A stretch of 64,000 nucleotides of DNA, from NCBI GenBank assembly GCA_000309945.1, contig CM001633.1, forward strand, positions 1,014,723 to 1,078,722. The letters are read 5' to 3'. The position numbers and the translations under genes were made by a program. Positions 1-64,000 of the stretch are shown piece by piece (positions within the stretch are counted from its first letter, which is position 1; each line of letters begins with the position of its first letter). This DNA comes from Leptolyngbyaceae cyanobacterium JSC-12. GTDB taxonomy: Bacteria > Cyanobacteriota > Cyanobacteriia > Leptolyngbyales > Leptolyngbyaceae. A model generated the notes under the pieces. It made no database searches and had not been told where the DNA came from. It was given only the letters and a program-made list of their open reading frames with translations.

Positions 1-1
1 C

Positions 2-1438
2 GGCAATGGCGGTGATATTTCAGTGCAAACTGGCAATTTAGAGTTGCTAACGGGTGGACAATTGGTGAGTTCTACCAGTGGCAACGGAGCCGCAGGCAAC
101 ATTAATGTTATCGCCAGCAAAGGGATGGTAGTTGCAGGCGGGGGAGACCATGCTAGCGGGGTGTTTGCTCAAAGCCGGGGATCTGGACGCGCTGGAGATC
201 TGACGCTCTCAACTCCCCAACTGCTGGTCCAAGATAGGGCTGAAATCTCAGTAACCACGAAAGCCAGCGGAACGGGCGGACGGCTGACGATCAATACGGA
301 CCAACTGAGAGTGCTGAGTAATGCTGAAGTGTCTGCGGCAACGGAAGGTAGCGGAACAGGCGGGTTCTTAACCATCAATGCTAGCCAGGGTGTTTTTCTC
401 GACGGGGGAGGAAGTTTGTCAGCCCGGTCTTCTGGGTCAGGGAATGCGGGGAATCTGGAGATCACCACCAATCAATTACTGATCCAAAATGGGGCAGAAA
501 TTTCCACCTCGTCTATGGGGACAGGCAATGCCGGAAGAATTAATCTCTCTGCCAATTCCCTGTTTCTGACGAATGGCGGTCGTATCACTAGCCGCAGCAC
601 TGCCACCGGAAATGCTGGTTCTATTGGGATTAATCTGCGCGATCGCCTGCGAGTGAGCAATGGCGAAATTTCTGCCTCATCCGAGCAGGGCGGCGGCGGG
701 CAAATCACTATCTCTGCCAGAGATATTTTGTTTAACCGGGGTAGCCTAGTGAGCAGCAGTGTTTCCAACGGAACCGGGGGCGGTGGTAATATTACGATTC
801 GCGCACGGGAGCGCTTTTTCGCCTTTGAAGACAGCGACATTCTGGCAAATGCTCAATTTGGCGATGGTGGCAACATCACGATTAATGCACCGATCTTCAT
901 TGCCGATCTGTTTGCCACTGTGGGGCGCAATCCTGGCACTGATTTATCCCGGTTTCGGGGGAATGGACGGGTGGATATTTCCTCATCCTCAGTGTTTGGC
1001 ATCAGCGGCACTGTGCAAATTCCCGACATTAGCTTCATCCAAAATTCCCTCTCATCTCTGGAAGGGGAGTTTGTTCGTTCAGAGCAGATTGTGGCTGGCA
1101 GTTGTCTGGCGCGTCGCACAAGTGGACAAAGCAGCTTTCTAGTCACAGGTACAGGCGGGTTAGCACGAACTCCCTATGGTCAGGCAGTTAGTCGGTACAT
1201 GGTTGCCCCTGTGCGACCTGTGGGCAGTGGGGATGCGTTGCAGTCGCTAGAATCTGCCCCTGAGGCGGAACATCTGGCAGCTCCGCCCACTGCAACCCCT
1301 TTTCTTTCCTGGAAACCTGGTGATCCAGTTCAAGAAGCACAAGGATTTATCCGAACTCCAGATGGCAGGGTGGTATTAGGAACGCATCCCCAGTTGGCGG
1401 CAGTGGTCAAAGCTCAGGATTTAGTCTGTGGATTTTAA
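2..1438 (+). CDS. Filamentous haemagglutinin/TPS-type exoprotein, C-terminal part
   Basis: The 5' end lies outside the window; the frame is open from base 2 to a TAA at 1438. The visible 478 residues are Gly/Ser/Asn-rich and built of short repeats with G-x-G-N/T-x-G-x-(I/L)-x-I spacing (for example GSGTGGRLTINT and GSGNAGNLEITT), the pattern of a right-handed beta-helix. This is typical of large cyanobacterial proteins secreted by two-partner (ShlB/FhaC-like) systems. The repeats stop near residue 345. A non-repetitive tail follows with two cysteines (SCLARR and the terminal VCGF) and a PxGxxxEAQGF-like stretch, as in the usual end of this family. The inferred role is surface adhesion or an extracellular coat; no ligand can be deduced. 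No partner transporter gene is visible. A CHASE2 cyclase and a DUF928 gene follow on the same strand. Confidence 0.8.
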   Translation, partial: GNGGDISVQTGNLELLTGGQLVSSTSGNGAAGNINVIASKGMVVAGGGDHASGVFAQSRGSGRAGDLTLSTPQLLVQDRAEISVTTKASGTGGRLTINTDQLRVLSNAEVSAATEGSGTGGFLTINASQGVFLDGGGSLSARSSGSGNAGNLEITTNQLLIQNGAEISTSSMGTGNAGRINLSANSLFLTNGGRITSRSTATGNAGSIGINLRDRLRVSNGEISASSEQGGGGQITISARDILFNRGSLVSSSVSNGTGGGGNITIRARERFFAFEDSDILANAQFGDGGNITINAPIFIADLFATVGRNPGTDLSRFRGNGRVDISSSSVFGISGTVQIPDISFIQNSLSSLEGEFVRSEQIVAGSCLARRTSGQSSFLVTGTGGLARTPYGQAVSRYMVAPVRPVGSGDALQSLESAPEAEHLAAPPTATPFLSWKPGDPVQEAQGFIRTPDGRVVLGTHPQLAAVVKAQDLVCGF

Positions 1439-1538
1439 TTTACACCTGTATAATCAGTTGGATTTACATCACTCGTCTGAAAAATTTGATGTAGTGTAAA
1501 TTCTTTTTTCACGTCGAAGTACTTCATGGATCCGCACA

Positions 1539-3467
1539 ATGATACTTAGGCAACTTTGGGAATGGCGGGGAATTTGGACAACAACTCCAACAGTTGCCGG
1601 ATTGGTGATTTTATTGCGGTTTTCTGGCGCACTTCAGCCCTATGAATGGATGGCCTATGACCATTTGATACGATCGCGCCCTCCCGAAGCAACCGATCCC
1701 CGGATTGTCATCGTGGGCATTAACGAAGATGACCTGCGAAGAACACGCCGCTGGCCCCTGGACGATGCGACCCTGGCTCGCTTGCTTCGGCGTATTAACC
1801 AGCAACAACCCACAGCGATCGCCCTTGACCTGTATCGAGACTTTCCCGTTGAGCCAGGACACTCTGACCTGGTAAACGTCTTCAAAACTACTCCCAACTT
1901 GATTGGGATTGAAAATCGGGGCGGACTTAAAAATGTGCCTGTCTCTCCACCACCCGTGTTAAAAGCGCTCGATCAAGTAGCTGCTAATGATATTGTGCAG
2001 GATGGAGATGGCAAAGTTCGACGGGTGATTCTGTTTATCGGCGAAGATAGTCAAGAAACCTTAGGGCTACGCCTGGCAAGGCTCTACCTGGAAAAGCACA
2101 ACATTCTGGCAGAAGCAGATCCAGCAACCAACCACCTCAAGTTCGGACAGGCAGTATTTCCGCAGTTTCAGGCAAATGATGGAGCCTATGTAGGAGCAGA
2201 TGATGGCGAATATCAGATTTTGTTGAACTATCGCGGTCCTGCTGGCAGCTTTCATACTGTTTCGATGACAGATGTCTTGAATGGTGCGATTCCAGTTGAT
2301 CTAATGCGCGATCGCATTGTGCTCATCGGTCCCATTGCTACCAGCATCAAAGATTTCTTCTACACTCCCTACAGCGGGAACTCCATCACAACCCCTGAAA
2401 CAATGGCAGGGGTAGAAATTCAAGCCAATCTTGCCAGTCATATTCTCAGTTCCACCCTGGATGGGCGCACAGGCATTCAGGGTTGGGCGGATTGGCAAGA
2501 AATCCTGTGGATTATTGGCTGGGCGAGCATTGGCACAATCTTAGCCTGGATAGCTCGTGCGCCTCGCTGGGCAATCAGCGGTATCACCCTACTCGTCGTC
2601 AGCTTGATCGCAGGCAGCTATAGTGCCCTATTGGCCGGATGGTGGATTCCAATTGTTCCAGCAACGCTGGCGCTGTTAACTTCTGCTGGAATCATCACCA
2701 GCTATATTGCCTATCTGGAACATGCGGAGCGGCAAACCATCATGAATATTTTTGGGCGACACGTCTCCCCAAAAATTGCAGAAGCCATCTGGCGCGATCG
2801 CGACCAACTGCTGCAACATGGGCGCTTAAATGGGCGCAGAATGACAGCGACCGTATTGTTTTCCGATATTAAAGACTTCACCGCTGTATCTGAACGAACC
2901 AGCCCAGAAATCCTGATGTGCTGGCTGAATGAATATATGGAAGCAATGACTCAGGTGGTGCTAGACCACGGCGGTATTGTGGACAAATTCATTGGGGATT
3001 GCATCATGGCAGTGTTTGGCGTTCCCATCGCCCGTACAACAGAAGCCGAAATTGCACAGGATGCTAACCAGGCTGTGAGTTGTGCGGTCAAAATGGCACA
3101 CGTTCTACAAGCCCTTAACCAGAAATGGACTAGTCAGGGTCGTCCCACAGTCAGTATGCGAGTTGGAATTGCCACTGGCTTGGTGGTAACGGGCAGCTTG
3201 GGTGGTAAGCAACGGCTTGATTACACCACCATTGGTGACAGTGTCAATATTGCCTCTCGTCTAGAAAGTTTCGATAAAACACTAGAACTTGGCATTTGTC
3301 GAATCCTGATTAATGAAACGACTTACAGCTATGTCTATAACCATTTCCCAAGTCAATTTATTGCGAATGTTCAACTGAAAGGACGAACTGAAACTACGAA
3401 GATTTACCAAATCTTGTTGGAATCATTAAAAACTGACGTGCTTCAAGACTCGCATATTTTAGGTTGA
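1539..3467 (+). CDS. CHASE2-domain class III adenylate/guanylate cyclase
   Basis: This 642-residue protein has a short N-terminal anchor (about 10-35) and then a CHASE2 sensor domain (about 45-300; RIVIVGINEDDL and RDRIVLIGPIATSIKDFFYTPY are family hallmarks). Clustered membrane helices follow at about 320-400, then a cytoplasmic class III nucleotide cyclase domain at about 435-620. The two metal-binding aspartates are present: D443 in FSDIKDFT and D487 in FIGDCIMAVFG. The IGDSVNIASRLE motif that closes the active site is also there. It should convert ATP (or GTP) to the cyclic nucleotide in response to an extracytoplasmic cue. The ATG at 1539 matches the start of the paralogue at 60644. The gene sits between a haemagglutinin-type gene and a DUF928 gene, a neighbourhood common in cyanobacteria. 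Substrate preference is not settled from sequence alone. Confidence 0.9.
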   Translation: MILRQLWEWRGIWTTTPTVAGLVILLRFSGALQPYEWMAYDHLIRSRPPEATDPRIVIVGINEDDLRRTRRWPLDDATLARLLRRINQQQPTAIALDLYRDFPVEPGHSDLVNVFKTTPNLIGIENRGGLKNVPVSPPPVLKALDQVAANDIVQDGDGKVRRVILFIGEDSQETLGLRLARLYLEKHNILAEADPATNHLKFGQAVFPQFQANDGAYVGADDGEYQILLNYRGPAGSFHTVSMTDVLNGAIPVDLMRDRIVLIGPIATSIKDFFYTPYSGNSITTPETMAGVEIQANLASHILSSTLDGRTGIQGWADWQEILWIIGWASIGTILAWIARAPRWAISGITLLVVSLIAGSYSALLAGWWIPIVPATLALLTSAGIITSYIAYLEHAERQTIMNIFGRHVSPKIAEAIWRDRDQLLQHGRLNGRRMTATVLFSDIKDFTAVSERTSPEILMCWLNEYMEAMTQVVLDHGGIVDKFIGDCIMAVFGVPIARTTEAEIAQDANQAVSCAVKMAHVLQALNQKWTSQGRPTVSMRVGIATGLVVTGSLGGKQRLDYTTIGDSVNIASRLESFDKTLELGICRILINETTYSYVYNHFPSQFIANVQLKGRTETTKIYQILLESLKTDVLQDSHILG

Positions 3468-3577
3468 CAAGCCAAAATAATAAGTGGAATGGTGCACTAC
3501 TTACATTACTTAAATTTTTCAACTATTTGCTGGAGCAAGTTGGATTTTAATCAGCCCACGTTTAGTCCAATGCAGCC

Positions 3578-3689
3578 CCCTCATGTGAACTACTAACAGT
3601 CGGAGTTCCGTATGGGGGGGAATTGCTCTCTGGAATCATGATTGAACCGGACCCTCATGTGAACTACTAACAGTCGGAGTTCCGTATGG
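3578..3689 (+). repeat. Two identical 38-bp direct repeats, the second carrying the DUF928 start
   Basis: Copies at 3578-3615 and 3652-3689 are identical over 38 bp and 74 bp apart. Each contains a GGAG ribosome-binding motif and an ATG 5 bases later. The second ATG (3686) starts the DUF928 protein. The first (3612) opens a nine-codon frame, MGGNCSLES, ending in TGA. The unit therefore duplicates a complete translation-initiation region and could create a short leader peptide. Confidence 0.85.
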
Positions 3690-4477
3690 CAAAATCTCGC
3701 ATTATTTCAACCATTGCAGCCGGATCTGCACTTACTATTGGTCTACAAGTGTTGAGTGTTCTCCTCCCTATTACTCAAGCCTCGGTTGAAGGATCTGGTT
3801 TGCTGAAATTGGTTTCGGCTGCCGTTGCCCAGCAAAATAGACCCATTAGCTATAACCCCCCCAAACTCAGACGAGCTATTCGCACAGCCGGTACAGGTTC
3901 CCGTGGCTGTGAAAGACTCAGCCAGGTTACCATTTTGCCCCTTGTTCCCGACAATCACGTGGGGCTAACTGTGTCGCCTCGCCCTACCTTTATGGCGTTC
4001 TTGGCTGGGGCAAAGTCGGCTGAGTTCACGCTGGTTGAACCAGGAGTAAATAAACCGTTGGTTGTGCAAACAGTTCAACCCAACTCCAAAGGAATTATTA
4101 AAGTTAACTTACCTGCCACAACGCCTGATCTCGTTGCAGGGAAAGACTATCGCTGGTCTGTTGCCGTGATTTGTAATCCCAAGCGTCGCTCTCAGGATAT
4201 CTATGCTCAAGGCTGGATTCAGCGCGTGCCTATGTCTAACGAATTAGGGAAGGCGATCGCCTCTACTCGCTCAGAACAGGCTCGTGCACGCCTCTATGCC
4301 GAAGCTGGGATGTGGTACGACGCAATTTCTACCCTATCCAATGCAACTTCTGCTGATCCCAAAAATTCAGCAATCCGCGAAGACCTCGCCTCCCTGCTCA
4401 ACCAGGTTGGCTTACCGAATATTGCGATCGCCCTTGAGAGTGAGCTACAAACTGCAAACTTCCAAATGGCTCAGTAA
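3686..4477 (+). CDS. DUF928 family protein, secreted or periplasmic
   Basis: The 263-residue product starts at an ATG preceded by GGAG inside the duplicated 38-bp element. Residues 1-48 form an N-terminal signal or anchor with a hydrophobic core (ALTIGLQVLSVLLPI). The body carries DUF928 landmarks: a GTGSRGCE motif near residue 70, VGLTVSPRPTFMAFL, an internal cysteine (VICNPKRRS), GWIQRV, and an alpha-helical tail with WYDAI followed by ISTLSNATSADP. The function of DUF928 is not known. It is a cyanobacterial family often found beside CHASE2 cyclases, CHAT proteins and haemagglutinin exoproteins, as here. The conserved cysteine pair suggests an extracytoplasmic disulfide. A paralogue lies at 59870-60643, also next to a CHASE2 cyclase. 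Confidence 0.85.
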   Translation: MAKSRIISTIAAGSALTIGLQVLSVLLPITQASVEGSGLLKLVSAAVAQQNRPISYNPPKLRRAIRTAGTGSRGCERLSQVTILPLVPDNHVGLTVSPRPTFMAFLAGAKSAEFTLVEPGVNKPLVVQTVQPNSKGIIKVNLPATTPDLVAGKDYRWSVAVICNPKRRSQDIYAQGWIQRVPMSNELGKAIASTRSEQARARLYAEAGMWYDAISTLSNATSADPKNSAIREDLASLLNQVGLPNIAIALESELQTANFQMAQ

Positions 4478-4705
4478 GTAATCAAAAGCGAAGTAATTAA
4501 AAGACACCGCCTCCCAAGCCATTCGGTTCATAGCAGGATCGGGGGGGAATCATAGGAGGCAGGTGGAGGAATGTCTAGAGGATGGCTCCTCATTAGCTAT
4601 AGGGATTTGGCTGTGGGGTTGAGGGATTGATAGCGAGGGAGCTAGTTCCCAGTTGCCAAATTTCTGCACCACAAGCCACCGATGCTACACCTTCACTTCC
4701 TGATC

Positions 4706-4897
4706 GTTTCAGTCTCCCACGATCAGGATTCTTCGTTTTGCGCTCACCTCCTTCACCCCTTCACCTTTTCAACTAATTCCGTTTCAGTCCCACGATCAGG
4801 ATTTTTCGTTTTGCGCAACCCTCATCTTTCTACTCCTCTACCCTTCACTTCCTGCTCGTTTCAGTCTCCCGCGATCGGGGATTTTTGGCTTTGCGCG
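4706..4897 (-). CRISPR. Three degenerate leader-distal CRISPR repeats
   Basis: Diverged copies of the array repeat start at 4706, 4781 and 4858 and end near 4744, 4817 and 4897. All keep GTTTCAGT at one end and TTTGCGC at the other, but carry substitutions (CACGATCAGG for CGCGATCGGG) and small insertions. Their spacers are about 36-40 bases and pyrimidine-rich. The bases just before copies 1 and 3 are almost identical (cttcacttcctg, then a or c, then tc). They are furthest from the leader, as expected for the oldest, decayed end. The 228 bases between the DUF928 gene and the first copy show no gene. Confidence 0.85.
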
Positions 4898-5525
4898 CAG
4901 AGCCCCCCGAAACCCGCTCAGGTAGCTCTGCAGCCATTCCACCGAGGTGGCATCCAGGTGGTTGGTGGGTTCATCCATCAGTAGGGCATCGGGGTCGGCT
5001 AGTAGGGCCGCCGCGATCGCTACCCGTTTGCGATACCCCCCCGACAGGCTGCCAACCTTGGCATCAAAGTCCTCAATGCCAAGCTGGGTGAGAATTACCT
5101 TAGCCTGAGTTTCCAGGTCCCAGGCGGCCGCCGCGGTAATCTTTTCGGTCACAGCGGAGAGCTGCGCCATCAGCCGGTCCGGGTTGCCCACCCCCTTGGG
5201 CCAACTGATGGGAGAGATCTTCGTACTCGCGTATCAGGGCCATTGACCCGCCGGCATCGGCAAAAACCTGCTCCAGCACCGTATGCTCGGCCTCAAAGTC
5301 TGGCTGTTGCGGCAGGTAAACCAACTTAGCGCCCGGGTCTCTCCAGACCTCGCCGCCGTCAAAGGGCACTAGGCCGGCCATCATCTTCAACAGGGTAGAC
5401 TTGCCCGAACCGTTGATGCCAATTAGCCCGACCTTCTCGCCCTGCTCTAGGCTAAAGCTGGCATCCCGCAAAATTTCCTTAATGCCAAAGTCTTTATGAA
5501 CGGAACGCAGAGTCAATAGGGGCAT
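4898..5525 (-). pseudogene. ABC-F type ATPase (Uup-like), truncated and frameshifted
   Basis: Reading starts at the ATG at 5525 with MPLLTLRSVHKDFGIKEIL. It covers the first ATP-binding cassette of an ABC-F protein: Walker A GINGSGKST (about residues 36-44), the signature [16 protein letters not shown], and Walker B/D-loop [23 protein letters not shown] proteins are soluble tandem ATPases that act on ribosomes or in DNA maintenance. Around 5192-5196 a run of five Gs on the coding strand, where four would keep frame, breaks the reading ([12 protein letters not shown]). Just after Walker B (SGFRGAL) the gene stops at the repeat boundary, losing the second cassette. It cannot encode a working protein. 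The frameshift may be a real mutation or a homopolymer sequencing error; the truncation is not in doubt. Confidence 0.85.
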
Positions 5526-5695
5526 AGGGCTGGTCCGGGTTGGGGGTCCACCGGTCTAGGAATAGGGGGCGAATGCCATCATAGCAAGCCTGAAAGCGAC
5601 CGGTCTAGAGCCCATGGGATACCCCAAAACCCACGGCACCGCCCCCAGGACTGTTCTATGCTGATAGCAGAAGGCCCAGTGAGTTAGTTAAACCT

Positions 5696-6324
5696 ATGTC
5701 AATCGCGGTTACCGAGGCGATTACTACCCTGGCGGAGGCGGAAGAGCGATTTCAGATCCGCCGCACCGAAGAAGAAGGATTTTTCCCGGAATGGCAGACC
5801 GACCTCCCCCCCCTGACCGAGGCCGAACGGTTGGGTCTGGTGGAGATGCGCCGCCGTTACCTGTATCAGCGATCCCAGGGGATTTACTCGAGAATACCGT
5901 GATGCTGCTGTTTGCGTCGCCACTGTTGACCTTAGCCGGCTTTTACGACCCGCCCTTTAGGGTCAAAACCGAAGAATCAGTGCAACTGGTTCTAGAGGAT
6001 GCGGAGGAAACCCTGCAGGGTCGGCTAGATGTATTGGTCTTGAAGGATCAGCTTTGGGTGGTAGTACTAGAGTCCGAGAAAACCGCCCTCTCTGTCTGGG
6101 CCGCCTTGCCCCAGACCCTGGCCTATTTAACCGCTTCCCCTTACCCCGAACAGCCCAGCTTTGCCCTGATGACCAATGGGGATGAGTCGGTGTTTGTCAA
6201 ACTGACCCAAGCCGATGGCCGGCAGTATGGTATTTCACGCCCCTTCGCGGCCCTGGTATCCAATCAGGAACTCTACGGGGTTTTGCAAGGGTTAAAACGC
6301 CTCCGAGATCGGGTTAGCTGCTGA
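5696..6324 (+). pseudogene. Type I restriction R-subunit-like protein, frameshifted
   Basis: The first frame, from ATG 5696, gives MSIAVTEAITTLAEAEERFQ and continues to RRRYLYQRSQG. The product then resumes in the next frame as DLLENTVMLLFASPLLTLAGFYDPPFRVKTEESVQ to the stop at 6324. Adding one G to the GGGG run near 5878-5881 would join them into about 209 residues. That matches a common cyanobacterial family annotated as restriction endonuclease subunit R, with a nuclease-like core (EDAEETLQGRLDVLVL...LWVVVLESEKTALSVW). The D...ExK-like residues (RLDVLVL, LESEKTA) suit a PD-(D/E)XK fold; that is inference. It is either a pseudogene or a homopolymer base-calling error. Confidence 0.75.
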
Positions 6325-6434
6325 TGGCCCTTTGGCTGGGCCTCTCGCCTAACCGCCCAGGGCCAGCCATGGAACCAGCCCCGGCCGGTTGGGCCGTGAC
6401 TTACAATAGAGCCAATCGAGAGCCACACGGTGTG

Positions 6435-6564
6435 ATGGTTTCCCAACCCCTCAAGGCGACCTTACCCAGCACTGAGGAGCTACCCTGCTCCGACGACACC
6501 CCTGTGGATAACGAGGATCAAAACTTACTTCCCAATCTGCTGCTGTTTGCCCTGACGCTTCTCT
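6435..6564 (+). pseudogene. Uma2-family nuclease, N-terminal fragment
   Basis: The ATG at 6435 opens 43 codons, MVSQPLKATLPSTEELPCSD followed by DTPVDNEDQNLLPNLLLFAL. This is the characteristic start of the Uma2 (DUF820) proteins that are numerous in cyanobacterial genomes. The family has a PD-(D/E)XK nuclease-like fold of unclear physiological role. The reading runs straight into the first perfect CRISPR repeat at 6565, so all catalytic residues are missing. Confidence 0.7.
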
Positions 6565-9500
6565 GTTTCAGTCCCGCGATCGGGATTTTGGGTTTTGCGC
6601 GTTTTATTGCGATTTTATAGCGCAATTTCCACTAAAAGAGTTTCAGTCCCGCGATCGGGATTTTGGGTTTTGCGCGGAGAAAAGCCAGCCCTTTGGTAAA
6701 TAGCAGCTCGCCTGTTTCAGTCCCGCGATCGGGATTTTGGGTTTTGCGCGCTGGGGTGCTTGGGTATGGCGATTCCTTTGGCAGACTAGTTTCAGTCCCG
6801 CGATCGGGATTTTGGGTTTTGCGCGGCCCAACCAGATTGGTTACGCCGATAACTACGGTTTCAGTCCCGCGATCGGGATTTTGGGTTTTGCGCGTTTTAT
6901 TATTTCAAGGGGAACGCTCCAGGCTCAGAACCGTTTCAGTCCCGCGATCGGGATTTTGGGTTTTGCGCGAAAGTGTAGGGCACGCCTTAGAAGAGATTTT
7001 TGGGGGTTTCAGTCCCGCGATCGGGATTTTGGGTTTTGCGCGGCAAAACTCCTAATTTACAAAACTATTTCACAACACGTTTCAGTCCCGCGATCGGGAT
7101 TTTGGGTTTTGCGCGTTCCAAAACTGTTCCAACTGTTCCGACTGTTCCAGGGTTTCAGTCCCGCGATCGGGATTTTGGGTTTTGCGCGTCTTCAGATTTG
7201 ATTTTCTGTTGTGCTAGGAACTCAAGTTTCAGTCCCGCGATCGGGATTTTGGGTTTTGCGCGGGAAGTACTTAGGGTTAAAAACTGACCCTAAGACGGGG
7301 TTTCAGTCCCGCGATCGGGATTTTGGGTTTTGCGCGAACTTGATGAGGATATGGTTAATCAGGTATTGCAAGTTTCAGTCCCGCGATCGGGATTTTGGGT
7401 TTTGCGCGTACAGTATGACAGTAAGTTCAATTTATTACTGTTATGTTTCAGTCCCGCGATCGGGATTTTGGGTTTTGCGCGTCAAGGAGGACGTCAGATA
7501 GCTGCAAGCTAAATTCCAAACTAGAGTTTCAGTCCCGCGATCGGGATTTTGGGTTTTGCGCGTTTTCGTAGCCACCCATGCTGCCGCTTTCATCTTGACA
7601 GTTTCAGTCCCGCGATCGGGATTTTGGGTTTTGCGCGTCAGCAAGATCCTGACCTTGTTGAAGCCAGGGAGCTTGTTTCAGTCCCGCGATCGGGATTTTG
7701 GGTTTTGCGCGTTCGAGCTGTAGCTAGTCTAACTGCCGATAACTCATCGTTTCAGTCCCGCGATCGGGATTTTGGGTTTTGCGCGATTAAGGATAATTGT
7801 GATGTTCCGTTAGGGAGTTAAGTTTCAGTCCCGCGATCGGGATTTTGGGTTTTGCGCGTTCTTGATGCGAATGCTCCGACTCCAAAGCTCCCCCAGTTTC
7901 AGTCCCGCGATCGGGATTTTGGGTTTTGCGCGCCAGACTTCTTGCACACCGCGTCGAGCAATCTAATCGTTTCAGTCCCGCGATCGGGATTTTGGGTTTT
8001 GCGCGCCGTTGATACCAATTCGAGCGATCTATGTAATCCGTGGTTTCAGTCCCGCGATCGGGATTTTGGGTTTTGCGCGTTTGTGGAGGTGCCTGTCAAG
8101 GTGTTTGCGGGGTGTAGTTTCAGTCCCGCGATCGGGATTTTGGGTTTTGCGCGATTGCGACTAAGAATGCAACCTTGATTACTCAGGATGTTTCAGTCCC
8201 GCGATCGGGATTTTGGGTTTTGCGCGATTTCACCGCTCTACGATTTTCTACATATTCGTCGGTTTCAGTCCCGCGATCGGGATTTTGGGTTTTGCGCGAC
8301 TTCTGAGTCAATCCCTTCGTCAATTGTTTCCGCGTTTCAGTCCCGCGATCGGGATTTTGGGTTTTGCGCGTAAATTCTGGCTTTTGGCTAATTCACTAAC
8401 AGGAAGTTTCAGTCCCGCGATCGGGATTTTGGGTTTTGCGCGTTTTTAAGAATCTGGTAGGACGTATAGAAAACATTAGTTTCAGTCCCGCGATCGGGAT
8501 TTTGGGTTTTGCGCGCGCCCGGTTGCAAGAAGCTATCAAATAGATCCACTACGTTTCAGTCCCGCGATCGGGATTTTGGGTTTTGCGCGAGAAAAAATCA
8601 TGGCACTGCCGGAAGGCGAGTTGAAAGTTTCAGTCCCGCGATCGGGATTTTGGGTTTTGCGCGGAGTACTGAAACCTAAAATTCATTGGAAAATCATCGT
8701 TTCAGTCCCGCGATCGGGATTTTGGGTTTTGCGCGGTAATTGCGACTGTCCAACCGTGCCAGCTCCGGGTGGTTTCAGTCCCGCGATCGGGATTTTGGGT
8801 TTTGCGCGGTTTTGCGTGCCGCACCAGGCGAGTGACAATTTCGTGTTTCAGTCCCGCGATCGGGATTTTGGGTTTTGCGCGAATTTGAGGACGAAACGAC
8901 GATTGAATACGATCGCTCGTTTCAGTCCCGCGATCGGGATTTTGGGTTTTGCGCGTTTTTTAACCTGGCTCACGAAGCCGCACGCTCAGGCTCGTTTCAG
9001 TCCCGCGATCGGGATTTTGGGTTTTGCGCGTGTTGGTCACATTGGTGGGGTCAACGTAGGTGTAGCCCGTTTCAGTCCCGCGATCGGGATTTTGGGTTTT
9101 GCGCGAATCCCCCCCTTGAGAAATACAAACTTGGCGTTGGGGTTTCAGTCCCGCGATCGGGATTTTGGGTTTTGCGCGTTCAGGAGCCACACCGGCTGCT
9201 TCAAGTTCGGCAGTGTTTCAGTCCCGCGATCGGGATTTTGGGTTTTGCGCGCCGATTTATCGACGTGTTGCGCGAGGTTGCCCACTTAAAGTTTCAGTCC
9301 CGCGATCGGGATTTTGGGTTTTGCGCGCCAATTCCGTCTCCGTAGCCGTCGGCGCTGCCGTCGTTTCAGTCCCGCGATCGGGATTTTGGGTTTTGCGCGC
9401 CGGGTGGGAAGGCTAACTAAAAGCTTGTTAAACATTTGTTTCAGTCCCGCGATCGGGATTTTGGGTTTTGCGCGTTGGTGATAATCGATCGCCAGGTTGA

Positions 9501-12500
9501 TCCTTGCGAAGTGTTTCAGTCCCGCGATCGGGATTTTGGGTTTTGCGCGGCAAGAGGATGCGATAAGCAGAGGTGAATATGAACGGTTTCAGTCCCGCGA
9601 TCGGGATTTTGGGTTTTGCGCGCGCAAAACCACACGTCTTTTTGAGTCAAATTTGCCAGGTCGTTTCAGTCCCGCGATCGGGATTTTGGGTTTTGCGCGA
9701 TCAAACGGAACTCGACAAATCTCGTACTCAATCCGCTGTTTCAGTCCCGCGATCGGGATTTTGGGTTTTGCGCGGATTTTTAATCAAGGAGGAAAAACTA
9801 ATGAAATCAGTGTTTCAGTCCCGCGATCGGGATTTTGGGTTTTGCGCGCCTCTAATTTCAGTTTCACACCCAAGCCACCCTGTTGTTTCAGTCCCGCGAT
9901 CGGGATTTTGGGTTTTGCGCGACTAAACAAAGGAGGAACGAATGATTGCAGTTTTGGTGTTTCAGTCCCGCGATCGGGATTTTGGGTTTTGCGCGGGTAT
10001 TTCCCCAGGTATCTCAAGGTGCGTTGCTTGTTTCAGTCCCGCGATCGGGATTTTGGGTTTTGCGCGCAACGGCCAGCCCGTTACAAGCTCTGTGATCGGT
10101 GCAGTTTCAGTCCCGCGATCGGGATTTTGGGTTTTGCGCGACAATATCGCCTCCGGACCCGTCTCCGTCTGCAAGTTTCAGTCCCGCGATCGGGATTTTG
10201 GGTTTTGCGCGTAAGGTAGAGTTGTTGGTTTACCAGCTACCCCAAAGTTTCAGTCCCGCGATCGGGATTTTGGGTTTTGCGCGTTGAGCTACTACGGCAG
10301 GCAACGACGGGAAACGGCAGTTTCAGTCCCGCGATCGGGATTTTGGGTTTTGCGCGTTTTGCCGGGTGCTAGCCCGTCCCTGCTCAGGGTCTAGCGTTTC
10401 AGTCCCGCGATCGGGATTTTGGGTTTTGCGCGCCAGGAAGAAAACGATTAATCCAGGCTTTCAACCTGTGGTTTCAGTCCCGCGATCGGGATTTTGGGTT
10501 TTGCGCGCTTGATCCGCGAGTATTAAATCTGCGTTGTCTTCCCTGTTTCAGTCCCGCGATCGGGATTTTGGGTTTTGCGCGCCTTTTTGCTCAGACGGCA
10601 CAGAAGCGATCGCGGGAGGTTTCAGTCCCGCGATCGGGATTTTGGGTTTTGCGCGTGTGCACGCAACCTATTTCACCGCTGAAAATGGTTGGTTTCAGTC
10701 CCGCGATCGGGATTTTGGGTTTTGCGCGTCCATAACCTGACCCATCGTCAGAACCTTCGTCATGGTTTCAGTCCCGCGATCGGGATTTTGGGTTTTGCGC
10801 GGGGTCGGGATATGGCGATGGCTCTGGATCGAGTTATGTTTCAGTCCCGCGATCGGGATTTTGGGTTTTGCGCGTGTTCTGGTTCTGGTTCTGGTTCGTT
10901 GTCAGCCGCGTTTCAGTCCCGCGATCGGGATTTTGGGTTTTGCGCGCGCTTTGCTTGCTCTTCGGTCTTCAGCTTGCTAGGGTTTCAGTCCCGCGATCGG
11001 GATTTTGGGTTTTGCGCGTTTCTTTTCGGCTTCCGCTGCTATCAAGGCTTCTGGTGTGTTTCAGTCCCGCGATCGGGATTTTGGGTTTTGCGCGGGGAAC
11101 TTCCATCGACACAGAAATCAGGGCATACCAGTTTCAGTCCCGCGATCGGGATTTTGGGTTTTGCGCGCAACCAGCAGTTATGCAATGCCGTGCTAGCAAG
11201 CTTAGGTTTCAGTCCCGCGATCGGGATTTTGGGTTTTGCGCGAAATATAAATCTTGAGTTTGCCATTGATGATCTCGTTTCAGTCCCGCGATCGGGATTT
11301 TGGGTTTTGCGCGGAAATGGCGACAATTATTGAAAACGGTTTTCAAGCCGTTTCAGTCCCGCGATCGGGATTTTGGGTTTTGCGCGAGGTTGAATCGCCT
11401 CACCGCTCGATCCAGTAAGGGATGTTTCAGTCCCGCGATCGGGATTTTGGGTTTTGCGCGAACTACACAGTTATAGTACACCCGTCCGGATTTGTGTTTC
11501 AGTCCCGCGATCGGGATTTTGGGTTTTGCGCGTGGGGAGTATTGCGAGCAAATTGACGCGCAATCTCGCGTTTCAGTCCCGCGATCGGGATTTTGGGTTT
11601 TGCGCGATGACGGCTACGGGAACGTTTATACCGATTATTTCAGGTTTCAGTCCCGCGATCGGGATTTTGGGTTTTGCGCGGTGGGGACATCCTGTCACCA
11701 GCGGCATTCCCTCAGTGGTTTCAGTCCCGCGATCGGGATTTTGGGTTTTGCGCGTCCCCAGGTAAGCGATCGCCCGCTGGCGCGACGGGTGGTTTCAGTC
11801 CCGCGATCGGGATTTTGGGTTTTGCGCGTTTCCGCGGCCACTTTCTCGCACACATACTCGCCAGTTTCAGTCCCGCGATCGGGATTTTGGGTTTTGCGCG
11901 TTCAGGATCTTTTTTGTCAGTGTTTAATTAATTAATTGGTTTCAGTCCCGCGATCGGGATTTTGGGTTTTGCGCGTTGAGAGATAGCCTGCGCTGCCAAG
12001 TTGAAAACTTCGTTTCAGTCCCGCGATCGGGATTTTGGGTTTTGCGCGATTCAAGGCTCCATGCAGACAGACACTATAACAGCGTGTTTCAGTCCCGCGA
12101 TCGGGATTTTGGGTTTTGCGCGCTTCTGCCCTGAGCGGGCTAACTAATGAAACAATAGTTTCAGTCCCGCGATCGGGATTTTGGGTTTTGCGCGACAGCG
12201 GATTCAACTGGACCGCGATCGCCCACAGTTGCAGTTTCAGTCCCGCGATCGGGATTTTGGGTTTTGCGCGCTGCTAGATTCCGCTGGACGTATGCCGACG
12301 AGATCCTATCGGTGTTTCAGTCCCGCGATCGGGATTTTGGGTTTTGCGCGAACTTTCGCCCCTCAATCCGATCCGGCAGGCTGTAGGTTTCAGTCCCGCG
12401 ATCGGGATTTTGGGTTTTGCGCGGTGCCCATCTACGAAACGTTGATCATTTTCCAAAAAGGTTTCAGTCCCGCGATCGGGATTTTGGGTTTTGCGCGGCA

Positions 12501-15500
12501 ACGGACTGCGCTGCCTGCTTGTTCCCCTCGATAGTTTCAGTCCCGCGATCGGGATTTTGGGTTTTGCGCGTAAGTCGCTCGATGCATTGTCCCTCCTTAA
12601 TAGCCAGTTTCAGTCCCGCGATCGGGATTTTGGGTTTTGCGCGGGTTGGAGGTGCCGCCAACCCTGGAACCCATCTCCAGTTTCAGTCCCGCGATCGGGA
12701 TTTTGGGTTTTGCGCGCGCTCGACTAATCGCCCTGGCGAGTTTCCGATTCTTGTTTCAGTCCCGCGATCGGGATTTTGGGTTTTGCGCGAGTAGAAATCC
12801 CAGCAACAGAGGATTCAGCGCTTGGTTTCAGTCCCGCGATCGGGATTTTGGGTTTTGCGCGATAACCTGTTCGCAGGAGGTGAACCCGGCACAGCCAAGT
12901 TTCAGTCCCGCGATCGGGATTTTGGGTTTTGCGCGGTACTAGATGGCTGTGGAATCATTGCTTGTCTGTCATGTTTCAGTCCCGCGATCGGGATTTTGGG
13001 TTTTGCGCGGAAGGGTATCGCCAACAGCGAAATAACAGGAGCTAAGTTTCAGTCCCGCGATCGGGATTTTGGGTTTTGCGCGCTGAATCGTTCCCCAGTG
13101 GAATGCCTTGCCCTGGTCGAGTTTCAGTCCCGCGATCGGGATTTTGGGTTTTGCGCGAACCTGTTCGCAGGAGGTGAACCCGGCACAGCCAAGTTTCAGT
13201 CCCGCGATCGGGATTTTGGGTTTTGCGCGAGTTTTGAGGGGTTTGGCGACCACACTCAAGACCAGTTTCAGTCCCGCGATCGGGATTTTGGGTTTTGCGC
13301 GGCAAAAAGGTCGAAAGGACGGGATATTTCAACGGAGTGTTTCAGTCCCGCGATCGGGATTTTGGGTTTTGCGCGTCGTGTCACTGGCGATGAAAAAAGT
13401 TTCGAGGTCAGGTTTCAGTCCCGCGATCGGGATTTTGGGTTTTGCGCGCGCGTTCTGCGGTGCGCTTATCACGGACCCGCTGCTGGTTTCAGTCCCGCGA
13501 TCGGGATTTTGGGTTTTGCGCGTTCTCTGTAGGCAAGGTGTAGACAGTTGCCAACGCCCCGTTTCAGTCCCGCGATCGGGATTTTGGGTTTTGCGCGTAG
13601 CCGATTTGATGGCCGCCAGGAAGCTCAACTACCGTGTTTCAGTCCCGCGATCGGGATTTTGGGTTTTGCGCGTGCCCCTAGCTCAAACTCGAAAACAGCG
13701 CTTAGACCAGTTTCAGTCCCGCGATCGGGATTTTGGGTTTTGCGCGACTGCTCTAATTTCCATCCTTTTACCCTTGCTTTCATGTTTCAGTCCCGCGATC
13801 GGGATTTTGGGTTTTGCGCGAATTGAAAAGCTGCGCTGGTCTGGGCGTGGCGGCTGGTTTCAGTCCCGCGATCGGGATTTTGGGTTTTGCGCGTCTGCCG
13901 CTAGGGAAATTCCGGCTCTCGAAAAACTAGCGTTTCAGTCCCGCGATCGGGATTTTGGGTTTTGCGCGCTGCACCCAACGCTGGAAGCACAAACCCATAC
14001 TCGAGTTTCAGTCCCGCGATCGGGATTTTGGGTTTTGCGCGAAATCCTAGCCGCGTGTATCGTTTCAGTCCTGCGTTTGTTTCAGTCCCGCGATCGGGAT
14101 TTTGGGTTTTGCGCGTCAAATTGCGGAACTACCGCAATTGTATCTACTGGTCCGTTTCAGTCCCGCGATCGGGATTTTGGGTTTTGCGCGTTGATTAATC
14201 CGCGCTGGTTACTGGCTCTGGCTCTTTCGTTTCAGTCCCGCGATCGGGATTTTGGGTTTTGCGCGCTTGCTCAAGGGAACCTCAAAGTTTTGAGATTCAA
14301 TAGTTTCAGTCCCGCGATCGGGATTTTGGGTTTTGCGCGTCTTGTTGCGTTTTGCCGTTGGGAACACCATGCTCACAAGTTTCAGTCCCGCGATCGGGAT
14401 TTTGGGTTTTGCGCGTTTTCTTCGGCTTCGGAACGGTAAGCAGCAAGAAGTTTCAGTCCCGCGATCGGGATTTTGGGTTTTGCGCGGAATCGTTTCCGAA
14501 ACGGACTTGAGTTTCTGAACTTGGGTTTCAGTCCCGCGATCGGGATTTTGGGTTTTGCGCGTTTGGATACAACGCTAGCTCTTAACAGCAAGCCAGGTTT
14601 CAGTCCCGCGATCGGGATTTTGGGTTTTGCGCGTTTAGCTCCTTCTTGCCGATCAGCGATCGCTCAACCTGGCGCGTTTCAGTCCCGCGATCGGGATTTT
14701 GGGTTTTGCGCGCTTTCAACCGTGGAAGTGCAACTTGTTAAAGGGTTGTTTCAGTCCCGCGATCGGGATTTTGGGTTTTGCGCGCACTCTGTTCACGGCT
14801 CATCTAATTTTGCCATTCCCCGTTTCAGTCCCGCGATCGGGATTTTGGGTTTTGCGCGCCTGCCCACTACTGGGACTACCAGGAGCGGTGGGAGGTTTCA
14901 GTCCCGCGATCGGGATTTTGGGTTTTGCGCGATTAGCAACCGTCGCCATAGCCAAAGCCATCGCCAGTTTCAGTCCCGCGATCGGGATTTTGGGTTTTGC
15001 GCGTTGAGAAAGCGGAATCGACCGCTAAGCCAGATTTTGAGTTTCAGTCCCGCGATCGGGATTTTGGGTTTTGCGCGTTGCTCCTTGCAAGTAAGAGTGC
15101 GGAAAACTGGCTTAGTTTCAGTCCCGCGATCGGGATTTTGGGTTTTGCGCGTACCGGGACTGAAAATCAGTTAATAGCTCCAATAATGTTTCAGTCCCGC
15201 GATCGGGATTTTGGGTTTTGCGCGCAGCGGGGTTTCGTCCCGATCCGCGTCAGAGGAAAGGGTTTCAGTCCCGCGATCGGGATTTTGGGTTTTGCGCGAT
15301 TGTATATGCAATCTTCAGCTGACATTGTATATTCAAGTTTCAGTCCCGCGATCGGGATTTTGGGTTTTGCGCGTCCCGATTCCAGCAGACTTTCAAGGGG
15401 AGCGTTCCGTTTCAGTCCCGCGATCGGGATTTTGGGTTTTGCGCGTTTAGAGATGTGCGGCACGGTCGTCCGAGGCGAGTTTCAGTCCCGCGATCGGGAT

Positions 15501-18500
15501 TTTGGGTTTTGCGCGTTCTACGAAAATCGGCATAGGTCAAAGAGGGAGAGGGAGGTTTCAGTCCCGCGATCGGGATTTTGGGTTTTGCGCGTGAGAGCTT
15601 TGCCCAATCACGGTGGGGCTGATGCTTGTTTCAGTCCCGCGATCGGGATTTTGGGTTTTGCGCGTTGGCAACCGCTATCTGCTGGCTTGAGACGTCGATT
15701 GTTTCAGTCCCGCGATCGGGATTTTGGGTTTTGCGCGCGTAATCCCAGGAAGTTCGTAGTGACCGCAAGCACGTTTCAGTCCCGCGATCGGGATTTTGGG
15801 TTTTGCGCGGCTGCCAGAAAGCTGGATTACAAGTCCCTTGCTGCGTTTCAGTCCCGCGATCGGGATTTTGGGTTTTGCGCGTCTCCTGTCAGGGGTTGAT
15901 ATGAGCGCTGGCTGCAGTTTCAGTCCCGCGATCGGGATTTTGGGTTTTGCGCGATTTGGCACCCGGCACCCCCGGCGTTAGCTCTGTGGTTTCAGTCCCG
16001 CGATCGGGATTTTGGGTTTTGCGCGTACTCGCCTAGAAGCTGGGTCTGTTTGTGTGATCTGTGGTTTCAGTCCCGCGATCGGGATTTTGGGTTTTGCGCG
16101 CTGGACAAAGCCTTCGAAGTTGCTCTTGAGAAGCGAGTAGTTTCAGTCCCGCGATCGGGATTTTGGGTTTTGCGCGAATCCAGGCGCTGAAAACAATTAC
16201 AGCCATAATCAGTTTCAGTCCCGCGATCGGGATTTTGGGTTTTGCGCGCTATGCCTCCGATCCCTTCCGCCAGGAATACCTAGATTGTTTCAGTCCCGCG
16301 ATCGGGATTTTGGGTTTTGCGCGTCCGGATCCATGCCCATCGCCGTAGGAGCACCCATGGCCGTAGGTTTCAGTCCCGCGATCGGGATTTTGGGTTTTGC
16401 GCGACCCCAAAAAAAATAAAGGTATAGAGCAATAAATGCTCGTTTCAGTCCCGCGATCGGGATTTTGGGTTTTGCGCGCACTGAACTCCTAAGTACTTAT
16501 GCATCTGAATGGACGTTTCAGTCCCGCGATCGGGATTTTGGGTTTTGCGCGTCTAGAGCATTCAGCCAGGTTAGTGATTCGTTAGAGGTTTCAGTCCCGC
16601 GATCGGGATTTTGGGTTTTGCGCGCCGATGATAGAGGAGATATTCACCCCAGATGCCAAGTGTTTCAGTCCCGCGATCGGGATTTTGGGTTTTGCGCGTG
16701 GGAATAATTTTTGCCATGTCCTTTGAGTTGATTGTTTCAGTCCCGCGATCGGGATTTTGGGTTTTGCGCGGATCGCGCTGTCTGCAATATCAGCGGTTGT
16801 GACGGGTTTCAGTCCCGCGATCGGGATTTTGGGTTTTGCGCGTCTTGAGAGTGTAAAAGCGTAAAGTCTAAAAAACAGTTTCAGTCCCGCGATCGGGATT
16901 TTGGGTTTTGCGCGGTCCAGCCAGTTTTCGATATCCAACCCGCCTTCGTCAGTTTCAGTCCCGCGATCGGGATTTTGGGTTTTGCGCGAACTCATTTGGG
17001 TTCATGCCTTGTGTCGAGGTGCTCGTTTCAGTCCCGCGATCGGGATTTTGGGTTTTGCGCGCTTTTCAGCTCACCGACGATTGGCAAGGTGCTTTCCACT
17101 GATGGTTTCAGTCCCGCGATCGGGATTTTGGGTTTTGCGCGCTGGGTACTTCCCCGCCCAGTGGTAGCCCGCCAATCACCCGTTTCAGTCCCGCGATCGG
17201 GATTTTGGGTTTTGCGCGCCGATCCCGGAAGCGATCGAGGCCAACTTCAACAGCTGAAGGTTTCAGTCCCGCGATCGGGATTTTGGGTTTTGCGCGATCA
17301 AAGTCTCTGCTCCGGCAGAAATCTGGGCGCAGTTTCAGTCCCGCGATCGGGATTTTGGGTTTTGCGCGGTAGGGTTGATTATCTGCCTCCAACTGGTTCA
17401 GGGTAGTTTCAGTCCCGCGATCGGGATTTTGGGTTTTGCGCGGAATCCTTAGATTATGGAAACCAATTCTCCCCAGCCCGTTTCAGTCCCGCGATCGGGA
17501 TTTTGGGTTTTGCGCGCTTGAAAAAACTAGGTTTGCTTAAAAGTTAGGCACGTTTCAGTCCCGCGATCGGGATTTTGGGTTTTGCGCGCATCCCCTGAGC
17601 CAGCAGCGAGGGATGGTTGGGCGGGTTTCAGTCCCGCGATCGGGATTTTGGGTTTTGCGCGCCGATCCAGGAAATTCTTGCGAATATCTCCCTGATCGTT
17701 TCAGTCCCGCGATCGGGATTTTGGGTTTTGCGCGAAGCTAAAAAACAACCTACCTTCACGGATCGACGTGGAGTTTCAGTCCCGCGATCGGGATTTTGGG
17801 TTTTGCGCGTTTACCTCACTAGGGCTGACGATATCTCCTGTCTCGTTTCAGTCCCGCGATCGGGATTTTGGGTTTTGCGCGGCGGGACTGAAACATCGTT
17901 GCTGATTGAATCGTCGCGCAAGTTTCAGTCCCGCGATCGGGATTTTGGGTTTTGCGCGAATCCTGACCACCGAGGTTATCGACGTGCTTGGGATGCATGT
18001 TTCAGTCCCGCGATCGGGATTTTGGGTTTTGCGCGATAGGTAAACAGCGCTTCCCGTTTTTCACGGGCAGTGTTTCAGTCCCGCGATCGGGATTTTGGGT
18101 TTTGCGCGTAAATGTCATCGGGGTAGTTCCTGCGTTACCCTCCGTGTTTCAGTCCCGCGATCGGGATTTTGGGTTTTGCGCGTAGCCGATCCGATTGATA
18201 TCGTCAACCAGATCGGCTAATTTGTTTCAGTCCCGCGATCGGGATTTTGGGTTTTGCGCGCCTGCGTTACCCTCCGTCACGACTGGGGAGTTGTCGTTTC
18301 AGTCCCGCGATCGGGATTTTGGGTTTTGCGCGATTCCCAGCAACGTGCATTCCCTGGTGCTGGGCGTAGTTTCAGTCCCGCGATCGGGATTTTGGGTTTT
18401 GCGCGTCAGGCTTTGGCTATGGTGATGGCTCAGGCTACGAGGTTTCAGTCCCGCGATCGGGATTTTGGGTTTTGCGCGAGGCTGAGGACGCCAAACCTAG

Positions 18501-21219
18501 AGCGTCCGGACGGCGTTTCAGTCCCGCGATCGGGATTTTGGGTTTTGCGCGCTGCGAGAACAGCGGCAGTCCGCGCAGGCTTTGCATGTTTCAGTCCCGC
18601 GATCGGGATTTTGGGTTTTGCGCGCTCGATCCCAGACTGGGTGTAGCCTGCTCCTGGGATGTTTCAGTCCCGCGATCGGGATTTTGGGTTTTGCGCGCCT
18701 TCGACTGCCACCCTTCAGGATGCAGAGCGGGCAGTTTCAGTCCCGCGATCGGGATTTTGGGTTTTGCGCGATTCCGCCCCACTCTTCACCATATCCACAC
18801 CCATTAGTTTCAGTCCCGCGATCGGGATTTTGGGTTTTGCGCGTTCTCACGTGGTATACGCGGGAATCGAAGATCGGGGAGTTTCAGTCCCGCGATCGGG
18901 ATTTTGGGTTTTGCGCGGGGTACGGAGATGGCTTTGAAGAATGTTTTGCAGACGTTTCAGTCCCGCGATCGGGATTTTGGGTTTTGCGCGAAGCCCCAGC
19001 CCGAACCGACGTGCGGACAGTGCAGGGTTTCAGTCCCGCGATCGGGATTTTGGGTTTTGCGCGACGCAGTTCCCACGGGGGATGCCGCGCTGCTGGAGCA
19101 CCGGAGTTTCAGTCCCGCGATCGGGATTTTGGGTTTTGCGCGCTGGGCGAGATACGCGCTTTGGCTATTGGGGGGCGATTCTTGTTTCAGTCCCGCGATC
19201 GGGATTTTGGGTTTTGCGCGCTTTGCAGAGTTGCAACAATCCATCGAGGTCACAGCCGTTTCAGTCCCGCGATCGGGATTTTGGGTTTTGCGCGAAGGTG
19301 TGTTGCTGTGGGGAACGTCGCATGGTAGGGTTTCAGTCCCGCGATCGGGATTTTGGGTTTTGCGCGACAACTTTCGTTCCTTCTGACATTCCGGCATCTG
19401 TAGTTTCAGTCCCGCGATCGGGATTTTGGGTTTTGCGCGCCCTTTAATCCGAATGAAGTTGAGTGGATTGGTACTCAAGTTTCAGTCCCGCGATCGGGAT
19501 TTTGGGTTTTGCGCGGCGCGATCGCACCGGGTGAGCAGGATCAGCCAGGGCGTTTCAGTCCCGCGATCGGGATTTTGGGTTTTGCGCGAAATCGTCGCGT
19601 CAAACGCACCGGTGCCTACTGCCAGTTTCAGTCCCGCGATCGGGATTTTGGGTTTTGCGCGCACCAGTGGCGATACTGTACGTCAAAAAATGACATAGTT
19701 TCAGTCCCGCGATCGGGATTTTGGGTTTTGCGCGCCGGCGTTACCTATGGCACGGACACCAACCCAAACGTTTCAGTCCCGCGATCGGGATTTTGGGTTT
19801 TGCGCGGTCGGGAAGCCTGTCTACGAAGTCGAGCCAGAAATGAGTTTCAGTCCCGCGATCGGGATTTTGGGTTTTGCGCGTGTCGTGCTGTTTGTTCCAG
19901 TCGGTTCCGAGCCGGTTCGTTTCAGTCCCGCGATCGGGATTTTGGGTTTTGCGCGCGGAGCGATCCGGGCATTCACAAGGGAGCCAAATATGAAGTTTCA
20001 GTCCCGCGATCGGGATTTTGGGTTTTGCGCGTTTCCTCCACTGAGCCATAACACACCGCCATCTGGCAAGTTTCAGTCCCGCGATCGGGATTTTGGGTTT
20101 TGCGCGCTATGGCACGGACACCAACCCAAACGCTGGCGCAAGTTTCAGTCCCGCGATCGGGATTTTGGGTTTTGCGCGTCGGAGTATGGGCGCTTTCTCC
20201 AGCGCGTGAGCTGGTTCGTTTCAGTCCCGCGATCGGGATTTTGGGTTTTGCGCGCGAATCCGCCCACGGCTATGGCGACGGCTTTTATGGGTTTCAGTCC
20301 CGCGATCGGGATTTTGGGTTTTGCGCGGTGGGAACCGGGACTGGGCAAGGACAACAGGGCTGGTTTCAGTCCCGCGATCGGGATTTTGGGTTTTGCGCGT
20401 CCCTGACCCTGAATATCCAACGGCACCAGAGGAAGGTTTCAGTCCCGCGATCGGGATTTTGGGTTTTGCGCGGGAGTTTGGCTACCCCACTGCATTGTCT
20501 ATTGGTTCGTTTCAGTCCCGCGATCGGGATTTTGGGTTTTGCGCGAGATGGCTAGACCTGTTTTGAACGTGTACCAATGGTTTCAGTCCCGCGATCGGGA
20601 TTTTGGGTTTTGCGCGCCCAGAAATTTCTTGCTTTGTCGCTCAAACTAGAGAGTGTTTCAGTCCCGCGATCGGGATTTTGGGTTTTGCGCGCCGTCGGCG
20701 CAGGGTTCCAGGAGGTAATCGTTTCGGGCTGGTTTCAGTCCCGCGATCGGGATTTTGGGTTTTGCGCGATCTGTAAATTTTGCTGCAAGCATTGCCAACC
20801 GAGCGTTTCAGTCCCGCGATCGGGATTTTGGGTTTTGCGCGACTGTCTCATCCATGAGCGTGTTAAAACTCATGTTTGGACGTTTCAGTCCCGCGATCGG
20901 GATTTTGGGTTTTGCGCGTACCACTACTTCAGGCGGAAGTGGTGACACCGGTGTGTTTCAGTCCCGCGATCGGGATTTTGGGTTTTGCGCGCTGCACCGG
21001 AATTACCAGAAAACCGTTATTGAATAAGGAAGGTTTCAGTCCCGCGATCGGGATTTTGGGTTTTGCGCGCCTGCCCAATTCGATCTTCAGATGGATTTTT
21101 GCCCAGATAGTTTCAGTCCCGCGATCGGGATTTTGGGTTTTGCGCGTACAGATTCGGATCGTAGGGGAGTTTTCTTCGGGTAGTTTCAGTCCCGCGATCG
21201 GGATTTTGGGTTTTGCGCG
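6565..21219 (-). CRISPR. Type I-D CRISPR array, about 199 repeats
   Basis: I counted 199 copies of a 37-base repeat, the first at 6565-6601 and the last at 21183-21219, with 198 spacers mostly 34-40 bases (up to 44). On the plus strand each repeat begins GTTTCAGTCCCGCGATCGGG and ends GGGTTTTGCGCG. The complement ends GCGGGACTGAAAC, like known cyanobacterial I-D repeats, with a TCCCG/CGGGA hairpin and an ACTGAAAC handle. Transcription is therefore inferred right to left, away from cas2. I noticed no variant repeats. Unusual spacers include duplicates (12862, 13158), overlapping pairs (18109/18261, 19735/20107) and repeat-containing ones (14042, 15152, 17882). Protein-like readings across this region are artefacts of a repeat that is open in several frames. 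Confidence 0.98.
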
Positions 21220-21436
21220 TCCGCTGGCTGGAAAGGCGGTGGTGATAGGGTTTCATAGCTCATTTTGGCAAACCTCGATTGAAGCGTCCAACTTTGAGTA
21301 CAAAACTTTATCATTGTCCTTTCCATTTATTTCAACCAATTCATCAAAGTATTGATTTTTCAAGGTTCTGGCGATTTTGGCGAACCTCCCAGGGAATTTT
21401 CCCTCGCTTCGGTTTGCCAAACTTGGGATGTTACCA
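21220..21436 (-). promoter_or_regulatory. CRISPR leader
   Basis: About 217 non-coding bases lie between the last perfect repeat and the cas2 stop. This is the expected place for the array promoter and adaptation signals. The leader contains an inverted repeat, TTGGCAAACC at 21265-21274 and GGTTTGCCAA at 21411-21420, plus a related direct copy, ATTTTGGCGAACCTCC at 21374-21389. On the crRNA strand a half-repeat-like ATGAAAC occurs 30 bases upstream of the first repeat. It may be a decayed repeat end or an integration signal. The promoter itself is not resolved. Confidence 0.75.
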
Positions 21437-21730
21437 TCATAAAACGATTACTTCCTCTTGGCGAGGCTTTTCTGAACCATAGACAATTGTTCGTTTTACT
21501 GCTCCTGCATCTAACACATAAATGCGGACAGAATCTTCATCAGACTTAATTAGTTTCTCAATTCGTGTTTGAAGTTTAGCAAACTGCATTGACGTGAGAA
21601 AACATTCAAAGACACTAAACTGAGTCCATTTTCCATAACCCGATAACAACTTATGCAACCGAGTTCGGCGTTTATTCGCTGGCTTAGTATCAGGTAGATC
21701 GTAAATGATCAGGTAGAAAAGGGTAGTCAT
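21437..21730 (-). CDS. cas2: Cas2, CRISPR adaptation endonuclease
   Basis: The 97-residue product starts at ATG 21730 (MTTLFYLIIYDLPDTKPANK). An upstream in-frame TTG would add eleven unlikely residues. The opening beta strand ends in the conserved YDLPD, whose aspartate marks the Cas2 ferredoxin-like dimer. KRRTRLHKLLSGYGKWTQFSVFEC is the typical helix and second strand, and the tail carries SVRIYVLD. Cas2 dimers bridge two Cas1 dimers and hold the prespacer during integration at the leader-repeat junction. It is the last cas gene, next to the leader. About 140 bases separate it from cas1, including a purine/pyrimidine-biased stretch with no other gene. Confidence 0.95.
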   Translation of the reverse strand: MTTLFYLIIYDLPDTKPANKRRTRLHKLLSGYGKWTQFSVFECFLTSMQFAKLQTRIEKLIKSDEDSVRIYVLDAGAVKRTIVYGSEKPRQEEVIVL

Positions 21731-21872
21731 GAATGAATTGGGAAATGGGAAGGAAATGGGCAAGTTGAGAAGATGGGCAGATGAGGGAGATGAGGAAGGT
21801 TGAGGAGATGGAGGAGGCAGAGAAGAGAAGGGCCATAAAACCCTCCCCCACTCTCCTGCACCCTGCCTCTTG

Positions 21873-22850
21873 CTATCTCACCGCCAACGGCACATACTTT
21901 ACCCCTTCTTGCAAATACTTTGCCAATAGCCGTGCCTGAAGTTCAATAGCCCGGCGATAAGTACAGCGATATTGAAAAACTGGATGCGTAAATTCATCCA
22001 TCATTTTGCGTTCAAACGCCTGCAAAAACGTTTTGCGTCCAGTCTCCGACAGCCGGTAAGCACCCAAACTCTGGGTAAAATCCTTCGGCTGAATCTCCCG
22101 ATTGTTAATGACTGTTAGCACAACACTGTCTGCCACTAACGGACGAAACTCCTCCATCAAATCGAGCACTAGCGCTGGTTGCCCCCGGCTCACCTCATGT
22201 AAATAGCCAATAAACGGATCTAGCCCTGCCATATGCACGGCCGCCGTCACCTGGACTCGCACCAATCCATACGCAAAACTCAGCAAAGAATTCACCGGAT
22301 CAGTCGGTGGACGGCGGTTTCGTCCGGCAAAATTCCACCTGGCATCAAGCATTTTTGACCACGTGCCAAAATATTCCCGTGCTGCCAGCCCTTCAACTCC
22401 TCGCACCTGATCAATTGTCGCTTGTGTTTTGACGGCTCCTTTTCTCAGTTTTAATGGGTTCTCCTTTTGTCCATGCCGATATAGCACCCCATACTGGTTG
22501 TGAATTTTGGTAGTGACGATCGCCTTCACAAATTCCAATCGCTTTGCTTCATCAAAATAAGTGCTATACTGCGCCAATCGTAATTGGCCATTCCGCGAAT
22601 ATCCTGGCATCGCCCCTCCTAAATATTTGCCAAAGCTCGATAGATAATGCACTGGCAATCCCAATTCCAGCGCATAAACTAAGGCATCTCCCGTAATCCG
22701 AGGGTTCCCCATCAACACTACTTGTTCCAGCGTTTGAGCAGCAATCGTCTTTTTCTGCCAGGAACCATCTTCCTGCTTCAAAGACACAGTGAAAGCTTCG
22801 TAAGTCTTTTCAATAACGGCATCAGGTTGGGTGACATAGAGGATAGACAT
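21873..22850 (-). CDS. cas1: Cas1, CRISPR integrase
   Basis: The product is 325 residues from ATG 22850 (MSILYVTQPDAVIEKTYEAF). A longer reading begins in the intergenic region and was discarded. The N-terminal beta domain is followed by the alpha-helical catalytic domain with LSFAYGLVRVQVTAAVHMAG, LDPFIGYLHEVSRGQPALVL and DLMEEFRPLVAD. These carry the metal-binding His and acidic residues of the family. Cas1 catalyses the two transesterifications that insert a spacer between leader and first repeat. It lies 83 bases downstream of cas4 and 142 upstream of cas2. The length and motifs fit the I-D/I-B branch that works with a separate Cas4. Confidence 0.96.
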   Translation of the reverse strand: MSILYVTQPDAVIEKTYEAFTVSLKQEDGSWQKKTIAAQTLEQVVLMGNPRITGDALVYALELGLPVHYLSSFGKYLGGAMPGYSRNGQLRLAQYSTYFDEAKRLEFVKAIVTTKIHNQYGVLYRHGQKENPLKLRKGAVKTQATIDQVRGVEGLAAREYFGTWSKMLDARWNFAGRNRRPPTDPVNSLLSFAYGLVRVQVTAAVHMAGLDPFIGYLHEVSRGQPALVLDLMEEFRPLVADSVVLTVINNREIQPKDFTQSLGAYRLSETGRKTFLQAFERKMMDEFTHPVFQYRCTYRRAIELQARLLAKYLQEGVKYVPLAVR

Positions 22851-22933
22851 AGGAATTCTTGAGGTAATGGTTTTTGAAGCAATCAGGGGAACCAAAGTGG
22901 GGAAGAAGAAGGAGAAGCAAGAGAGAATGCTAT

Positions 22934-23548
22934 TCACTCCCAGATTAGATTTGCAGGTCTTCCCTCACTTCCCCCACCTCTGAGCACTCTCACCTCCTCC
23001 GGCAAACAAATTCCCCGCAAACTACACGCCATGCATTTCTTTCGATGGTCAATCGGAGCTGGTATTGGTTGCGTTACGGCTAGTTGTGCAGCGGCGATCG
23101 CCTCCTCTGTGGCTTGCCTTAATTGAGCAGTTAATAATACCCGTTCCCGCCGCCGATTCGCATGATAGAAAATCTCTCCATAAGCAATCTGCTGCCCTGT
23201 TCGTTCCTCTAAACACAAGCCAGCAGCACACAGTTGAAAATGATCATTCAAATACTTGCCCATCTTCCCTTTCTTATACTCAACCGGAATCAAAGACCCA
23301 TTGCATTCTTCAACAGCATCAATCACACCAGAAACCAGGAGGCGATCGCTCCATACCCACTGTTGTTGATAAATTCGGGTGTCGCCCTCTTGCAGGATAG
23401 TTGCTTCGTTAATGTTGCGGTGCAGGTGGTTGCCTAGCACGGTGTGTTCATTGTCAGCCCATTCACCGAGGACATACTCTAGATAAAATCGGCGCGGGCA
23501 ATATTCCCAGGCATTCAAACAGGCAAGCGGCAAGTAATCTTCATTCAT
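22934..23548 (-). CDS. cas4: Cas4, PAM-processing nuclease
   Basis: The product is 204 residues from ATG 23548. The Fe-S cluster ligands are visible as C17 (EYCPRRFYL) and C172, C175 and C181 (KKCMACSLRGIC). The RecB-like nuclease core has D77 (VSGVIDAVE) and the ExK pair E90/K92 (IPVEYKKGK). Cas4 trims prespacers and enforces PAM choice and orientation with Cas1-Cas2. That fits the duplicated spacers in this array that share one edge but differ at the other. It is 22 bases downstream of cas6 and about 80 upstream of cas1, in the same transcript by position. Confidence 0.95.
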   Translation of the reverse strand: MNEDYLPLACLNAWEYCPRRFYLEYVLGEWADNEHTVLGNHLHRNINEATILQEGDTRIYQQQWVWSDRLLVSGVIDAVEECNGSLIPVEYKKGKMGKYLNDHFQLCAAGLCLEERTGQQIAYGEIFYHANRRRERVLLTAQLRQATEEAIAAAQLAVTQPIPAPIDHRKKCMACSLRGICLPEEVRVLRGGGSEGRPANLIWE

Positions 23549-23570
23549 ACAAAAGTTTTGCCTCAGTGAA

Positions 23571-24431
23571 TTAATTGCTTAATGCAATGCGCCGTGCCAT
23601 TCCCATTCCCATTGGGGTTTTGCGTCCAACTCCGGCATAAAGTGCAAAGTCTGCTAACGTGTTGATTTGTTTAATCGTAAGCGGATCAACCTCGCCTAAA
23701 ATTTGAAAAGTGAGTTCACCAACACAACCAATTAACTTACTGCGGCTATCGGCAACAATTTCCGTGCGAATTTCAAAGAAACTTGGATAGATTGAATCAA
23801 TAATTGTGGTAGGAAATGGCAACGCACTGTAATAATTCCATCGTTTGAGTAAGCTCTTAAACACTAACTCCCTTGTTGGCAATGCACAGTCATAATCTGA
23901 TATGCGAAATGTAGTTGGAGTGCAAAAGGATAGATGAATTTTGCGATCGCAATCCGATGCGCGCTCATACAGTTGAGCATAGGTTGCTACATTCACCCAC
24001 GGTTGTGACGCTTGCGGCGTTCCCAACACACTCACTACTTCTAAATCCGCTGCACCCAGATGCCAGGATTTTTGAGTACCCAAATTTAACCATAAATGGG
24101 CTAGCTTTCCAAATAAAGCATCATCTAACAAGGAAATGCGCCACCAACATGGAGTTCCCTCAGAGATGGGGCGATCGTGCTTAAATTGAAGCGTCAAAGG
24201 AGCAGACACAGGCAAACTGGTTTTGCTTCCTCGATTTCCCCATCTTCTGTCTACCTGTAACGGACTTAAGGTAAAGGCTTTCTCAGAAGATTGATGGTGT
24301 AATGTAACAGCAAGCTCTGAATCAACGGATTTGACTAATTCCAGAAACAGTGCATGGAGATGCCGACCACTTAAGTTAGACGTGGGAATAGGCGCTTTGG
24401 GTAAAAGGTTGAGAACCAGACTGTAGGGCAT
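23571..24431 (-). CDS. cas6: Cas6, pre-crRNA endoribonuclease
   Basis: The product is 286 residues from ATG 24431 (MPYSLVLNLLPKAPIPTSNL). The N-terminal RAMP fold has GRHLHALFLELVKSVD, whose histidine is a candidate general acid/base. The C-terminal half ends in the glycine-rich loop ADFALYAGVGRKTPMGMGMA, diagnostic of Cas6. It should cut the array transcript 3' of the repeat hairpin and leave the 8-base ACTGAAAC handle. It sits between csc1 and cas4. A 532-base gap separates it from csc1, so it may have its own transcript start or rely on read-through past the hairpins there. Confidence 0.93.
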   Translation of the reverse strand: MPYSLVLNLLPKAPIPTSNLSGRHLHALFLELVKSVDSELAVTLHHQSSEKAFTLSPLQVDRRWGNRGSKTSLPVSAPLTLQFKHDRPISEGTPCWWRISLLDDALFGKLAHLWLNLGTQKSWHLGAADLEVVSVLGTPQASQPWVNVATYAQLYERASDCDRKIHLSFCTPTTFRISDYDCALPTRELVFKSLLKRWNYYSALPFPTTIIDSIYPSFFEIRTEIVADSRSKLIGCVGELTFQILGEVDPLTIKQINTLADFALYAGVGRKTPMGMGMARRIALSN

Positions 24432-24963
24432 AAAATTTGAGTAGTTCCAGAATACTTAAGGGTGAACTAATGCAGATCAATAACGATGAAAAGGGACGGG
24501 ATCTTACTAAGAAGCTCAAAGCAAACCTGCCTATCAAGCCCTTTCCTACCAAAACAAATTCGCTTGCTGGCAATCCCAAATAGTCGAAGCTTTGCGGCTG
24601 AGTTACTAGCTGAGCGATCGCAGGTGAAGAAGAAAGGTGGGAAAACGGGTTTAGTCATTGGTGTTCGGAGAGGTCAGGCTGGTTACAAGCTGGGTTAAAT
24701 CCACCCAAATACACCACTTGATCTGGTTGACTGACAAATCTCCTGACCACCCACTGCATCACCAGGAAATCAATTTCCTGGCTCCTAGCCAAAGTCATCT
24801 AAAGACGACTAGACAAGAGTTTCAGTCCACTTGAATGGACTTGCGCTGCTAGCCCTAAAATTTATTTTAGGGTAGAAATTTTAGAACGGGTTGACAACAG
24901 AGCCATGAGCCTTTCAGAACTTTTGTCGGTCAATCAGGGGATGATCATTGGTTCAAAGCTATT
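24432..24963. repeat. cas6-csc1 gap with a four-hairpin REP-like cluster
   Basis: This 532-base gap contains consecutive palindromes at 24762-24781 (CCAGGAAATCAATTTCCTGG), 24792-24809, 24824-24839 (GTCCACTTGAATGGAC) and 24853-24872 (CCCTAAAATTTATTTTAGGG). The same hairpin types occur in reverse order beside csc2 and next to the RAYT gene, so this is a dispersed copy of its REP-type substrate. The rest (24432-24760) has no convincing gene. A 37-codon plus-strand frame at 24472 exists but has little support. Confidence 0.75.
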
Positions 24964-25671
24964 TTAATTCCCAAATTCATATTGCATACGGGCAGGAAGC
25001 TTTAGGTCTGGTAACTCCTCAAAGGTGTAATGTTCGCCAATCATTCGCACGTTCCGAATTAAGCTGACAGGTAGCATATTGATTGTGTCGTAACTCAAAA
25101 CCTGATTCGTAAACATCACATCCAAAGGATTCAAAGGAAGATCAATGACCACCTCCTCGGTTTTAGAAGATCTGGTAGTGAGTGGTTGAGTAATAATCTC
25201 TGCTTTACTTGCCCACTTGCCGATGCGAATCCACCGAGGAAGGGCAAGATCTGTTTCAGAGACGACAAAAAACTCAAACTGACTTTCAGGAGAAATTTCC
25301 TTGGTTCTGCCGAATCCAGGAACATTTCGCTCCATCTTTTCCATTTCAACATGGTAGTTGTTATTGGCATACTTCCAAGTATTTAAGATACTTGCGTAAT
25401 GGATTGCTCGTGCCGGTGTAACATAGATTCCTCGCTGGTTAAGTAGAGTCAGATGTTGCTTATACTTAGGCACCTGCTCTGCACAGAAGTAAGAGTAGGA
25501 ATCTTCCTCGGCAACTGTAGTAGCATAGCGGCTACTATCAACTAATCCCAGTGCATAAGTTAATGCATAGTTATGCAGGACAGGCTCAGTCTCGTAGAGC
25601 CGCCCAATTTCACGAGTAGCAAAATAGAGGCTGTCATGCAGTTCTAACGTACATCGATAGATAATGGTCAT
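24964..25671 (-). CDS. csc1: Csc1 (Cas5d-type), type I-D effector subunit
   Basis: The product is 235 residues, MTIIYRCTLELHDSLYFATR then EIGRLYETEPVLHNYALTYALGLVD. This N-terminus is characteristic of Csc1, the Cas5 homologue of type I-D. In the effector it caps the 5' handle of the crRNA and contacts the large subunit Cas10d. The start ATG is 6 bases after the csc2 stop, so the two are translationally linked. The sequence appears intact through YTFEELPDLKLPARMQYEFGN at the end. Csc1 proteins are usually 200-250 residues. Confidence 0.93.
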   Translation of the reverse strand: MTIIYRCTLELHDSLYFATREIGRLYETEPVLHNYALTYALGLVDSSRYATTVAEEDSYSYFCAEQVPKYKQHLTLLNQRGIYVTPARAIHYASILNTWKYANNNYHVEMEKMERNVPGFGRTKEISPESQFEFFVVSETDLALPRWIRIGKWASKAEIITQPLTTRSSKTEEVVIDLPLNPLDVMFTNQVLSYDTINMLPVSLIRNVRMIGEHYTFEELPDLKLPARMQYEFGN

Positions 25672-25677
25672 CTGCTT

Positions 25678-26715
25678 CTACTCCGATGCGGCTGCGGTTG
25701 TTTTCTTGCTTCCTTTCTTATTCTTGTCTGTGGTCGGCTTGAAAATGTATTTTTGAGCATATGCGACTGATTCTGCATTCGCTTGAGTAAGCATTTTCTT
25801 CAATTGTGTTTCATTACTGGTAATTGCTTTTACTTCTGCTAGTAGCGCTTCTAAGTCATCCCCCATCAAATCAGTATGTGGAATGCATTCTTCACTCATT
25901 AGTTGAACCATTGCTTCCTGTGCTGCGCTTAAGACCTGATCTTCGTTCAATGGGTCTGGAGCCTGAATTTGATTCTTTTCAGTCATCAAGTCATAAATCT
26001 TCTGTGTCCAGCGAAGATTACTGACAATCTCGCCATCGGCAAAAATAACTCCAACTAATTCATTGCGGACGCGACCTGTGCGAGTAGTTTGTGCCCCATA
26101 ATGACGAGTTCTCAAAATATTGTTGAGAACATAAAGGAATCCTGCTTCTGTTGGGTCTTTCAGTGTGATAATGCTGGGAAAAAAGACCTGGGGCAAGATG
26201 TGATCTTGACTGTTGATACGACTGGTAACTTCTCCTTGCCGACTCATCGTGCCGTTCTCAAAAGGAGCATTGAGGGTGAAGTTCAAGTGTGAATCATCGA
26301 ATGGGGTGATGGAGTACGCTGTATCAACTACAACCTTAGATTTCTCAGAGCCAGCATCACCGATCGCAAATCCGTATAAGATGCAATCAGGTGTGGTTTT
26401 ACTGAAGTCTACGTTGTAATCACACTTGTCCCAATCCCCAATCTGATAGCTACGAAGCAATTCGCGTCCCGTTAGCCGCTCAGGACTCGACTGCTTGCGT
26501 TTAAACATTGCTAACCGACTGATAATTTTTCGGCTTTCTGGGTTGTCCTTTTTCATGCCTGCATGAACTCGTGCCCGATTCAGTTCACCATCCGTTTGGA
26601 ATAGCGGATAGGATTCTGTGACTCGAACCGTGATGAAGTGAGCATACTTACCCATCGGTTTTGCAGGGATTTCAGTGTGGAAATGTTTGGCATCAACAGT
26701 TTTTAGAAAGGACAT
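25678..26715 (-). CDS. csc2: Csc2 (Cas7d-type), type I-D backbone subunit
   Basis: The product is 345 residues from ATG 26715 (MSFLKTVDAKHFHTEIPAKP). It is the RAMP-fold backbone protein that forms the helical filament along the crRNA spacer. Family landmarks include FITVRVTESYPLFQTDGELN, LLRSYQIGDWDKCDYNVDFS, DCILYGFAIGDAGSEKSKVV and HYGAQTTRTGRVRNELVGVI. The C-terminal tail is lysine-rich (KNKKGSKKTTAAASE). It is followed by csc1 after 6 bases. Upstream, a 300-base tandem repeat and a transposase separate it from cas10d, so its ribosome-binding region is next to strong hairpins. Confidence 0.95.
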   Translation of the reverse strand: MSFLKTVDAKHFHTEIPAKPMGKYAHFITVRVTESYPLFQTDGELNRARVHAGMKKDNPESRKIISRLAMFKRKQSSPERLTGRELLRSYQIGDWDKCDYNVDFSKTTPDCILYGFAIGDAGSEKSKVVVDTAYSITPFDDSHLNFTLNAPFENGTMSRQGEVTSRINSQDHILPQVFFPSIITLKDPTEAGFLYVLNNILRTRHYGAQTTRTGRVRNELVGVIFADGEIVSNLRWTQKIYDLMTEKNQIQAPDPLNEDQVLSAAQEAMVQLMSEECIPHTDLMGDDLEALLAEVKAITSNETQLKKMLTQANAESVAYAQKYIFKPTTDKNKKGSKKTTAAASE

Positions 26716-26723
26716 GATTTGTC

Positions 26724-27071
26724 TCCAAGTTGAAAGATTCGTAAGTGAATAGTGGGCTTACCGGTTTTGCCCAGAACTGAAGTTCCGGGCTGATAGGGAA
26801 AGTCCATTCAAATGGACTGGTAAATTAGTCCTCTTGAGAGGACTTTAGCTATGAGCCAGGAAATTGATTTCCTGGCGGATGACAACGTTTTGGTGCATCC
26901 CTCTAAGTTGAAAGAAGATTGATGGGTTTACCTGCTTTGCCTAGAACTGAAGTTCCGGGCTGATAGGGAAAGTCCATTCAAATGGACTGGTAAATTAGTC
27001 CTCTTGAGAGGACTTTAGCTATGAGCCAGGAAATTGATTTCCTGGTAGATGACAACGTTTTGGTGCATCCT
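26724..27071. repeat. Tandem 170-bp duplication of REP-like hairpins
   Basis: Two copies lie head to tail, about 26724-26900 and 26901-27071. From CAGAACTGAAGTTCCGGGC (26772) onward they match at an offset of 170 bases, with only a few differences over more than 120 bases. Each contains four palindromes: a GAAGTTC stem, AGTCCATTCAAATGGACT, AGTCCTCTTGAGAGGACT and CCAGGAAATTGATTTCCTGG. The right copy overlaps the 3' end of the transposase gene, so the left copy carries a remnant of that tail. The cluster forms the region upstream of csc2 in the cas transcript. Confidence 0.85.
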
Positions 27072-27483
27072 CATCATTTGCTGTCTGCTCTAAACTGATA
27101 ATAGTTGTGCCTTGAGCATGGTGAATCTTTTGATTTTGCACATACTCAATTGCCTGATCCAGTTGTTTACGTCCCAATGAAAAAACTCCATATCCTGCCT
27201 GCCAACCAAAGTATTCCGGTGTAGCTGACAAATTGTGATTAACATAGTGTGCACTACTCCCTTTGATATTTTTCACAAAATCAGAGATTGATAATGTCGG
27301 TGGAACTGAAGCAACAAGGTGAATATGATTAGCAGTGCCATTAATGGCGTGAACAATGCATTTCAGAGCATCCGCTTTGCCGATGATATAGTGATGCAAT
27401 GCAGGCTCTCTTGCTTCACTAATCAGTGACTCACGCGCTTTTGTCGCCCAAACAAAGTGATAGTAAAGTCGCCACAATGCCAT
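27019..27483 (-). mobile_element. REP-associated tyrosine transposase (RAYT, IS200/IS605-like)
   Basis: The product is 154 residues from ATG 27483. It is a Y1 HUH transposase: the HUH motif is H53-I-H55 (TANHIHLVASVP) and the candidate catalytic tyrosine is Y114 (QAIEYVQNQKIHH). Such enzymes nick and join single-stranded DNA at hairpins. The last codons (LPGNQFPGS) are written in the palindrome CCAGGAAATTGATTTCCTGG, the outermost hairpin of the adjoining REP-like repeat, which ties enzyme to substrate. There is no tnpB/IscB partner. The gene starts 6 bases after the cas10d stop and precedes csc2, all on the same strand, so it is embedded in the effector operon. Capture as an accessory gene or simple insertion are both possible. 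Confidence 0.88.
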
Positions 27484-27489
27484 TATTTG

Positions 27490-27999
27490 CTATCCTTCTC
27501 CAACTTCTACCAACTCTGAATCAGGTAATTCTTCTGGTTCTGGTTCTGGTGTTTGGTTCGCTTGACGTTCGCGATCGTCCTCCAGACGGTAGAGATAATC
27601 GCAGGTATCTCGAATCAAATTAAGTTGAATACCAGCAAGTCGGGCACGATCGCTCTTAAAGGTTCCTTCAAAGATCTCTTTCACAAAGAATTGGGCAAAA
27701 TCATAGATTGCCTGGCGTTCTTGCTCTGAAGTCAAAGCGGGTTTCCATTTGCCGTCAGTGAAAACCAGTGTGGGCTTGCCTTCTGCCGTTTTACGCCGAA
27801 CATTCATCATGAGTTTTGCTAGCCGAGCCGCCACCACATCCGTGAGTGATTCTGCGTCATGGGCTAAAGCACGATCGATTTTCAAAATCACATCTGCGGC
27901 TTCATCAATGGGCTTTAGTACGGCATTCGGTTTGGCATATTGACTTTTTGCCCGGTAAAACTTGCGATAGCGCTGAGTTAATTCACGCAGTTGGTTCAT
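27490..27999 (-). CDS. cas11d: Cas11d small subunit from an internal start in cas10d
   Basis: In-frame ATG 27999 (MNQLRELTQRYRKFYRAKSQ) lies inside cas10d. On the coding strand it is preceded by AGAAGGAAAAGCT, a strong Shine-Dalgarno core (AAGGA) with 6 bases between it and the ATG. Translation from here gives 169 helical residues ending at the cas10d stop. In characterised cyanobacterial type I-D systems the small subunit Cas11d is made by exactly this kind of internal initiation and lines the target strand in the effector. No separate small-subunit gene exists in this locus, which supports the call. The precise start has not been shown experimentally here. Confidence 0.72.
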   Translation of the reverse strand: MNQLRELTQRYRKFYRAKSQYAKPNAVLKPIDEAADVILKIDRALAHDAESLTDVVAARLAKLMMNVRRKTAEGKPTLVFTDGKWKPALTSEQERQAIYDFAQFFVKEIFEGTFKSDRARLAGIQLNLIRDTCDYLYRLEDDRERQANQTPEPEPEELPDSELVEVGEG

Positions 28000-30918
28000 A
28001 GCTTTTCCTTCTGAGTCGAAACAATAGTAGAAATCTATGTAGAGCTTGATTTTGGAAATTGGTGGAGAATCCCAGTCCAGTTTACGAACGAGCTTAGTGA
28101 GGTAGTGAAACACATACAAAGGACTGGTTTCTAAATCCCGTGCCAGGGCTGCCAGTTTTCCCCAATCAGGATCACCATCTTTTTTACGATTCACCTCCAA
28201 ATGCATGGCGTAAGCGGCACTGAGTGCATTGAGTGGAGAAAATTGATCAACCGGAACGATCGCATCTAGTCGAGTCCCATCTTTTTCCTGTTTGACGAGA
28301 GATGAGATCGCTTGATGCACCCCATCCAGAATGACAGTTTTTTCAAACTCTGCCCCGCTGATGAAGGGTGGCACAGGAGATTCAGAGGCAACAACTTTGA
28401 CATCCAGGACAATGGGCAGCGCAAACGCTAACCAGGCAGGCATCACCCAAGATTCTGTTTCTATAACCTTCCACTTGCCATCTACTAACCTCGGTTTTGG
28501 AGGAATTGCCATGAAGAAAAATGTTAGTGGTTGTTTGGCTGGGTAATTAAGTTTGAATGTTTGATCTTTCTCCTCCCTTTTGGGAACGAGTAACGAATCA
28601 ACTTTTTGATAGTTCTCAATACTGAATTTTGCCTCATTTTGATCGCTGACCAAGTGTTTACGAATATCAGCATCAAACTCAGTTCTTCGGATGTAGCTAT
28701 ACGCTTTTTGCAGAAATGTATTGGTTTCAGGAGTGAAGAAATAAGCAGGATAGAGGTACAGATAACGGTACTTACGTCCTTCAAAATCTCCTCCCGTTGC
28801 ATTTGTTTGGTTCATCAAAATCTGTCTCAGCATGATCTCAACTGACCAGATTGAACAGATGTGGCGTTTTGCTGCCTGTTTGTTGAACAATATTTGTCGA
28901 TTACTATAAACCTGTGGGGCAAATAAGGTTGCTGACTCCATCTGTTCGGTTACAGTATAGGCAGAACTTGACATTGCACAGACATTTTCTCGTCCTCGCC
29001 CAGCCGTAATTTTGGCCGCTTGGTAACGCTTCAGTTCAAGCAGGAATGGATCAGTTTCAAGGGGAACAACGGCTCCGGTCGGTAATGTTACAATTCGGCT
29101 AACGTAAGTTCGTAAGTCATCCCAGCCATCGGGTAATGTTACGTCTGCGATCAGCGGATTAATTGCCTGCATCGCGACGTTCACCATGCCTTCCATCACT
29201 TCGCGAACCTGAGCGTCTTCCAGGTCGGCATTTCTCTGATTATGCTTGGCTGCCAGGTAATACCAATCTAGCGGTACGCCTCCGGTATTCTTGAGAGATT
29301 GAATCGATCTCAAGCCTGGAAGAACATCTGATAAACCCAAATGTTCTGCTAGTTTTTGAGTGAGATCTAGTTCAGGTAAGGTTTCACGAACTGCTTTAGG
29401 ATGCTTTTTCTGCCAATTATTGAAGCGATTGCACCACCCTTGCCAAATCCGTCGGCAGAGTAAATCGCTAAATTCAGCCAAGCGATCAATGCGGTAATCA
29501 TCTCCAAATGCAACATCTAAATCTGCTGGTAGTTCTCCAGCCAACTTGAAATCATTTAAGCTTTCACTGCGTTTTGTACCTGATGAGGTTTTGGTAGATG
29601 GAATGATACGGCAGGCTGCGCTGACAGCTACTTCCATCAATGCTTGAAGATCAAAGTACAGCCAATAATAGTCAGCAAACTTAATTCCTTTACCATCGCG
29701 ACTAAATCCAGTCTGGGTTTCCTTGAGTTTATTGGCACAAAGGCTCTTAATTTTATCGACGACTTTCTGAGGAATTAAAGTCGCATCAATACTTGGAGCG
29801 TCAGCCTTAGCAACATAAACCACTCCATCCGGCAGATATAACAATGGAACATAAAATTCTTCAGGATGCAGTTCCATTAGAGCATTGTTCACAACATTCG
29901 TTAGAACACCACGATTGTCAGAAAGAGAATGATAGCTAAACTTGAGTTGATCTTGGCTAAGACTCTGCAAGATAAAGGATAAATCACCTTTAGACATCAC
30001 GTCATGAGGATGTTTAATTACCGATGCAAAGCGATCAGACAGTTTGACCAGATTGACTAGTACATTGCGGATTCTGCTATCTAAGCGATCGTCATTCAGT
30101 GGTTTTAAGCCACGAGTGATTAAACCCAAATCAGCATCATTTCTATCACCGGCATTACTACTAATCCAAATAATGTCGTCAATATAGTCTTGCCACTGCT
30201 CACCAAGAAAGCGATCAAGTCCAAAGTCTAAGATTTTCTGCTTGATGTAGCCACGTCCTAAGTCAGGTGCATCGCGCTTTTCAGGTGAGTTCTGAATCCA
30301 GTCGCGATCGTATAATAACCCATGTGTATCATTTGTAATTAACCAGGTTTTATAGTCAGGAAATTTTTCATAATCATGCAAAAGATAGGATGTGATATAC
30401 ACACGACATTGCAAATCTCCACAGTAGGATTTGACTTGAGTCTTCTGAAAATCCTTCTGTTTTAGGTGTCTGAGAATGCGGTAGGTTGGAAAAAAACCAT
30501 TGAGCAAATGAGCAAGTAGCGATTGATCTCCCGCATTATCTCGACGAACTGGATCTTTACCTTCCGCTTTGCGGCGATCGTCGATGCGTTCAAAAAATAG
30601 TCCCCCTTTCGCGGTTGCGCCTGCCAGTTGACACATCAATTGGGGCAAAACAAATTCAGCGAAATCCCTCAGAATTAGATCATTGGCATTCCCTGTGGAT
30701 TCCTGGATTGCTTGCTTAAACAAAGAGATAGTCAGCAGTTCTGGTTCACTACTTTGCTCTTCCTCTTCCCTACCTGCCTCAAAATCGAGAGGCTGATTGT
30801 TGTCTAACAAACCCAATTGCTGATCACTCATGAGCATTTCTCCAAACTTGTCGTAGTTCGTTCCCTGAGTTTTTGTACTTTTGGCGACACCTGCCAAGAA
30901 CTGAAGTTCTTGACTCAT
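27490..30918 (-). CDS. cas10d: Cas10d (Csc3), type I-D large subunit with HD nuclease
   Basis: This 1142-residue protein has an N-terminal HD-nuclease region with H181-D182 in SYLLHDYEKFPDYKTW. Known type I-D systems carry the DNA-cutting HD domain on Cas10d and not on Cas3, which matches the HD-less Cas3 here. The middle part is the diverged polymerase-like (palm) region, without an evident GGDD motif. The helical C-terminus (about 975-1142) corresponds to the small subunit and has its own predicted start. Cas10d recognises the PAM and degrades target DNA in the Csc1-Csc2 complex. The start ATG at 30918 follows a hairpin-rich gap after cas3. A transposase gene follows after 6 bases. Confidence 0.95.
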   Translation of the reverse strand: MSQELQFLAGVAKSTKTQGTNYDKFGEMLMSDQQLGLLDNNQPLDFEAGREEEEQSSEPELLTISLFKQAIQESTGNANDLILRDFAEFVLPQLMCQLAGATAKGGLFFERIDDRRKAEGKDPVRRDNAGDQSLLAHLLNGFFPTYRILRHLKQKDFQKTQVKSYCGDLQCRVYITSYLLHDYEKFPDYKTWLITNDTHGLLYDRDWIQNSPEKRDAPDLGRGYIKQKILDFGLDRFLGEQWQDYIDDIIWISSNAGDRNDADLGLITRGLKPLNDDRLDSRIRNVLVNLVKLSDRFASVIKHPHDVMSKGDLSFILQSLSQDQLKFSYHSLSDNRGVLTNVVNNALMELHPEEFYVPLLYLPDGVVYVAKADAPSIDATLIPQKVVDKIKSLCANKLKETQTGFSRDGKGIKFADYYWLYFDLQALMEVAVSAACRIIPSTKTSSGTKRSESLNDFKLAGELPADLDVAFGDDYRIDRLAEFSDLLCRRIWQGWCNRFNNWQKKHPKAVRETLPELDLTQKLAEHLGLSDVLPGLRSIQSLKNTGGVPLDWYYLAAKHNQRNADLEDAQVREVMEGMVNVAMQAINPLIADVTLPDGWDDLRTYVSRIVTLPTGAVVPLETDPFLLELKRYQAAKITAGRGRENVCAMSSSAYTVTEQMESATLFAPQVYSNRQILFNKQAAKRHICSIWSVEIMLRQILMNQTNATGGDFEGRKYRYLYLYPAYFFTPETNTFLQKAYSYIRRTEFDADIRKHLVSDQNEAKFSIENYQKVDSLLVPKREEKDQTFKLNYPAKQPLTFFFMAIPPKPRLVDGKWKVIETESWVMPAWLAFALPIVLDVKVVASESPVPPFISGAEFEKTVILDGVHQAISSLVKQEKDGTRLDAIVPVDQFSPLNALSAAYAMHLEVNRKKDGDPDWGKLAALARDLETSPLYVFHYLTKLVRKLDWDSPPISKIKLYIDFYYCFDSEGKAMNQLRELTQRYRKFYRAKSQYAKPNAVLKPIDEAADVILKIDRALAHDAESLTDVVAARLAKLMMNVRRKTAEGKPTLVFTDGKWKPALTSEQERQAIYDFAQFFVKEIFEGTFKSDRARLAGIQLNLIRDTCDYLYRLEDDRERQANQTPEPEPEELPDSELVEVGEG

Positions 30919-30923
30919 AGCTC

Positions 30924-31005
30924 AAACCCATTGAAATGGGTTAAAACTCTGTTTTAGTTTTTTCCAAAGGACTTCCACTGTTAGCCCGAATTTCGATTCA
31001 GGGCA
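30924..31005. repeat. REP-like hairpins between cas3 and cas10d
   Basis: The 125-base gap holds AACCCATTGAAATGGGTT (30924-30941) and GCCCGAATTTCGATTCAGGGC (30982-31002), separated by an imperfect third stem. The arrangement resembles a solo, diverged copy of the RAYT-associated hairpin clusters at 24762, 26772 and 26942. It lies only a few bases upstream of the cas10d start and may tune its translation or mRNA stability. Confidence 0.65.
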
Positions 31006-31043
31006 GGTGATTGGGAATAAGGTCAGACTTTCTCCCCAAGTTG

Positions 31044-33173
31044 TTAATAGATCCATGCCCTGTCCTCCTTGGGCTTCCAGTAGCAGATCGAGGTTTCTAG
31101 CATGAGCGCCGATTGCCCAAAGGCGATCGTATAAGGAGGATTAGGATCATCGGTGCGATCGCTCAGGCCGTATGCCTGAAACTGCATCGGTAATCCAAGT
31201 TTGGTACGAAGTGTGACTCGATCGCGATCCGAAACAAAACAAACCATGCCCCGCTGAGATACTGCTCTTCTTAATCGGGTTGGAATGTCTATGCCTTCAA
31301 TCTCCAATCCCTTGAGAATTTGGACTCTGCCAAATTGTTTGACCGTGCTAAAATCATCTTGGGCGTAGTAAAAGTACCAATTCTCTCGAACGTCGCGGTA
31401 ATCTCTCAGCTTGAGATAGCACAGGGCATCTCGAAACCGTTTTGCAGGGAGTTTCGCCGCTCTTATCTGCTCCAGAAACTCGTCTTTATCCATTAGTTCA
31501 AACACAAAATTACTTAGAAGTCCCGGCAAGTTGTAGGTCTTAAATCGTTCTCGCTCTGGTTCATCTGGATTGGTCACATCGTACACTGCACAATCCAACT
31601 GACTGCTCCCGCGAAACGATCGTGCTTCATCAATAATTTTGTTTTGCTTTTGTTGGAGATAGTGATAAATTTGCCCCCGCTTTTTCGACATCTCAAATCG
31701 GAATGCATTTTCCGTATCTGTCTTAAAGCCATCTGCCGCATCGGGGTAGGTTTCTTTCATGTGGCGTGAACACAATTCGTTCCAGATATAGCACGATTGC
31801 ACACTGCCCCATCGCTGCGGATAGCCTTCAAACTGATTCGTGAAAGTCCAATTGTTACGAATTGCTTGATTGAATGAGACGCGATCGCACTCCTCCCTGT
31901 CTCGCAATGTCCCTTTTTCACTAAATAACCGACTCACTAGAAAATTTGGGATCAATCCATACGCCTGGTAAGGTCGAGGCAAAAAATCAGGATGTCTGCC
32001 CAATCGCCCAAACCGTTGAATGAAGTTTCCAGCGTCGGAAGCCTCAAACACCAGGAAGTTAATCTTAAAGTCCACACCCACATCAATGGTCGAAGTACCG
32101 ATTAGCAAATCTGCTTCAGTGAGAGACTGTGACTTTTCGGTTTCACCTGTCAAACTGGTATTAATTAGAACTTTGAGGTTATGCTGCTCAAAAAGGGGTT
32201 TTAGCACTCCTGCTAATTTGTAGACAGACGAGATCGAATTCAGAATTACCGCACCTTTGCTACCTGGATAGTCCAAGAAGAATTGCAAGATTATGTCTTC
32301 AGTATGATCAACTAACCATTGGTAAGTCGCTCTTGCATTCGGCTCCAATTCGCAAGGAAACGTTAGTGTAATTGCTTGGCTAATCATGCGCCATGCTTCC
32401 GTTTCTTTCGTTAAGGTAAATCGATACTTGTCTTGAGCGACTGGATCAACAATTGCATATCTTAAATTTGATCGCTTCAGAAAGTCCTGAAGCATCTCGT
32501 TGGGGGTGGCTGACATAAAAAGAAACTTCTTCTCTGGCGATGTATGTTTCATCAAAAGAATTGAATTCAATATGCTGGCAATCTGGGGAGACGAGAACAC
32601 ATGGAACTCATCAAACAGAAACAGTCGATATGACTCATCAATTTTTCTGAAAAGCTTGTCTGCATTATCTCCTCTACTTGGCTGACTGGGGTTTCGCCTC
32701 AGATAACAAAAGGAATGAATGTAATGAAAGATATCCGGATTTGTGAGCAGGATTTCGGAATTATCGCTCACGTACATTATTCCCTGTTGCTTTGATGGCA
32801 GATTCTTTGTCTCAACAAAGTCCTCAAGCGTCGCACCCGTTAACCGATAAATTTGAGGATCGTAGTCAGGGTTAAATAGCGTTTTATAGTTTTGGACTTG
32901 CCGTTCCTGGTCACGGGCTAATTCATTGGTGGGATACATTGCCAGGGTGTAGTTTTTGCCCGTCATCGCTTTGAGGTATGCAGCAAGGCTCTTTCCGTCC
33001 CCCGTCATAGCAGTGTTAAACACCACATCGATGTCTGGATCACTCAACAACTCCCAAGTTTGTACCTGGTGCCACGATAAGCTGGAGATTTCAGGCGGTA
33101 ACTTGACCTGGCTGGGTACACCTGTAGCAGGACACGAGTAAACAGGTTGTAGCCGTACAGAAAGTGTTTTCAC
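31044..33173 (-). CDS. cas3: Cas3 helicase, type I-D (no HD domain)
   Basis: This 709-residue superfamily 2 helicase has a Q-like WHQVQTW motif, Walker A T57-G-D-G-K-S62 (NTAMTGDGKS), a DExH-type box DEFH (LFLFDEFHVF), motif III SAT (FLFMSATP) and motif VI QRFGRLGRH. No HD nuclease motif is present at either end, as is normal for type I-D, where Cas10d carries the nuclease. It unwinds target DNA after the effector has bound. ATG 33173 lies 37 bases downstream of a small winged-helix gene that seems to open the operon. A hairpin-rich gap separates it from cas10d. Confidence 0.95.
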   Translation of the reverse strand: MKTLSVRLQPVYSCPATGVPSQVKLPPEISSLSWHQVQTWELLSDPDIDVVFNTAMTGDGKSLAAYLKAMTGKNYTLAMYPTNELARDQERQVQNYKTLFNPDYDPQIYRLTGATLEDFVETKNLPSKQQGIMYVSDNSEILLTNPDIFHYIHSFCYLRRNPSQPSRGDNADKLFRKIDESYRLFLFDEFHVFSSPQIASILNSILLMKHTSPEKKFLFMSATPNEMLQDFLKRSNLRYAIVDPVAQDKYRFTLTKETEAWRMISQAITLTFPCELEPNARATYQWLVDHTEDIILQFFLDYPGSKGAVILNSISSVYKLAGVLKPLFEQHNLKVLINTSLTGETEKSQSLTEADLLIGTSTIDVGVDFKINFLVFEASDAGNFIQRFGRLGRHPDFLPRPYQAYGLIPNFLVSRLFSEKGTLRDREECDRVSFNQAIRNNWTFTNQFEGYPQRWGSVQSCYIWNELCSRHMKETYPDAADGFKTDTENAFRFEMSKKRGQIYHYLQQKQNKIIDEARSFRGSSQLDCAVYDVTNPDEPERERFKTYNLPGLLSNFVFELMDKDEFLEQIRAAKLPAKRFRDALCYLKLRDYRDVRENWYFYYAQDDFSTVKQFGRVQILKGLEIEGIDIPTRLRRAVSQRGMVCFVSDRDRVTLRTKLGLPMQFQAYGLSDRTDDPNPPYTIAFGQSALMLETSICYWKPKEDRAWIY

Positions 33174-33210
33174 TTTTCACACCCCCCTTACTGGGTTTTA
33201 AATTACCCAG

Positions 33211-33405
33211 CTAACGGTTAGCTGTAACCAACAACCGATACTCAAACTGATGACGATCGCACCGGCGTTTCTCAATACGATCGCCCCTTTGCCTCGCCAC
33301 ATGGATCGTTGCGGAAAAACGATGCCCAACCTCCTGCACCAGTTCCTCCGTTGAATGCCAGTCGCCATCTGATAAAACCTGTAACAACTTTTCGAGTGTC
33401 GTCAT
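33211..33405 (-). CDS. Small winged-helix protein at the head of the cas operon
   Basis: The product is 64 residues from ATG 33405 (MTTLEKLLQVLSDGDWHSTE). A longer frame begins further up without a good start. The predicted order helix - GDWHSTEELVQEVGHRFSA - recognition helix (TIHVARQRGDRIEKRR) - beta wing (HQFEYRLL) fits a compact winged helix-turn-helix of the kind used in DNA-binding regulators. It is the first gene on the cas transcript, 37 bases ahead of cas3, and faces the divergent WYL gene. It may act in auto-regulation of the locus, but that rests only on fold and position. Confidence 0.7.
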   Translation of the reverse strand: MTTLEKLLQVLSDGDWHSTEELVQEVGHRFSATIHVARQRGDRIEKRRCDRHQFEYRLLVTANR

Positions 33406-33545
33406 CACAAAATTCCTCGACTCATCAAAAGTTCCCGAAACCGCCAACCAAACAGGAATAAATACTTATCTCTCTACAGGAATTGACAAGGCTAAACGTT
33501 CCGTTCCTTCTCTTAATGCCCTGAAATAGTGTCCGTGAGATGTTG

Positions 33546-33560
33546 CATGATTGGATCATG
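33546..33560. promoter_or_regulatory. Perfect inverted repeat in the divergent cas/WYL promoter region
   Basis: CATGAT-TGG-ATCATG is a perfect 6-bp inverted repeat in the 211-base gap between the winged-helix gene (start 33405, minus) and the WYL gene (start 33617, plus). Its place suits an operator for either regulator. No binding data exist. Confidence 0.5.
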
Positions 33561-33616
33561 ACACTGAAAATAGGAAGTGGCAAGATTGAATACAGATAAA
33601 GTATCCGTACACTTTT

Positions 33617-34486
33617 ATGAGCCGTAAAGGTCACTCGATTACGCTGTCGCTTAGGGAGCAAGACAAAGCCCAACTGGAAGCCCTGGCGTTGGAATTCGGC
33701 AAAACCTGGGGCGATCGCCCGAATATTTCCAAGCTGATCGAAGCGATCGCCCGTCGGGAACTCGTCATTGCCCCCAACCATGATTGGACAAAAGAGCGAA
33801 TTAACGCCTTAAATCGAGCCAGGACTGCCCTGATTGATCTGGGAGAAATTGAGATGGCAGTAGCGATCGCCCAACTACTGCTAGAGCGTAGCGAACTCAC
33901 CATTCCCCTCCGGCATGAACTGGAACAATTCGTCGCTCGACCTGTTCTACCCTGGCGCCTGGAAGTGCAACGGTATATCCTGCGGCAACAACCCTTTCAG
34001 TTGTCCTATCAAGATGCAGCAGCACGAGTCTGGCACTTCACGATTCGCTATGCCGAAATTGCAACTCATGAATCCCGTCAATATCTTGATTGCTGGTGTG
34101 AGGAAACCGAAGGCAATCAGGACTTACCAGAACTGATCCACAACTGGTGTCTTCGTCTGGATCGCATCACCGATGCCGCAATCTCTCCCACTTCTGGGCA
34201 GTGGCGTTCCAGGTTGGATACCGTTCCCGTCGAGTTGCATCTATTTCGCGGGCTTGCCTTCGCTTATCAGAGCAAAAATTCTCTTGACCTTGTGAACGAA
34301 TGGGTAGCCGATTTGCCTCAAGTCCGGCGCGTGGTGCGGCAAGTTTCCAGTAGCTTCTGGTTGCTTCGAGAAGTCTTACGTTACGGCAAAGACTGCGAAA
34401 TTATCTCGCCAGCAGCAGTGCGCGATCGCCTGAAACAGGAACTAGAACCTATGTGCAAGCTTTATGGCTTAACGTCCGAATCATGA
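33617..34486 (+). CDS. WYL-domain transcriptional regulator of the CRISPR locus
   Basis: The product is 289 residues from ATG 33617 (MSRKGHSITLSLREQDKAQL). The first 50 residues resemble a ribbon-helix-helix/HTH-type DNA-binding segment (LSLREQDKAQLEALALEFGK...NISKLIEAIARRELV). A WYL-like beta-barrel follows at about 115-195 (PFQLSYQDAAARVWHFTIRY...RQYLDCWCEET), with a helical C-terminus. WYL proteins bind nucleic-acid or nucleotide ligands, and in cyanobacteria members of this type lie beside type I-D loci and control them. Here the gene is divergent from the cas operon across a 211-base region with an inverted repeat. No clear Shine-Dalgarno precedes the ATG. Whether it represses or activates is not visible. 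Confidence 0.83.
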   Translation: MSRKGHSITLSLREQDKAQLEALALEFGKTWGDRPNISKLIEAIARRELVIAPNHDWTKERINALNRARTALIDLGEIEMAVAIAQLLLERSELTIPLRHELEQFVARPVLPWRLEVQRYILRQQPFQLSYQDAAARVWHFTIRYAEIATHESRQYLDCWCEETEGNQDLPELIHNWCLRLDRITDAAISPTSGQWRSRLDTVPVELHLFRGLAFAYQSKNSLDLVNEWVADLPQVRRVVRQVSSSFWLLREVLRYGKDCEIISPAAVRDRLKQELEPMCKLYGLTSES

Positions 34487-34570
34487 ACTCAGTCATCCTC
34501 ACTAATCATCTCACCTGCCCAAAAACCATCGCTCAAGTTGAATTGAAGCCTCTAAAACTTGAAAACTCTT

Positions 34571-34586
34571 GAAGTCGGTCCACTTC
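34571..34586 (-). terminator. Hairpin downstream of tRNA-Gly
   Basis: GAAGT-CGGTCC-ACTTC forms a short stem 17 bases past the tRNA 3' end in its direction of transcription. It is followed on that strand by AAGAGTTTTC. It could be a weak intrinsic terminator for the tRNA, or a relic of the local hairpin repeats. Confidence 0.4.
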
Positions 34587-34603
34587 AAAGCTTTTTCCTT
34601 AAA

Positions 34604-34674
34604 AGCGGGTAGCGGGAATCGAACCCGCAACTAAAGCTTGGGAAGCTTTCGTTTTACCACTAAACTATACCCGC
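34604..34674 (-). tRNA. tRNA-Gly (CCC anticodon)
   Basis: These 71 bases fold as a full cloverleaf on the minus strand. The acceptor pair is GCGGGTA/TACCCGC with discriminator T, and the D-arm includes TAGTTTAGTGGTAAAAC. The anticodon stem AAAGC/GCTTT encloses the loop TTCCCAA (anticodon CCC). The T-arm is TGCGGGTTCGATTCCCGCT. CCA is not encoded. The anticodon reads GGG codons. The gene stands alone between the WYL gene and the antiporter. Confidence 0.95.
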
Positions 34675-34862
34675 AGGGGATTATCAGTCGGAGATTTGCG
34701 ATTCCAGATTCAGCAAACCACTCAGATAACCGGATAAGGCTGAACCGAGTATGCTTGCTTCTGTGCTTCGCAGGAGCAGAAGACAGTTGACTGGTTATTA
34801 TTCTAGTTCATCACCCAGATTTACGCGCACCTCCTATTCTAAAAATCTACAATCCAAAATCT

Positions 34863-35945
34863 CTATGCTGGGTGGTAATAGAAGGCGAAGCCAAGCACGA
34901 TGTAGGTTGCTAGCAGGAGTGAGCCATCTAGCCAGTTGGAGCGCCCACTGAAGGTCAGGAGGTTCGTAATGGCAACCGCGATCGCAACGGCAACAACCTG
35001 AAAAGGATTGAAATTAAGGTCAATAGGTTGATCAATGAATAACCCGACAAACACCAGCACAGGAGCCACGAACAACGCGATTAGTAAGCTATCTCCCGTA
35101 GCAGTAGCAACAGTCAGATCCATCTGATTTTTGGTTGCCAGGCGAATCATCATCACGAATGCAGCCATATCGCTAATCAGCGGAATCAGAATTACTCCTG
35201 TGAATAAAGGGGTAAAACCAAGTCGCGAGGTTTCAGAGTCCACCACATCGACAAACAAATCAGATTCAAACGCAATCGCGATTGTAGAGGCTAGCAAAAC
35301 TACCAGCCAGAACGTCAGTTTCGCGCGTGGGTTGGATTCTTCACCTGTTTCCAGATTCTCTTCTTCAGTAAGTCCCACGGCATAGAGGTAACTGTGGGTT
35401 TTGAGGGAAAACAGCAGCGTCAGTCCATAGACCGTAATCAGAACTGTTGCAGTGACTATCGAAAGATTACGGATTGCAACTTCATCCACCACATTGGAAG
35501 TATTAATCACCAGGGTCGGTAAGGCGATCGCCGCAACAGCTAAAGTCATCGACGATCCATTTACCCGTGCCAGGATTGGTTTAAACTCCTGTTCTTTATA
35601 ACGAATTCCGCCCGTTAACATTGCCAGCCCCATCAGCAACAGCAAGTCACTGAGCAAGGTACCAGTGATACTGGCTTTCACAATATCGATGAGTCCTTCC
35701 CTCAGGGCAACCAGAGAAATAATCAACTCGGTGGCATTGCCAAAAAAGGCGTTAACCAATCCACCAACCGAGGGACCCGTGACAACAGCAACTTTTTCCG
35801 TTGCAGTGCTAAGCCAGATAGAGAGGGGAATAATTGCCAGGGCAGACAGGATAAACACAGCAAAATCTCCCCAATTCAATCTATCCGCCGACACAGAAAG
35901 AGGCACAAAAATCAGCAGGATCAGGGGAATCAAGTTTTTCCGCAT
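34863..35945 (-). CDS. Calcium/proton antiporter, CAX family
   Basis: The product is 360 residues from ATG 35945 with about eleven membrane helices. The first ion-binding repeat has VGGLVNAFFGNATELIISLVAL and the second FTGVILIPLISDMAAFVMMI. These are the two alpha-repeats of CAX exchangers; the usual second-repeat GNAAEH is replaced by SDMAAF, a deviation worth noting. A charged loop (TEEENLETGEESNPRAK) separates the halves. It is expected in the cytoplasmic or thylakoid membrane, exporting Ca2+ in exchange for protons, and supports salt and alkaline tolerance in cyanobacteria. It stands alone; the next gene is divergent at 36179. Confidence 0.85.
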   Translation of the reverse strand: MRKNLIPLILLIFVPLSVSADRLNWGDFAVFILSALAIIPLSIWLSTATEKVAVVTGPSVGGLVNAFFGNATELIISLVALREGLIDIVKASITGTLLSDLLLLMGLAMLTGGIRYKEQEFKPILARVNGSSMTLAVAAIALPTLVINTSNVVDEVAIRNLSIVTATVLITVYGLTLLFSLKTHSYLYAVGLTEEENLETGEESNPRAKLTFWLVVLLASTIAIAFESDLFVDVVDSETSRLGFTPLFTGVILIPLISDMAAFVMMIRLATKNQMDLTVATATGDSLLIALFVAPVLVFVGLFIDQPIDLNFNPFQVVAVAIAVAITNLLTFSGRSNWLDGSLLLATYIVLGFAFYYHPA

Positions 35946-36178
35946 AGCTAGTTAGGGAGTGCTACAGTCAGACTATCCCACTAAATCTGAATATCTGGTA
36001 TCTTCCGAACGAGAAGTTAAGTTGTTACTGGACTTAGCCAGTTTGGGCAAGTGCGCCAATATAACTTAACAAGATCGAAATTCTCACACTGCTCTCAATC
36101 TGCTATAGTACAAAAGTACTGGATAGTTCCTACTTCTTGGTGCTGTCAATCCCCCGTCAGATGAGGCGGTTTTTCTCA

Positions 36179-37414
36179 ATGGAAGAACATCAAGCCCAAA
36201 GATACCCTTCTCAGACATACCAGGTTTCGCGAAATCTAGCGCATCAGCCGTACCCTATCTCAGAGGAGGATGAAATGCCGTTGGAGGAAGATGCCAATGT
36301 GGTGCCGATAAAACAGCGTCCGGCATCCCAAATTCCTCAAGGAACGCTCGGCAGCATCGCAGAAGATCCTCTATCGCCGCGATCGCCCACCAAGCGCAAG
36401 CAAACTGGCTCGGGCAAAGGGCGCGCAACCAGCAAACCAAAGCCTGCCGCTACGTATCGGGCACCCCAATCAGCCAAGCATCAACTCTTTGCGGATGAAC
36501 TCCAGCATTTAGAAGAATTAGCTGATCGGATTAATCAAATTTTGGCGGAGCGTGCTCGCAAAAAAGCCTGGATGGAACAGTCTCAGTCGATGTCACTGGG
36601 TATGGAAGTCGATCCGGACTTTACCCAAGCGTATGGGCGATCGCCGCAATTCCCCTCTGATCCGATGCAAATATCACTGGAACAATCTGCAACCGAAGAC
36701 CTGAAGCAACAGGCAAAGCGAATTCGGCAACGCCTTTCCCAGTTAGAACTGATGATGGATGAGGCAGATACGCCAACAATGCCTTCCCAGAATCAACAGG
36801 TTAGGGATGGAACTCGTGGTTACGCTGCTCGCTCCCCTTATTCACCTCCTTCGGTTCAACAGCCCGCAGAGCCATCCTACAGCCATTCTTCTTCCTATGG
36901 ACACTCGCAACCTCACCCCAACCACAATCCCTTTGATCCAATGCGCCAACGGTATGAGCATGAAGCATGGAGAGCCAATGAAGAATTGCAACACTTAATA
37001 GCTCAAGGGCAATCTTACAATCAACCAGAGGGATACCGCGATCGTATTCGGCAACCAGCCTACAATCAGCCGTCTACCCAGGAACCACAACAGCCCTTTG
37101 AACCAACAATTCGCCGATCCTTATCTCATCTACAGCGATTACCCCTGTGGCGATTTTTTGAGCTACCCGATGAACCCGTTGAGCGGTTAAAAGACGCTGT
37201 AATTTGGATTGGATTAGCAGCAATTTCGCGGTTTGTTTTCCGCTACTTCCTTTCTTCTTTGCCGTTCCTGTCTCCCGTGCTTACTTTGATGATGCTAGCA
37301 CCCGCAGCTTTAGCCATTTTCCTGGCACTATTTGTGCCAAAGACAGGGTGGATACCGTTTTATCGTTTGTTTTTAGTGATGTTAGGGCTATTCATCGGTG
37401 GAAAACTTTTTTAG
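36179..37414 (+). CDS. Hypothetical membrane-anchored protein, Pro/Gln-rich
   Basis: I chose ATG 36179 (MEEHQAQRYPSQTYQVSRNL, 411 residues). A GAGG motif lies about 11 bases upstream; ATG 36161 is an alternative. The first 320 residues look disordered and are rich in Gln, Pro, Ser, Tyr and His. They contain a charged helical or coiled-coil segment (about 100-120, LFADELQHLEELADRINQIL) and a second one near 180-200 (DLKQQAKRIRQRLSQLELMM). The last 90 residues hold two or three hydrophobic helices (IWIGLAAISRFVFRYFL, LMMLAPAALAIFLALFVP, LFLVMLGLFIGGKLF). I do not recognise a functional domain. The next gene follows after 17 bases, so they are probably co-transcribed. Confidence 0.75.
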   Translation: MEEHQAQRYPSQTYQVSRNLAHQPYPISEEDEMPLEEDANVVPIKQRPASQIPQGTLGSIAEDPLSPRSPTKRKQTGSGKGRATSKPKPAATYRAPQSAKHQLFADELQHLEELADRINQILAERARKKAWMEQSQSMSLGMEVDPDFTQAYGRSPQFPSDPMQISLEQSATEDLKQQAKRIRQRLSQLELMMDEADTPTMPSQNQQVRDGTRGYAARSPYSPPSVQQPAEPSYSHSSSYGHSQPHPNHNPFDPMRQRYEHEAWRANEELQHLIAQGQSYNQPEGYRDRIRQPAYNQPSTQEPQQPFEPTIRRSLSHLQRLPLWRFFELPDEPVERLKDAVIWIGLAAISRFVFRYFLSSLPFLSPVLTLMMLAPAALAIFLALFVPKTGWIPFYRLFLVMLGLFIGGKLF

Positions 37415-37431
37415 ATTCAGAGGACACTGCG

Positions 37432-37824
37432 ATGAATCATCATGAATTATTGGGAAGTGTGTCACGACGAGTTATTGCTGGAGGTGCAGCTTTGCTGGCA
37501 CTGGGGTTACTACTGGATATGTATGGTATGCCATCATTTGGGAATCGCCGGAGCATTGCCTCTGCCTGTCAAGAGGTGATGAAATCAGAAGCAACTCTTT
37601 CCAAAACTCAACTTGCCCAATTGCTAACCATCTCTGAAGGAGATAAGAAGCAACGCATTCGTGACATTGTGAAAGAGCCGTACTGCAAACTACCGAGCTT
37701 ACAAATTCGGGCAGGTGCAACCGCACAGCGAGAGGCCTATCCCTTGGAATTTGATCGCGACACATGGCTGGTGGTGTTGTACGAAGGTGACCAGTACACT
37801 GGTTATCGATTTGCGACACAGTAG
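37432..37824 (+). CDS. Hypothetical protein with N-terminal membrane segment
   Basis: The product is 130 residues from ATG 37432 (MNHHELLGSVSRRVIAGGAA). A single hydrophobic helix (VIAGGAALLALGLLLDMYGM) is followed by a soluble domain. This starts SACQEVMKSEATLSKTQLAQ, continues LLTISEGDKKQRIRDIVKEP and ends in beta-rich sequence with WLVVLYEGDQYTGYRF. The layout suggests a membrane-tethered extracytoplasmic or cytoplasmic domain. No known family can be assigned with confidence. It lies 17 bases after the Pro/Gln-rich membrane gene and converges with the glyoxalase-type gene 7 bases downstream. Confidence 0.75.
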   Translation: MNHHELLGSVSRRVIAGGAALLALGLLLDMYGMPSFGNRRSIASACQEVMKSEATLSKTQLAQLLTISEGDKKQRIRDIVKEPYCKLPSLQIRAGATAQREAYPLEFDRDTWLVVLYEGDQYTGYRFATQ

Positions 37825-37831
37825 CCAGTAG

Positions 37832-38212
37832 CTATATTTCATAGACTTCTAGCGGCAAACCGTCTGGGTCCTTGAAGAAGGTAAAGCGTTTGCCTGTGAG
37901 GTGATCGAGGCGAATCGGTTCAGTAAGGATGCCTTTGCTGTTGAGATCGGCGATCGCAGCCTCCAAATTCTCAACCTTAAATGCCAGATGACGTAATCCG
38001 CAAGCTTCAGGGTTGTTGACCCGCTGAGGCGGATCAGGAAACGAAAACAACTCAATCCGATCAGTCTCTCCCACTTGCAAGTCCAGCTTGTAGGAATTTC
38101 GGGCTTCTCGATAAGTTTCCTGAAGGATGGGAAATCCGAGCAATTCTACATAGAACCGTTTAGAGCGCTCATAGTCTGAGCAAATAATGGCAACGTGGTG
38201 AATGCCGCGCAT
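37832..38212 (-). CDS. VOC-family protein (glyoxalase/YaeR-like)
   Basis: The product is 126 residues from ATG 38212 (MRGIHHVAIICSDYERSKRF). It has two beta-alpha-beta-beta-beta modules of the vicinal oxygen chelate fold. Candidate metal ligands are His5/His6 in the first strand, the GLRHLAF histidine, and the final glutamate in DPDGLPLEVYEI. This resembles the SMU508/YaeR lactoylglutathione-lyase-like group, small metal enzymes of uncertain substrate. It is not proof of glyoxalase I activity. The gene is encoded opposite to, and 7 bases from, the preceding gene, and is followed on its own strand by nothing recognisable. Confidence 0.85.
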   Translation of the reverse strand: MRGIHHVAIICSDYERSKRFYVELLGFPILQETYREARNSYKLDLQVGETDRIELFSFPDPPQRVNNPEACGLRHLAFKVENLEAAIADLNSKGILTEPIRLDHLTGKRFTFFKDPDGLPLEVYEI

Positions 38213-38294
38213 GGAAGATGAACAATAGAAGATTGGCGATAGAAGATTGAAATGCAGCGTGCCCCTGGCTCATCTCACCTCTGCAATCTACAAT

Positions 38295-39197
38295 CTAAAC
38301 CACTGGCAAAATCATGCCTTCCCGTGCCAGCACACTGTTGGGAAAAACGGCTTCAACCTGAGCTTCGACATTATCTAAGAAGTCATCGGAGTGATTGGGG
38401 TCGTGGTGAAAAACGACCAGTTTTTTTACACCCGCAGCTTTGGCAGCTTTTACTGCTTCTTGCCAGGTAGAATGCCCCCAGCCTTTTTTGGGTGCTTTGG
38501 GATCGTGATATTCTTCGTCAGTGTAGCAGGCATCGTAAATTAAAACGTCAGCATTGCGAGCAAGATGTAGCAAGTTTTCGTCCAGGTGGTCGGGGTAATG
38601 TTCTGTATCGGTAGCATAAACAGCCGTGCGTCCCTGCCAGGTAATCCGGTAACCCATTGCTGTGTTGGGATGGTTGAGGGAGCCTGTTTCAATCGTGATG
38701 TCTCCCAACTGCATTACGTCACCAGGGAAGAGGTCGTAAAACTTCAGGTCAGACTGCATTACCTGCATCGGCACCGGAAAGTTAGGATGTAACATCTGGT
38801 CATGAAGGCGTTGCTTCATCGTGGCACCGTTGGGCGCGATCGCTCCATAAATATGAAAGCAGTTGCCCTTAATAAAAGCAGGCACAAAAAAGGGAAAGCC
38901 CTGAATATGATCCCAATGGGAATGGGTAAAGAACATGTAGGCTTCTACAGGCATTTGCTTCAACAGCGATTTTCCTAACAGTCGTAAGCCCGTTCCTCCA
39001 TCAAAAATCAGGCGCTTACCATCCACTCGCATTTCCACACAGGAGGTGTTACCACCATAACGAACCGTTTCGCTACCAGGAGAGGGGATGCTACCTCGAA
39101 CCCCCCAAAACTGGATAACAAAATCAGTTGGGGAACTCATCTCCTGAACTGGTTCTTGAGTAGCCTCTGCCGTAGAAGTTGATTCAAGCTCTGACAT
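38295..39197 (-). CDS. Metallo-beta-lactamase-fold hydrolase
   Basis: The product is 300 residues from ATG 39197. It has a 25-residue polar N-tail, then [20 protein letters not shown] typical of the cyanobacterial group of the MBL superfamily. The zinc motif HxHxDH is present in [15 protein letters not shown]. Later ligands are in [23 protein letters not shown] and [12 protein letters not shown]. Such proteins hydrolyse phosphodiesters or cyclic nucleotides, among other substrates; the substrate here is unknown. Its first 14 bases overlap the end of panD, so translation is coupled to that gene. The link to pantothenate synthesis is positional only. Confidence 0.87.
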
Positions 39198-39591
39198 TGT
39201 CTATTACGTTTGCCTTTTCTAGCAGGTCTGTGTATTGGTGGACTTGAAGCGGACGGTTTTGGTCATCAACCAGGACGACAGTAGGAGAATAGGATTTCAG
39301 TTCTTCTGGAGACAGTTGCCCGTAGGTCATAATGATCAGGCGATCACCAACCATTCCCAACCGAGCTGCAGCACCATTTAACTGAATATCTCCTGAGCCA
39401 GCAGGAGCAGCAATTGCATACGTAATCAAACGCTCTCCATTTGAAACATTCACAACTTGCACCTGCTCATAAGGTAGAATGCCCGCAGAGTGAAGCAAAA
39501 TCTCATCAATACTTATACTACCAACGTAATTTAAATTGGCAGCCGTTAGAGTGCATTGATGAATTTTGGATAGAAGAAATGTACGATACAT
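39184..39591 (-). CDS. panD: Aspartate 1-decarboxylase
   Basis: The product is 135 residues from ATG 39591 ([20 protein letters not shown]). This pyruvoyl enzyme converts L-aspartate to beta-alanine for pantothenate and coenzyme A. The self-cleavage site G24-S25 is intact in [13 protein letters not shown]25 becomes the pyruvoyl group. K9 ([11 protein letters not shown]) and the later [20 protein letters not shown] and [19 protein letters not shown] match the double-psi barrel. A GGA motif (CAGGAT) directly precedes the start. A perfect 8-bp stem hairpin lies a few bases upstream in the leader. The 3' end overlaps the MBL-fold hydrolase by 14 bases. Confidence 0.95.
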
Positions 39592-39602
39592 ATCCTGAAA
39601 AT

Positions 39603-39622
39603 GCTTCTTAAGCGTAAGAAGC
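39603..39622 (-). promoter_or_regulatory. Perfect hairpin in the panD 5' leader
   Basis: GCTTCTTA-AGCG-TAAGAAGC is an 8-bp perfect stem with a 4-base loop. It ends about 11 bases before the panD ATG and sits just above its ribosome-binding site. It may modulate translation or stabilise the mRNA; no known riboswitch class is recognised. Confidence 0.5.
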
Positions 39623-39735
39623 GCTGTTTAACGAGTCACCCTGGATACTACTGGATACTGTATATTTCTCATTTTGTGAGAAACAACAGGGTCACAGATG
39701 GCTAAAAAGGCAGAAAACTTAACAAATCTTCATAT

Positions 39736-39770
39736 ATCAGAGACCTAGAATAGTGCTCTAAGTCTCTGAT
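39736..39770 (-). terminator. Hairpin after ppa, likely terminator
   Basis: ATCAGAGACCTAGA (39736-39749) and TCTAAGTCTCTGAT (39757-39770) pair over 14 bp with one mismatch around a 7-base loop. The hairpin begins 33 bases after the ppa stop. The following bases on that strand are AT-rich but not a clean U-run, so this could be a terminator or an mRNA-stabilising stem. Confidence 0.5.
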
Positions 39771-39802
39771 TATAATTCCTTATCTCCTAAGTGGGTTAGA
39801 TT

Positions 39803-40318
39803 TTATTTAGTGCTACCTGCCTTAATGCACTGCTCAACCAGTGGTATCACCTGGTCAACATCCTTCCAGCCTAAAATCTCGGTCACCTTGTTTTCCAGAT
39901 TTTTGTAAGTTCTAAAGAACTCAGCAATTTCATCCAGACGGTGGGGGGCTACATCCGCAAGTGACTTGACCTGTGCATAGCGGGGGTCTTTATCAGGTAC
40001 ACAGAGGATCTTCTCGTCGCGATCGCCACCATCAATCATCTCCAACATCCCAATGGGGCGTGCCGCAATGATGCATCCCGGAAACGTTGGCTGATCCAGC
40101 ATTACCATGCCATCAAGCGGATCGCCATCATCCGCCAGGGTGTTGGGAACAAAACCATAGTCGAAGGGATACTGCACTGAGGCATAGAGCACACGATCCA
40201 GGGCGAACGCATTCAAGTCCTTGTCGAACTCATACTTATTTTTACTCCCGCCTGGAATTTCGATCAGGATATTTAGCAGACCTGGTTTTGGTTGAGGCGG
40301 AATACGAGATAAATCCAC
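39803..40318 (-). CDS. ppa: Inorganic pyrophosphatase, family I
   Basis: The product is 171 residues. I chose the GTG at 40318 (starting [20 protein letters not shown]). GGGAGA lies 6 bases upstream, and cyanobacterial homologues begin at this point. An ATG six codons earlier is possible but contains that Shine-Dalgarno. The enzyme hydrolyses pyrophosphate to phosphate and so pulls biosynthetic reactions forward. Active-site residues are visible in [25 protein letters not shown], the signature DDGDPLDG, and [13 protein letters not shown] with DPRY. It is a soluble hexamer by family. The gene is followed by a hairpin and then panD. Confidence 0.95.
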
Positions 40319-40450
40319 AGCGTTTCTCCCAAACAATCAACATCAACGAGGATTCTTCCTCGACTAGCATTTTAAGGGAATACGGGACGATGGAGAGAGC
40401 AAGCAGGCAAGGGAGGCAGAAGTCAGAAAATAAAGCCGCATTTAGCCGCC

Positions 40451-41263
40451 TTATTCCCAATTCCCGATTCCCTTCACTAGCGGCAAAAATACCGGAACCA
40501 GTTCTGCCTTACTCGTGACTAGGGTAGGGTAGGTGCGATCGCTATAGTCTTTACCTGGCTGGAGTGGAAAAATGGGATTAGGTTCTAGAGCAGTCCACGT
40601 AGCACCAGCAGCTTGGGTGATCGCCCAGACAGCAGCGATGTCCCAAATTTTTGGCGTGGCTTCTACACCGCCGAGTGACCATCCTGCTGCCACGGTAAGC
40701 AGATTGTAAGTGGCAACGCCCAACATCCGAATTTTGCAAGGAATCGGATGTTGCAGAATAGAGATGCTACGGGCACAAAGGTTGAAGAAATGATTGGGAC
40801 TGGGTTGCTCAGCACTGGTGCAGATAGGATGCCGATTGAGGCAGGCTCCCGTGGGCATCTCTAAGCCAGAATCACCCCGCCAATAGCCATGAAAAAATTG
40901 GCGTAGGGGCGGAATGTGAACAGAGCCAAAAACGGGAGTGCCTTTGTAGAGTAAACCGAGGGAGATCCCCCAGAGCGGCAAACCACGGGCAAAGTTGGTG
41001 GTGCCGTCAACAGGGTCAATAATCCAGCACCAGTCAGTAGCCGGAAAGATGTGTTCCACCTCTTCGCTAAGTACGCCGTGGTCAGGAAAGGTTTGGTGGA
41101 TGGCAATCCTCAGCTCTTCGTCTGCCCAGCGATCGCTCTGGGTCACCAAACTGCCATCGGCTTTTTCGGCTGCCTGGGCAAAACCCACGTCTTGCAGTAA
41201 GTGATCGCCGACTCGATGCGTAGTCGTTTCAGCAAAATCCAGTACTTGAGTCCAAAAGTCCAT
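40451..41263 (-). CDS. Inositol monophosphatase family protein
   Basis: The product is 270 residues from ATG 41263 (MDFWTQVLDFAETTTHRVGD). A GTG three codons earlier is an alternative. This Mg2+/Li+-sensitive phosphatase fold shows the metal-binding motifs LSEEVEH, IIDPVDGTTNFARGLPLWG and KIWDIAAVWAITQAAGA. In cyanobacteria such proteins may act on inositol-1-phosphate or other sugar phosphates (or fructose bisphosphate or PAP); the substrate cannot be read from sequence. It lies about 130 bases upstream of ppa on the same strand, possibly as part of one transcript. Confidence 0.88.
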   Translation of the reverse strand: MDFWTQVLDFAETTTHRVGDHLLQDVGFAQAAEKADGSLVTQSDRWADEELRIAIHQTFPDHGVLSEEVEHIFPATDWCWIIDPVDGTTNFARGLPLWGISLGLLYKGTPVFGSVHIPPLRQFFHGYWRGDSGLEMPTGACLNRHPICTSAEQPSPNHFFNLCARSISILQHPIPCKIRMLGVATYNLLTVAAGWSLGGVEATPKIWDIAAVWAITQAAGATWTALEPNPIFPLQPGKDYSDRTYPTLVTSKAELVPVFLPLVKGIGNWE

Positions 41264-41429
41264 TGGGCACACAAAGGGAATGGGACTTTCCTAATCTACT
41301 GCTTCTATCTCCCAGTCAAACCTCAACCGTTCAACAACTTGCCTATTAGGTTGCAATTTACTCCCTCACCCAATTTTCGCCATAATCACACTAAAATCGC
41401 ACTATGGAAGCATGTCAAATAACTGTTGC

Positions 41430-42857
41430 CTAATCGCTATCGCTGGCAATCACAGCGGCGATCGCATCTTTTGCGTTCATCTTAAACTCTTGCACACTGA
41501 CCCGACGCAATAAGAAAATTGCTGCAATCATGCAGACTGCTTGCAGCAAGAAAACCAAGCTATAGGCAGTCACCAAGTCAGACGTTAAGCGTTTGCCAAT
41601 GTCGAGAGTGGCACCACCAATAACTGTTGCCAGTCCTCGGGCGATCGCCTGCGACAACCCCCATGCACCGATAAAAGTTCCGGCAGTTTCTGCTGCAGTC
41701 AAGTCCAGCATCAAGGTCACTGCACCCGTCGTCGTCACACCAGATGCCAGCCCAAAGATCAGCAGCGCCATTTGCAAAAACTTAGGATTGGCTGTGAAGC
41801 CTGCCGCAATCACCAACGTCAACGTCAACACCACACCTTGACAGCCCAGAGCTGCCGTCTTCTGTTTGCCAAGACGAGGGGCCAGGAAAAAGCCCGCTCC
41901 CAAGATACCAATCAAAGTACCGATGCCCCAGAAGGCGTTGAGTGTAGCAGTTGATCCGGCAGGCATATTGAAGACTTCGCCCCCGTAAGGCTCCAACACT
42001 GCATCTTGTAGAAACAAGCCCAGCGTCATTGCCAGCAAAAAGGTGAAAAAGAAGCGCGTTTGACGGCTGGCAGTCAGAATTTTCCAGGCACGTCCCAGGG
42101 TAATTTGCTGCTCGGTATCGTGTCCCTGAGTTCTCACCGAAAAGCGCGAATATTTCTTCTCAACGCCCCAGGTTGCTACAAGCGCCAGTCCTACTACAAT
42201 CCAGGGCACTACAAGAAACAACCGATTAATGCTGCTTTGCAACACTTCCAGAGATGGATTAGTTCCGACCTGGCGTAGCATAATCCCAATGGTAATAGCA
42301 CCAATGATCGTGCCACCAATCAACATTGCCCAGTCCACGCCAACAATTCGCGATCGCTCCTCTTCCTCCGTTACATCCACTAGCAACGTAGCAAATGGAG
42401 TAGAACTACACCCAACGGCAATGCCATAAATCCCAAACAGTGCCGCCAACAAGCCCGTCCAGGCATAGGTGGAAAAACTCCAACCTGCGCTTTCTAAGCT
42501 AGCTCCTACTTGCCACATCACCTGCACCGCAATAAATGCCGTCACCGCGAGTCCAATAGCACCACAAAGAACATAGCCTGTTCGATGCATACCCAAAATT
42601 GGGCGTGTATCCGACTGTTGCCCAAACCAAACGCGGGTTGGAGCAACGAAGAGAGTCACAGCGAGAACAGCACTGGCGATCGTGGCGGGTACGCCCAGTT
42701 CCTTAATTAACACCCGGTTGAGCAACCCGAACAACAACACTGACATCATCCCCAGCCCAAGCTGAAATAACCCCAACCGCATCATAGTAAGGAGATTAAC
42801 GCGAGGGAGAAGGGCAGTATTAGCCGAGGGCAAATCAGAGTAATGGTTGCGTTCCAT
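41430..42857 (-). CDS. PucC/BCH1-family major facilitator transporter
   Basis: The product is 475 residues from ATG 42857 (MERNHYSDLPSANTALLPRV). It has twelve predicted membrane helices and the PucC group motifs TMMRLGLFQLGLGMMSVLLF, LNRVLIKELGVPA, DTRPILGMHRTGYVLCG and DVTEEEERSRIVGVDWAM. PucC-like proteins in phototrophs assist delivery or assembly of chlorophyll with light-harvesting proteins; in cyanobacteria the exact cargo is unsettled. The upstream region, shared with the divergent aldo/keto reductase, contains a CCCCT/AGGGG hairpin at 42897-42914 in its 5' leader. It is expected in the thylakoid membrane. Confidence 0.88.
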   Translation of the reverse strand: MERNHYSDLPSANTALLPRVNLLTMMRLGLFQLGLGMMSVLLFGLLNRVLIKELGVPATIASAVLAVTLFVAPTRVWFGQQSDTRPILGMHRTGYVLCGAIGLAVTAFIAVQVMWQVGASLESAGWSFSTYAWTGLLAALFGIYGIAVGCSSTPFATLLVDVTEEEERSRIVGVDWAMLIGGTIIGAITIGIMLRQVGTNPSLEVLQSSINRLFLVVPWIVVGLALVATWGVEKKYSRFSVRTQGHDTEQQITLGRAWKILTASRQTRFFFTFLLAMTLGLFLQDAVLEPYGGEVFNMPAGSTATLNAFWGIGTLIGILGAGFFLAPRLGKQKTAALGCQGVVLTLTLVIAAGFTANPKFLQMALLIFGLASGVTTTGAVTLMLDLTAAETAGTFIGAWGLSQAIARGLATVIGGATLDIGKRLTSDLVTAYSLVFLLQAVCMIAAIFLLRRVSVQEFKMNAKDAIAAVIASDSD

Positions 42858-43019
42858 ATCTAGAGTTAGAAACGATTCAAAAACGAAGGCGTGAAACCCC
42901 TCTTTCAAAAGGGGCTTGATCGACCTTGCTTTCTAGAATAAAGCCCGGAGAGGGTTTGTATCGCGTTAGACTCAAAGTTGTAACGTTCTGTAAAGCTCTT
43001 GAGGGATAGATTTGTGGAT

Positions 43020-43961
43020 ATGATTGCGCTTAAACCTAACGGACCTAGCATCGCGCCTCTGGGCATTGGAACCTGGCAGTGGGGCGACAAGCTGTTTTGG
43101 AGCTATGGCAAAGATTATGGTGCAGACCAGGTACGAGCGGCATTCTTTGCGGCGTTGGAAGCAGGCGTGTGTTTCTTTGACACGGCGGAGGTCTATGGCT
43201 TAGGCGAATCCGAGCGGCTCTTGGGGCAGTTTATGAAGGAAACGGATCAACCCGTTCAAGTGGCAACTAAGTATTTCCCCTTGCCCTGGCGATTTGGTCC
43301 TCAAGCCGTAGAAGATACCTTAACTGCCAGCCTCAAACGGCTCCAGGTGGAGCACATCCCGCTGTACCAAGTTCATGCCCCGCTGGATTTTCTCATGGGA
43401 CAACGCACGCTGATGAATGCACTGGCAGACGAGGTAGAGAAGGGTAGAATTGGCGCGATCGGCATCAGCAACTACTCCGCCGAGCAAATGCGGAAAGCTC
43501 ACAAATACCTGGCAGCACGAGGAATTCCACTTGCAGTCAACCAGGTACGCTACTCGTTGTTAAGTCGGCAAATCGAAAGCAACGGCATTTTCGAAACAGC
43601 ACGGGAACTAGGCATTACGATTCTTGCCTACAGTCCTCTGGCACAAGGGCTGCTCACCGGCAAGTACACGCCTGAATCAGCTCCCACTCCCGAGGGTGCC
43701 CGTCGGATTGATCCACGATTTAAAGAAAAAGGACTGGAAAAAATTGCCCCCTTGATCAATACGTTGAAGCGAATTGGCGAAACTCATCAACGCACTCCGG
43801 CTCAAGTTGCGCTCAACTGGTTAATTGCTCAGGGCAATGTTATCCCAATTCCCGGTGCAAAAAATGCAGAGCAGGCGCGACAAAATGCAGGCGCGTTGGG
43901 CTGGAGTTTGAGTCCGGATGAGGTCGGCGAGATTGAAGAGTTGAGTCGAGGGTGGAGGTAG
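43020..43961 (+). CDS. Aldo/keto reductase
   Basis: The product is 313 residues from ATG 43020 (MIALKPNGPSIAPLGIGTWQ). This TIM-barrel oxidoreductase uses NADPH to reduce aldehydes or ketones. The catalytic tetrad is visible: Asp and Tyr in FFDTAEVYGLGESERLLG, Lys in VATKYFPLPW, and His in YQVHAPLD. The NADPH-binding end has IPIPGAKNAEQARQNAGALG. The substrate is unknown. The gene is divergent from the PucC-like transporter with a 162-base gap. A short purine-rich stretch separates it from the next gene on the same strand. Confidence 0.92.
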   Translation: MIALKPNGPSIAPLGIGTWQWGDKLFWSYGKDYGADQVRAAFFAALEAGVCFFDTAEVYGLGESERLLGQFMKETDQPVQVATKYFPLPWRFGPQAVEDTLTASLKRLQVEHIPLYQVHAPLDFLMGQRTLMNALADEVEKGRIGAIGISNYSAEQMRKAHKYLAARGIPLAVNQVRYSLLSRQIESNGIFETARELGITILAYSPLAQGLLTGKYTPESAPTPEGARRIDPRFKEKGLEKIAPLINTLKRIGETHQRTPAQVALNWLIAQGNVIPIPGAKNAEQARQNAGALGWSLSPDEVGEIEELSRGWR

Positions 43962-44027
43962 GAGAATGGGAATAGGGGATGGGGAGATAGGGAAGATGGA
44001 AAAGATAAAAGATAAGGAGACAGGGAG

Positions 44028-44543
44028 ATGGGGTTGTTTCGGGATTGGGGTTTTAGTACGGCCAGTTGGCGGGGAGAACGGGGGGAGTATTGGGTGCTGG
44101 CTCAAGTTCTGCTGATTCTGGGGTTTTTGGTGTTCCCGGTCTATCGCCTTGCCAGTTGGGAGAGTTGGTTGAGTTCTCCAGTGATCTACTGGCTGAGGGG
44201 TTGGGCGATCGCGTTCGCAATTGTAAGTCTGTTGTTCTTTGCAAAGGGCTTGCTGGATTTGGGCACAAATCTGACTCCCTTGCCGCATCCCCGTGATGAT
44301 GGAGAACTAGTGCAATCCGGGATTTATAGCATTGTTCGCCATCCAGTTTATAGTGGGGTGATTTTTGCGGCGGTCGCGTGGGCACTCTATCAAGTAAGCC
44401 TGCCTCATCTAATCGGCGTCTTCATCTTCCTGGTTTTCTTTGATGCCAAAGCCCGTCAGGAGGAGAATTGGCTGATTCAAAAGCATCCTGAGTACACTGA
44501 GTATCGTCAGCGGGTCAAGAAACTGATTCCGTGGATTTATTAA
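44028..44543 (+). CDS. Isoprenylcysteine methyltransferase-like membrane protein
   Basis: The product is 171 residues from ATG 44028 (MGLFRDWGFSTASWRGERGE). Four or five membrane helices precede the family motif. The motif ELVQSGIYSIVRHPVYSGVI, followed by EENWLIQKHPEYTEYRQRVK, is the ICMT/PEMT SAM-binding signature (RHPxY...EExxL...Y..Y). Bacterial members methylate diverse lipids or quinone-like substrates; farnesyl-cysteine is not expected here. The substrate is unknown. It follows the aldo/keto reductase by 66 bases on the same strand. Confidence 0.85.
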   Translation: MGLFRDWGFSTASWRGERGEYWVLAQVLLILGFLVFPVYRLASWESWLSSPVIYWLRGWAIAFAIVSLLFFAKGLLDLGTNLTPLPHPRDDGELVQSGIYSIVRHPVYSGVIFAAVAWALYQVSLPHLIGVFIFLVFFDAKARQEENWLIQKHPEYTEYRQRVKKLIPWIY

Positions 44544-44667
44544 TCTCAACTAAATGAGGCGCATCCAACTCAATAGATGCCTGCTTATGCAGAAGTTGAA
44601 TTGGTAGAAGCGATCGCTGGGCTACATAAACTCACTTCTAGGAAAAATCCAGATCCCTAGACACCAT

Positions 44668-45030
44668 ATGTATAAAGTTTTGATTGTAGATGACAGCCCA
44701 ACCGTGCGGGAAATGGTTTCCGAGCAACTTCGTGGCAGCGGGTTTGAGGTGATTGAAGCAGTGGATGGAGAGGAGGCGATCGCTAAAATCCAGATAGCCC
44801 CGCCCGACATTGTAGTGACTGATATTGTAATGCCCCGCAAGAACGGCTACGAACTCACACGCTGGCTCAAAAATGAACCAGGGACAAAACACATTCCAGT
44901 AGTGATGTGCACCAGTAAAGGTGAAGAATTTGACATCTACTGGGGTATGAAACAAGGAGCCGATGCTTACATTACGAAACCTTACCACCCACCTGATTTA
45001 GTTGCAGCCGTAAAGCGGCTATTGAGGTGA
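44668..45030 (+). CDS. CheY/PilH-like response regulator, single REC domain
   Basis: The product is 120 residues from ATG 44668, consisting only of a receiver domain. The acidic pair D8/D9, the phospho-acceptor D52 (PPDIVVTDIVMPRKNGYEL), a conserved T/S at MCTSKG and the lysine in YITKPYHPPDL are all present. Stand-alone receivers like this act in type IV pilus and phototaxis relays (PilG/PilH) or similar phosphorelays in cyanobacteria. The W-G-M-K-Q-G-A-D-A-Y-I-T-K-P stretch resembles PilH. No kinase gene is adjacent; the nearest is the hybrid kinase at 49763. Confidence 0.9.
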   Translation: MYKVLIVDDSPTVREMVSEQLRGSGFEVIEAVDGEEAIAKIQIAPPDIVVTDIVMPRKNGYELTRWLKNEPGTKHIPVVMCTSKGEEFDIYWGMKQGADAYITKPYHPPDLVAAVKRLLR

Positions 45031-45132
45031 TCATAGTTTAATCCGGTTAGGAATCTTGCCGTACTCTGACAGGAAAGCTTGTATCTCTAAAGTTTTGCTA
45101 ACCTGAAAACAGACCCATTTGCCCCTGTTCTC

Positions 45133-46776
45133 GTGAATCGCACGATTGTTTGGTTTCGTCGAGATCTCCGAATCGCGGATCATGCACCAATTTACCGGGC
45201 GGCTTTGCGGGGTGCGGTGATTCCTGTGTTTGTCTTTGATCGCGCCCTATTGCACCATCCTGAAACAGCACCTGCACGGGTCGAGTTTTTGCTACAAGCC
45301 CTGATGTCGCTAGATCAGGAGTTGCGCGATCGCGGTGGTCGGTTAATTATTCGGTCTGGTGATCCAGTAACAGTTTTACCTAACTTAATTCGGGAAACTG
45401 AAGCCGATGGCATCTATGCCCATATTGATTTTGAGCGGATTTATGGACGAGTACGAGATGCCCGGTTGAATCAGGCTCTAGCAGAACAAGGGCTTAAAAT
45501 TCGCTGGTTTGAGCCATTAGGCACCACCCCTGATCTGATTCCCTATCCAGCCTATCGTGACCTGTGGTACGCCCACATGGAAGCAGATCTCATTCCCACC
45601 CCAACACGCATTGACACTCCAGAAACTATTCTCAGCGACCCAATTCCTACTTTGACAGAACTGGGGCATGTATCGGATGGCAAACCTATTCCACCTGCCA
45701 GCATTCATGCTGCCCGTCGGCTTTTGCAAGAATTTTTGGATGAAAAAAGCGATCGCTACTACTGGCAACTGTCCTATCCCAGTGCTGAAGCTACCACTGG
45801 ACTTAGCCCTCACATTAAATTTGGTGTGATTTCAATTCGGGAATGTTACCAGACTGCCAAAGCAATCGAACCCATTGCCGACTGGCGGGTAGAGCGCAGC
45901 CAGAAACAACTGATCGCCCGTATACGCTGGGGTAGCGGCTTTGCCCAACGATTCCGCTATATGCCTCAGCTAGAAGTGCGATCGCTGTATCGGGTGTTTG
46001 ATGAAGACGGCTGGGATTTTGATGAAGCACTCTACCAAGCGTGGCAAGCTGGACAAACCGGATTTCCCATCGTCGATGCGGCGGCACGTTGCCTCCAGGC
46101 GACTGGCGGTTGGAAAGAGCTAAACTTCCGTTCCCGCGCGCTCTACTCCAGTTTCCTCAGCAACCTCTTGGGGATGGATTGGCGTTATGGAGCGCTTCAC
46201 TTCATGCGGCATCTAATTGATGGCGATTGCCCAATTGACCATTACCAGTGGGCAATGCAGGCAGGAGTGACCCACTGTGTGGATAAAACCTGGACTCGGA
46301 TTTACAACCCTGAGCAAGTCGCGGTCGATCGCTGCGATCCCGATGGCGCTTTCATCAAACGTTGGGTGCCGGAATTGGAACATTTACCTGCTGAATTATT
46401 GGGAACCCCGCCCCCTACAAAAGGCTATCCCGCTCCAATTTTGAACTACAAACAAGCACGACAAAAGCGGGTGAAACAACTGGAACACCAACGCCAAAAA
46501 TTTCTCCATCAAGACAATGTGGTGCCTTATTTAGGGCGGTTACCGCAAGACTTGCCCCCCTTTGGCAGCGATCGCTATCCCAGCGAGGTTTCCTGGGCAA
46601 AAATTCCAGATCCTGATTTGTTTCCTGCGGCGATCGATCTGGATACATTAGATTTAGACCAGGCAAAAGCCATCCGCACCTGGTTCGTTGCCCACGTTGA
46701 AATCCCCCCCCGAAAAATCACCAAACGCCGCAAACCCAAGCCCAAATCAAATGAGATTCAGTTGAGTTTGCTTTGA
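45133..46776 (+). CDS. Cryptochrome/DNA photolyase family flavoprotein
   Basis: The product is 547 residues from a GTG start at 45133 (MNRTIVWFRRDLRIADHAPI). The N-terminal Rossmann antenna domain (1-140) is followed by the helical FAD-binding domain. The latter has LSYPSAEATTGLSPHIKFGV, GFPIVDAAARCLQATGGWKE, LLGMDWRYGALHFMRHLIDG and TRIYNPEQVAVDRCDP. These are hallmarks of class I CPD photolyases and related cryptochromes, which use blue light to split pyrimidine dimers. The C-terminal 100 residues are a basic, family-typical extension (ITKRRKPKPKSNEIQLSLL). Repair activity versus signalling cannot be decided here. No operon partners are evident. Confidence 0.88.
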   Translation: MNRTIVWFRRDLRIADHAPIYRAALRGAVIPVFVFDRALLHHPETAPARVEFLLQALMSLDQELRDRGGRLIIRSGDPVTVLPNLIRETEADGIYAHIDFERIYGRVRDARLNQALAEQGLKIRWFEPLGTTPDLIPYPAYRDLWYAHMEADLIPTPTRIDTPETILSDPIPTLTELGHVSDGKPIPPASIHAARRLLQEFLDEKSDRYYWQLSYPSAEATTGLSPHIKFGVISIRECYQTAKAIEPIADWRVERSQKQLIARIRWGSGFAQRFRYMPQLEVRSLYRVFDEDGWDFDEALYQAWQAGQTGFPIVDAAARCLQATGGWKELNFRSRALYSSFLSNLLGMDWRYGALHFMRHLIDGDCPIDHYQWAMQAGVTHCVDKTWTRIYNPEQVAVDRCDPDGAFIKRWVPELEHLPAELLGTPPPTKGYPAPILNYKQARQKRVKQLEHQRQKFLHQDNVVPYLGRLPQDLPPFGSDRYPSEVSWAKIPDPDLFPAAIDLDTLDLDQAKAIRTWFVAHVEIPPRKITKRRKPKPKSNEIQLSLL

Positions 46777-46815
46777 TAGTTGCAAACGGTAGTGAACTTA
46801 CATTTGTAGCATTGA

Positions 46816-47756
46816 TTAATCAACTGAATTTGTTGACTTTCCCTGAATTACAGAGAAGCAAATGTAATAGAATAAACCCAGTTGAGCAATAAAAACTAGT
46901 AAATTGATAAGAGAGAAATCAGTTGTAGCTTCTCTAATAAAAATAGCAGGTGTTTGAAGTTCATTACTGCTGTTTTGCAGAATAGCTGACAAGAAGAATC
47001 CTCTAGCTGTAAATAGTCCTAAAAGTAGTTCAAATCCTTCGTCTTTGAGTGTAATCCCTACAGTAAATAGAGCGAAGAAGATGATATTTATCCATTGAAG
47101 TGGGTTGGGTTCAGAAGATAGGATAAGTCTTAGAGTTGCAATTATGATCCCGTAGCAAAACATTAAGCGTAACGGCTTCTTAATAAAGCTACTGAATCCT
47201 TGAAGGAAATACCCATAAAATAAAAAGCACAAAATTAAAGCTAATATTCCAGAAAGCAGAAAAGAAAAAGGAAGAGAGACTATCCAATGTGACAAAACAA
47301 AAGACAGTTTGTAACGCGAGGGATTCAATAGATAAAAAAATGAAAATGTAATAGTTAATATACTGAAATAAACTACGAATCCGTCGCGTACACGCCGCCA
47401 TCGAATGATATTTGTTGAGCCAAAAAGTGATAAAAATTTTCTTTCATGAATATGCTCAAGAACAAAGACTAGAGTAACTGTGAATAGCATTGCATAGAAG
47501 CTACAGAAGAATAAGGCAAAGTAAGGGAAGCCATATATTTTTTATACAAATAAGATTGAAAAAACTTTGAAATATCACCTCCTTGTTGTACTGTTTCCCC
47601 AAAAGGAGGATAGATTATCGATAGAATTATAAATAGGAATATATACAGAATAAAAAAGACGAAAGTTGGAGCTACGAGTAGTAGGATGGTGCCAAACAAA
47701 TACGACTTCCATCCATTACGTCCTTGCCGTGCTGCATCCAGAAACGGTGAAGTCAT
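46816..47756 (-). pseudogene. CPBP-like membrane protein, split by a homopolymer frameshift
   Basis: From ATG 47756 (MTSPFLDAARQGRNGWKSYL) reading gives two membrane helices up to SYLYKK. It continues in another frame as IYGFPYFALFFCSFYAMLFT to the stop at 46816. One extra T in the T6 run at 47538-47543 (plus strand) would restore one protein of about 312 residues with eight helices. The fold resembles CPBP (Abi) intramembrane proteases, including HERKFLSLFGSTNIIRWRRV and a final KDEGFELLLGLFTARG. Where the catalytic EExxxRG should be there is LCFLFYGYFLQG, so it would probably be inactive even if intact. The local sequence is AT-rich compared with its neighbours. A sequencing error in the T-run is possible. 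Confidence 0.7.
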
Positions 47757-47972
47757 TGTGCTTCCCGATCCTCCAATTTGAACCGCTATAGAAAATTAAA
47801 TCCTGGAAATGTATTTTAATGCCCTACTTCTCTGTAAATCTTAAAAGAAACTTGAAAGGACGAGTAAATTGGTAAAGTTGTTGCTCTTCCAGTGTGAACT
47901 GCACTGCTCATAGACACAAGGAAAGCGTCTTTTGCCACAATCAAAAGCGTAGAGCTAAACATCCAGATAGCT

Positions 47973-48458
47973 ATGTTTGAGCAAGTGTCTGAAAGTTTCC
48001 AAAGTGTGCAAGCGAAATCGGGCGAGATGGTGCAGCAGTTGTCGAGCAAGGTAAGCAACACGATGGGTAAAGGGGTAACTAATGCGGTGAGTATGTCTTT
48101 GCAAAACTGGTTAAATGCTCATCCGTTGATTCACTGGGTAGTGGATCATCCCTTATGGACGGTGGGATTGGTTGTGGTGACAATCTTCCTGTTTTGGGGG
48201 TTGCTACGCGCGATCGCCCGTTTCATTGAGCAACTCTGGCTGATCATTTTGCGATCGCCCCTGCTCCTATTCCGCTGGGTGTTAGGCATCAGCACTCGCA
48301 CCTATCAACGGTTGGCAGAGCCAAAAGATTTGCTGGTTCCTGCACCTATTGACAGTCAGGCAAGATTGACGGAGATTTTGACCCGGTTGGAGGTGTTGCG
48401 ACAGGAACAAGATCAGCTCTTGCAAGAAGTGAAAACCTTATTAACAGTTCAAGGTTGA
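47973..48458 (+). CDS. Hypothetical protein with central membrane hairpin
   Basis: The product is 161 residues from ATG 47973 (MFEQVSESFQSVQAKSGEMV). An amphipathic N-terminus is followed by two hydrophobic stretches (HPLWTVGLVVVTIFLFWGLL and WLIILRSPLLLFRWVLGI). A C-terminal coiled coil follows (ARLTEILTRLEVLRQEQDQLLQEVKTL). It looks like a membrane-anchored protein with a cytoplasmic coiled-coil tail. I recognise the layout from uncharacterised cyanobacterial proteins but no function. The last 10 bases overlap the convergent gene on the opposite strand. Confidence 0.75.
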   Translation: MFEQVSESFQSVQAKSGEMVQQLSSKVSNTMGKGVTNAVSMSLQNWLNAHPLIHWVVDHPLWTVGLVVVTIFLFWGLLRAIARFIEQLWLIILRSPLLLFRWVLGISTRTYQRLAEPKDLLVPAPIDSQARLTEILTRLEVLRQEQDQLLQEVKTLLTVQG

Positions 48459-48943
48459 ACGGTCAATGTGTAATCTCGTTGGGTGCCAGGATTAGCAGTA
48501 CCCACCCACACCTTATAAATGCCTGCTGGCCAGTTACTATCCGTAATCACCGCATCTTTTTTATTAGAACTAGTAGCATCACCGCAGCGAACAATGCCAT
48601 CGGGACCTTGAATCACTAATGTCGTATCTGCACTGCTCCGAACTCGAACACTCAAACTGGGAAAGGGCTGTTGCAAAACCAACACATGATCAGGGCGAGG
48701 GTCACCAAAACCAAGACATGGCTTGTTATGGCGATCGCGGTTGCTGACGATAGCAGGCAGAGACGTGGTTCCCCCAGTTGAGCCAGTTACCGTTCCAGAG
48801 GGATTGCTGGTGTTGAGTGCCAGTTTGCCAAAATTCGATTCCTGCGCGATCGCGCTCAGTGGCAGAATGGCGATCGCAATTCCCAAGAAACCAATCCTTT
48901 TGTAAAAACGTTTGATAATAACCGAGAAAATTGTCAGTTTCAT
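48449..48943 (-). CDS. Secreted hypothetical protein, pre-peptidase-like
   Basis: The product is 164 residues from ATG 48943, chosen because GAGGTG lies 10 bases upstream; ATG 48961 is an alternative. It has an N-terminal signal peptide (FLGIAIAILPLSAIAQESNF, cleavage near AIA-QE). A short Thr/Gly/Ser linker precedes a beta domain with CLGFGDPRPDHVLVLQQPFP, TTLVIQGPDGIVRCGD and PAGIYKVWVGTANPGTQRDY. Two cysteines may pair. The domain resembles the small beta-sandwiches of cyanobacterial periplasmic proteins (pre-peptidase C-terminal type). Function unknown. It converges with the preceding gene with a 10-base overlap. Confidence 0.75.
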   Translation of the reverse strand: MKLTIFSVIIKRFYKRIGFLGIAIAILPLSAIAQESNFGKLALNTSNPSGTVTGSTGGTTSLPAIVSNRDRHNKPCLGFGDPRPDHVLVLQQPFPSLSVRVRSSADTTLVIQGPDGIVRCGDATSSNKKDAVITDSNWPAGIYKVWVGTANPGTQRDYTLTVQP

Positions 48944-49467
48944 AGCCAGATAGCACCTCATTAATATACCCGTATTGTAAGGAATGCCCTGTCCTCATGG
49001 GAGTCTCTGGGTCTTAAGAATCTTTCACCATCCATCAATTCATTTCTTAACCATCGCCCCCGTTCACCCGCCGCAAGTAATCTCTCGGACTCAACAAAAA
49101 GACTCTGTACAGTCAGTGTACAAACGGACGTAGAGGTTGTGGTGAACCATACTGGGGGACTTAAAACGTCCACCCCACTTGCCGAGGGTGCGATCGCCTC
49201 CCTCAAATTTGAGATGGATGTTAATGTGTCAGGCTCACCGCAGGTTTTGATTTTGAACAACAGAATCTGAGAGTCAACACTAGATTGACCCATCCTAAAA
49301 ATCATCTCAAAATATGCAATGGAAGAGATACTAATTCATATCTCTCCCTCAAATGAGCGGTTTTGCCAAGGCGTTTAATACTTATTAGGTTGAACTTTAT
49401 GCCAAAGATGATTGACGATTAGCTACATTGCAGCCAATACTAAGCAATCTAGAAAACAACGATTGAG
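48944..49467. other. Intergenic region, 524 bases
   Basis: I see no convincing gene here. A minus-strand frame of 114 codons (48961-49305) has atypical composition and no ribosome-binding site. One inverted element, TGTACA-GTCAG-TGTACA at 49106-49122, could be a binding site for a regulator; its spacing does not match the NtcA consensus. Confidence 0.5.
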
Positions 49468-49668
49468 ATGGTTTTAGGTCTTCTTGGTTTAGCCTTATTA
49501 ATCAGTGTCATCGCCACACAACTTGTTGTTATGCCGATTCAAGCATTGTCTTCATGGCATCTACCACTGCTTGTGGGAGCTATTCCTTACTGGCTCAACA
49601 CCGTCTCTACCTGGGTGATATGGGGAGGGTTGCTGCTGGGGATTGCCTGGTTATTGGGCGATCGCTGA
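49468..49668 (+). CDS. Small hypothetical membrane protein
   Basis: The product is 66 residues from ATG 49468 (MVLGLLGLALLISVIATQLV), with two hydrophobic helices (residues 1-25 and about 45-62, TWVIWGGLLLGIAWLLGDR). The start has only a weak upstream GAGATGG context. The hydrophobic pattern and the stop just before the next gene's upstream region support a real small protein. There is no recognisable family and it may be lineage-specific. It lies 95 bases ahead of the hybrid kinase on the same strand. Confidence 0.55.
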   Translation: MVLGLLGLALLISVIATQLVVMPIQALSSWHLPLLVGAIPYWLNTVSTWVIWGGLLLGIAWLLGDR

Positions 49669-49762
49669 GTGCCAGATTTTGAGAAGACAATAAAGAACTC
49701 ATCCCATAGTTGGGAATACTGAGGAAAGTTCGCTTTAAATTGTCCATTGCCAGTTTCGGATT

Positions 49763-52700
49763 ATGATGGCACAGCCCCTTGACGAGACATTTCATCAGCT
49801 CATCCAAAATCTTCAGATGGGAGTCATCATCCTGGCACCCAACACAGAAGTGCTTTCATGCAATCCCTTAGCGCTTGAAATTTTAGGAGTTCAAAAGCAC
49901 TCGTTAATTGGTAAAAAACCGCAGGATTTGAATTGGCAACTATTCGATGAACATGGACTGCCTTTTACTAAAAAACTTCGTCCACTCTATCGAGCGATCG
50001 CATCTCGCAAACCCGTAACAGATGTTGTTGTTGGTGTACAGTCTCCAACTTGCTCTGCTCCAATTTGGTTGCTAGTCAACTTTGATCCTCATCTGACCAC
50101 CACAGGCGAAGTTAAAGAAGTGATTTGCACCTTCAGCAATATCACGGAACATAAACATACTGAAGAAGCCTTACGCCAGAGCGAAGCCAACAACCGCGCC
50201 TTACTGGATGCTATTCCAGATTTGATCTTACGAATTGGCAACGAGGGTACCTATATCGATGTTAAACCGCCTACAAACTTCAGTATGCTTCTCCCCTGGC
50301 AGGAAGCCCTGGGCAAACGTGAAGAAGAGGTATTACCACCTGACCTAGCTAAACTGCGGCTCGCCGCCCGCGAAGCAGCCCTCAAAACCAGGCAAACCCA
50401 ATTTTTGGAATACGAGATTATTCGACAAGGAGAAGTTTGCTACGAAGAGGCGAGAGTTGTTGTTAGCGGAAAAGATGAAGTACTGGTAATTGTGCGAGAT
50501 GTCACGGATCGTAAACGCACAGAAGTGGCTTTGCAAGAAAGCGAAAATCGTTACCGTTCAGTTGTTAACAATATCCGTGAAATTATTTTCCAGACCGATC
50601 TAGAGGGACACTGGACGTTTCTCAACCCCGCTTGGACAAGCATCATGGGGTTTTCGTTGTCAGAAAGTCTTGGCACCTGTTATCTGGATTATGTTCATCC
50701 CAGCGATCGCGATTCCATCCCAACACTTTTTCTACCCCTTGTGCATCAAGAAGAGGAGTATTGTCGCCATGAAATTCGCTGCCTCACCAAATCAGGCGAA
50801 ATTCGCTGGCTAGAAGTTTATGCCTGTGGTGAACTTGACTGCAATAACCAGGTAATTGCAATTACAGGTGTTCTCAATGACATCACTGAGCGCAAACACG
50901 TTGAGCAAACCTTACATTGTCAAAATCAACGGGCTCAACTACTTGCCGCAATGACACTCCGCATTCGTCAATCGCTTGATCTCGACGAAATTCTCAATAC
51001 TACCGTGGCTGAAGTGCGGCAGTTTCTTCACACAGATCGCGTTTTGATTTATCGCTTTGACCCCAACTGGGATGGGATGACCGTTGTTGAGTCGGTTGAA
51101 CCGGGTTGCATTCCAGCATTGGGAACGCTTGTACAAGACACCTGCTTTAGAAATGGTGGTTGGCAGAAATACCAGCAAGGAAGCACTCTAGCGATCGAGG
51201 ATATTGACCAGGCAGACCTTAGCCCTTGCCACAGGGCACTCATGCAAAAATTTCAGGTCAAAGCCAATCTGGTGGTGCCCATTATTCAAAGCCAAAATTC
51301 AGTCGGTGAATCTAAACTATGGGGATTGTTGATTGCTCATCAATGCTCTGCCCCTCGTCAGTGGCGACCATTTGAGCAGGAATTTCTTAAACAATTAGCA
51401 GACCAGGTCGGAATCGCGATCGCCCAGGCATACTTGCTAGACCAGGAGAAACACCAACGAGAACAACTAGCTCAGCGCAATCAAGAACTGGAGCGCGCAC
51501 GACAGCAAGCAGAACGGGCATCTCAAATGAAAAGCACCTTCCTTGCCACCATGAGCCATGAAATTCGCACACCGATGAATGGGGTGTTAGGCATGACCAG
51601 CCTACTCCTCGACACTCAACTGAATGCAGAACAGCGCGATTTTGTAGAAACCATTCGTTGCAGTGGCGAAACGCTCCTGACTTTGATTAATCAGATCCTT
51701 GACTTCTCCAAACTCGAAGCCGGAGAAATGGAACTGGAAACGTTGGAGTTTGATCTCAATACGTGTATTGAAGAAGTAGCAGATTTAGTCGCTGCGACTG
51801 CCCATGCCAAAGGTTTAGAACTGGCAACCCTGGTGTATCGTAATTTGCCAACCCGCCTCAAAGGAGATGTAAGCCGTTTACGGCAAGTTCTTACTAATCT
51901 TGTCAGCAATGCGGTTAAATTTACTGCCCAGGGAGAAGTTGTGATTCAAGCAGCACTCAAAGCTGAAACTGACACCACAGCTACGATTATGTTCTCCGTA
52001 ACCGATACTGGCATTGGTATTCCTCTTGAAGCTCAGCGAAAGCTGTTCAAGCCCTTTTCACAGGTTGATGCTTCAACGACTCGGCGCTATGGTGGCACAG
52101 GTTTGGGACTTGCTATCTCTAAACAACTGGTAGAGTTGATGGGAGGGGAGATTGGGGTAGACAGTACAGAAGGGAAAGAGGCGCGGTTTTGGTTTACCCT
52201 CACGTTTGAAAAACAAGTCAATTTGCCTGCTGCGCTCGCACCGTCGGCAACTGCTCCCAATTTGAGTCAAATTAAGGCGTTGGTTGTAGATGACCACACA
52301 ACAAATCGCAAAGTGTTGTGTCATCAAATTTCTGCATGGGGAATGCGTGTTGATGAAGCCGCTAATGCTCGAACAGCGCTGAAAATGTTACGAGACCAGG
52401 CGATCGCAGGCACACCTTACCACGTAGCCATCCTGGATATGCAAATGCCTGAGATGGATGGTGAAATGCTAGGAGCTTGCATCAAATCGGATCAGTTGTT
52501 GCAAACGACTCGGTTAATCATGATGACCTCACTGAATCATTGGGGAGGTGCTCGTAACGCTTTGCAACTTGGGTTTTCTGCTTATCTAGTCAAACCTGTC
52601 AAACAATCACGCTTGCTAGATTGCATTTTGAATGCCTTAACAAATAAGATTGAAGGCTTTGAGCCATCTGTGAACACTTCATCAGTTGCTCTGTTACCAA

Positions 52701-53578
52701 CGTCGCTACCGCTTGATTCAAGCACAGAACTAGCGATTACGTCAGACAGTTCTTTTTCTTCCTTACACAATCAACAACCAAGACTCAAACTTTTACTCGT
52801 TGAAGATAACGTTATCAATCAAAAAGTAACTCTCAATCAACTTAAAAATCTAGGCTACAAAGCAGATGTTGCAGCCAATGGCAAAGAAGCATTACAAATG
52901 CTAGAGCAGATCCCCTACGATTTAATTTTGATGGATTGTCAAATGCCTGTTTTAGATGGGTATAGTACAACTCAGGAAATACGTCGGATAGAGGGAACCG
53001 ATCGCCACACGATAGTTGTAGCGCTGACTGCAAATGCACTACGAGAAGACCGAGCACGCTGTATTCAAGCAGGGATGGATGACTACCTGAGCAAACCAAT
53101 TTTGAAAGATAAACTTGCTGCCAAGTTAAGGTATTGGAGTCAGGTGTTGTTATCTCAAAAAGAGGACATCATGAATGATTCTATCAGCCGAACATCCCAG
53201 TCAACCAGAAAAGACACAAGTTCTGATGCACTCTTTCCATTAGTTGACTGGGATCACTTGCACCAAATTTGTGATGGCAACGAGGAGTTTGCATTTGAAT
53301 TGTTACAGACTTTTGCAGAAGATGCTCAAGTCCATTTAGCTGAAATTGACAAGGCACTTGCAATTCAGGATTGCTCAAAACTGGAACAGCAAGCTCACTA
53401 TATTAAAGGTGCCAGTGCCAATACAGGCATTACGATGATGCACCTGGCAGCAACAAAGTTAGAGCTTCAGGCACGTCAACAGAACTTAGACGAGGCGACA
53501 TCGCATTTCGTCATGCTACAAAAGACATTGGAAGAACTGTTAGCTTTCTTGGTTAGCAAAACAACGAACCAACCATAG
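49763..53578 (+). CDS. Multi-sensor hybrid histidine kinase, PAS3-GAF-HK-REC2-HPt
   Basis: The product is 1271 residues. Domains in order: PAS (about 10-125), PAS (135-255), PAS with PAC (258-380, [20 protein letters not shown]), a GAF domain (about 400-570, phytochrome-like [20 protein letters not shown]), and a coiled coil. HisKA follows with phospho-acceptor H599 ([15 protein letters not shown]), then HATPase_c ([33 protein letters not shown]). Next come REC1 with D892 ([11 protein letters not shown]), REC2 with D1058 ([11 protein letters not shown]), and a C-terminal HPt with H1212 ([13 protein letters not shown]). All phosphorelay residues are present, so a His-Asp-His relay within one chain is possible. 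No transmembrane helix is evident, so it is cytoplasmic. The GAF lacks a clear bilin-binding cysteine motif. The downstream RsbW/SpoIIE pair may be its output. Confidence 0.95.
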
Positions 53579-53602
53579 TCGTCCAACTATACCAGCCAAT
53601 TA

Positions 53603-54052
53603 TTACGCTAAATATCTCTTGACGATCAATAAGCAGTTTCGGGCATCCTGTGTGCGAGTGTAAGATAAAATATCGGCAATTCGCTCCATCAACCGCAAAC
53701 CACGCCCACCCTCCGCTTCACTGTCCAGTTCTTGCGGCATCAAACTCAGGCATTTCTCCAGATCGAACGGGGCGCCTTGGTCCCAAATGCGAATCTCCAT
53801 GCGATCGCTAAATACCTGAACTTCCAGATCGATCAACACATCCATAGGTCGCCCATGATGGGCATGACGCACAGCATTTGTAAATCCTTCCGCTAACGCC
53901 AGTTGACATTGCATCCATGCCTGAAGAGGCATAGGAGGACTGTTAAACTGGTCAAACCACTCAAGAACCTGAGCGAGTGCATCCAGATCTGTATTAACTT
54001 GAAGAAAGGCTTTATGGAGTGCTTGCAATGTTGAGACCCTAAAAATCTTCAC
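53603..54052 (-). CDS. RsbW-like anti-sigma/anti-anti-sigma serine kinase
   Basis: The product is 149 residues, a stand-alone HATPase_c_2 domain. The N-box EGFTNAVRHAHHGRP and G-boxes WDQGAPFDLEK and EAEGGRGLRLMERIADIL are clear. Such proteins bind ATP and phosphorylate an STAS-domain antagonist or sequester a partner protein. A SpoIIE-type phosphatase with a receiver domain is encoded divergently 186 bases away, so the two likely form the kinase and phosphatase arms of a partner-switching module. No STAS-domain gene is visible in this window. Confidence 0.88.
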   Translation of the reverse strand: MKIFRVSTLQALHKAFLQVNTDLDALAQVLEWFDQFNSPPMPLQAWMQCQLALAEGFTNAVRHAHHGRPMDVLIDLEVQVFSDRMEIRIWDQGAPFDLEKCLSLMPQELDSEAEGGRGLRLMERIADILSYTRTQDARNCLLIVKRYLA

Positions 54053-54238
54053 TGGCTAAATACAAAATCACTGCAAAGTAATTTTTAATAAAGTGGTCGA
54101 AATCGGATGGATGCCTGATTTAGCCCCTACCATTAGTTTATAGTTCTCCCCCCAAATTCGTATCCTTTTTTGAACTGAATTGTTACACATTTTCGTTGTC
54201 TTTTCTCTGGTACACCATCGCTCTCTCACTCTGCTTCT

Positions 54239-55390
54239 ATGTCTGATGCGCCTACAAAAATTCTTGTTATTGAGGACGACCGAACAGCCCAATTAGTTTT
54301 AACCAAGATGTTGGAAGAACAAGGGTATGATGTGACGGTTGCGAGTGATGGAGTAGAGGGGCTAGAACAAGCCAGACACTTTCATCCTGCATTGATCATC
54401 TGCGATTGGATTATGCCCCGTTTAGATGGCTTAGAAGTTTGCCGCCAAGTCAAAGCTGATCCTGAGTTATCAACGATTTTTTTTATTTTATTGACCGCCC
54501 GCGGCGGGGTTGAAGACCGGGTACAGGGATTAGACAATGGGGCAGATGAATTTTTGACTAAGCCTGTGGAAATGAGCGAACTGCGAGCACGGGTGAAGGC
54601 GGGGTTGCGGTTGAACCGGGTCTATCAGGCGTTGCAAGATCAAAAGCGGATTTTGGAAGTTGAGCTGATGGAGGCGGCTGAATATGTGCGATCGCTACTC
54701 CCATCTCCCTTGACTGGCAGTGTAAACATCGATTCACGCTTTATCCCTTCCCGGCAATTGGGAGGTGACTGCTTTGATTACTACTGGCTGGATCCTGATT
54801 ATCTGGCAATTTACCTACTAGATGTATCGGGGCATGGGTTAGGAGCGGCATTACCTTCAATTTCGGTATTGAACTTGCTGCGATCGCAATCCATGGATGG
54901 AGTCAACTTTTACCAACCCAACCACGTTTTGCGGGCTTTGAATGAAACCTTCCAAATGGACGACCAAAACGACAAGTATTTCACCATCTGGTACGGCGTT
55001 TATAACCAGGCAAAGCGCCAACTGGTTTATTCTAGTGCTGGGCATCCCCCTGCCTTGCTGTTAGCAGGTGCATCTGAAGAAGATGTTCAAGTCAAACGAT
55101 TGAAAACAGTCAGCCTACCCATCGGCATGATGCCAGATACCAAATTTGTGAATCAGCGCTGTGATATCGAATCCGCCAGCACGCTTTATGTCTTCAGTGA
55201 TGGGATTTACGAGATCATGCAGCCTGACGGTGAAGTTTGGGGCTTGGATCAGTTTGTCGAGCTATTAGCCAAAAATCGTACTAACATCAACAAGCAAGGA
55301 CTGGATTACGTTTTAGGTCATATCAAATCTCTTAGTGGCAATGATGCTTTAGATGATGATTTGTCACTGCTGATGGTGAATTTTGATTAA
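54239..55390 (+). CDS. Response regulator with SpoIIE/PP2C phosphatase output (RsbU-like)
   Basis: The product is 383 residues from ATG 54239 (MSDAPTKILVIEDDRTAQLV). The receiver domain (1-125) has D13/D14, phospho-acceptor D56 (LIICDWIMPRLDGLEV) and the lysine in FLTKPVEM. A coiled-coil linker follows (NRVYQALQDQKRILEVELME). The SpoIIE phosphatase domain (about 160-383) keeps the metal-binding aspartates in LGGDCFDYYWLD, LLDVSGHGLGAALPS, VFSDGIYEIMQPDGEVWG and DDDLSLLMVNFD. Phosphorylation of the receiver should switch dephosphorylation of a serine-phosphorylated STAS protein. It is divergent from the RsbW-like kinase and near the hybrid kinase, a plausible phosphodonor source. Confidence 0.93.
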   Translation: MSDAPTKILVIEDDRTAQLVLTKMLEEQGYDVTVASDGVEGLEQARHFHPALIICDWIMPRLDGLEVCRQVKADPELSTIFFILLTARGGVEDRVQGLDNGADEFLTKPVEMSELRARVKAGLRLNRVYQALQDQKRILEVELMEAAEYVRSLLPSPLTGSVNIDSRFIPSRQLGGDCFDYYWLDPDYLAIYLLDVSGHGLGAALPSISVLNLLRSQSMDGVNFYQPNHVLRALNETFQMDDQNDKYFTIWYGVYNQAKRQLVYSSAGHPPALLLAGASEEDVQVKRLKTVSLPIGMMPDTKFVNQRCDIESASTLYVFSDGIYEIMQPDGEVWGLDQFVELLAKNRTNINKQGLDYVLGHIKSLSGNDALDDDLSLLMVNFD

Positions 55391-55507
55391 TGACCCATAC
55401 CTTGTTTCACATGGCGACGGCTATGGCAATGGTTTTTAGTTGCGTCATCGGCTAAAACAACGCATGATTACCCGGTACAGCAATTGCAACCAAATTCAGT
55501 GGCATTT

Positions 55508-56503
55508 ATGAGCCAAGTTTCGACCCCGCCATCTGCGTCGCAATCTCACTCGGCGCAAATTCATTTAGTAAAACACCCGATTCTCTGGCTTCGCGCTTTC
55601 TGGAAATTTTCCCGCCCACATACCATTGTTGGAACCAGCCTCAGTGTTCTGGGGGTGTTTGTGATGGCAATGAGTAGGAATGGGGAATGGGGAGTAGGGA
55701 GCGATCGCGGTTTTATTCCAATGCTTTTGTCCGGTTTTCTAACGCTACTTGCCTGTCTTGGTGGAAATATCTACATCGTAGGGCTAAATCAACTAGAGGA
55801 TGTGGCGATTGATCGCATTAATAAACCTCATTTGCCCCTGGCATCTGGAGAATTCTCCCGTCAGCAGGGCGTTTGGATTATTAGTGTCATGGCAGTCCTG
55901 GCGATCGCACTGGCATGGCTCCAGGGTTTCTACCTGCTGGCAATGGTACTGTTCAGCCTACTCATTGGCACGGCCTATTCCCTCCCTCCCATTCGGCTGA
56001 AGCGGTTTCCCTTCTGGGCTTCTGTATGCATTTTTACGGTGCGGGGTGTGGTAGTTAATCTGGGATTGTTTTTACACTTTAACCAGGGATTTCCAATTCC
56101 ACCTAATGTTTGGACACTTACTGTGTTTATTTTGGTATTTACGTTGGCGATCGCGATCTTTAAAGACATCCCAGATGCCGAGGGCGATCGCCAGTACAAT
56201 ATCACCACTTTCACTCTCACACTGGGACAACAAACCGTCTTTAACTTAACCCGATGGATCTTAACCGCCTGCTACTTCGGCATCATTTTTACTGCAATCT
56301 TCGGGTTACCAGGAGTGAATGTACCTCTACTCATCAGCACCCATCTTGCCGCCATCAGCTTATTCTGGATTCGCAGTTTCACCCTAGACCTGAAAGACAA
56401 GGCTGCCATCAGCCGCTTTTACCAATTCATCTGGAAGTTGTTTTTTGTGGAATATCTGCTATTTCCAGTCCTTTGCCTCCCCTGGCTGAACATTACAATA
56501 TGA
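55508..56503 (+). CDS. hpt: Homogentisate phytyltransferase
   Basis: The product is 331 residues from ATG 55508 (MSQVSTPPSASQSHSAQIHL). An upstream TTG would add eight residues and is less likely. This UbiA-family prenyltransferase has about nine helices. The first aspartate motif is GLNQLEDVAIDRINKPHLPL (NxxxDxxxDxxNKP) and the second is KDIPDAEGDRQYNI. The close match to the cyanobacterial Slr1736 type indicates condensation of homogentisate with phytyl diphosphate, the committed step to tocopherols, in the membrane. A serine-rich N-tail precedes the first helix. It stands alone on the plus strand. Confidence 0.92.
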   Translation: MSQVSTPPSASQSHSAQIHLVKHPILWLRAFWKFSRPHTIVGTSLSVLGVFVMAMSRNGEWGVGSDRGFIPMLLSGFLTLLACLGGNIYIVGLNQLEDVAIDRINKPHLPLASGEFSRQQGVWIISVMAVLAIALAWLQGFYLLAMVLFSLLIGTAYSLPPIRLKRFPFWASVCIFTVRGVVVNLGLFLHFNQGFPIPPNVWTLTVFILVFTLAIAIFKDIPDAEGDRQYNITTFTLTLGQQTVFNLTRWILTACYFGIIFTAIFGLPGVNVPLLISTHLAAISLFWIRSFTLDLKDKAAISRFYQFIWKLFFVEYLLFPVLCLPWLNITI

Positions 56504-56689
56504 GCAGAAGAAATTTTGTTGGACACTGAGCCTGAGCTTAATTAGAACAGGTGAACTATATCAGCAAACGGTCTTAGCCCCCAAACAGATGCGAATCGGC
56601 GACTGTGGGTGCCAAAAATGGGCTTGTTCCTGGGAATTTGGCAACAGAACCACTTCGGGCAGCGGGGATTGAACCAGAGGTCTAACCGC

Positions 56690-57052
56690 TTATTCCTGAT
56701 TCAACACTGCCTCGCAGTAACGCAGAAGGAGAGTGAGGCGATCGCTGGCTTGGCTTAATCGTTGCACTACAGTTGAAGGCTGCCTGGCTGCCTGAAGAAA
56801 CATAACATCCATACTCAACAGTTTCAGTTGCTTATTCATTTCAACTTGCAATGCTTGCACCTGCTGCTCTGACTTGGGATCCAGCCCTGAGAGATCCAAC
56901 CCCAAAATCTGATTCTGAAAAGAGTCCTGAAGTTTAGCAACAACCCCCCTGAGAACCTCATGATCAACAGTATCCTGAAAAAGCGTGTCTTTCACCTCTT
57001 TCAGGCTTTGTTTGAACGTTTCATACGGCTGAAGATGGGACAACGGCAACAT
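56690..57052 (-). CDS. PatD-like heterocyst frequency control family protein
   Basis: The product is 120 residues from ATG 57052 (MLPLSHLQPYETFKQSLKEV). It is predicted all-alpha, with the most distinctive part at residues 60-110 (QVQALQVEMNKQLKLLSMDV followed by MFLQAARQPSTVVQRLSQAS), resembling the PatD family. In Anabaena PatD influences heterocyst frequency and interacts with FtsZ. The family also occurs in non-heterocystous filamentous species, so the name does not prove heterocysts here. It is divergent from the GyrI-like gene with a 55-base gap. The assignment rests on recalled similarity. Confidence 0.65.
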   Translation of the reverse strand: MLPLSHLQPYETFKQSLKEVKDTLFQDTVDHEVLRGVVAKLQDSFQNQILGLDLSGLDPKSEQQVQALQVEMNKQLKLLSMDVMFLQAARQPSTVVQRLSQASDRLTLLLRYCEAVLNQE

Positions 57053-57107
57053 TAAGACTCCACAAGGCGTTTCATCTAAGTTGTAATCTCAGAATAAAGG
57101 TCAGGTT

Positions 57108-57581
57108 ATGCAACCACAAATAAGAACCCACAAGGGTATGAAATTTATTGGGATAGAAGTAAAAACATCCAATCAGCTAGAAGCCGATCCCACCACTGCT
57201 CAAATCCCTAAATTGCATAAAAAATTTCTTGAAGAACAAATCGAAGAACAGATTCCCAATCGAATTGACAGTGATCTGTACTTTGCAATCTATACCCACT
57301 ACGAAAACGATCACAACGGAACATATTCCCTCATTTTGTCGTCTGAAGTAGGCAGTGTGAAAGAGGTGCCTGAGGGGATGGTGGCAATTAATATCCCAAC
57401 CGCTCAATATCTAGTGTTCACGGCTGAGGGCAATACTCCTCAAGCGATTACCCGTACGTGGAAGGATGTCTGGGCTTATTTCTCCAAAAATTCTGATTAC
57501 CAACGTACCTACACCACGGATTTTGAAGTCTACGACAAAAGTTTTCCCGACCAAGTGGATGTGTACATTGCGGTTAAATAA
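57108..57581 (+). CDS. GyrI-like/AraC effector-binding domain protein
   Basis: The product is 157 residues from ATG 57108 (MQPQIRTHKGMKFIGIEVKT). A single GyrI-like small-molecule-binding (SHS2) domain shows YFAIYTHYENDHNGTYSLIL, VPEGMVAINIPTAQYLVFTA, AITRTWKDVWAYFSKN and the final FEVYDKSFPDQVDVYIAVK. Stand-alone members bind small cyclic or cationic molecules or are predicted transcription co-factors; the ligand is not known. It lacks an HTH domain, so it is not an AraC regulator. Its neighbours are unrelated in function. Confidence 0.85.
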   Translation: MQPQIRTHKGMKFIGIEVKTSNQLEADPTTAQIPKLHKKFLEEQIEEQIPNRIDSDLYFAIYTHYENDHNGTYSLILSSEVGSVKEVPEGMVAINIPTAQYLVFTAEGNTPQAITRTWKDVWAYFSKNSDYQRTYTTDFEVYDKSFPDQVDVYIAVK

Positions 57582-57704
57582 GCCTTGTCCGTTTCCAAAT
57601 CTGGAGTTTTCTCTTAGAAAAACCTCTAGGTTTCGAGATGGACGTGATTTAATTAAAGGTCTTGAACAATAGACCAACCTTCATGCAAGACAATTTCATT
57701 GACG

Positions 57705-59777
57705 ATGAGTGTCATTCGGGTTCTTCGGTTTTTTCTTCCTATTAGTCTTCTGCTAGGTGCTCTGCCGGTAGGTTCGGCTTCTGGTAACACTCAAAATTCT
57801 CCATCGGCAGCGTCTGTTCGAGTAGAAGACTGTGAAATTTTGGTAGTTGGGGGGGGGTTCGCAGGGACTGCTGCTGCCTATGAAGCCTTGATGGATGGGC
57901 GCACTGTTTGCCTCACGGAAATCACTGATTGGGTTGGGGGGCAGGTTTCATCTCAAGGCACGTCTGCTCTGGATGAAGCTAAGCACATGCGCGACACTCG
58001 CTTTTTTCCACGTGGCTACAATGAACTGCGTAGACAGGTGTATGCCAAGTATGGTGGGCTGAGTTCTGGCGATTGCTGGGTGAGTGTTGCCTGTTTTATG
58101 CCGCGGGATGGGCATGAGATGCTGTGGAGTCAGTTGAAATATGCTGAGCGAAAAGGTAAGGGTACCCTCAAGTGGTTTCCCAATACAGTTATTAAGGAAC
58201 TTGCATATAGTGCAGATGGGAAGCAGATTGCCAGCGCGATCGCCATCCAGCACCGCCCGGCACCTGGTACCCCCCCTCTCAACACTGAACCCCTTTCCCA
58301 GATTATCGAAGACGCTTACCGCCACGAAAATTCCCCCCGTCTCAGTAAACAAACTATCCGCTTCATCCCTCCCGCAAAACAGTCCTCCTCCAATCAACAA
58401 TCTGCAAGTCCCAATCTCCAATCTCCTACCCCCTGGTACATAATTGAGGCAACCGAAACCGGAGAAATTGTGGCGCTGGCAGATGTTCCCTATCGCTTGG
58501 GACTGGATCCTGTTTCAGCCTATAACCCTTCTTCCCCTGTTAAAACGAACGATCCCTACTGCACCCAGGGCTTTACCTATACTTTTGCAATGGAACGCAC
58601 AGCATCACCCCAACCGCAGCCCGTTCCCTCTTTCTATTCGCAGTACGAACCCTACTTCAGCTACGAGCATAAGAACAATGCCAGTGTGGATCGTGTATTT
58701 ACCTATCGGCGCATCTGGAGTCCCAACTATCGCCAACGTCCCAGAGTGTCGGGGGTTGGGGCAGCGATTCTGCCAGGAGATATTTCTATGCAGAACTGGA
58801 CATGGGGGAATGATTACCGTCCCGGTACTGCTCAAGACAATTTAATCTATACACGAGAACAACTCCAGCAGCGGGGCGAACTCACTCCTGGCGGTTGGAT
58901 GGGCGGCTTACGAACTGAAACCTTGCGACGAGGTGAAGAAAATGCGATCGCCTACTACTACTGGCTCACCACAGGAACAACGGATTCTCAACTAGGGAGC
59001 GGTGTGAAGCAGCCTGCACCCAATCATCGCTACCTCACAGGTTTAGATTCACCTATGGGAACCATGCATGGTCTGTCGAAATATCCCTATATTCGAGAAT
59101 CTCGCCGGATTATTGGGCGTCCTTCAGTAGTGTTTACTGAGGGCTTCAGTTTGAATGAGATTGATGTTTCAAAGATTGACTATCGGGGAGAAACCTTTTA
59201 TCGAGAAAATCTCCCTCCTACCATGTATCAAAAACTCTGGAAATTACTGGCAGGACTGGAAATTCTCAAATTACCCAGCGGCACGATTGCCCCCAACACA
59301 GTAAGTCGCCGAACGCGATCGACCATTTTTCAAGACTCGGTTGGCATTGCTCAATACGCAATGGATTTTCACCCTTGCATGGAACAATCACCACCGGAAA
59401 AACCTGGGAACATTGAGCGTCCAGGAGTACGACAGGCACACGGGCAAGCGTATCCTGGGGAAATTCCGCTGCGAACCATGATTCCGCAAAAGCTGGATAA
59501 CCTGATCGTAACTGGGAAAAGTATTGCTAACAGCACGATCGCAGCGGCAGCTTACCGGGTTCATGCGTTTGAATGGTCGGTTGGGGCGGCGGCCGGAACT
59601 ACGGCATCCTTTGCATTGGCAGAAAAGGTATTACCGTACCAATTCGTAGATGAGTTACCTCGTCCAGAAACTTTACTGGAAAAATTGCGTGCCCGCCTAG
59701 AACAAAATAACAATCCCACAGAATTTCCTGATACTTCGATTTTTAATCTGGATTGGGAAGAATGGAGAGTGTGGTAA
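57705..59777 (+). CDS. Secreted FAD-dependent oxidoreductase
   Basis: The product is 690 residues from ATG 57705 (a TTG two codons earlier is in frame). It has a signal peptide (LRFFLPISLLLGALPVGSAS, cleavage after the ASG region). The Rossmann FAD motif GGGFAGTAAAYEALMDGRTV and the next strand glutamate (CLTEITDWVGGQVSSQGTSA) follow. The end of the FAD domain is recognisable in LDNLIVTGKSIANSTIAAAAYRVHAFEWSVG. It belongs to a broad family of secreted flavoproteins near xanthan-lyase-associated FAD enzymes. The substrate is unknown. The presence of a Ser/Pro/Gln-rich insertion near residue 230 is unusual. It is followed by a DUF928 gene 92 bases away. Confidence 0.85.
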   Translation: MSVIRVLRFFLPISLLLGALPVGSASGNTQNSPSAASVRVEDCEILVVGGGFAGTAAAYEALMDGRTVCLTEITDWVGGQVSSQGTSALDEAKHMRDTRFFPRGYNELRRQVYAKYGGLSSGDCWVSVACFMPRDGHEMLWSQLKYAERKGKGTLKWFPNTVIKELAYSADGKQIASAIAIQHRPAPGTPPLNTEPLSQIIEDAYRHENSPRLSKQTIRFIPPAKQSSSNQQSASPNLQSPTPWYIIEATETGEIVALADVPYRLGLDPVSAYNPSSPVKTNDPYCTQGFTYTFAMERTASPQPQPVPSFYSQYEPYFSYEHKNNASVDRVFTYRRIWSPNYRQRPRVSGVGAAILPGDISMQNWTWGNDYRPGTAQDNLIYTREQLQQRGELTPGGWMGGLRTETLRRGEENAIAYYYWLTTGTTDSQLGSGVKQPAPNHRYLTGLDSPMGTMHGLSKYPYIRESRRIIGRPSVVFTEGFSLNEIDVSKIDYRGETFYRENLPPTMYQKLWKLLAGLEILKLPSGTIAPNTVSRRTRSTIFQDSVGIAQYAMDFHPCMEQSPPEKPGNIERPGVRQAHGQAYPGEIPLRTMIPQKLDNLIVTGKSIANSTIAAAAYRVHAFEWSVGAAAGTTASFALAEKVLPYQFVDELPRPETLLEKLRARLEQNNNPTEFPDTSIFNLDWEEWRVW

Positions 59778-59869
59778 TGAATAACAGGGGCAATACTGGT
59801 AGCTGTGTCATTTTATACATTCGCTGCCTTTTCGGTTCATAATCTGTTGCAAGGGAAACATCTCTTCCT

Positions 59870-60643
59870 ATGAATAGCTTTCTTAACCCGCAATCGCTTC
59901 TGGTAGTTCCAGCATTGGTAGCGCTGAGTTTGCCGTCCACTGCGATCGCTTCAGTTCCACAAACGTCCAGCCGTTCGTCTTGGTTTGCACCCAGTGGCAC
60001 GCTTAAAATTAGCCAAAGCTTTAAGCCACCCAGCCGCGGAACAGCCCCTCCCACAGCAGGCGGTGCAACCCGTGGAGAATCGTGTTTGAAGGGTCCCAAA
60101 CATCTAACTTCCCTGGTTCCAAAAGATCGATTAGGGCTAACTTACAGCGGTAACCCTACATTTCACTGGTTTGTGCCGAAGTCACCCGCTAGAACTGCTA
60201 AGTTCTTGTTGCTGGGCAATGATGATGCGGATGTAGTTTACGAAACGACCCTCTCCTTACCAAGTGAGTCTGGGATTGTGAGCTTTACCTTGCCAGAAGA
60301 TGGTCCTTCCTTAGAAGTGGGGCAGCAATATCATTGGTTTCTGGTCGTAGGTTGCAGCCAGATCGACCAAGGCGCTAATCCCAGTGTTGAAGGTTGGGTG
60401 GAACGAGTGTCACCAGAGACAAATATTTTGAGCCAATTGAAACAAGCAACGGCTGCAGGTCGTGTCAAAATCTACGCTGATAACGGGATCTGGCATGAAG
60501 CAGTGACAACGCTGGTAACCCTCCGCAAAACTAATCCAACCGACAAAGCCTTGCTTGCAGGCTGGAGTGAATTGTTGAAATCAGTTGGGCTAGATGCGAT
60601 CGCCCCAGAACCGTTATTGAATGCAAACTTGAGCAAAAAATAA
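59870..60643 (+). CDS. DUF928 family protein (second copy)
   Basis: The product is 257 residues from ATG 59870 (MNSFLNPQSLLVVPALVALS). A signal-like N-terminus (LVVPALVALSLPSTAIASVP) precedes the DUF928 core. That core has the TAGGATRGESC motif, RLGLTYSGNPTFHWFVP, YHWFLVVGCS, GWVERV and a tail NGIWHEAVTTLVTLRKTNP. Two conserved cysteines (RGESC, VVGCS) align with those of the copy at 3686. The stop codon TAA abuts the TTG start of the CHASE2 cyclase, so the two are translationally coupled. Function is unknown; its fixed association with CHASE2 cyclases suggests an extracytoplasmic partner of that sensor. Confidence 0.87.
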   Translation: MNSFLNPQSLLVVPALVALSLPSTAIASVPQTSSRSSWFAPSGTLKISQSFKPPSRGTAPPTAGGATRGESCLKGPKHLTSLVPKDRLGLTYSGNPTFHWFVPKSPARTAKFLLLGNDDADVVYETTLSLPSESGIVSFTLPEDGPSLEVGQQYHWFLVVGCSQIDQGANPSVEGWVERVSPETNILSQLKQATAAGRVKIYADNGIWHEAVTTLVTLRKTNPTDKALLAGWSELLKSVGLDAIAPEPLLNANLSKK

Positions 60644-62893
60644 TTGGCACCCGTATTCGATACCCTCAAGTTGATATTTTGGCGCTGGCGTGGGGTGGTC
60701 ATCGCAGTCCCTAGCGTGACTGGAATTGTTTTACTGTTGCGCTTGAGTGGTTTGTTGCAGTTGCTGGAATTGGCAACGCTCGACCAGCTATTTTTGTTGA
60801 GACCCTTAGAACCTGTTGATTCCCGCATTGTTATTGTCACCATTGACGAAACAGATATTCAAAATCTGCGACAGTATCCCTTTCCAGATGCAACTCTGGC
60901 TCGGTTGATTAACAACTTGAAGCGGCATCGTCCCAGTGCGATCGGGCTAGATCTATACCGAGATTTGCCGATTGAACCGGGGCATCAAGAATTAGTGAAC
61001 GTCTTCAAGACAACGCCTAATCTGATTGGTGTTCAAAAGGTGAGTCGTAGTGCTGACAGTGCTCCTGTTGCACCACCCCCTATCCTAAAGCAGCAAGATC
61101 AAGTCGGTGCCAATGATTTTGTGCTGGATCCGGATGGCAAAATTCGCCGCACTTTTTTGACTGTGGATGAGCAACCAGGGTACCCTGTCTTTGGCTTCGG
61201 CTTTAAGCTGGCATACCAGTACTTGGCGCAGCGGGGGGTGGAGAGTAATCTCACAGCAGATAATCACATTTTTGCCGGATCAACAGTGTTCCGCCCGTTT
61301 GAAAGTAATGATGGAGGATACATCCGGGCCCAGGCAAGTGGTTACCAAATTTTGATGAACTATCGGGGTGGAATTCAGCGCTTCCATACAATTGGCATGA
61401 TGGATGTGCTTAACAATCGCATTCTGCCAGAACAGGTGCGTGATCGCATTGTGTTGATTGGCAACATCGCCGAAAGTTACAAAGACTTATTTTATACCCC
61501 TTATAGCAGTACATTACTGAGTCCGCCGGAACGAATGCCAGGGGTGGCAATCCACGCCAACGTCGTCAGCGAAATTCTAAGTTCGGCGATGAATGGTCGG
61601 CAACCTATCCGCACCTTGCCCGATTGGGCAGAATGGCTTTGGATTCTCGGCTGGACTGCGATCGCCGCAATTATTAGCTGGCAACAACGAAAAAGCTCCA
61701 GCCGTAGCCAATTTTGGTTATTCAGACGTTTTCAACTCCTCGTGGCAAGTGGCGGCTTGCTAGCTGGAGTATATCTGGCGTTTCTGGCTGGTTGGTGGAT
61801 TCCCCTTGTGCCTGCGCTGTTTGGCATCAGTGGTGCTGCATTTTTGATCATGAGTTATCTTGCGCACAGTGCGACCGAGATGCGAAAAACCTTTGGTCGC
61901 TATCTCACCAATGAAGTCGTTTCCAACTTGTTAGAAACACCGTCCGGACTAAAACTGGGGGGAGAACGGCGCAAAGTTACTGTACTGATGTCTGATTTGC
62001 GTGGATTTTCAGCCTTTTCAGAACAGTTGCCACCCGAAAAAGTAGTGACTTTGCTGAACCTGTATTTGGGAGCAATGGCAGATGTGATTGATCACTACAA
62101 AGGCACCATCAATGAATTTATTGGAGACGGTATTTTCGTTATGTTTGGCGCACCGATCGCTCGTGCCGATGACTCTCAACGTGCGATCGCCTGCGCTGTT
62201 GCCATGCAACTCGCTATGAAAGTAGTGAATGAACAAAATCAACAGCTAGGGCTGCCCATGATTGAAATGGGGATTGGTATTAATACAGGCGAAGTGGTCG
62301 TTGGCAACGTGGGTTCGCAAAAACGAGCCAAATACACCGTCGTTGGAAGCCAAGTCAATTTAGCAGCCCGGATCGAATCGTACACAGTGGGTGGACAAAT
62401 TCTCATTTCCGAAAACACCTTGCGAGATGCAAACTATGACATTCAAATAAATAGCGAACTTCAAGTAGAACCGAAAGGAATTCGCGCCCCGATCACGCTC
62501 TACGAAATTAGCGGAATTGGGGGTAAATACAATCTCTTTTTACCAACAACCAATACTCTTTGGATTGATGTGCATCCAGCCATACAACTGGAATACACAA
62601 TTTTGGAAGGGAAACACGTGATTGGTCATCTGTTTCAAGGAACATTGACTCGACTATCGGCAACGGAAGCAGAATTGCAAACTGCCTATGATCTGGAGTT
62701 GTTAAGTAATCTCAAACTGCATTTGTTAACCAATTCAAACGCCTCAGCCTCAATAGAGACCCAACCATCAGGAGATTTTTATGCCAAAGTGATTCGTAAA
62801 CTGGATCTGAGCAATCAGCGGTTTTTGATTCGCTTCACCTCGATTCCGCCTGAAGTTGAGGTTATATTGCAATCATTACGGCAACCTGCATGA
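60644..62893 (+). CDS. CHASE2 class III cyclase with extra C-terminal domain
   Basis: The product is 749 residues from a TTG at 60644, directly after the TAA of the DUF928 gene. No Met codon lies early in the frame, and the reading aligns with the start of the paralogue at 1539. The CHASE2 sensor (about 45-310; DSRIVIVTIDETDIQNL, VRDRIVLIGNIAESYKDLFY) is followed by membrane helices (about 325-400) and a cyclase domain. Metal ligands are D451 (MSDLRGFSAF) and D495 (FIGDGIFVMFG); VVGSQVNLAARIESY is near the active site. After residue 630 a further ~110 residues (beta-rich, ending ISNQRFLIRF-type sequence) resemble a PilZ-like fold and are absent from the paralogue. It makes cyclic nucleotide in response to an outer signal. 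Confidence 0.9.
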   Translation: MAPVFDTLKLIFWRWRGVVIAVPSVTGIVLLLRLSGLLQLLELATLDQLFLLRPLEPVDSRIVIVTIDETDIQNLRQYPFPDATLARLINNLKRHRPSAIGLDLYRDLPIEPGHQELVNVFKTTPNLIGVQKVSRSADSAPVAPPPILKQQDQVGANDFVLDPDGKIRRTFLTVDEQPGYPVFGFGFKLAYQYLAQRGVESNLTADNHIFAGSTVFRPFESNDGGYIRAQASGYQILMNYRGGIQRFHTIGMMDVLNNRILPEQVRDRIVLIGNIAESYKDLFYTPYSSTLLSPPERMPGVAIHANVVSEILSSAMNGRQPIRTLPDWAEWLWILGWTAIAAIISWQQRKSSSRSQFWLFRRFQLLVASGGLLAGVYLAFLAGWWIPLVPALFGISGAAFLIMSYLAHSATEMRKTFGRYLTNEVVSNLLETPSGLKLGGERRKVTVLMSDLRGFSAFSEQLPPEKVVTLLNLYLGAMADVIDHYKGTINEFIGDGIFVMFGAPIARADDSQRAIACAVAMQLAMKVVNEQNQQLGLPMIEMGIGINTGEVVVGNVGSQKRAKYTVVGSQVNLAARIESYTVGGQILISENTLRDANYDIQINSELQVEPKGIRAPITLYEISGIGGKYNLFLPTTNTLWIDVHPAIQLEYTILEGKHVIGHLFQGTLTRLSATEAELQTAYDLELLSNLKLHLLTNSNASASIETQPSGDFYAKVIRKLDLSNQRFLIRFTSIPPEVEVILQSLRQPA

Positions 62894-62954
62894 TAGGTTG
62901 ATAAATCGTCTTTATCGTTGGAGTTGCGGGTTCATCGTCGAGTTGAGGAACTTT

Positions 62955-63281
62955 ATGTTTGAAACCGTTTTTATCATCTTGATGGGCTTGATCCCTGGGT
63001 TGCTTTCGTCTTACCTGGTAACAACCAAAATTCGCAAGTATAGCCGAGCACGCTATCAGGCAGCACTAGAAGCCTCAGCTCAGACAGCACTACATCCCTA
63101 CCTGCAGGCACAAGATTATCGCTATGTGGAGGGTTTAGGTTACATCGTGGGAGATCTAAGTTGTCAATTTAATGCACGATCAGCGTACTTGCGATGTGCA
63201 GTTAACCCATCGGGACCATGCAGAGACTGCCCCCACTACGAACCCCTAACTTTTCCAGAGGAACAGAATTTGACGTTTTAA
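62955..63281 (+). CDS. DUF6464 family membrane-anchored protein
   Basis: The product is 108 residues from ATG 62955 (MFETVFIILMGLIPGLLSSY). One N-terminal helix is followed by a basic stretch (KIRKYSRARYQ). A small domain ends in a cysteine cluster, LGYIVGDLSCQFNARSAYLR then CAVNPSGPCRDCPHYEPL. Four or five cysteines (C-x..C-x6-C-x2-C) suggest metal or disulfide binding. The cluster matches the cyanobacterial DUF6464 family, whose function is unknown. It lies between the cyclase and trpE on the same strand, 32 bases upstream of trpE, and could be co-transcribed with it. Confidence 0.8.
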   Translation: MFETVFIILMGLIPGLLSSYLVTTKIRKYSRARYQAALEASAQTALHPYLQAQDYRYVEGLGYIVGDLSCQFNARSAYLRCAVNPSGPCRDCPHYEPLTFPEEQNLTF

Positions 63282-63313
63282 GCTAGCCTTAACAAGGCGT
63301 CTTCAAACTGGTT

Positions 63314-64000
63314 ATGATCTTTCCCGATTTTTCTCAATTTGCTGAACTGGCACAGCAGGGCAATTTCGTCCCGGTGTTTCAGGAATGGGTTGCTGACTTG
63401 GATACGCCAGTATCTGCGTGGTATCGCGTGTGTGCTGGGCAACCATACAGTTTTTTACTGGAATCGGTAGAAGGTGGCGATCGCGTTGGGCGCTACAGTT
63501 TGTTGGGATGCGATCCGCTGTGGGTGTTTGAGAACCGAGGCGATCGCACCACTCAGACTTATCGAGATGGCACAGTTCAGCAGTTCGAGGGCGATCCATT
63601 TGCGGCATTGAGTCAGTGTTTAGAACCCTATCATCCGGTGCAAGTACCACAACTACCCCCTGGTATTGGCGGATTGTTTGGCTTTTGGGGCTATGAGTTG
63701 ATTCATTGGATTGAGCCTCGCGTCCCTGTGTATCCCATCACCGATCAGGATTTGCCAGATGGCTTATGGATGCAGGTGGATAATTTGCTGATTTTTGATC
63801 AGGTGAAGCGGAAGGTATGGGCGATTGCCTATGCTGATTTGCGTGACCCTAACACTAACCTGGAAACGGCCTATCAACAAGCCTGCGATCGCGTCACGCA
63901 ACTGGTGAACAAACTCCAATCACCTCTATCAGAGCAGGCGCATTTGCTGGAGTGGACATCTCCCGATGCTCGTAAAGAAGCAGGAGCCAGTTCTGCACTC
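63314..64000 (+). CDS. trpE: Anthranilate synthase component I, N-terminal part
   Basis: The frame is open from ATG 63314 (MIFPDFSQFAELAQQGNFVP) to the window edge, giving 229 residues. The N-terminal TrpE regulatory domain is visible: VFQEWVADLDTPVSAWYRVC, PYSFLLESVEGGDRVGRYSL and LGCDPLWVFENRG. The L-L-E-S motif is part of the tryptophan feedback site. GGLFGFWGYELIHWIEP is conserved across the family. TrpE with TrpG converts chorismate and glutamine to anthranilate. The catalytic chorismate-binding half lies beyond the window. Paralogues such as PabB share this fold, but the LLES motif and length favour TrpE. Confidence 0.9.
   Translation, partial: MIFPDFSQFAELAQQGNFVPVFQEWVADLDTPVSAWYRVCAGQPYSFLLESVEGGDRVGRYSLLGCDPLWVFENRGDRTTQTYRDGTVQQFEGDPFAALSQCLEPYHPVQVPQLPPGIGGLFGFWGYELIHWIEPRVPVYPITDQDLPDGLWMQVDNLLIFDQVKRKVWAIAYADLRDPNTNLETAYQQACDRVTQLVNKLQSPLSEQAHLLEWTSPDARKEAGASSAL

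Follow-up and report, generated by a model that had tools for sequence, protein, structure and literature searches.

The type I-D locus of JSC-12

The genome of Leptolyngbyaceae cyanobacterium JSC-12 is a single contig of 5.53 Mb. The stretch of 64,000 nucleotides analyzed here (the window, to which all coordinates refer) carries a type I-D CRISPR-Cas locus. Its array (6565-21219, minus strand) extends over 14.7 kb and is built of 199 identical 37-nt repeats, reading CGCGCAAAACCCAAAATCCCGATCGCGGGACTGAAAC in the crRNA sense, and of 198 spacers of 32-44 nt; its leader side is the right end. Also on the minus strand lie cas2d (21437-21763), cas1d (21873-22937), cas4d (22934-23548), cas6d (23571-24431), cas5d/csc1 (24964-25671), cas7d/csc2 (25678-26715), cas10d (27490-30918) and cas3d (31044-33173), and for each of them the best match was a PADLOC model of the I-D subtype. 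The genes by which a type I-D locus is recognized (cas10d, cas3d, csc1/cas5d, csc2/cas7d and cas6d) are all present, and the adaptation genes adjoin the array. The I-D label given in the preliminary description is thus correct, with the proteins from Cas2d to Cas3d encoded at 21437-33173. An ORF of 154 amino acids (27019-27483, minus strand), without PADLOC match, is located between cas7d and cas10d, and a gene for a WYL/WCX-domain protein (33617-34486), a candidate I-D regulator, adjoins the cas genes.

The JSC-12 repeat ends with GGGACTGAAAC in the crRNA sense, as do the repeats of 15 of the 16 other arrays compared, the remaining one ending with GGGATTGAAAC. The array is found downstream of cas1-cas2 on the same strand. 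The same arrangement was observed at other I-D loci, where the array starts at least about 0.8 kb into the plus-strand stretches on the cas1-cas2 side. Since these loci place repeats ending with GGGACTGAAAC after cas1-cas2, the crRNA sense was assigned to the minus strand and the leader to the right end. Spacers 86 and 90, identical at the crRNA 5' end but not at the 3' end, agree with this orientation and with the side of the PAM. An Rfam scan of positions 17000-22000 gave no match.

About 1.7 kb past the leader-distal end of the array, three diverged repeat copies (starting at 4706, 4781 and 4858; 4706-4897 altogether) follow one another at intervals of 75-77 bp, separated by pyrimidine-rich sequence. 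They could represent a decayed array remnant or relict. A second I-D-like array was also sought in the genome, and the three near matches to the repeat start that were inspected proved to be unrelated single matches.

Anatomy of spacer 154

Spacer 154 (17882-17921, minus strand) is the 154th of the 198 spacers when counted along the plus strand and the 45th from the leader side. It is 40 nt long and reads TTGCGCGACGATTCAATCAGCAACGATGTTTCAGTCCCGC in the crRNA sense. On the plus strand, the same positions read GCGGGACTGAAAC, then ATCGTTGCTGATTGAATCGT, then CGCGCAA. The first segment (17882-17894) is the exact reverse complement of repeat bases 1-13; it is flush with one end of the spacer and corresponds to the PAM-distal end of the guide. 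The last segment (17915-17921) is the exact reverse complement of repeat bases 31-37, and is flush with the other end, which is the seed end of the guide. The interior between them (17895-17914) is 20 nt long. As the crRNA strand is the minus strand, the guide therefore reads TTGCGCG, 20 nt, then GTTTCAGTCCCGC. The preliminary description, which had reported a spacer starting with the complement of repeat bases 1-13, ending with CGCGCAA, with both matches flush and about 20 bases enclosed, was exact on these points. The repeats on either side (17845-17881, transcript-downstream, and 17922-17958, transcript-upstream; both minus strand) are intact, since all 199 repeats of the array are identical.

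By simple arithmetic, the chance of finding 20 prescribed end bases among 198 spacers is approximately 198/4^20, or 2e-10. For the 13-nt repeat match taken on its own, an order-2 Markov null model trained on the spacers (500 replicates) gave p = 0.008 for its presence in one spacer. The anatomy was also compared with that of 792 distinct I-D spacers (807 including duplicates) from 17 I-D arrays, namely the JSC-12 array, three Picosynechococcus plasmid stretches and 13 genome loci. A flush repeat match of at least 6 nt was detected in three of the 792. Spacer 154 is the only inverse case and bears such matches at both ends, of 7 and 13 nt; the other two, both from one array, have a 7-nt same-sense match at one end each. 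Its length is ordinary for the JSC-12 array (7/198 spacers are 40 nt long), and no other spacer there has more than 8 nt in common with its interior. Thus, the unusual anatomy of spacer 154 is real, and it is unique within the 792 distinct I-D spacers.

Other spacers of the array

Repeat matches of 10-11 nt are present in three more JSC-12 spacers (55, 102 and 117). Including spacer 154, four of the 198 spacers contain a repeat match of at least 10 nt (null mean 0.46, p = 0.004), which is a mild excess; elsewhere, the count was one in 594 other distinct I-D spacers. When spacers were scored against the reversed repeat as a control, the counts were 0 in the JSC-12 array and 1 elsewhere. The match in spacer 55 overlies a CGATCG motif and may be due to chance. 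Spacers 102 (14042-14078) and 117 (15152-15187) each contain 10-11 nt of the conserved GGGACTGAAAC repeat end, in opposite senses, and their cores (22 and 25 bases) had no match in the viral contig collection (viral_contigs).

Three pairs of spacers overlap: 86 and 90 (12862-12898 and 13158-13192) by 35 nt, 157 and 159 (18109-18145 and 18261-18295) by 17 nt, and 179 and 184 (19735-19769 and 20107-20141) by 25 nt. To judge from these shared stretches, it is as if one element had been sampled repeatedly. A GGCTATGGCGAYGG-like motif is common to several spacers (14932-14966, 18406-18441, 20255-20290 and others), and spacer 114 has 14 nt in common with spacer 161 and with spacer 186. The spacers with this motif perhaps reflect repeated targeting of a glycine-rich repetitive gene.

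Probable nature of the source and predicted PAM position

The anatomy of spacer 154 requires a source in which two repeats lie head to tail, separated by 20 bp, which corresponds to TTGCGCGACGATTCAATCAGCAACGATGTTTCAG with both repeats extended. It supports the earlier proposal that the crRNA would match a repeat-(20 nt)-repeat unit. A solitary repeat as source is ruled out, because the two repeat ends are needed head to tail, 20 bp apart.

If such a unit is assumed to be made of the host repeat, the protospacer starts 7 bases before the repeat end and is preceded by GTT. The I-D PAM is reported as GTN in Synechocystis and GTH in Microcystis, and a complex was solved with GTT (PMC10212523). When offsets 0-27 were scanned, a GTN triplet was present at offset 7 alone, that is, at the observed offset, and the opposite strand gave ATC. 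This result presupposes that the source repeat and the host repeat are identical, and only the two ends of the source repeat are recorded in the spacer. Moreover, the offset test is a single post hoc event, worth about 1 in 28. The overlap of spacers 157 and 159 puts GTG ahead of spacer 157, in keeping with the assigned strand and PAM side, and that of spacers 179 and 184 puts AGC, not GTN, ahead of spacer 179, so PAM fidelity in this array is not absolute. Because a repeat-20-repeat unit places GTT before the protospacer, a real acquisition from an array-like unit is likely. The preliminary description had proposed acquisition from an array, or from a mini-array or solitary repeat on a phage or plasmid; the array-like unit thus gains support, and the solitary repeat is eliminated.

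The 20-nt interior is shorter than every I-D spacer measured. All 807 of these were 31-47 nt long, and for acquired I-D spacers 35 nt is described as the commonest length, with 5 to 6 nt of spread (PMC10212523). Measured against 31-47 nt, the interior does not have the length of a normal spacer in an array unit, and the source unit would therefore itself have been aberrant. It could have been an array unit with an internal deletion, the product of an abnormal insertion, or an element of non-standard type. The short interior thus counts against a plain array source and leaves room for a decoy element.

Searches for the source

In the JSC-12 genome, a search for the interior 20-mer with up to 3 mismatches returned spacer 154, as the single exact copy, and two places with 3 mismatches. 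The pattern TTGCGCG-(5 to 31)-GTTTCAG had five matches in the genome; two of them are inside spacers 37 and 102, two are at sites without repeats, and spacer 154 alone joins the two repeat ends in order. The host's own array as it stands, which had been suggested as a source, is thus not supported, no second repeat junction of this kind being present in the genome. Among 386 cyanobacterial genomes drawn evenly from the phylum, only JSC-12 itself contained the 40-mer (up to 3 mismatches), and among 42 genomes of the family only JSC-12 itself contained the 37-nt repeat (up to 3 mismatches).

Searches of wider collections gave the same picture. The interior 20-mer had no exact match in viral_contigs or in genome_contigs. 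The repeat-spacer-repeat stretch had no blastn match in 50,697 phage records, and the whole array had none in the phage records at megablast sensitivity. Against 72,556 plasmids, blastn with the repeat-spacer-repeat stretch returned five records, four from Picosynechococcus and one from Rhizobium. The three records inspected (Picosynechococcus) contain I-D-type arrays whose repeats are related to that of JSC-12 yet different. In viral_contigs, TTGCGCG-(15 to 45)-GTTTCAGTCCC matched 12 loci; all were inspected and none had a surrounding repeat. In genome_contigs, GGGACTGAAAC-(15 to 45)-CGCGCAAAAC matched six loci, of which five were without repeat and one (L061, from an Oscillatoriales MAG) was the true edge of an array whose repeat is related and whose spacer is of normal length.

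The repeat itself was also looked for in viral_contigs. The I-D core AATCCCGNNNNCGGGACTGAAAC (compatible, on visual comparison, with 11 of the 17 I-D repeats) had no match there, nor did a narrower I-D repeat-core pattern or the 18-base repeat end. A different cyanobacterial repeat family served as positive control, and its core matched 7 viral contigs. L091 contained five copies of this core, and L093 and L090 two each, one of those in L090 with a mismatch. Therefore the negative result for the I-D repeat is informative within viral_contigs. Single copies of the control core were seen in L088, L089, L092 and L094, and the contigs L088-L094 are candidates for virus-borne mini-arrays or repeat mimics.

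Altogether, at the sensitivities of these searches, the source of spacer 154 was found neither in the JSC-12 genome nor in the 386 cyanobacterial genomes, and the phage, plasmid, viral and GTDB collections did not contain it either. The phage or RNA-anti-CRISPR source put forward in the preliminary description finds no database support, the 20-mer, the 18-base repeat end and both I-D cores being absent from the viral contigs. The 40-mer was not seen in an ordinary phage gene either, an occurrence that the same description had set against its own reading. A literature search yielded no report of spacers that originate from CRISPR arrays or target repeats; subscription journals were thinly covered, and this is weak evidence of absence.

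Expected behavior of guide 154

Guide 154 starts with TTGCGCG, and each of the 199 repeats of its own array presents GTT followed by TTGCGCG. The contiguous seed match at these repeats is 7 nt at 152 of them, 8 nt at 38, 9 nt at eight and 10 nt at one. Counting PAM plus 7-nt sites on both strands of the window, guide 154 has 201, and the next highest spacer has 3. Its best full-length identity at a repeat of its own array is 22/40. For the E. coli type I-E system, binding is described from 5 bp, interference and priming as needing more than 18 bp, and short binding as inert (PMC5904413). By analogy, guide 154 would be expected to bind at its own array and leave it uncut.

The predicted folding energy of the repeat-154-repeat stretch is the second lowest of 198. 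The hairpin probability predicted for the downstream repeat (17845-17881) is 0.02, the lowest of 198 (mean 0.92), and that of the upstream repeat is 0.97. Processing at 17845-17881, which serves both crRNA 154 and crRNA 153, is predicted to suffer because the hairpin is predicted to be lost. Guide 154 is probably weak, given the predicted disruption of the repeat hairpin and the PAM plus seed matches to all 199 repeats. Spacer 154 was kept through 44 later acquisitions, which fits with a harmless guide.

Origin of spacer 154

The simplest reading is a PAM-guided capture of an array-like repeat-20-repeat unit. We consider it somewhat better than an even bet that spacer 154 was captured by the host's own I-D adaptation machinery from an aberrant CRISPR-array unit that has since been lost, be it in its own array, in that of a sister strain or on a plasmid. 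The adaptation proteins (Cas4-Cas1-Cas2) would have taken up DNA with two identical or nearly identical repeats, head to tail and 20 bp apart. The cut would have been set by the GTT within one repeat copy, and from there the 40-bp fragment would have extended across the 20 bp and on into the second repeat copy. Most probably, the carrier would have been a CRISPR array with an abnormally short or internally deleted unit, and the candidates are the host array near its active end, the array of a sister strain or a plasmid-borne I-D array. The unit would then have been lost through recombination between identical repeats or through attack by the new guide. The capture step is suggested by the anatomy and the PAM; we infer the array source, the loss of the unit and a guide that now does little.

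Capture is favored by the two-ended anatomy, which is wanting in the 791 other distinct I-D spacers, and an array source by the plasmid-borne I-D arrays with related repeats in Picosynechococcus. Published acquisition experiments bear on both sides. An acquisition hotspot upstream of CRISPR-1 is reported in E. coli (PMC10011333), and PMC7521656 cites two further cases, P. furiosus, with hotspots at its active CRISPR loci, and H. volcanii, with hotspots close to two arrays during mating. However, the latter paper's own experiment showed no hotspot at arrays, which counts against the favored reading.

A fair second to array capture is a mini-array on a phage that had borrowed the host repeat and is now targeted by the host; possible but unsupported, it appears unlikely. 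Archaeal viruses such as SPV1 and SPV2 are reported to carry mini-arrays with host-type repeats (PMC6858448), and cyanophage N-1 to carry and transcribe an array of five repeats of the DR5 family (PMC4916379). In viral_contigs, at least three of the 7 contigs with the control core had two or more copies of it. Against this, the I-D repeat patterns and the interior 20-mer had no match in viral_contigs, the repeat-spacer-repeat stretch and the whole array had none in the phage records searched, and the spacers of N-1 are given as 29-37 bp, not 20 (PMC4916379).

It is a little more doubtful still that an ordinary spacer acquired its present ends within the array, where template switching or fold-back copying would have replaced the original ones with sequence from the repeats on either side. 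Such an event could explain why each end of spacer 154 is the inverse of the ends of the neighboring repeats and why an outside source was not found. However, it requires two independent switches that would have left both flanking repeats intact, and none of the 791 other distinct I-D spacers has even one inverse end of at least 6 nt. The GTT at offset 7 is predicted by I-D capture and not by a rearrangement in place, for which it would be a coincidence.

Improbable, in our view, is a mobile element infecting this lineage in which two copies of the host's I-D repeat flank a 20-nt stub and form a decoy or a short-guide unit, recorded by the host as a spacer. Its specific form, an RNA-anti-CRISPR-type decoy in which two repeats and a non-guiding stub would tie up Cas proteins, is quite improbable. 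A 20-nt interior, being abnormally short for an I-D spacer, would be in keeping with a stub that does not guide, and repeat-mimicking RNAs are widespread, with 2,103 solitary repeat units reported on viral sequences and 90 on plasmids (PMC10651486). But the known RNA anti-CRISPRs (Racrs) are solitary repeats, whereas the source needed here has two copies, and no copy was found in any of the viral, genome contig, phage or plasmid collections searched. Finally, chance or an assembly error is very improbable. In their favor, 14.7 kb of identical repeats are difficult to assemble, and repeat matches of 10-11 nt also occur in spacers 55, 102 and 117, that of spacer 55 lying over the common CGATCG motif. 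But the likelihood calculated above for the two ends argues against chance, and a simple inversion error would not have left both flanking repeats whole.

If the array-capture reading is true, spacer 154 would be a fixed natural record of the CRISPR adaptation complex using array DNA through a PAM internal to the repeat. The frequency with which arrays take spacers from arrays, and the way in which cells tolerate the resulting guides, would become testable questions. Because it combines a PAM with a 7-10 nt seed at 199 repeats, guide 154 would also be a natural probe of whether seed-only binding by Cascade is harmless. If the source was instead a mobile element, hosts would immunize themselves against repeat-carrying parasites, and a repeat-20-repeat decoy or short-guide element would make this a case of adaptive immunity against a counter-defense element derived from CRISPR.

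Comparison with known systems

Cyanobacteria also harbor CRISPR-associated transposons (CASTs) of type I-D, whose guide length is described as flexible (PMC11406308), a feature in which they resemble the short-guide unit considered here. A CAST origin was considered and left aside for lack of any transposon evidence for spacer 154. Racrs are alike in that mobile DNA bears a copy of the host repeat; in contrast, a solitary repeat cannot yield both ends in order, and JSC-12 shows no sign of an inhibitor. The mini-arrays of viruses (SPV1 and SPV2 of Sulfolobales, cyanophage N-1) are short repeat-spacer-repeat units outside a main array and thus a possible type of source. They differ in that no virus with the JSC-12 repeat was found in viral_contigs and in that the interior is 20 nt here, against the 29-37 bp stated for N-1.

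The closest likeness under the favored reading is to array-associated acquisition in E. coli, P. furiosus and H. volcanii, where array DNA likewise gives rise to spacers through the ordinary adaptation proteins and a normal PAM. In contrast to these experimental hotspots, JSC-12 would present a fixed natural spacer spanning repeat, interior and repeat, whose source unit is gone.
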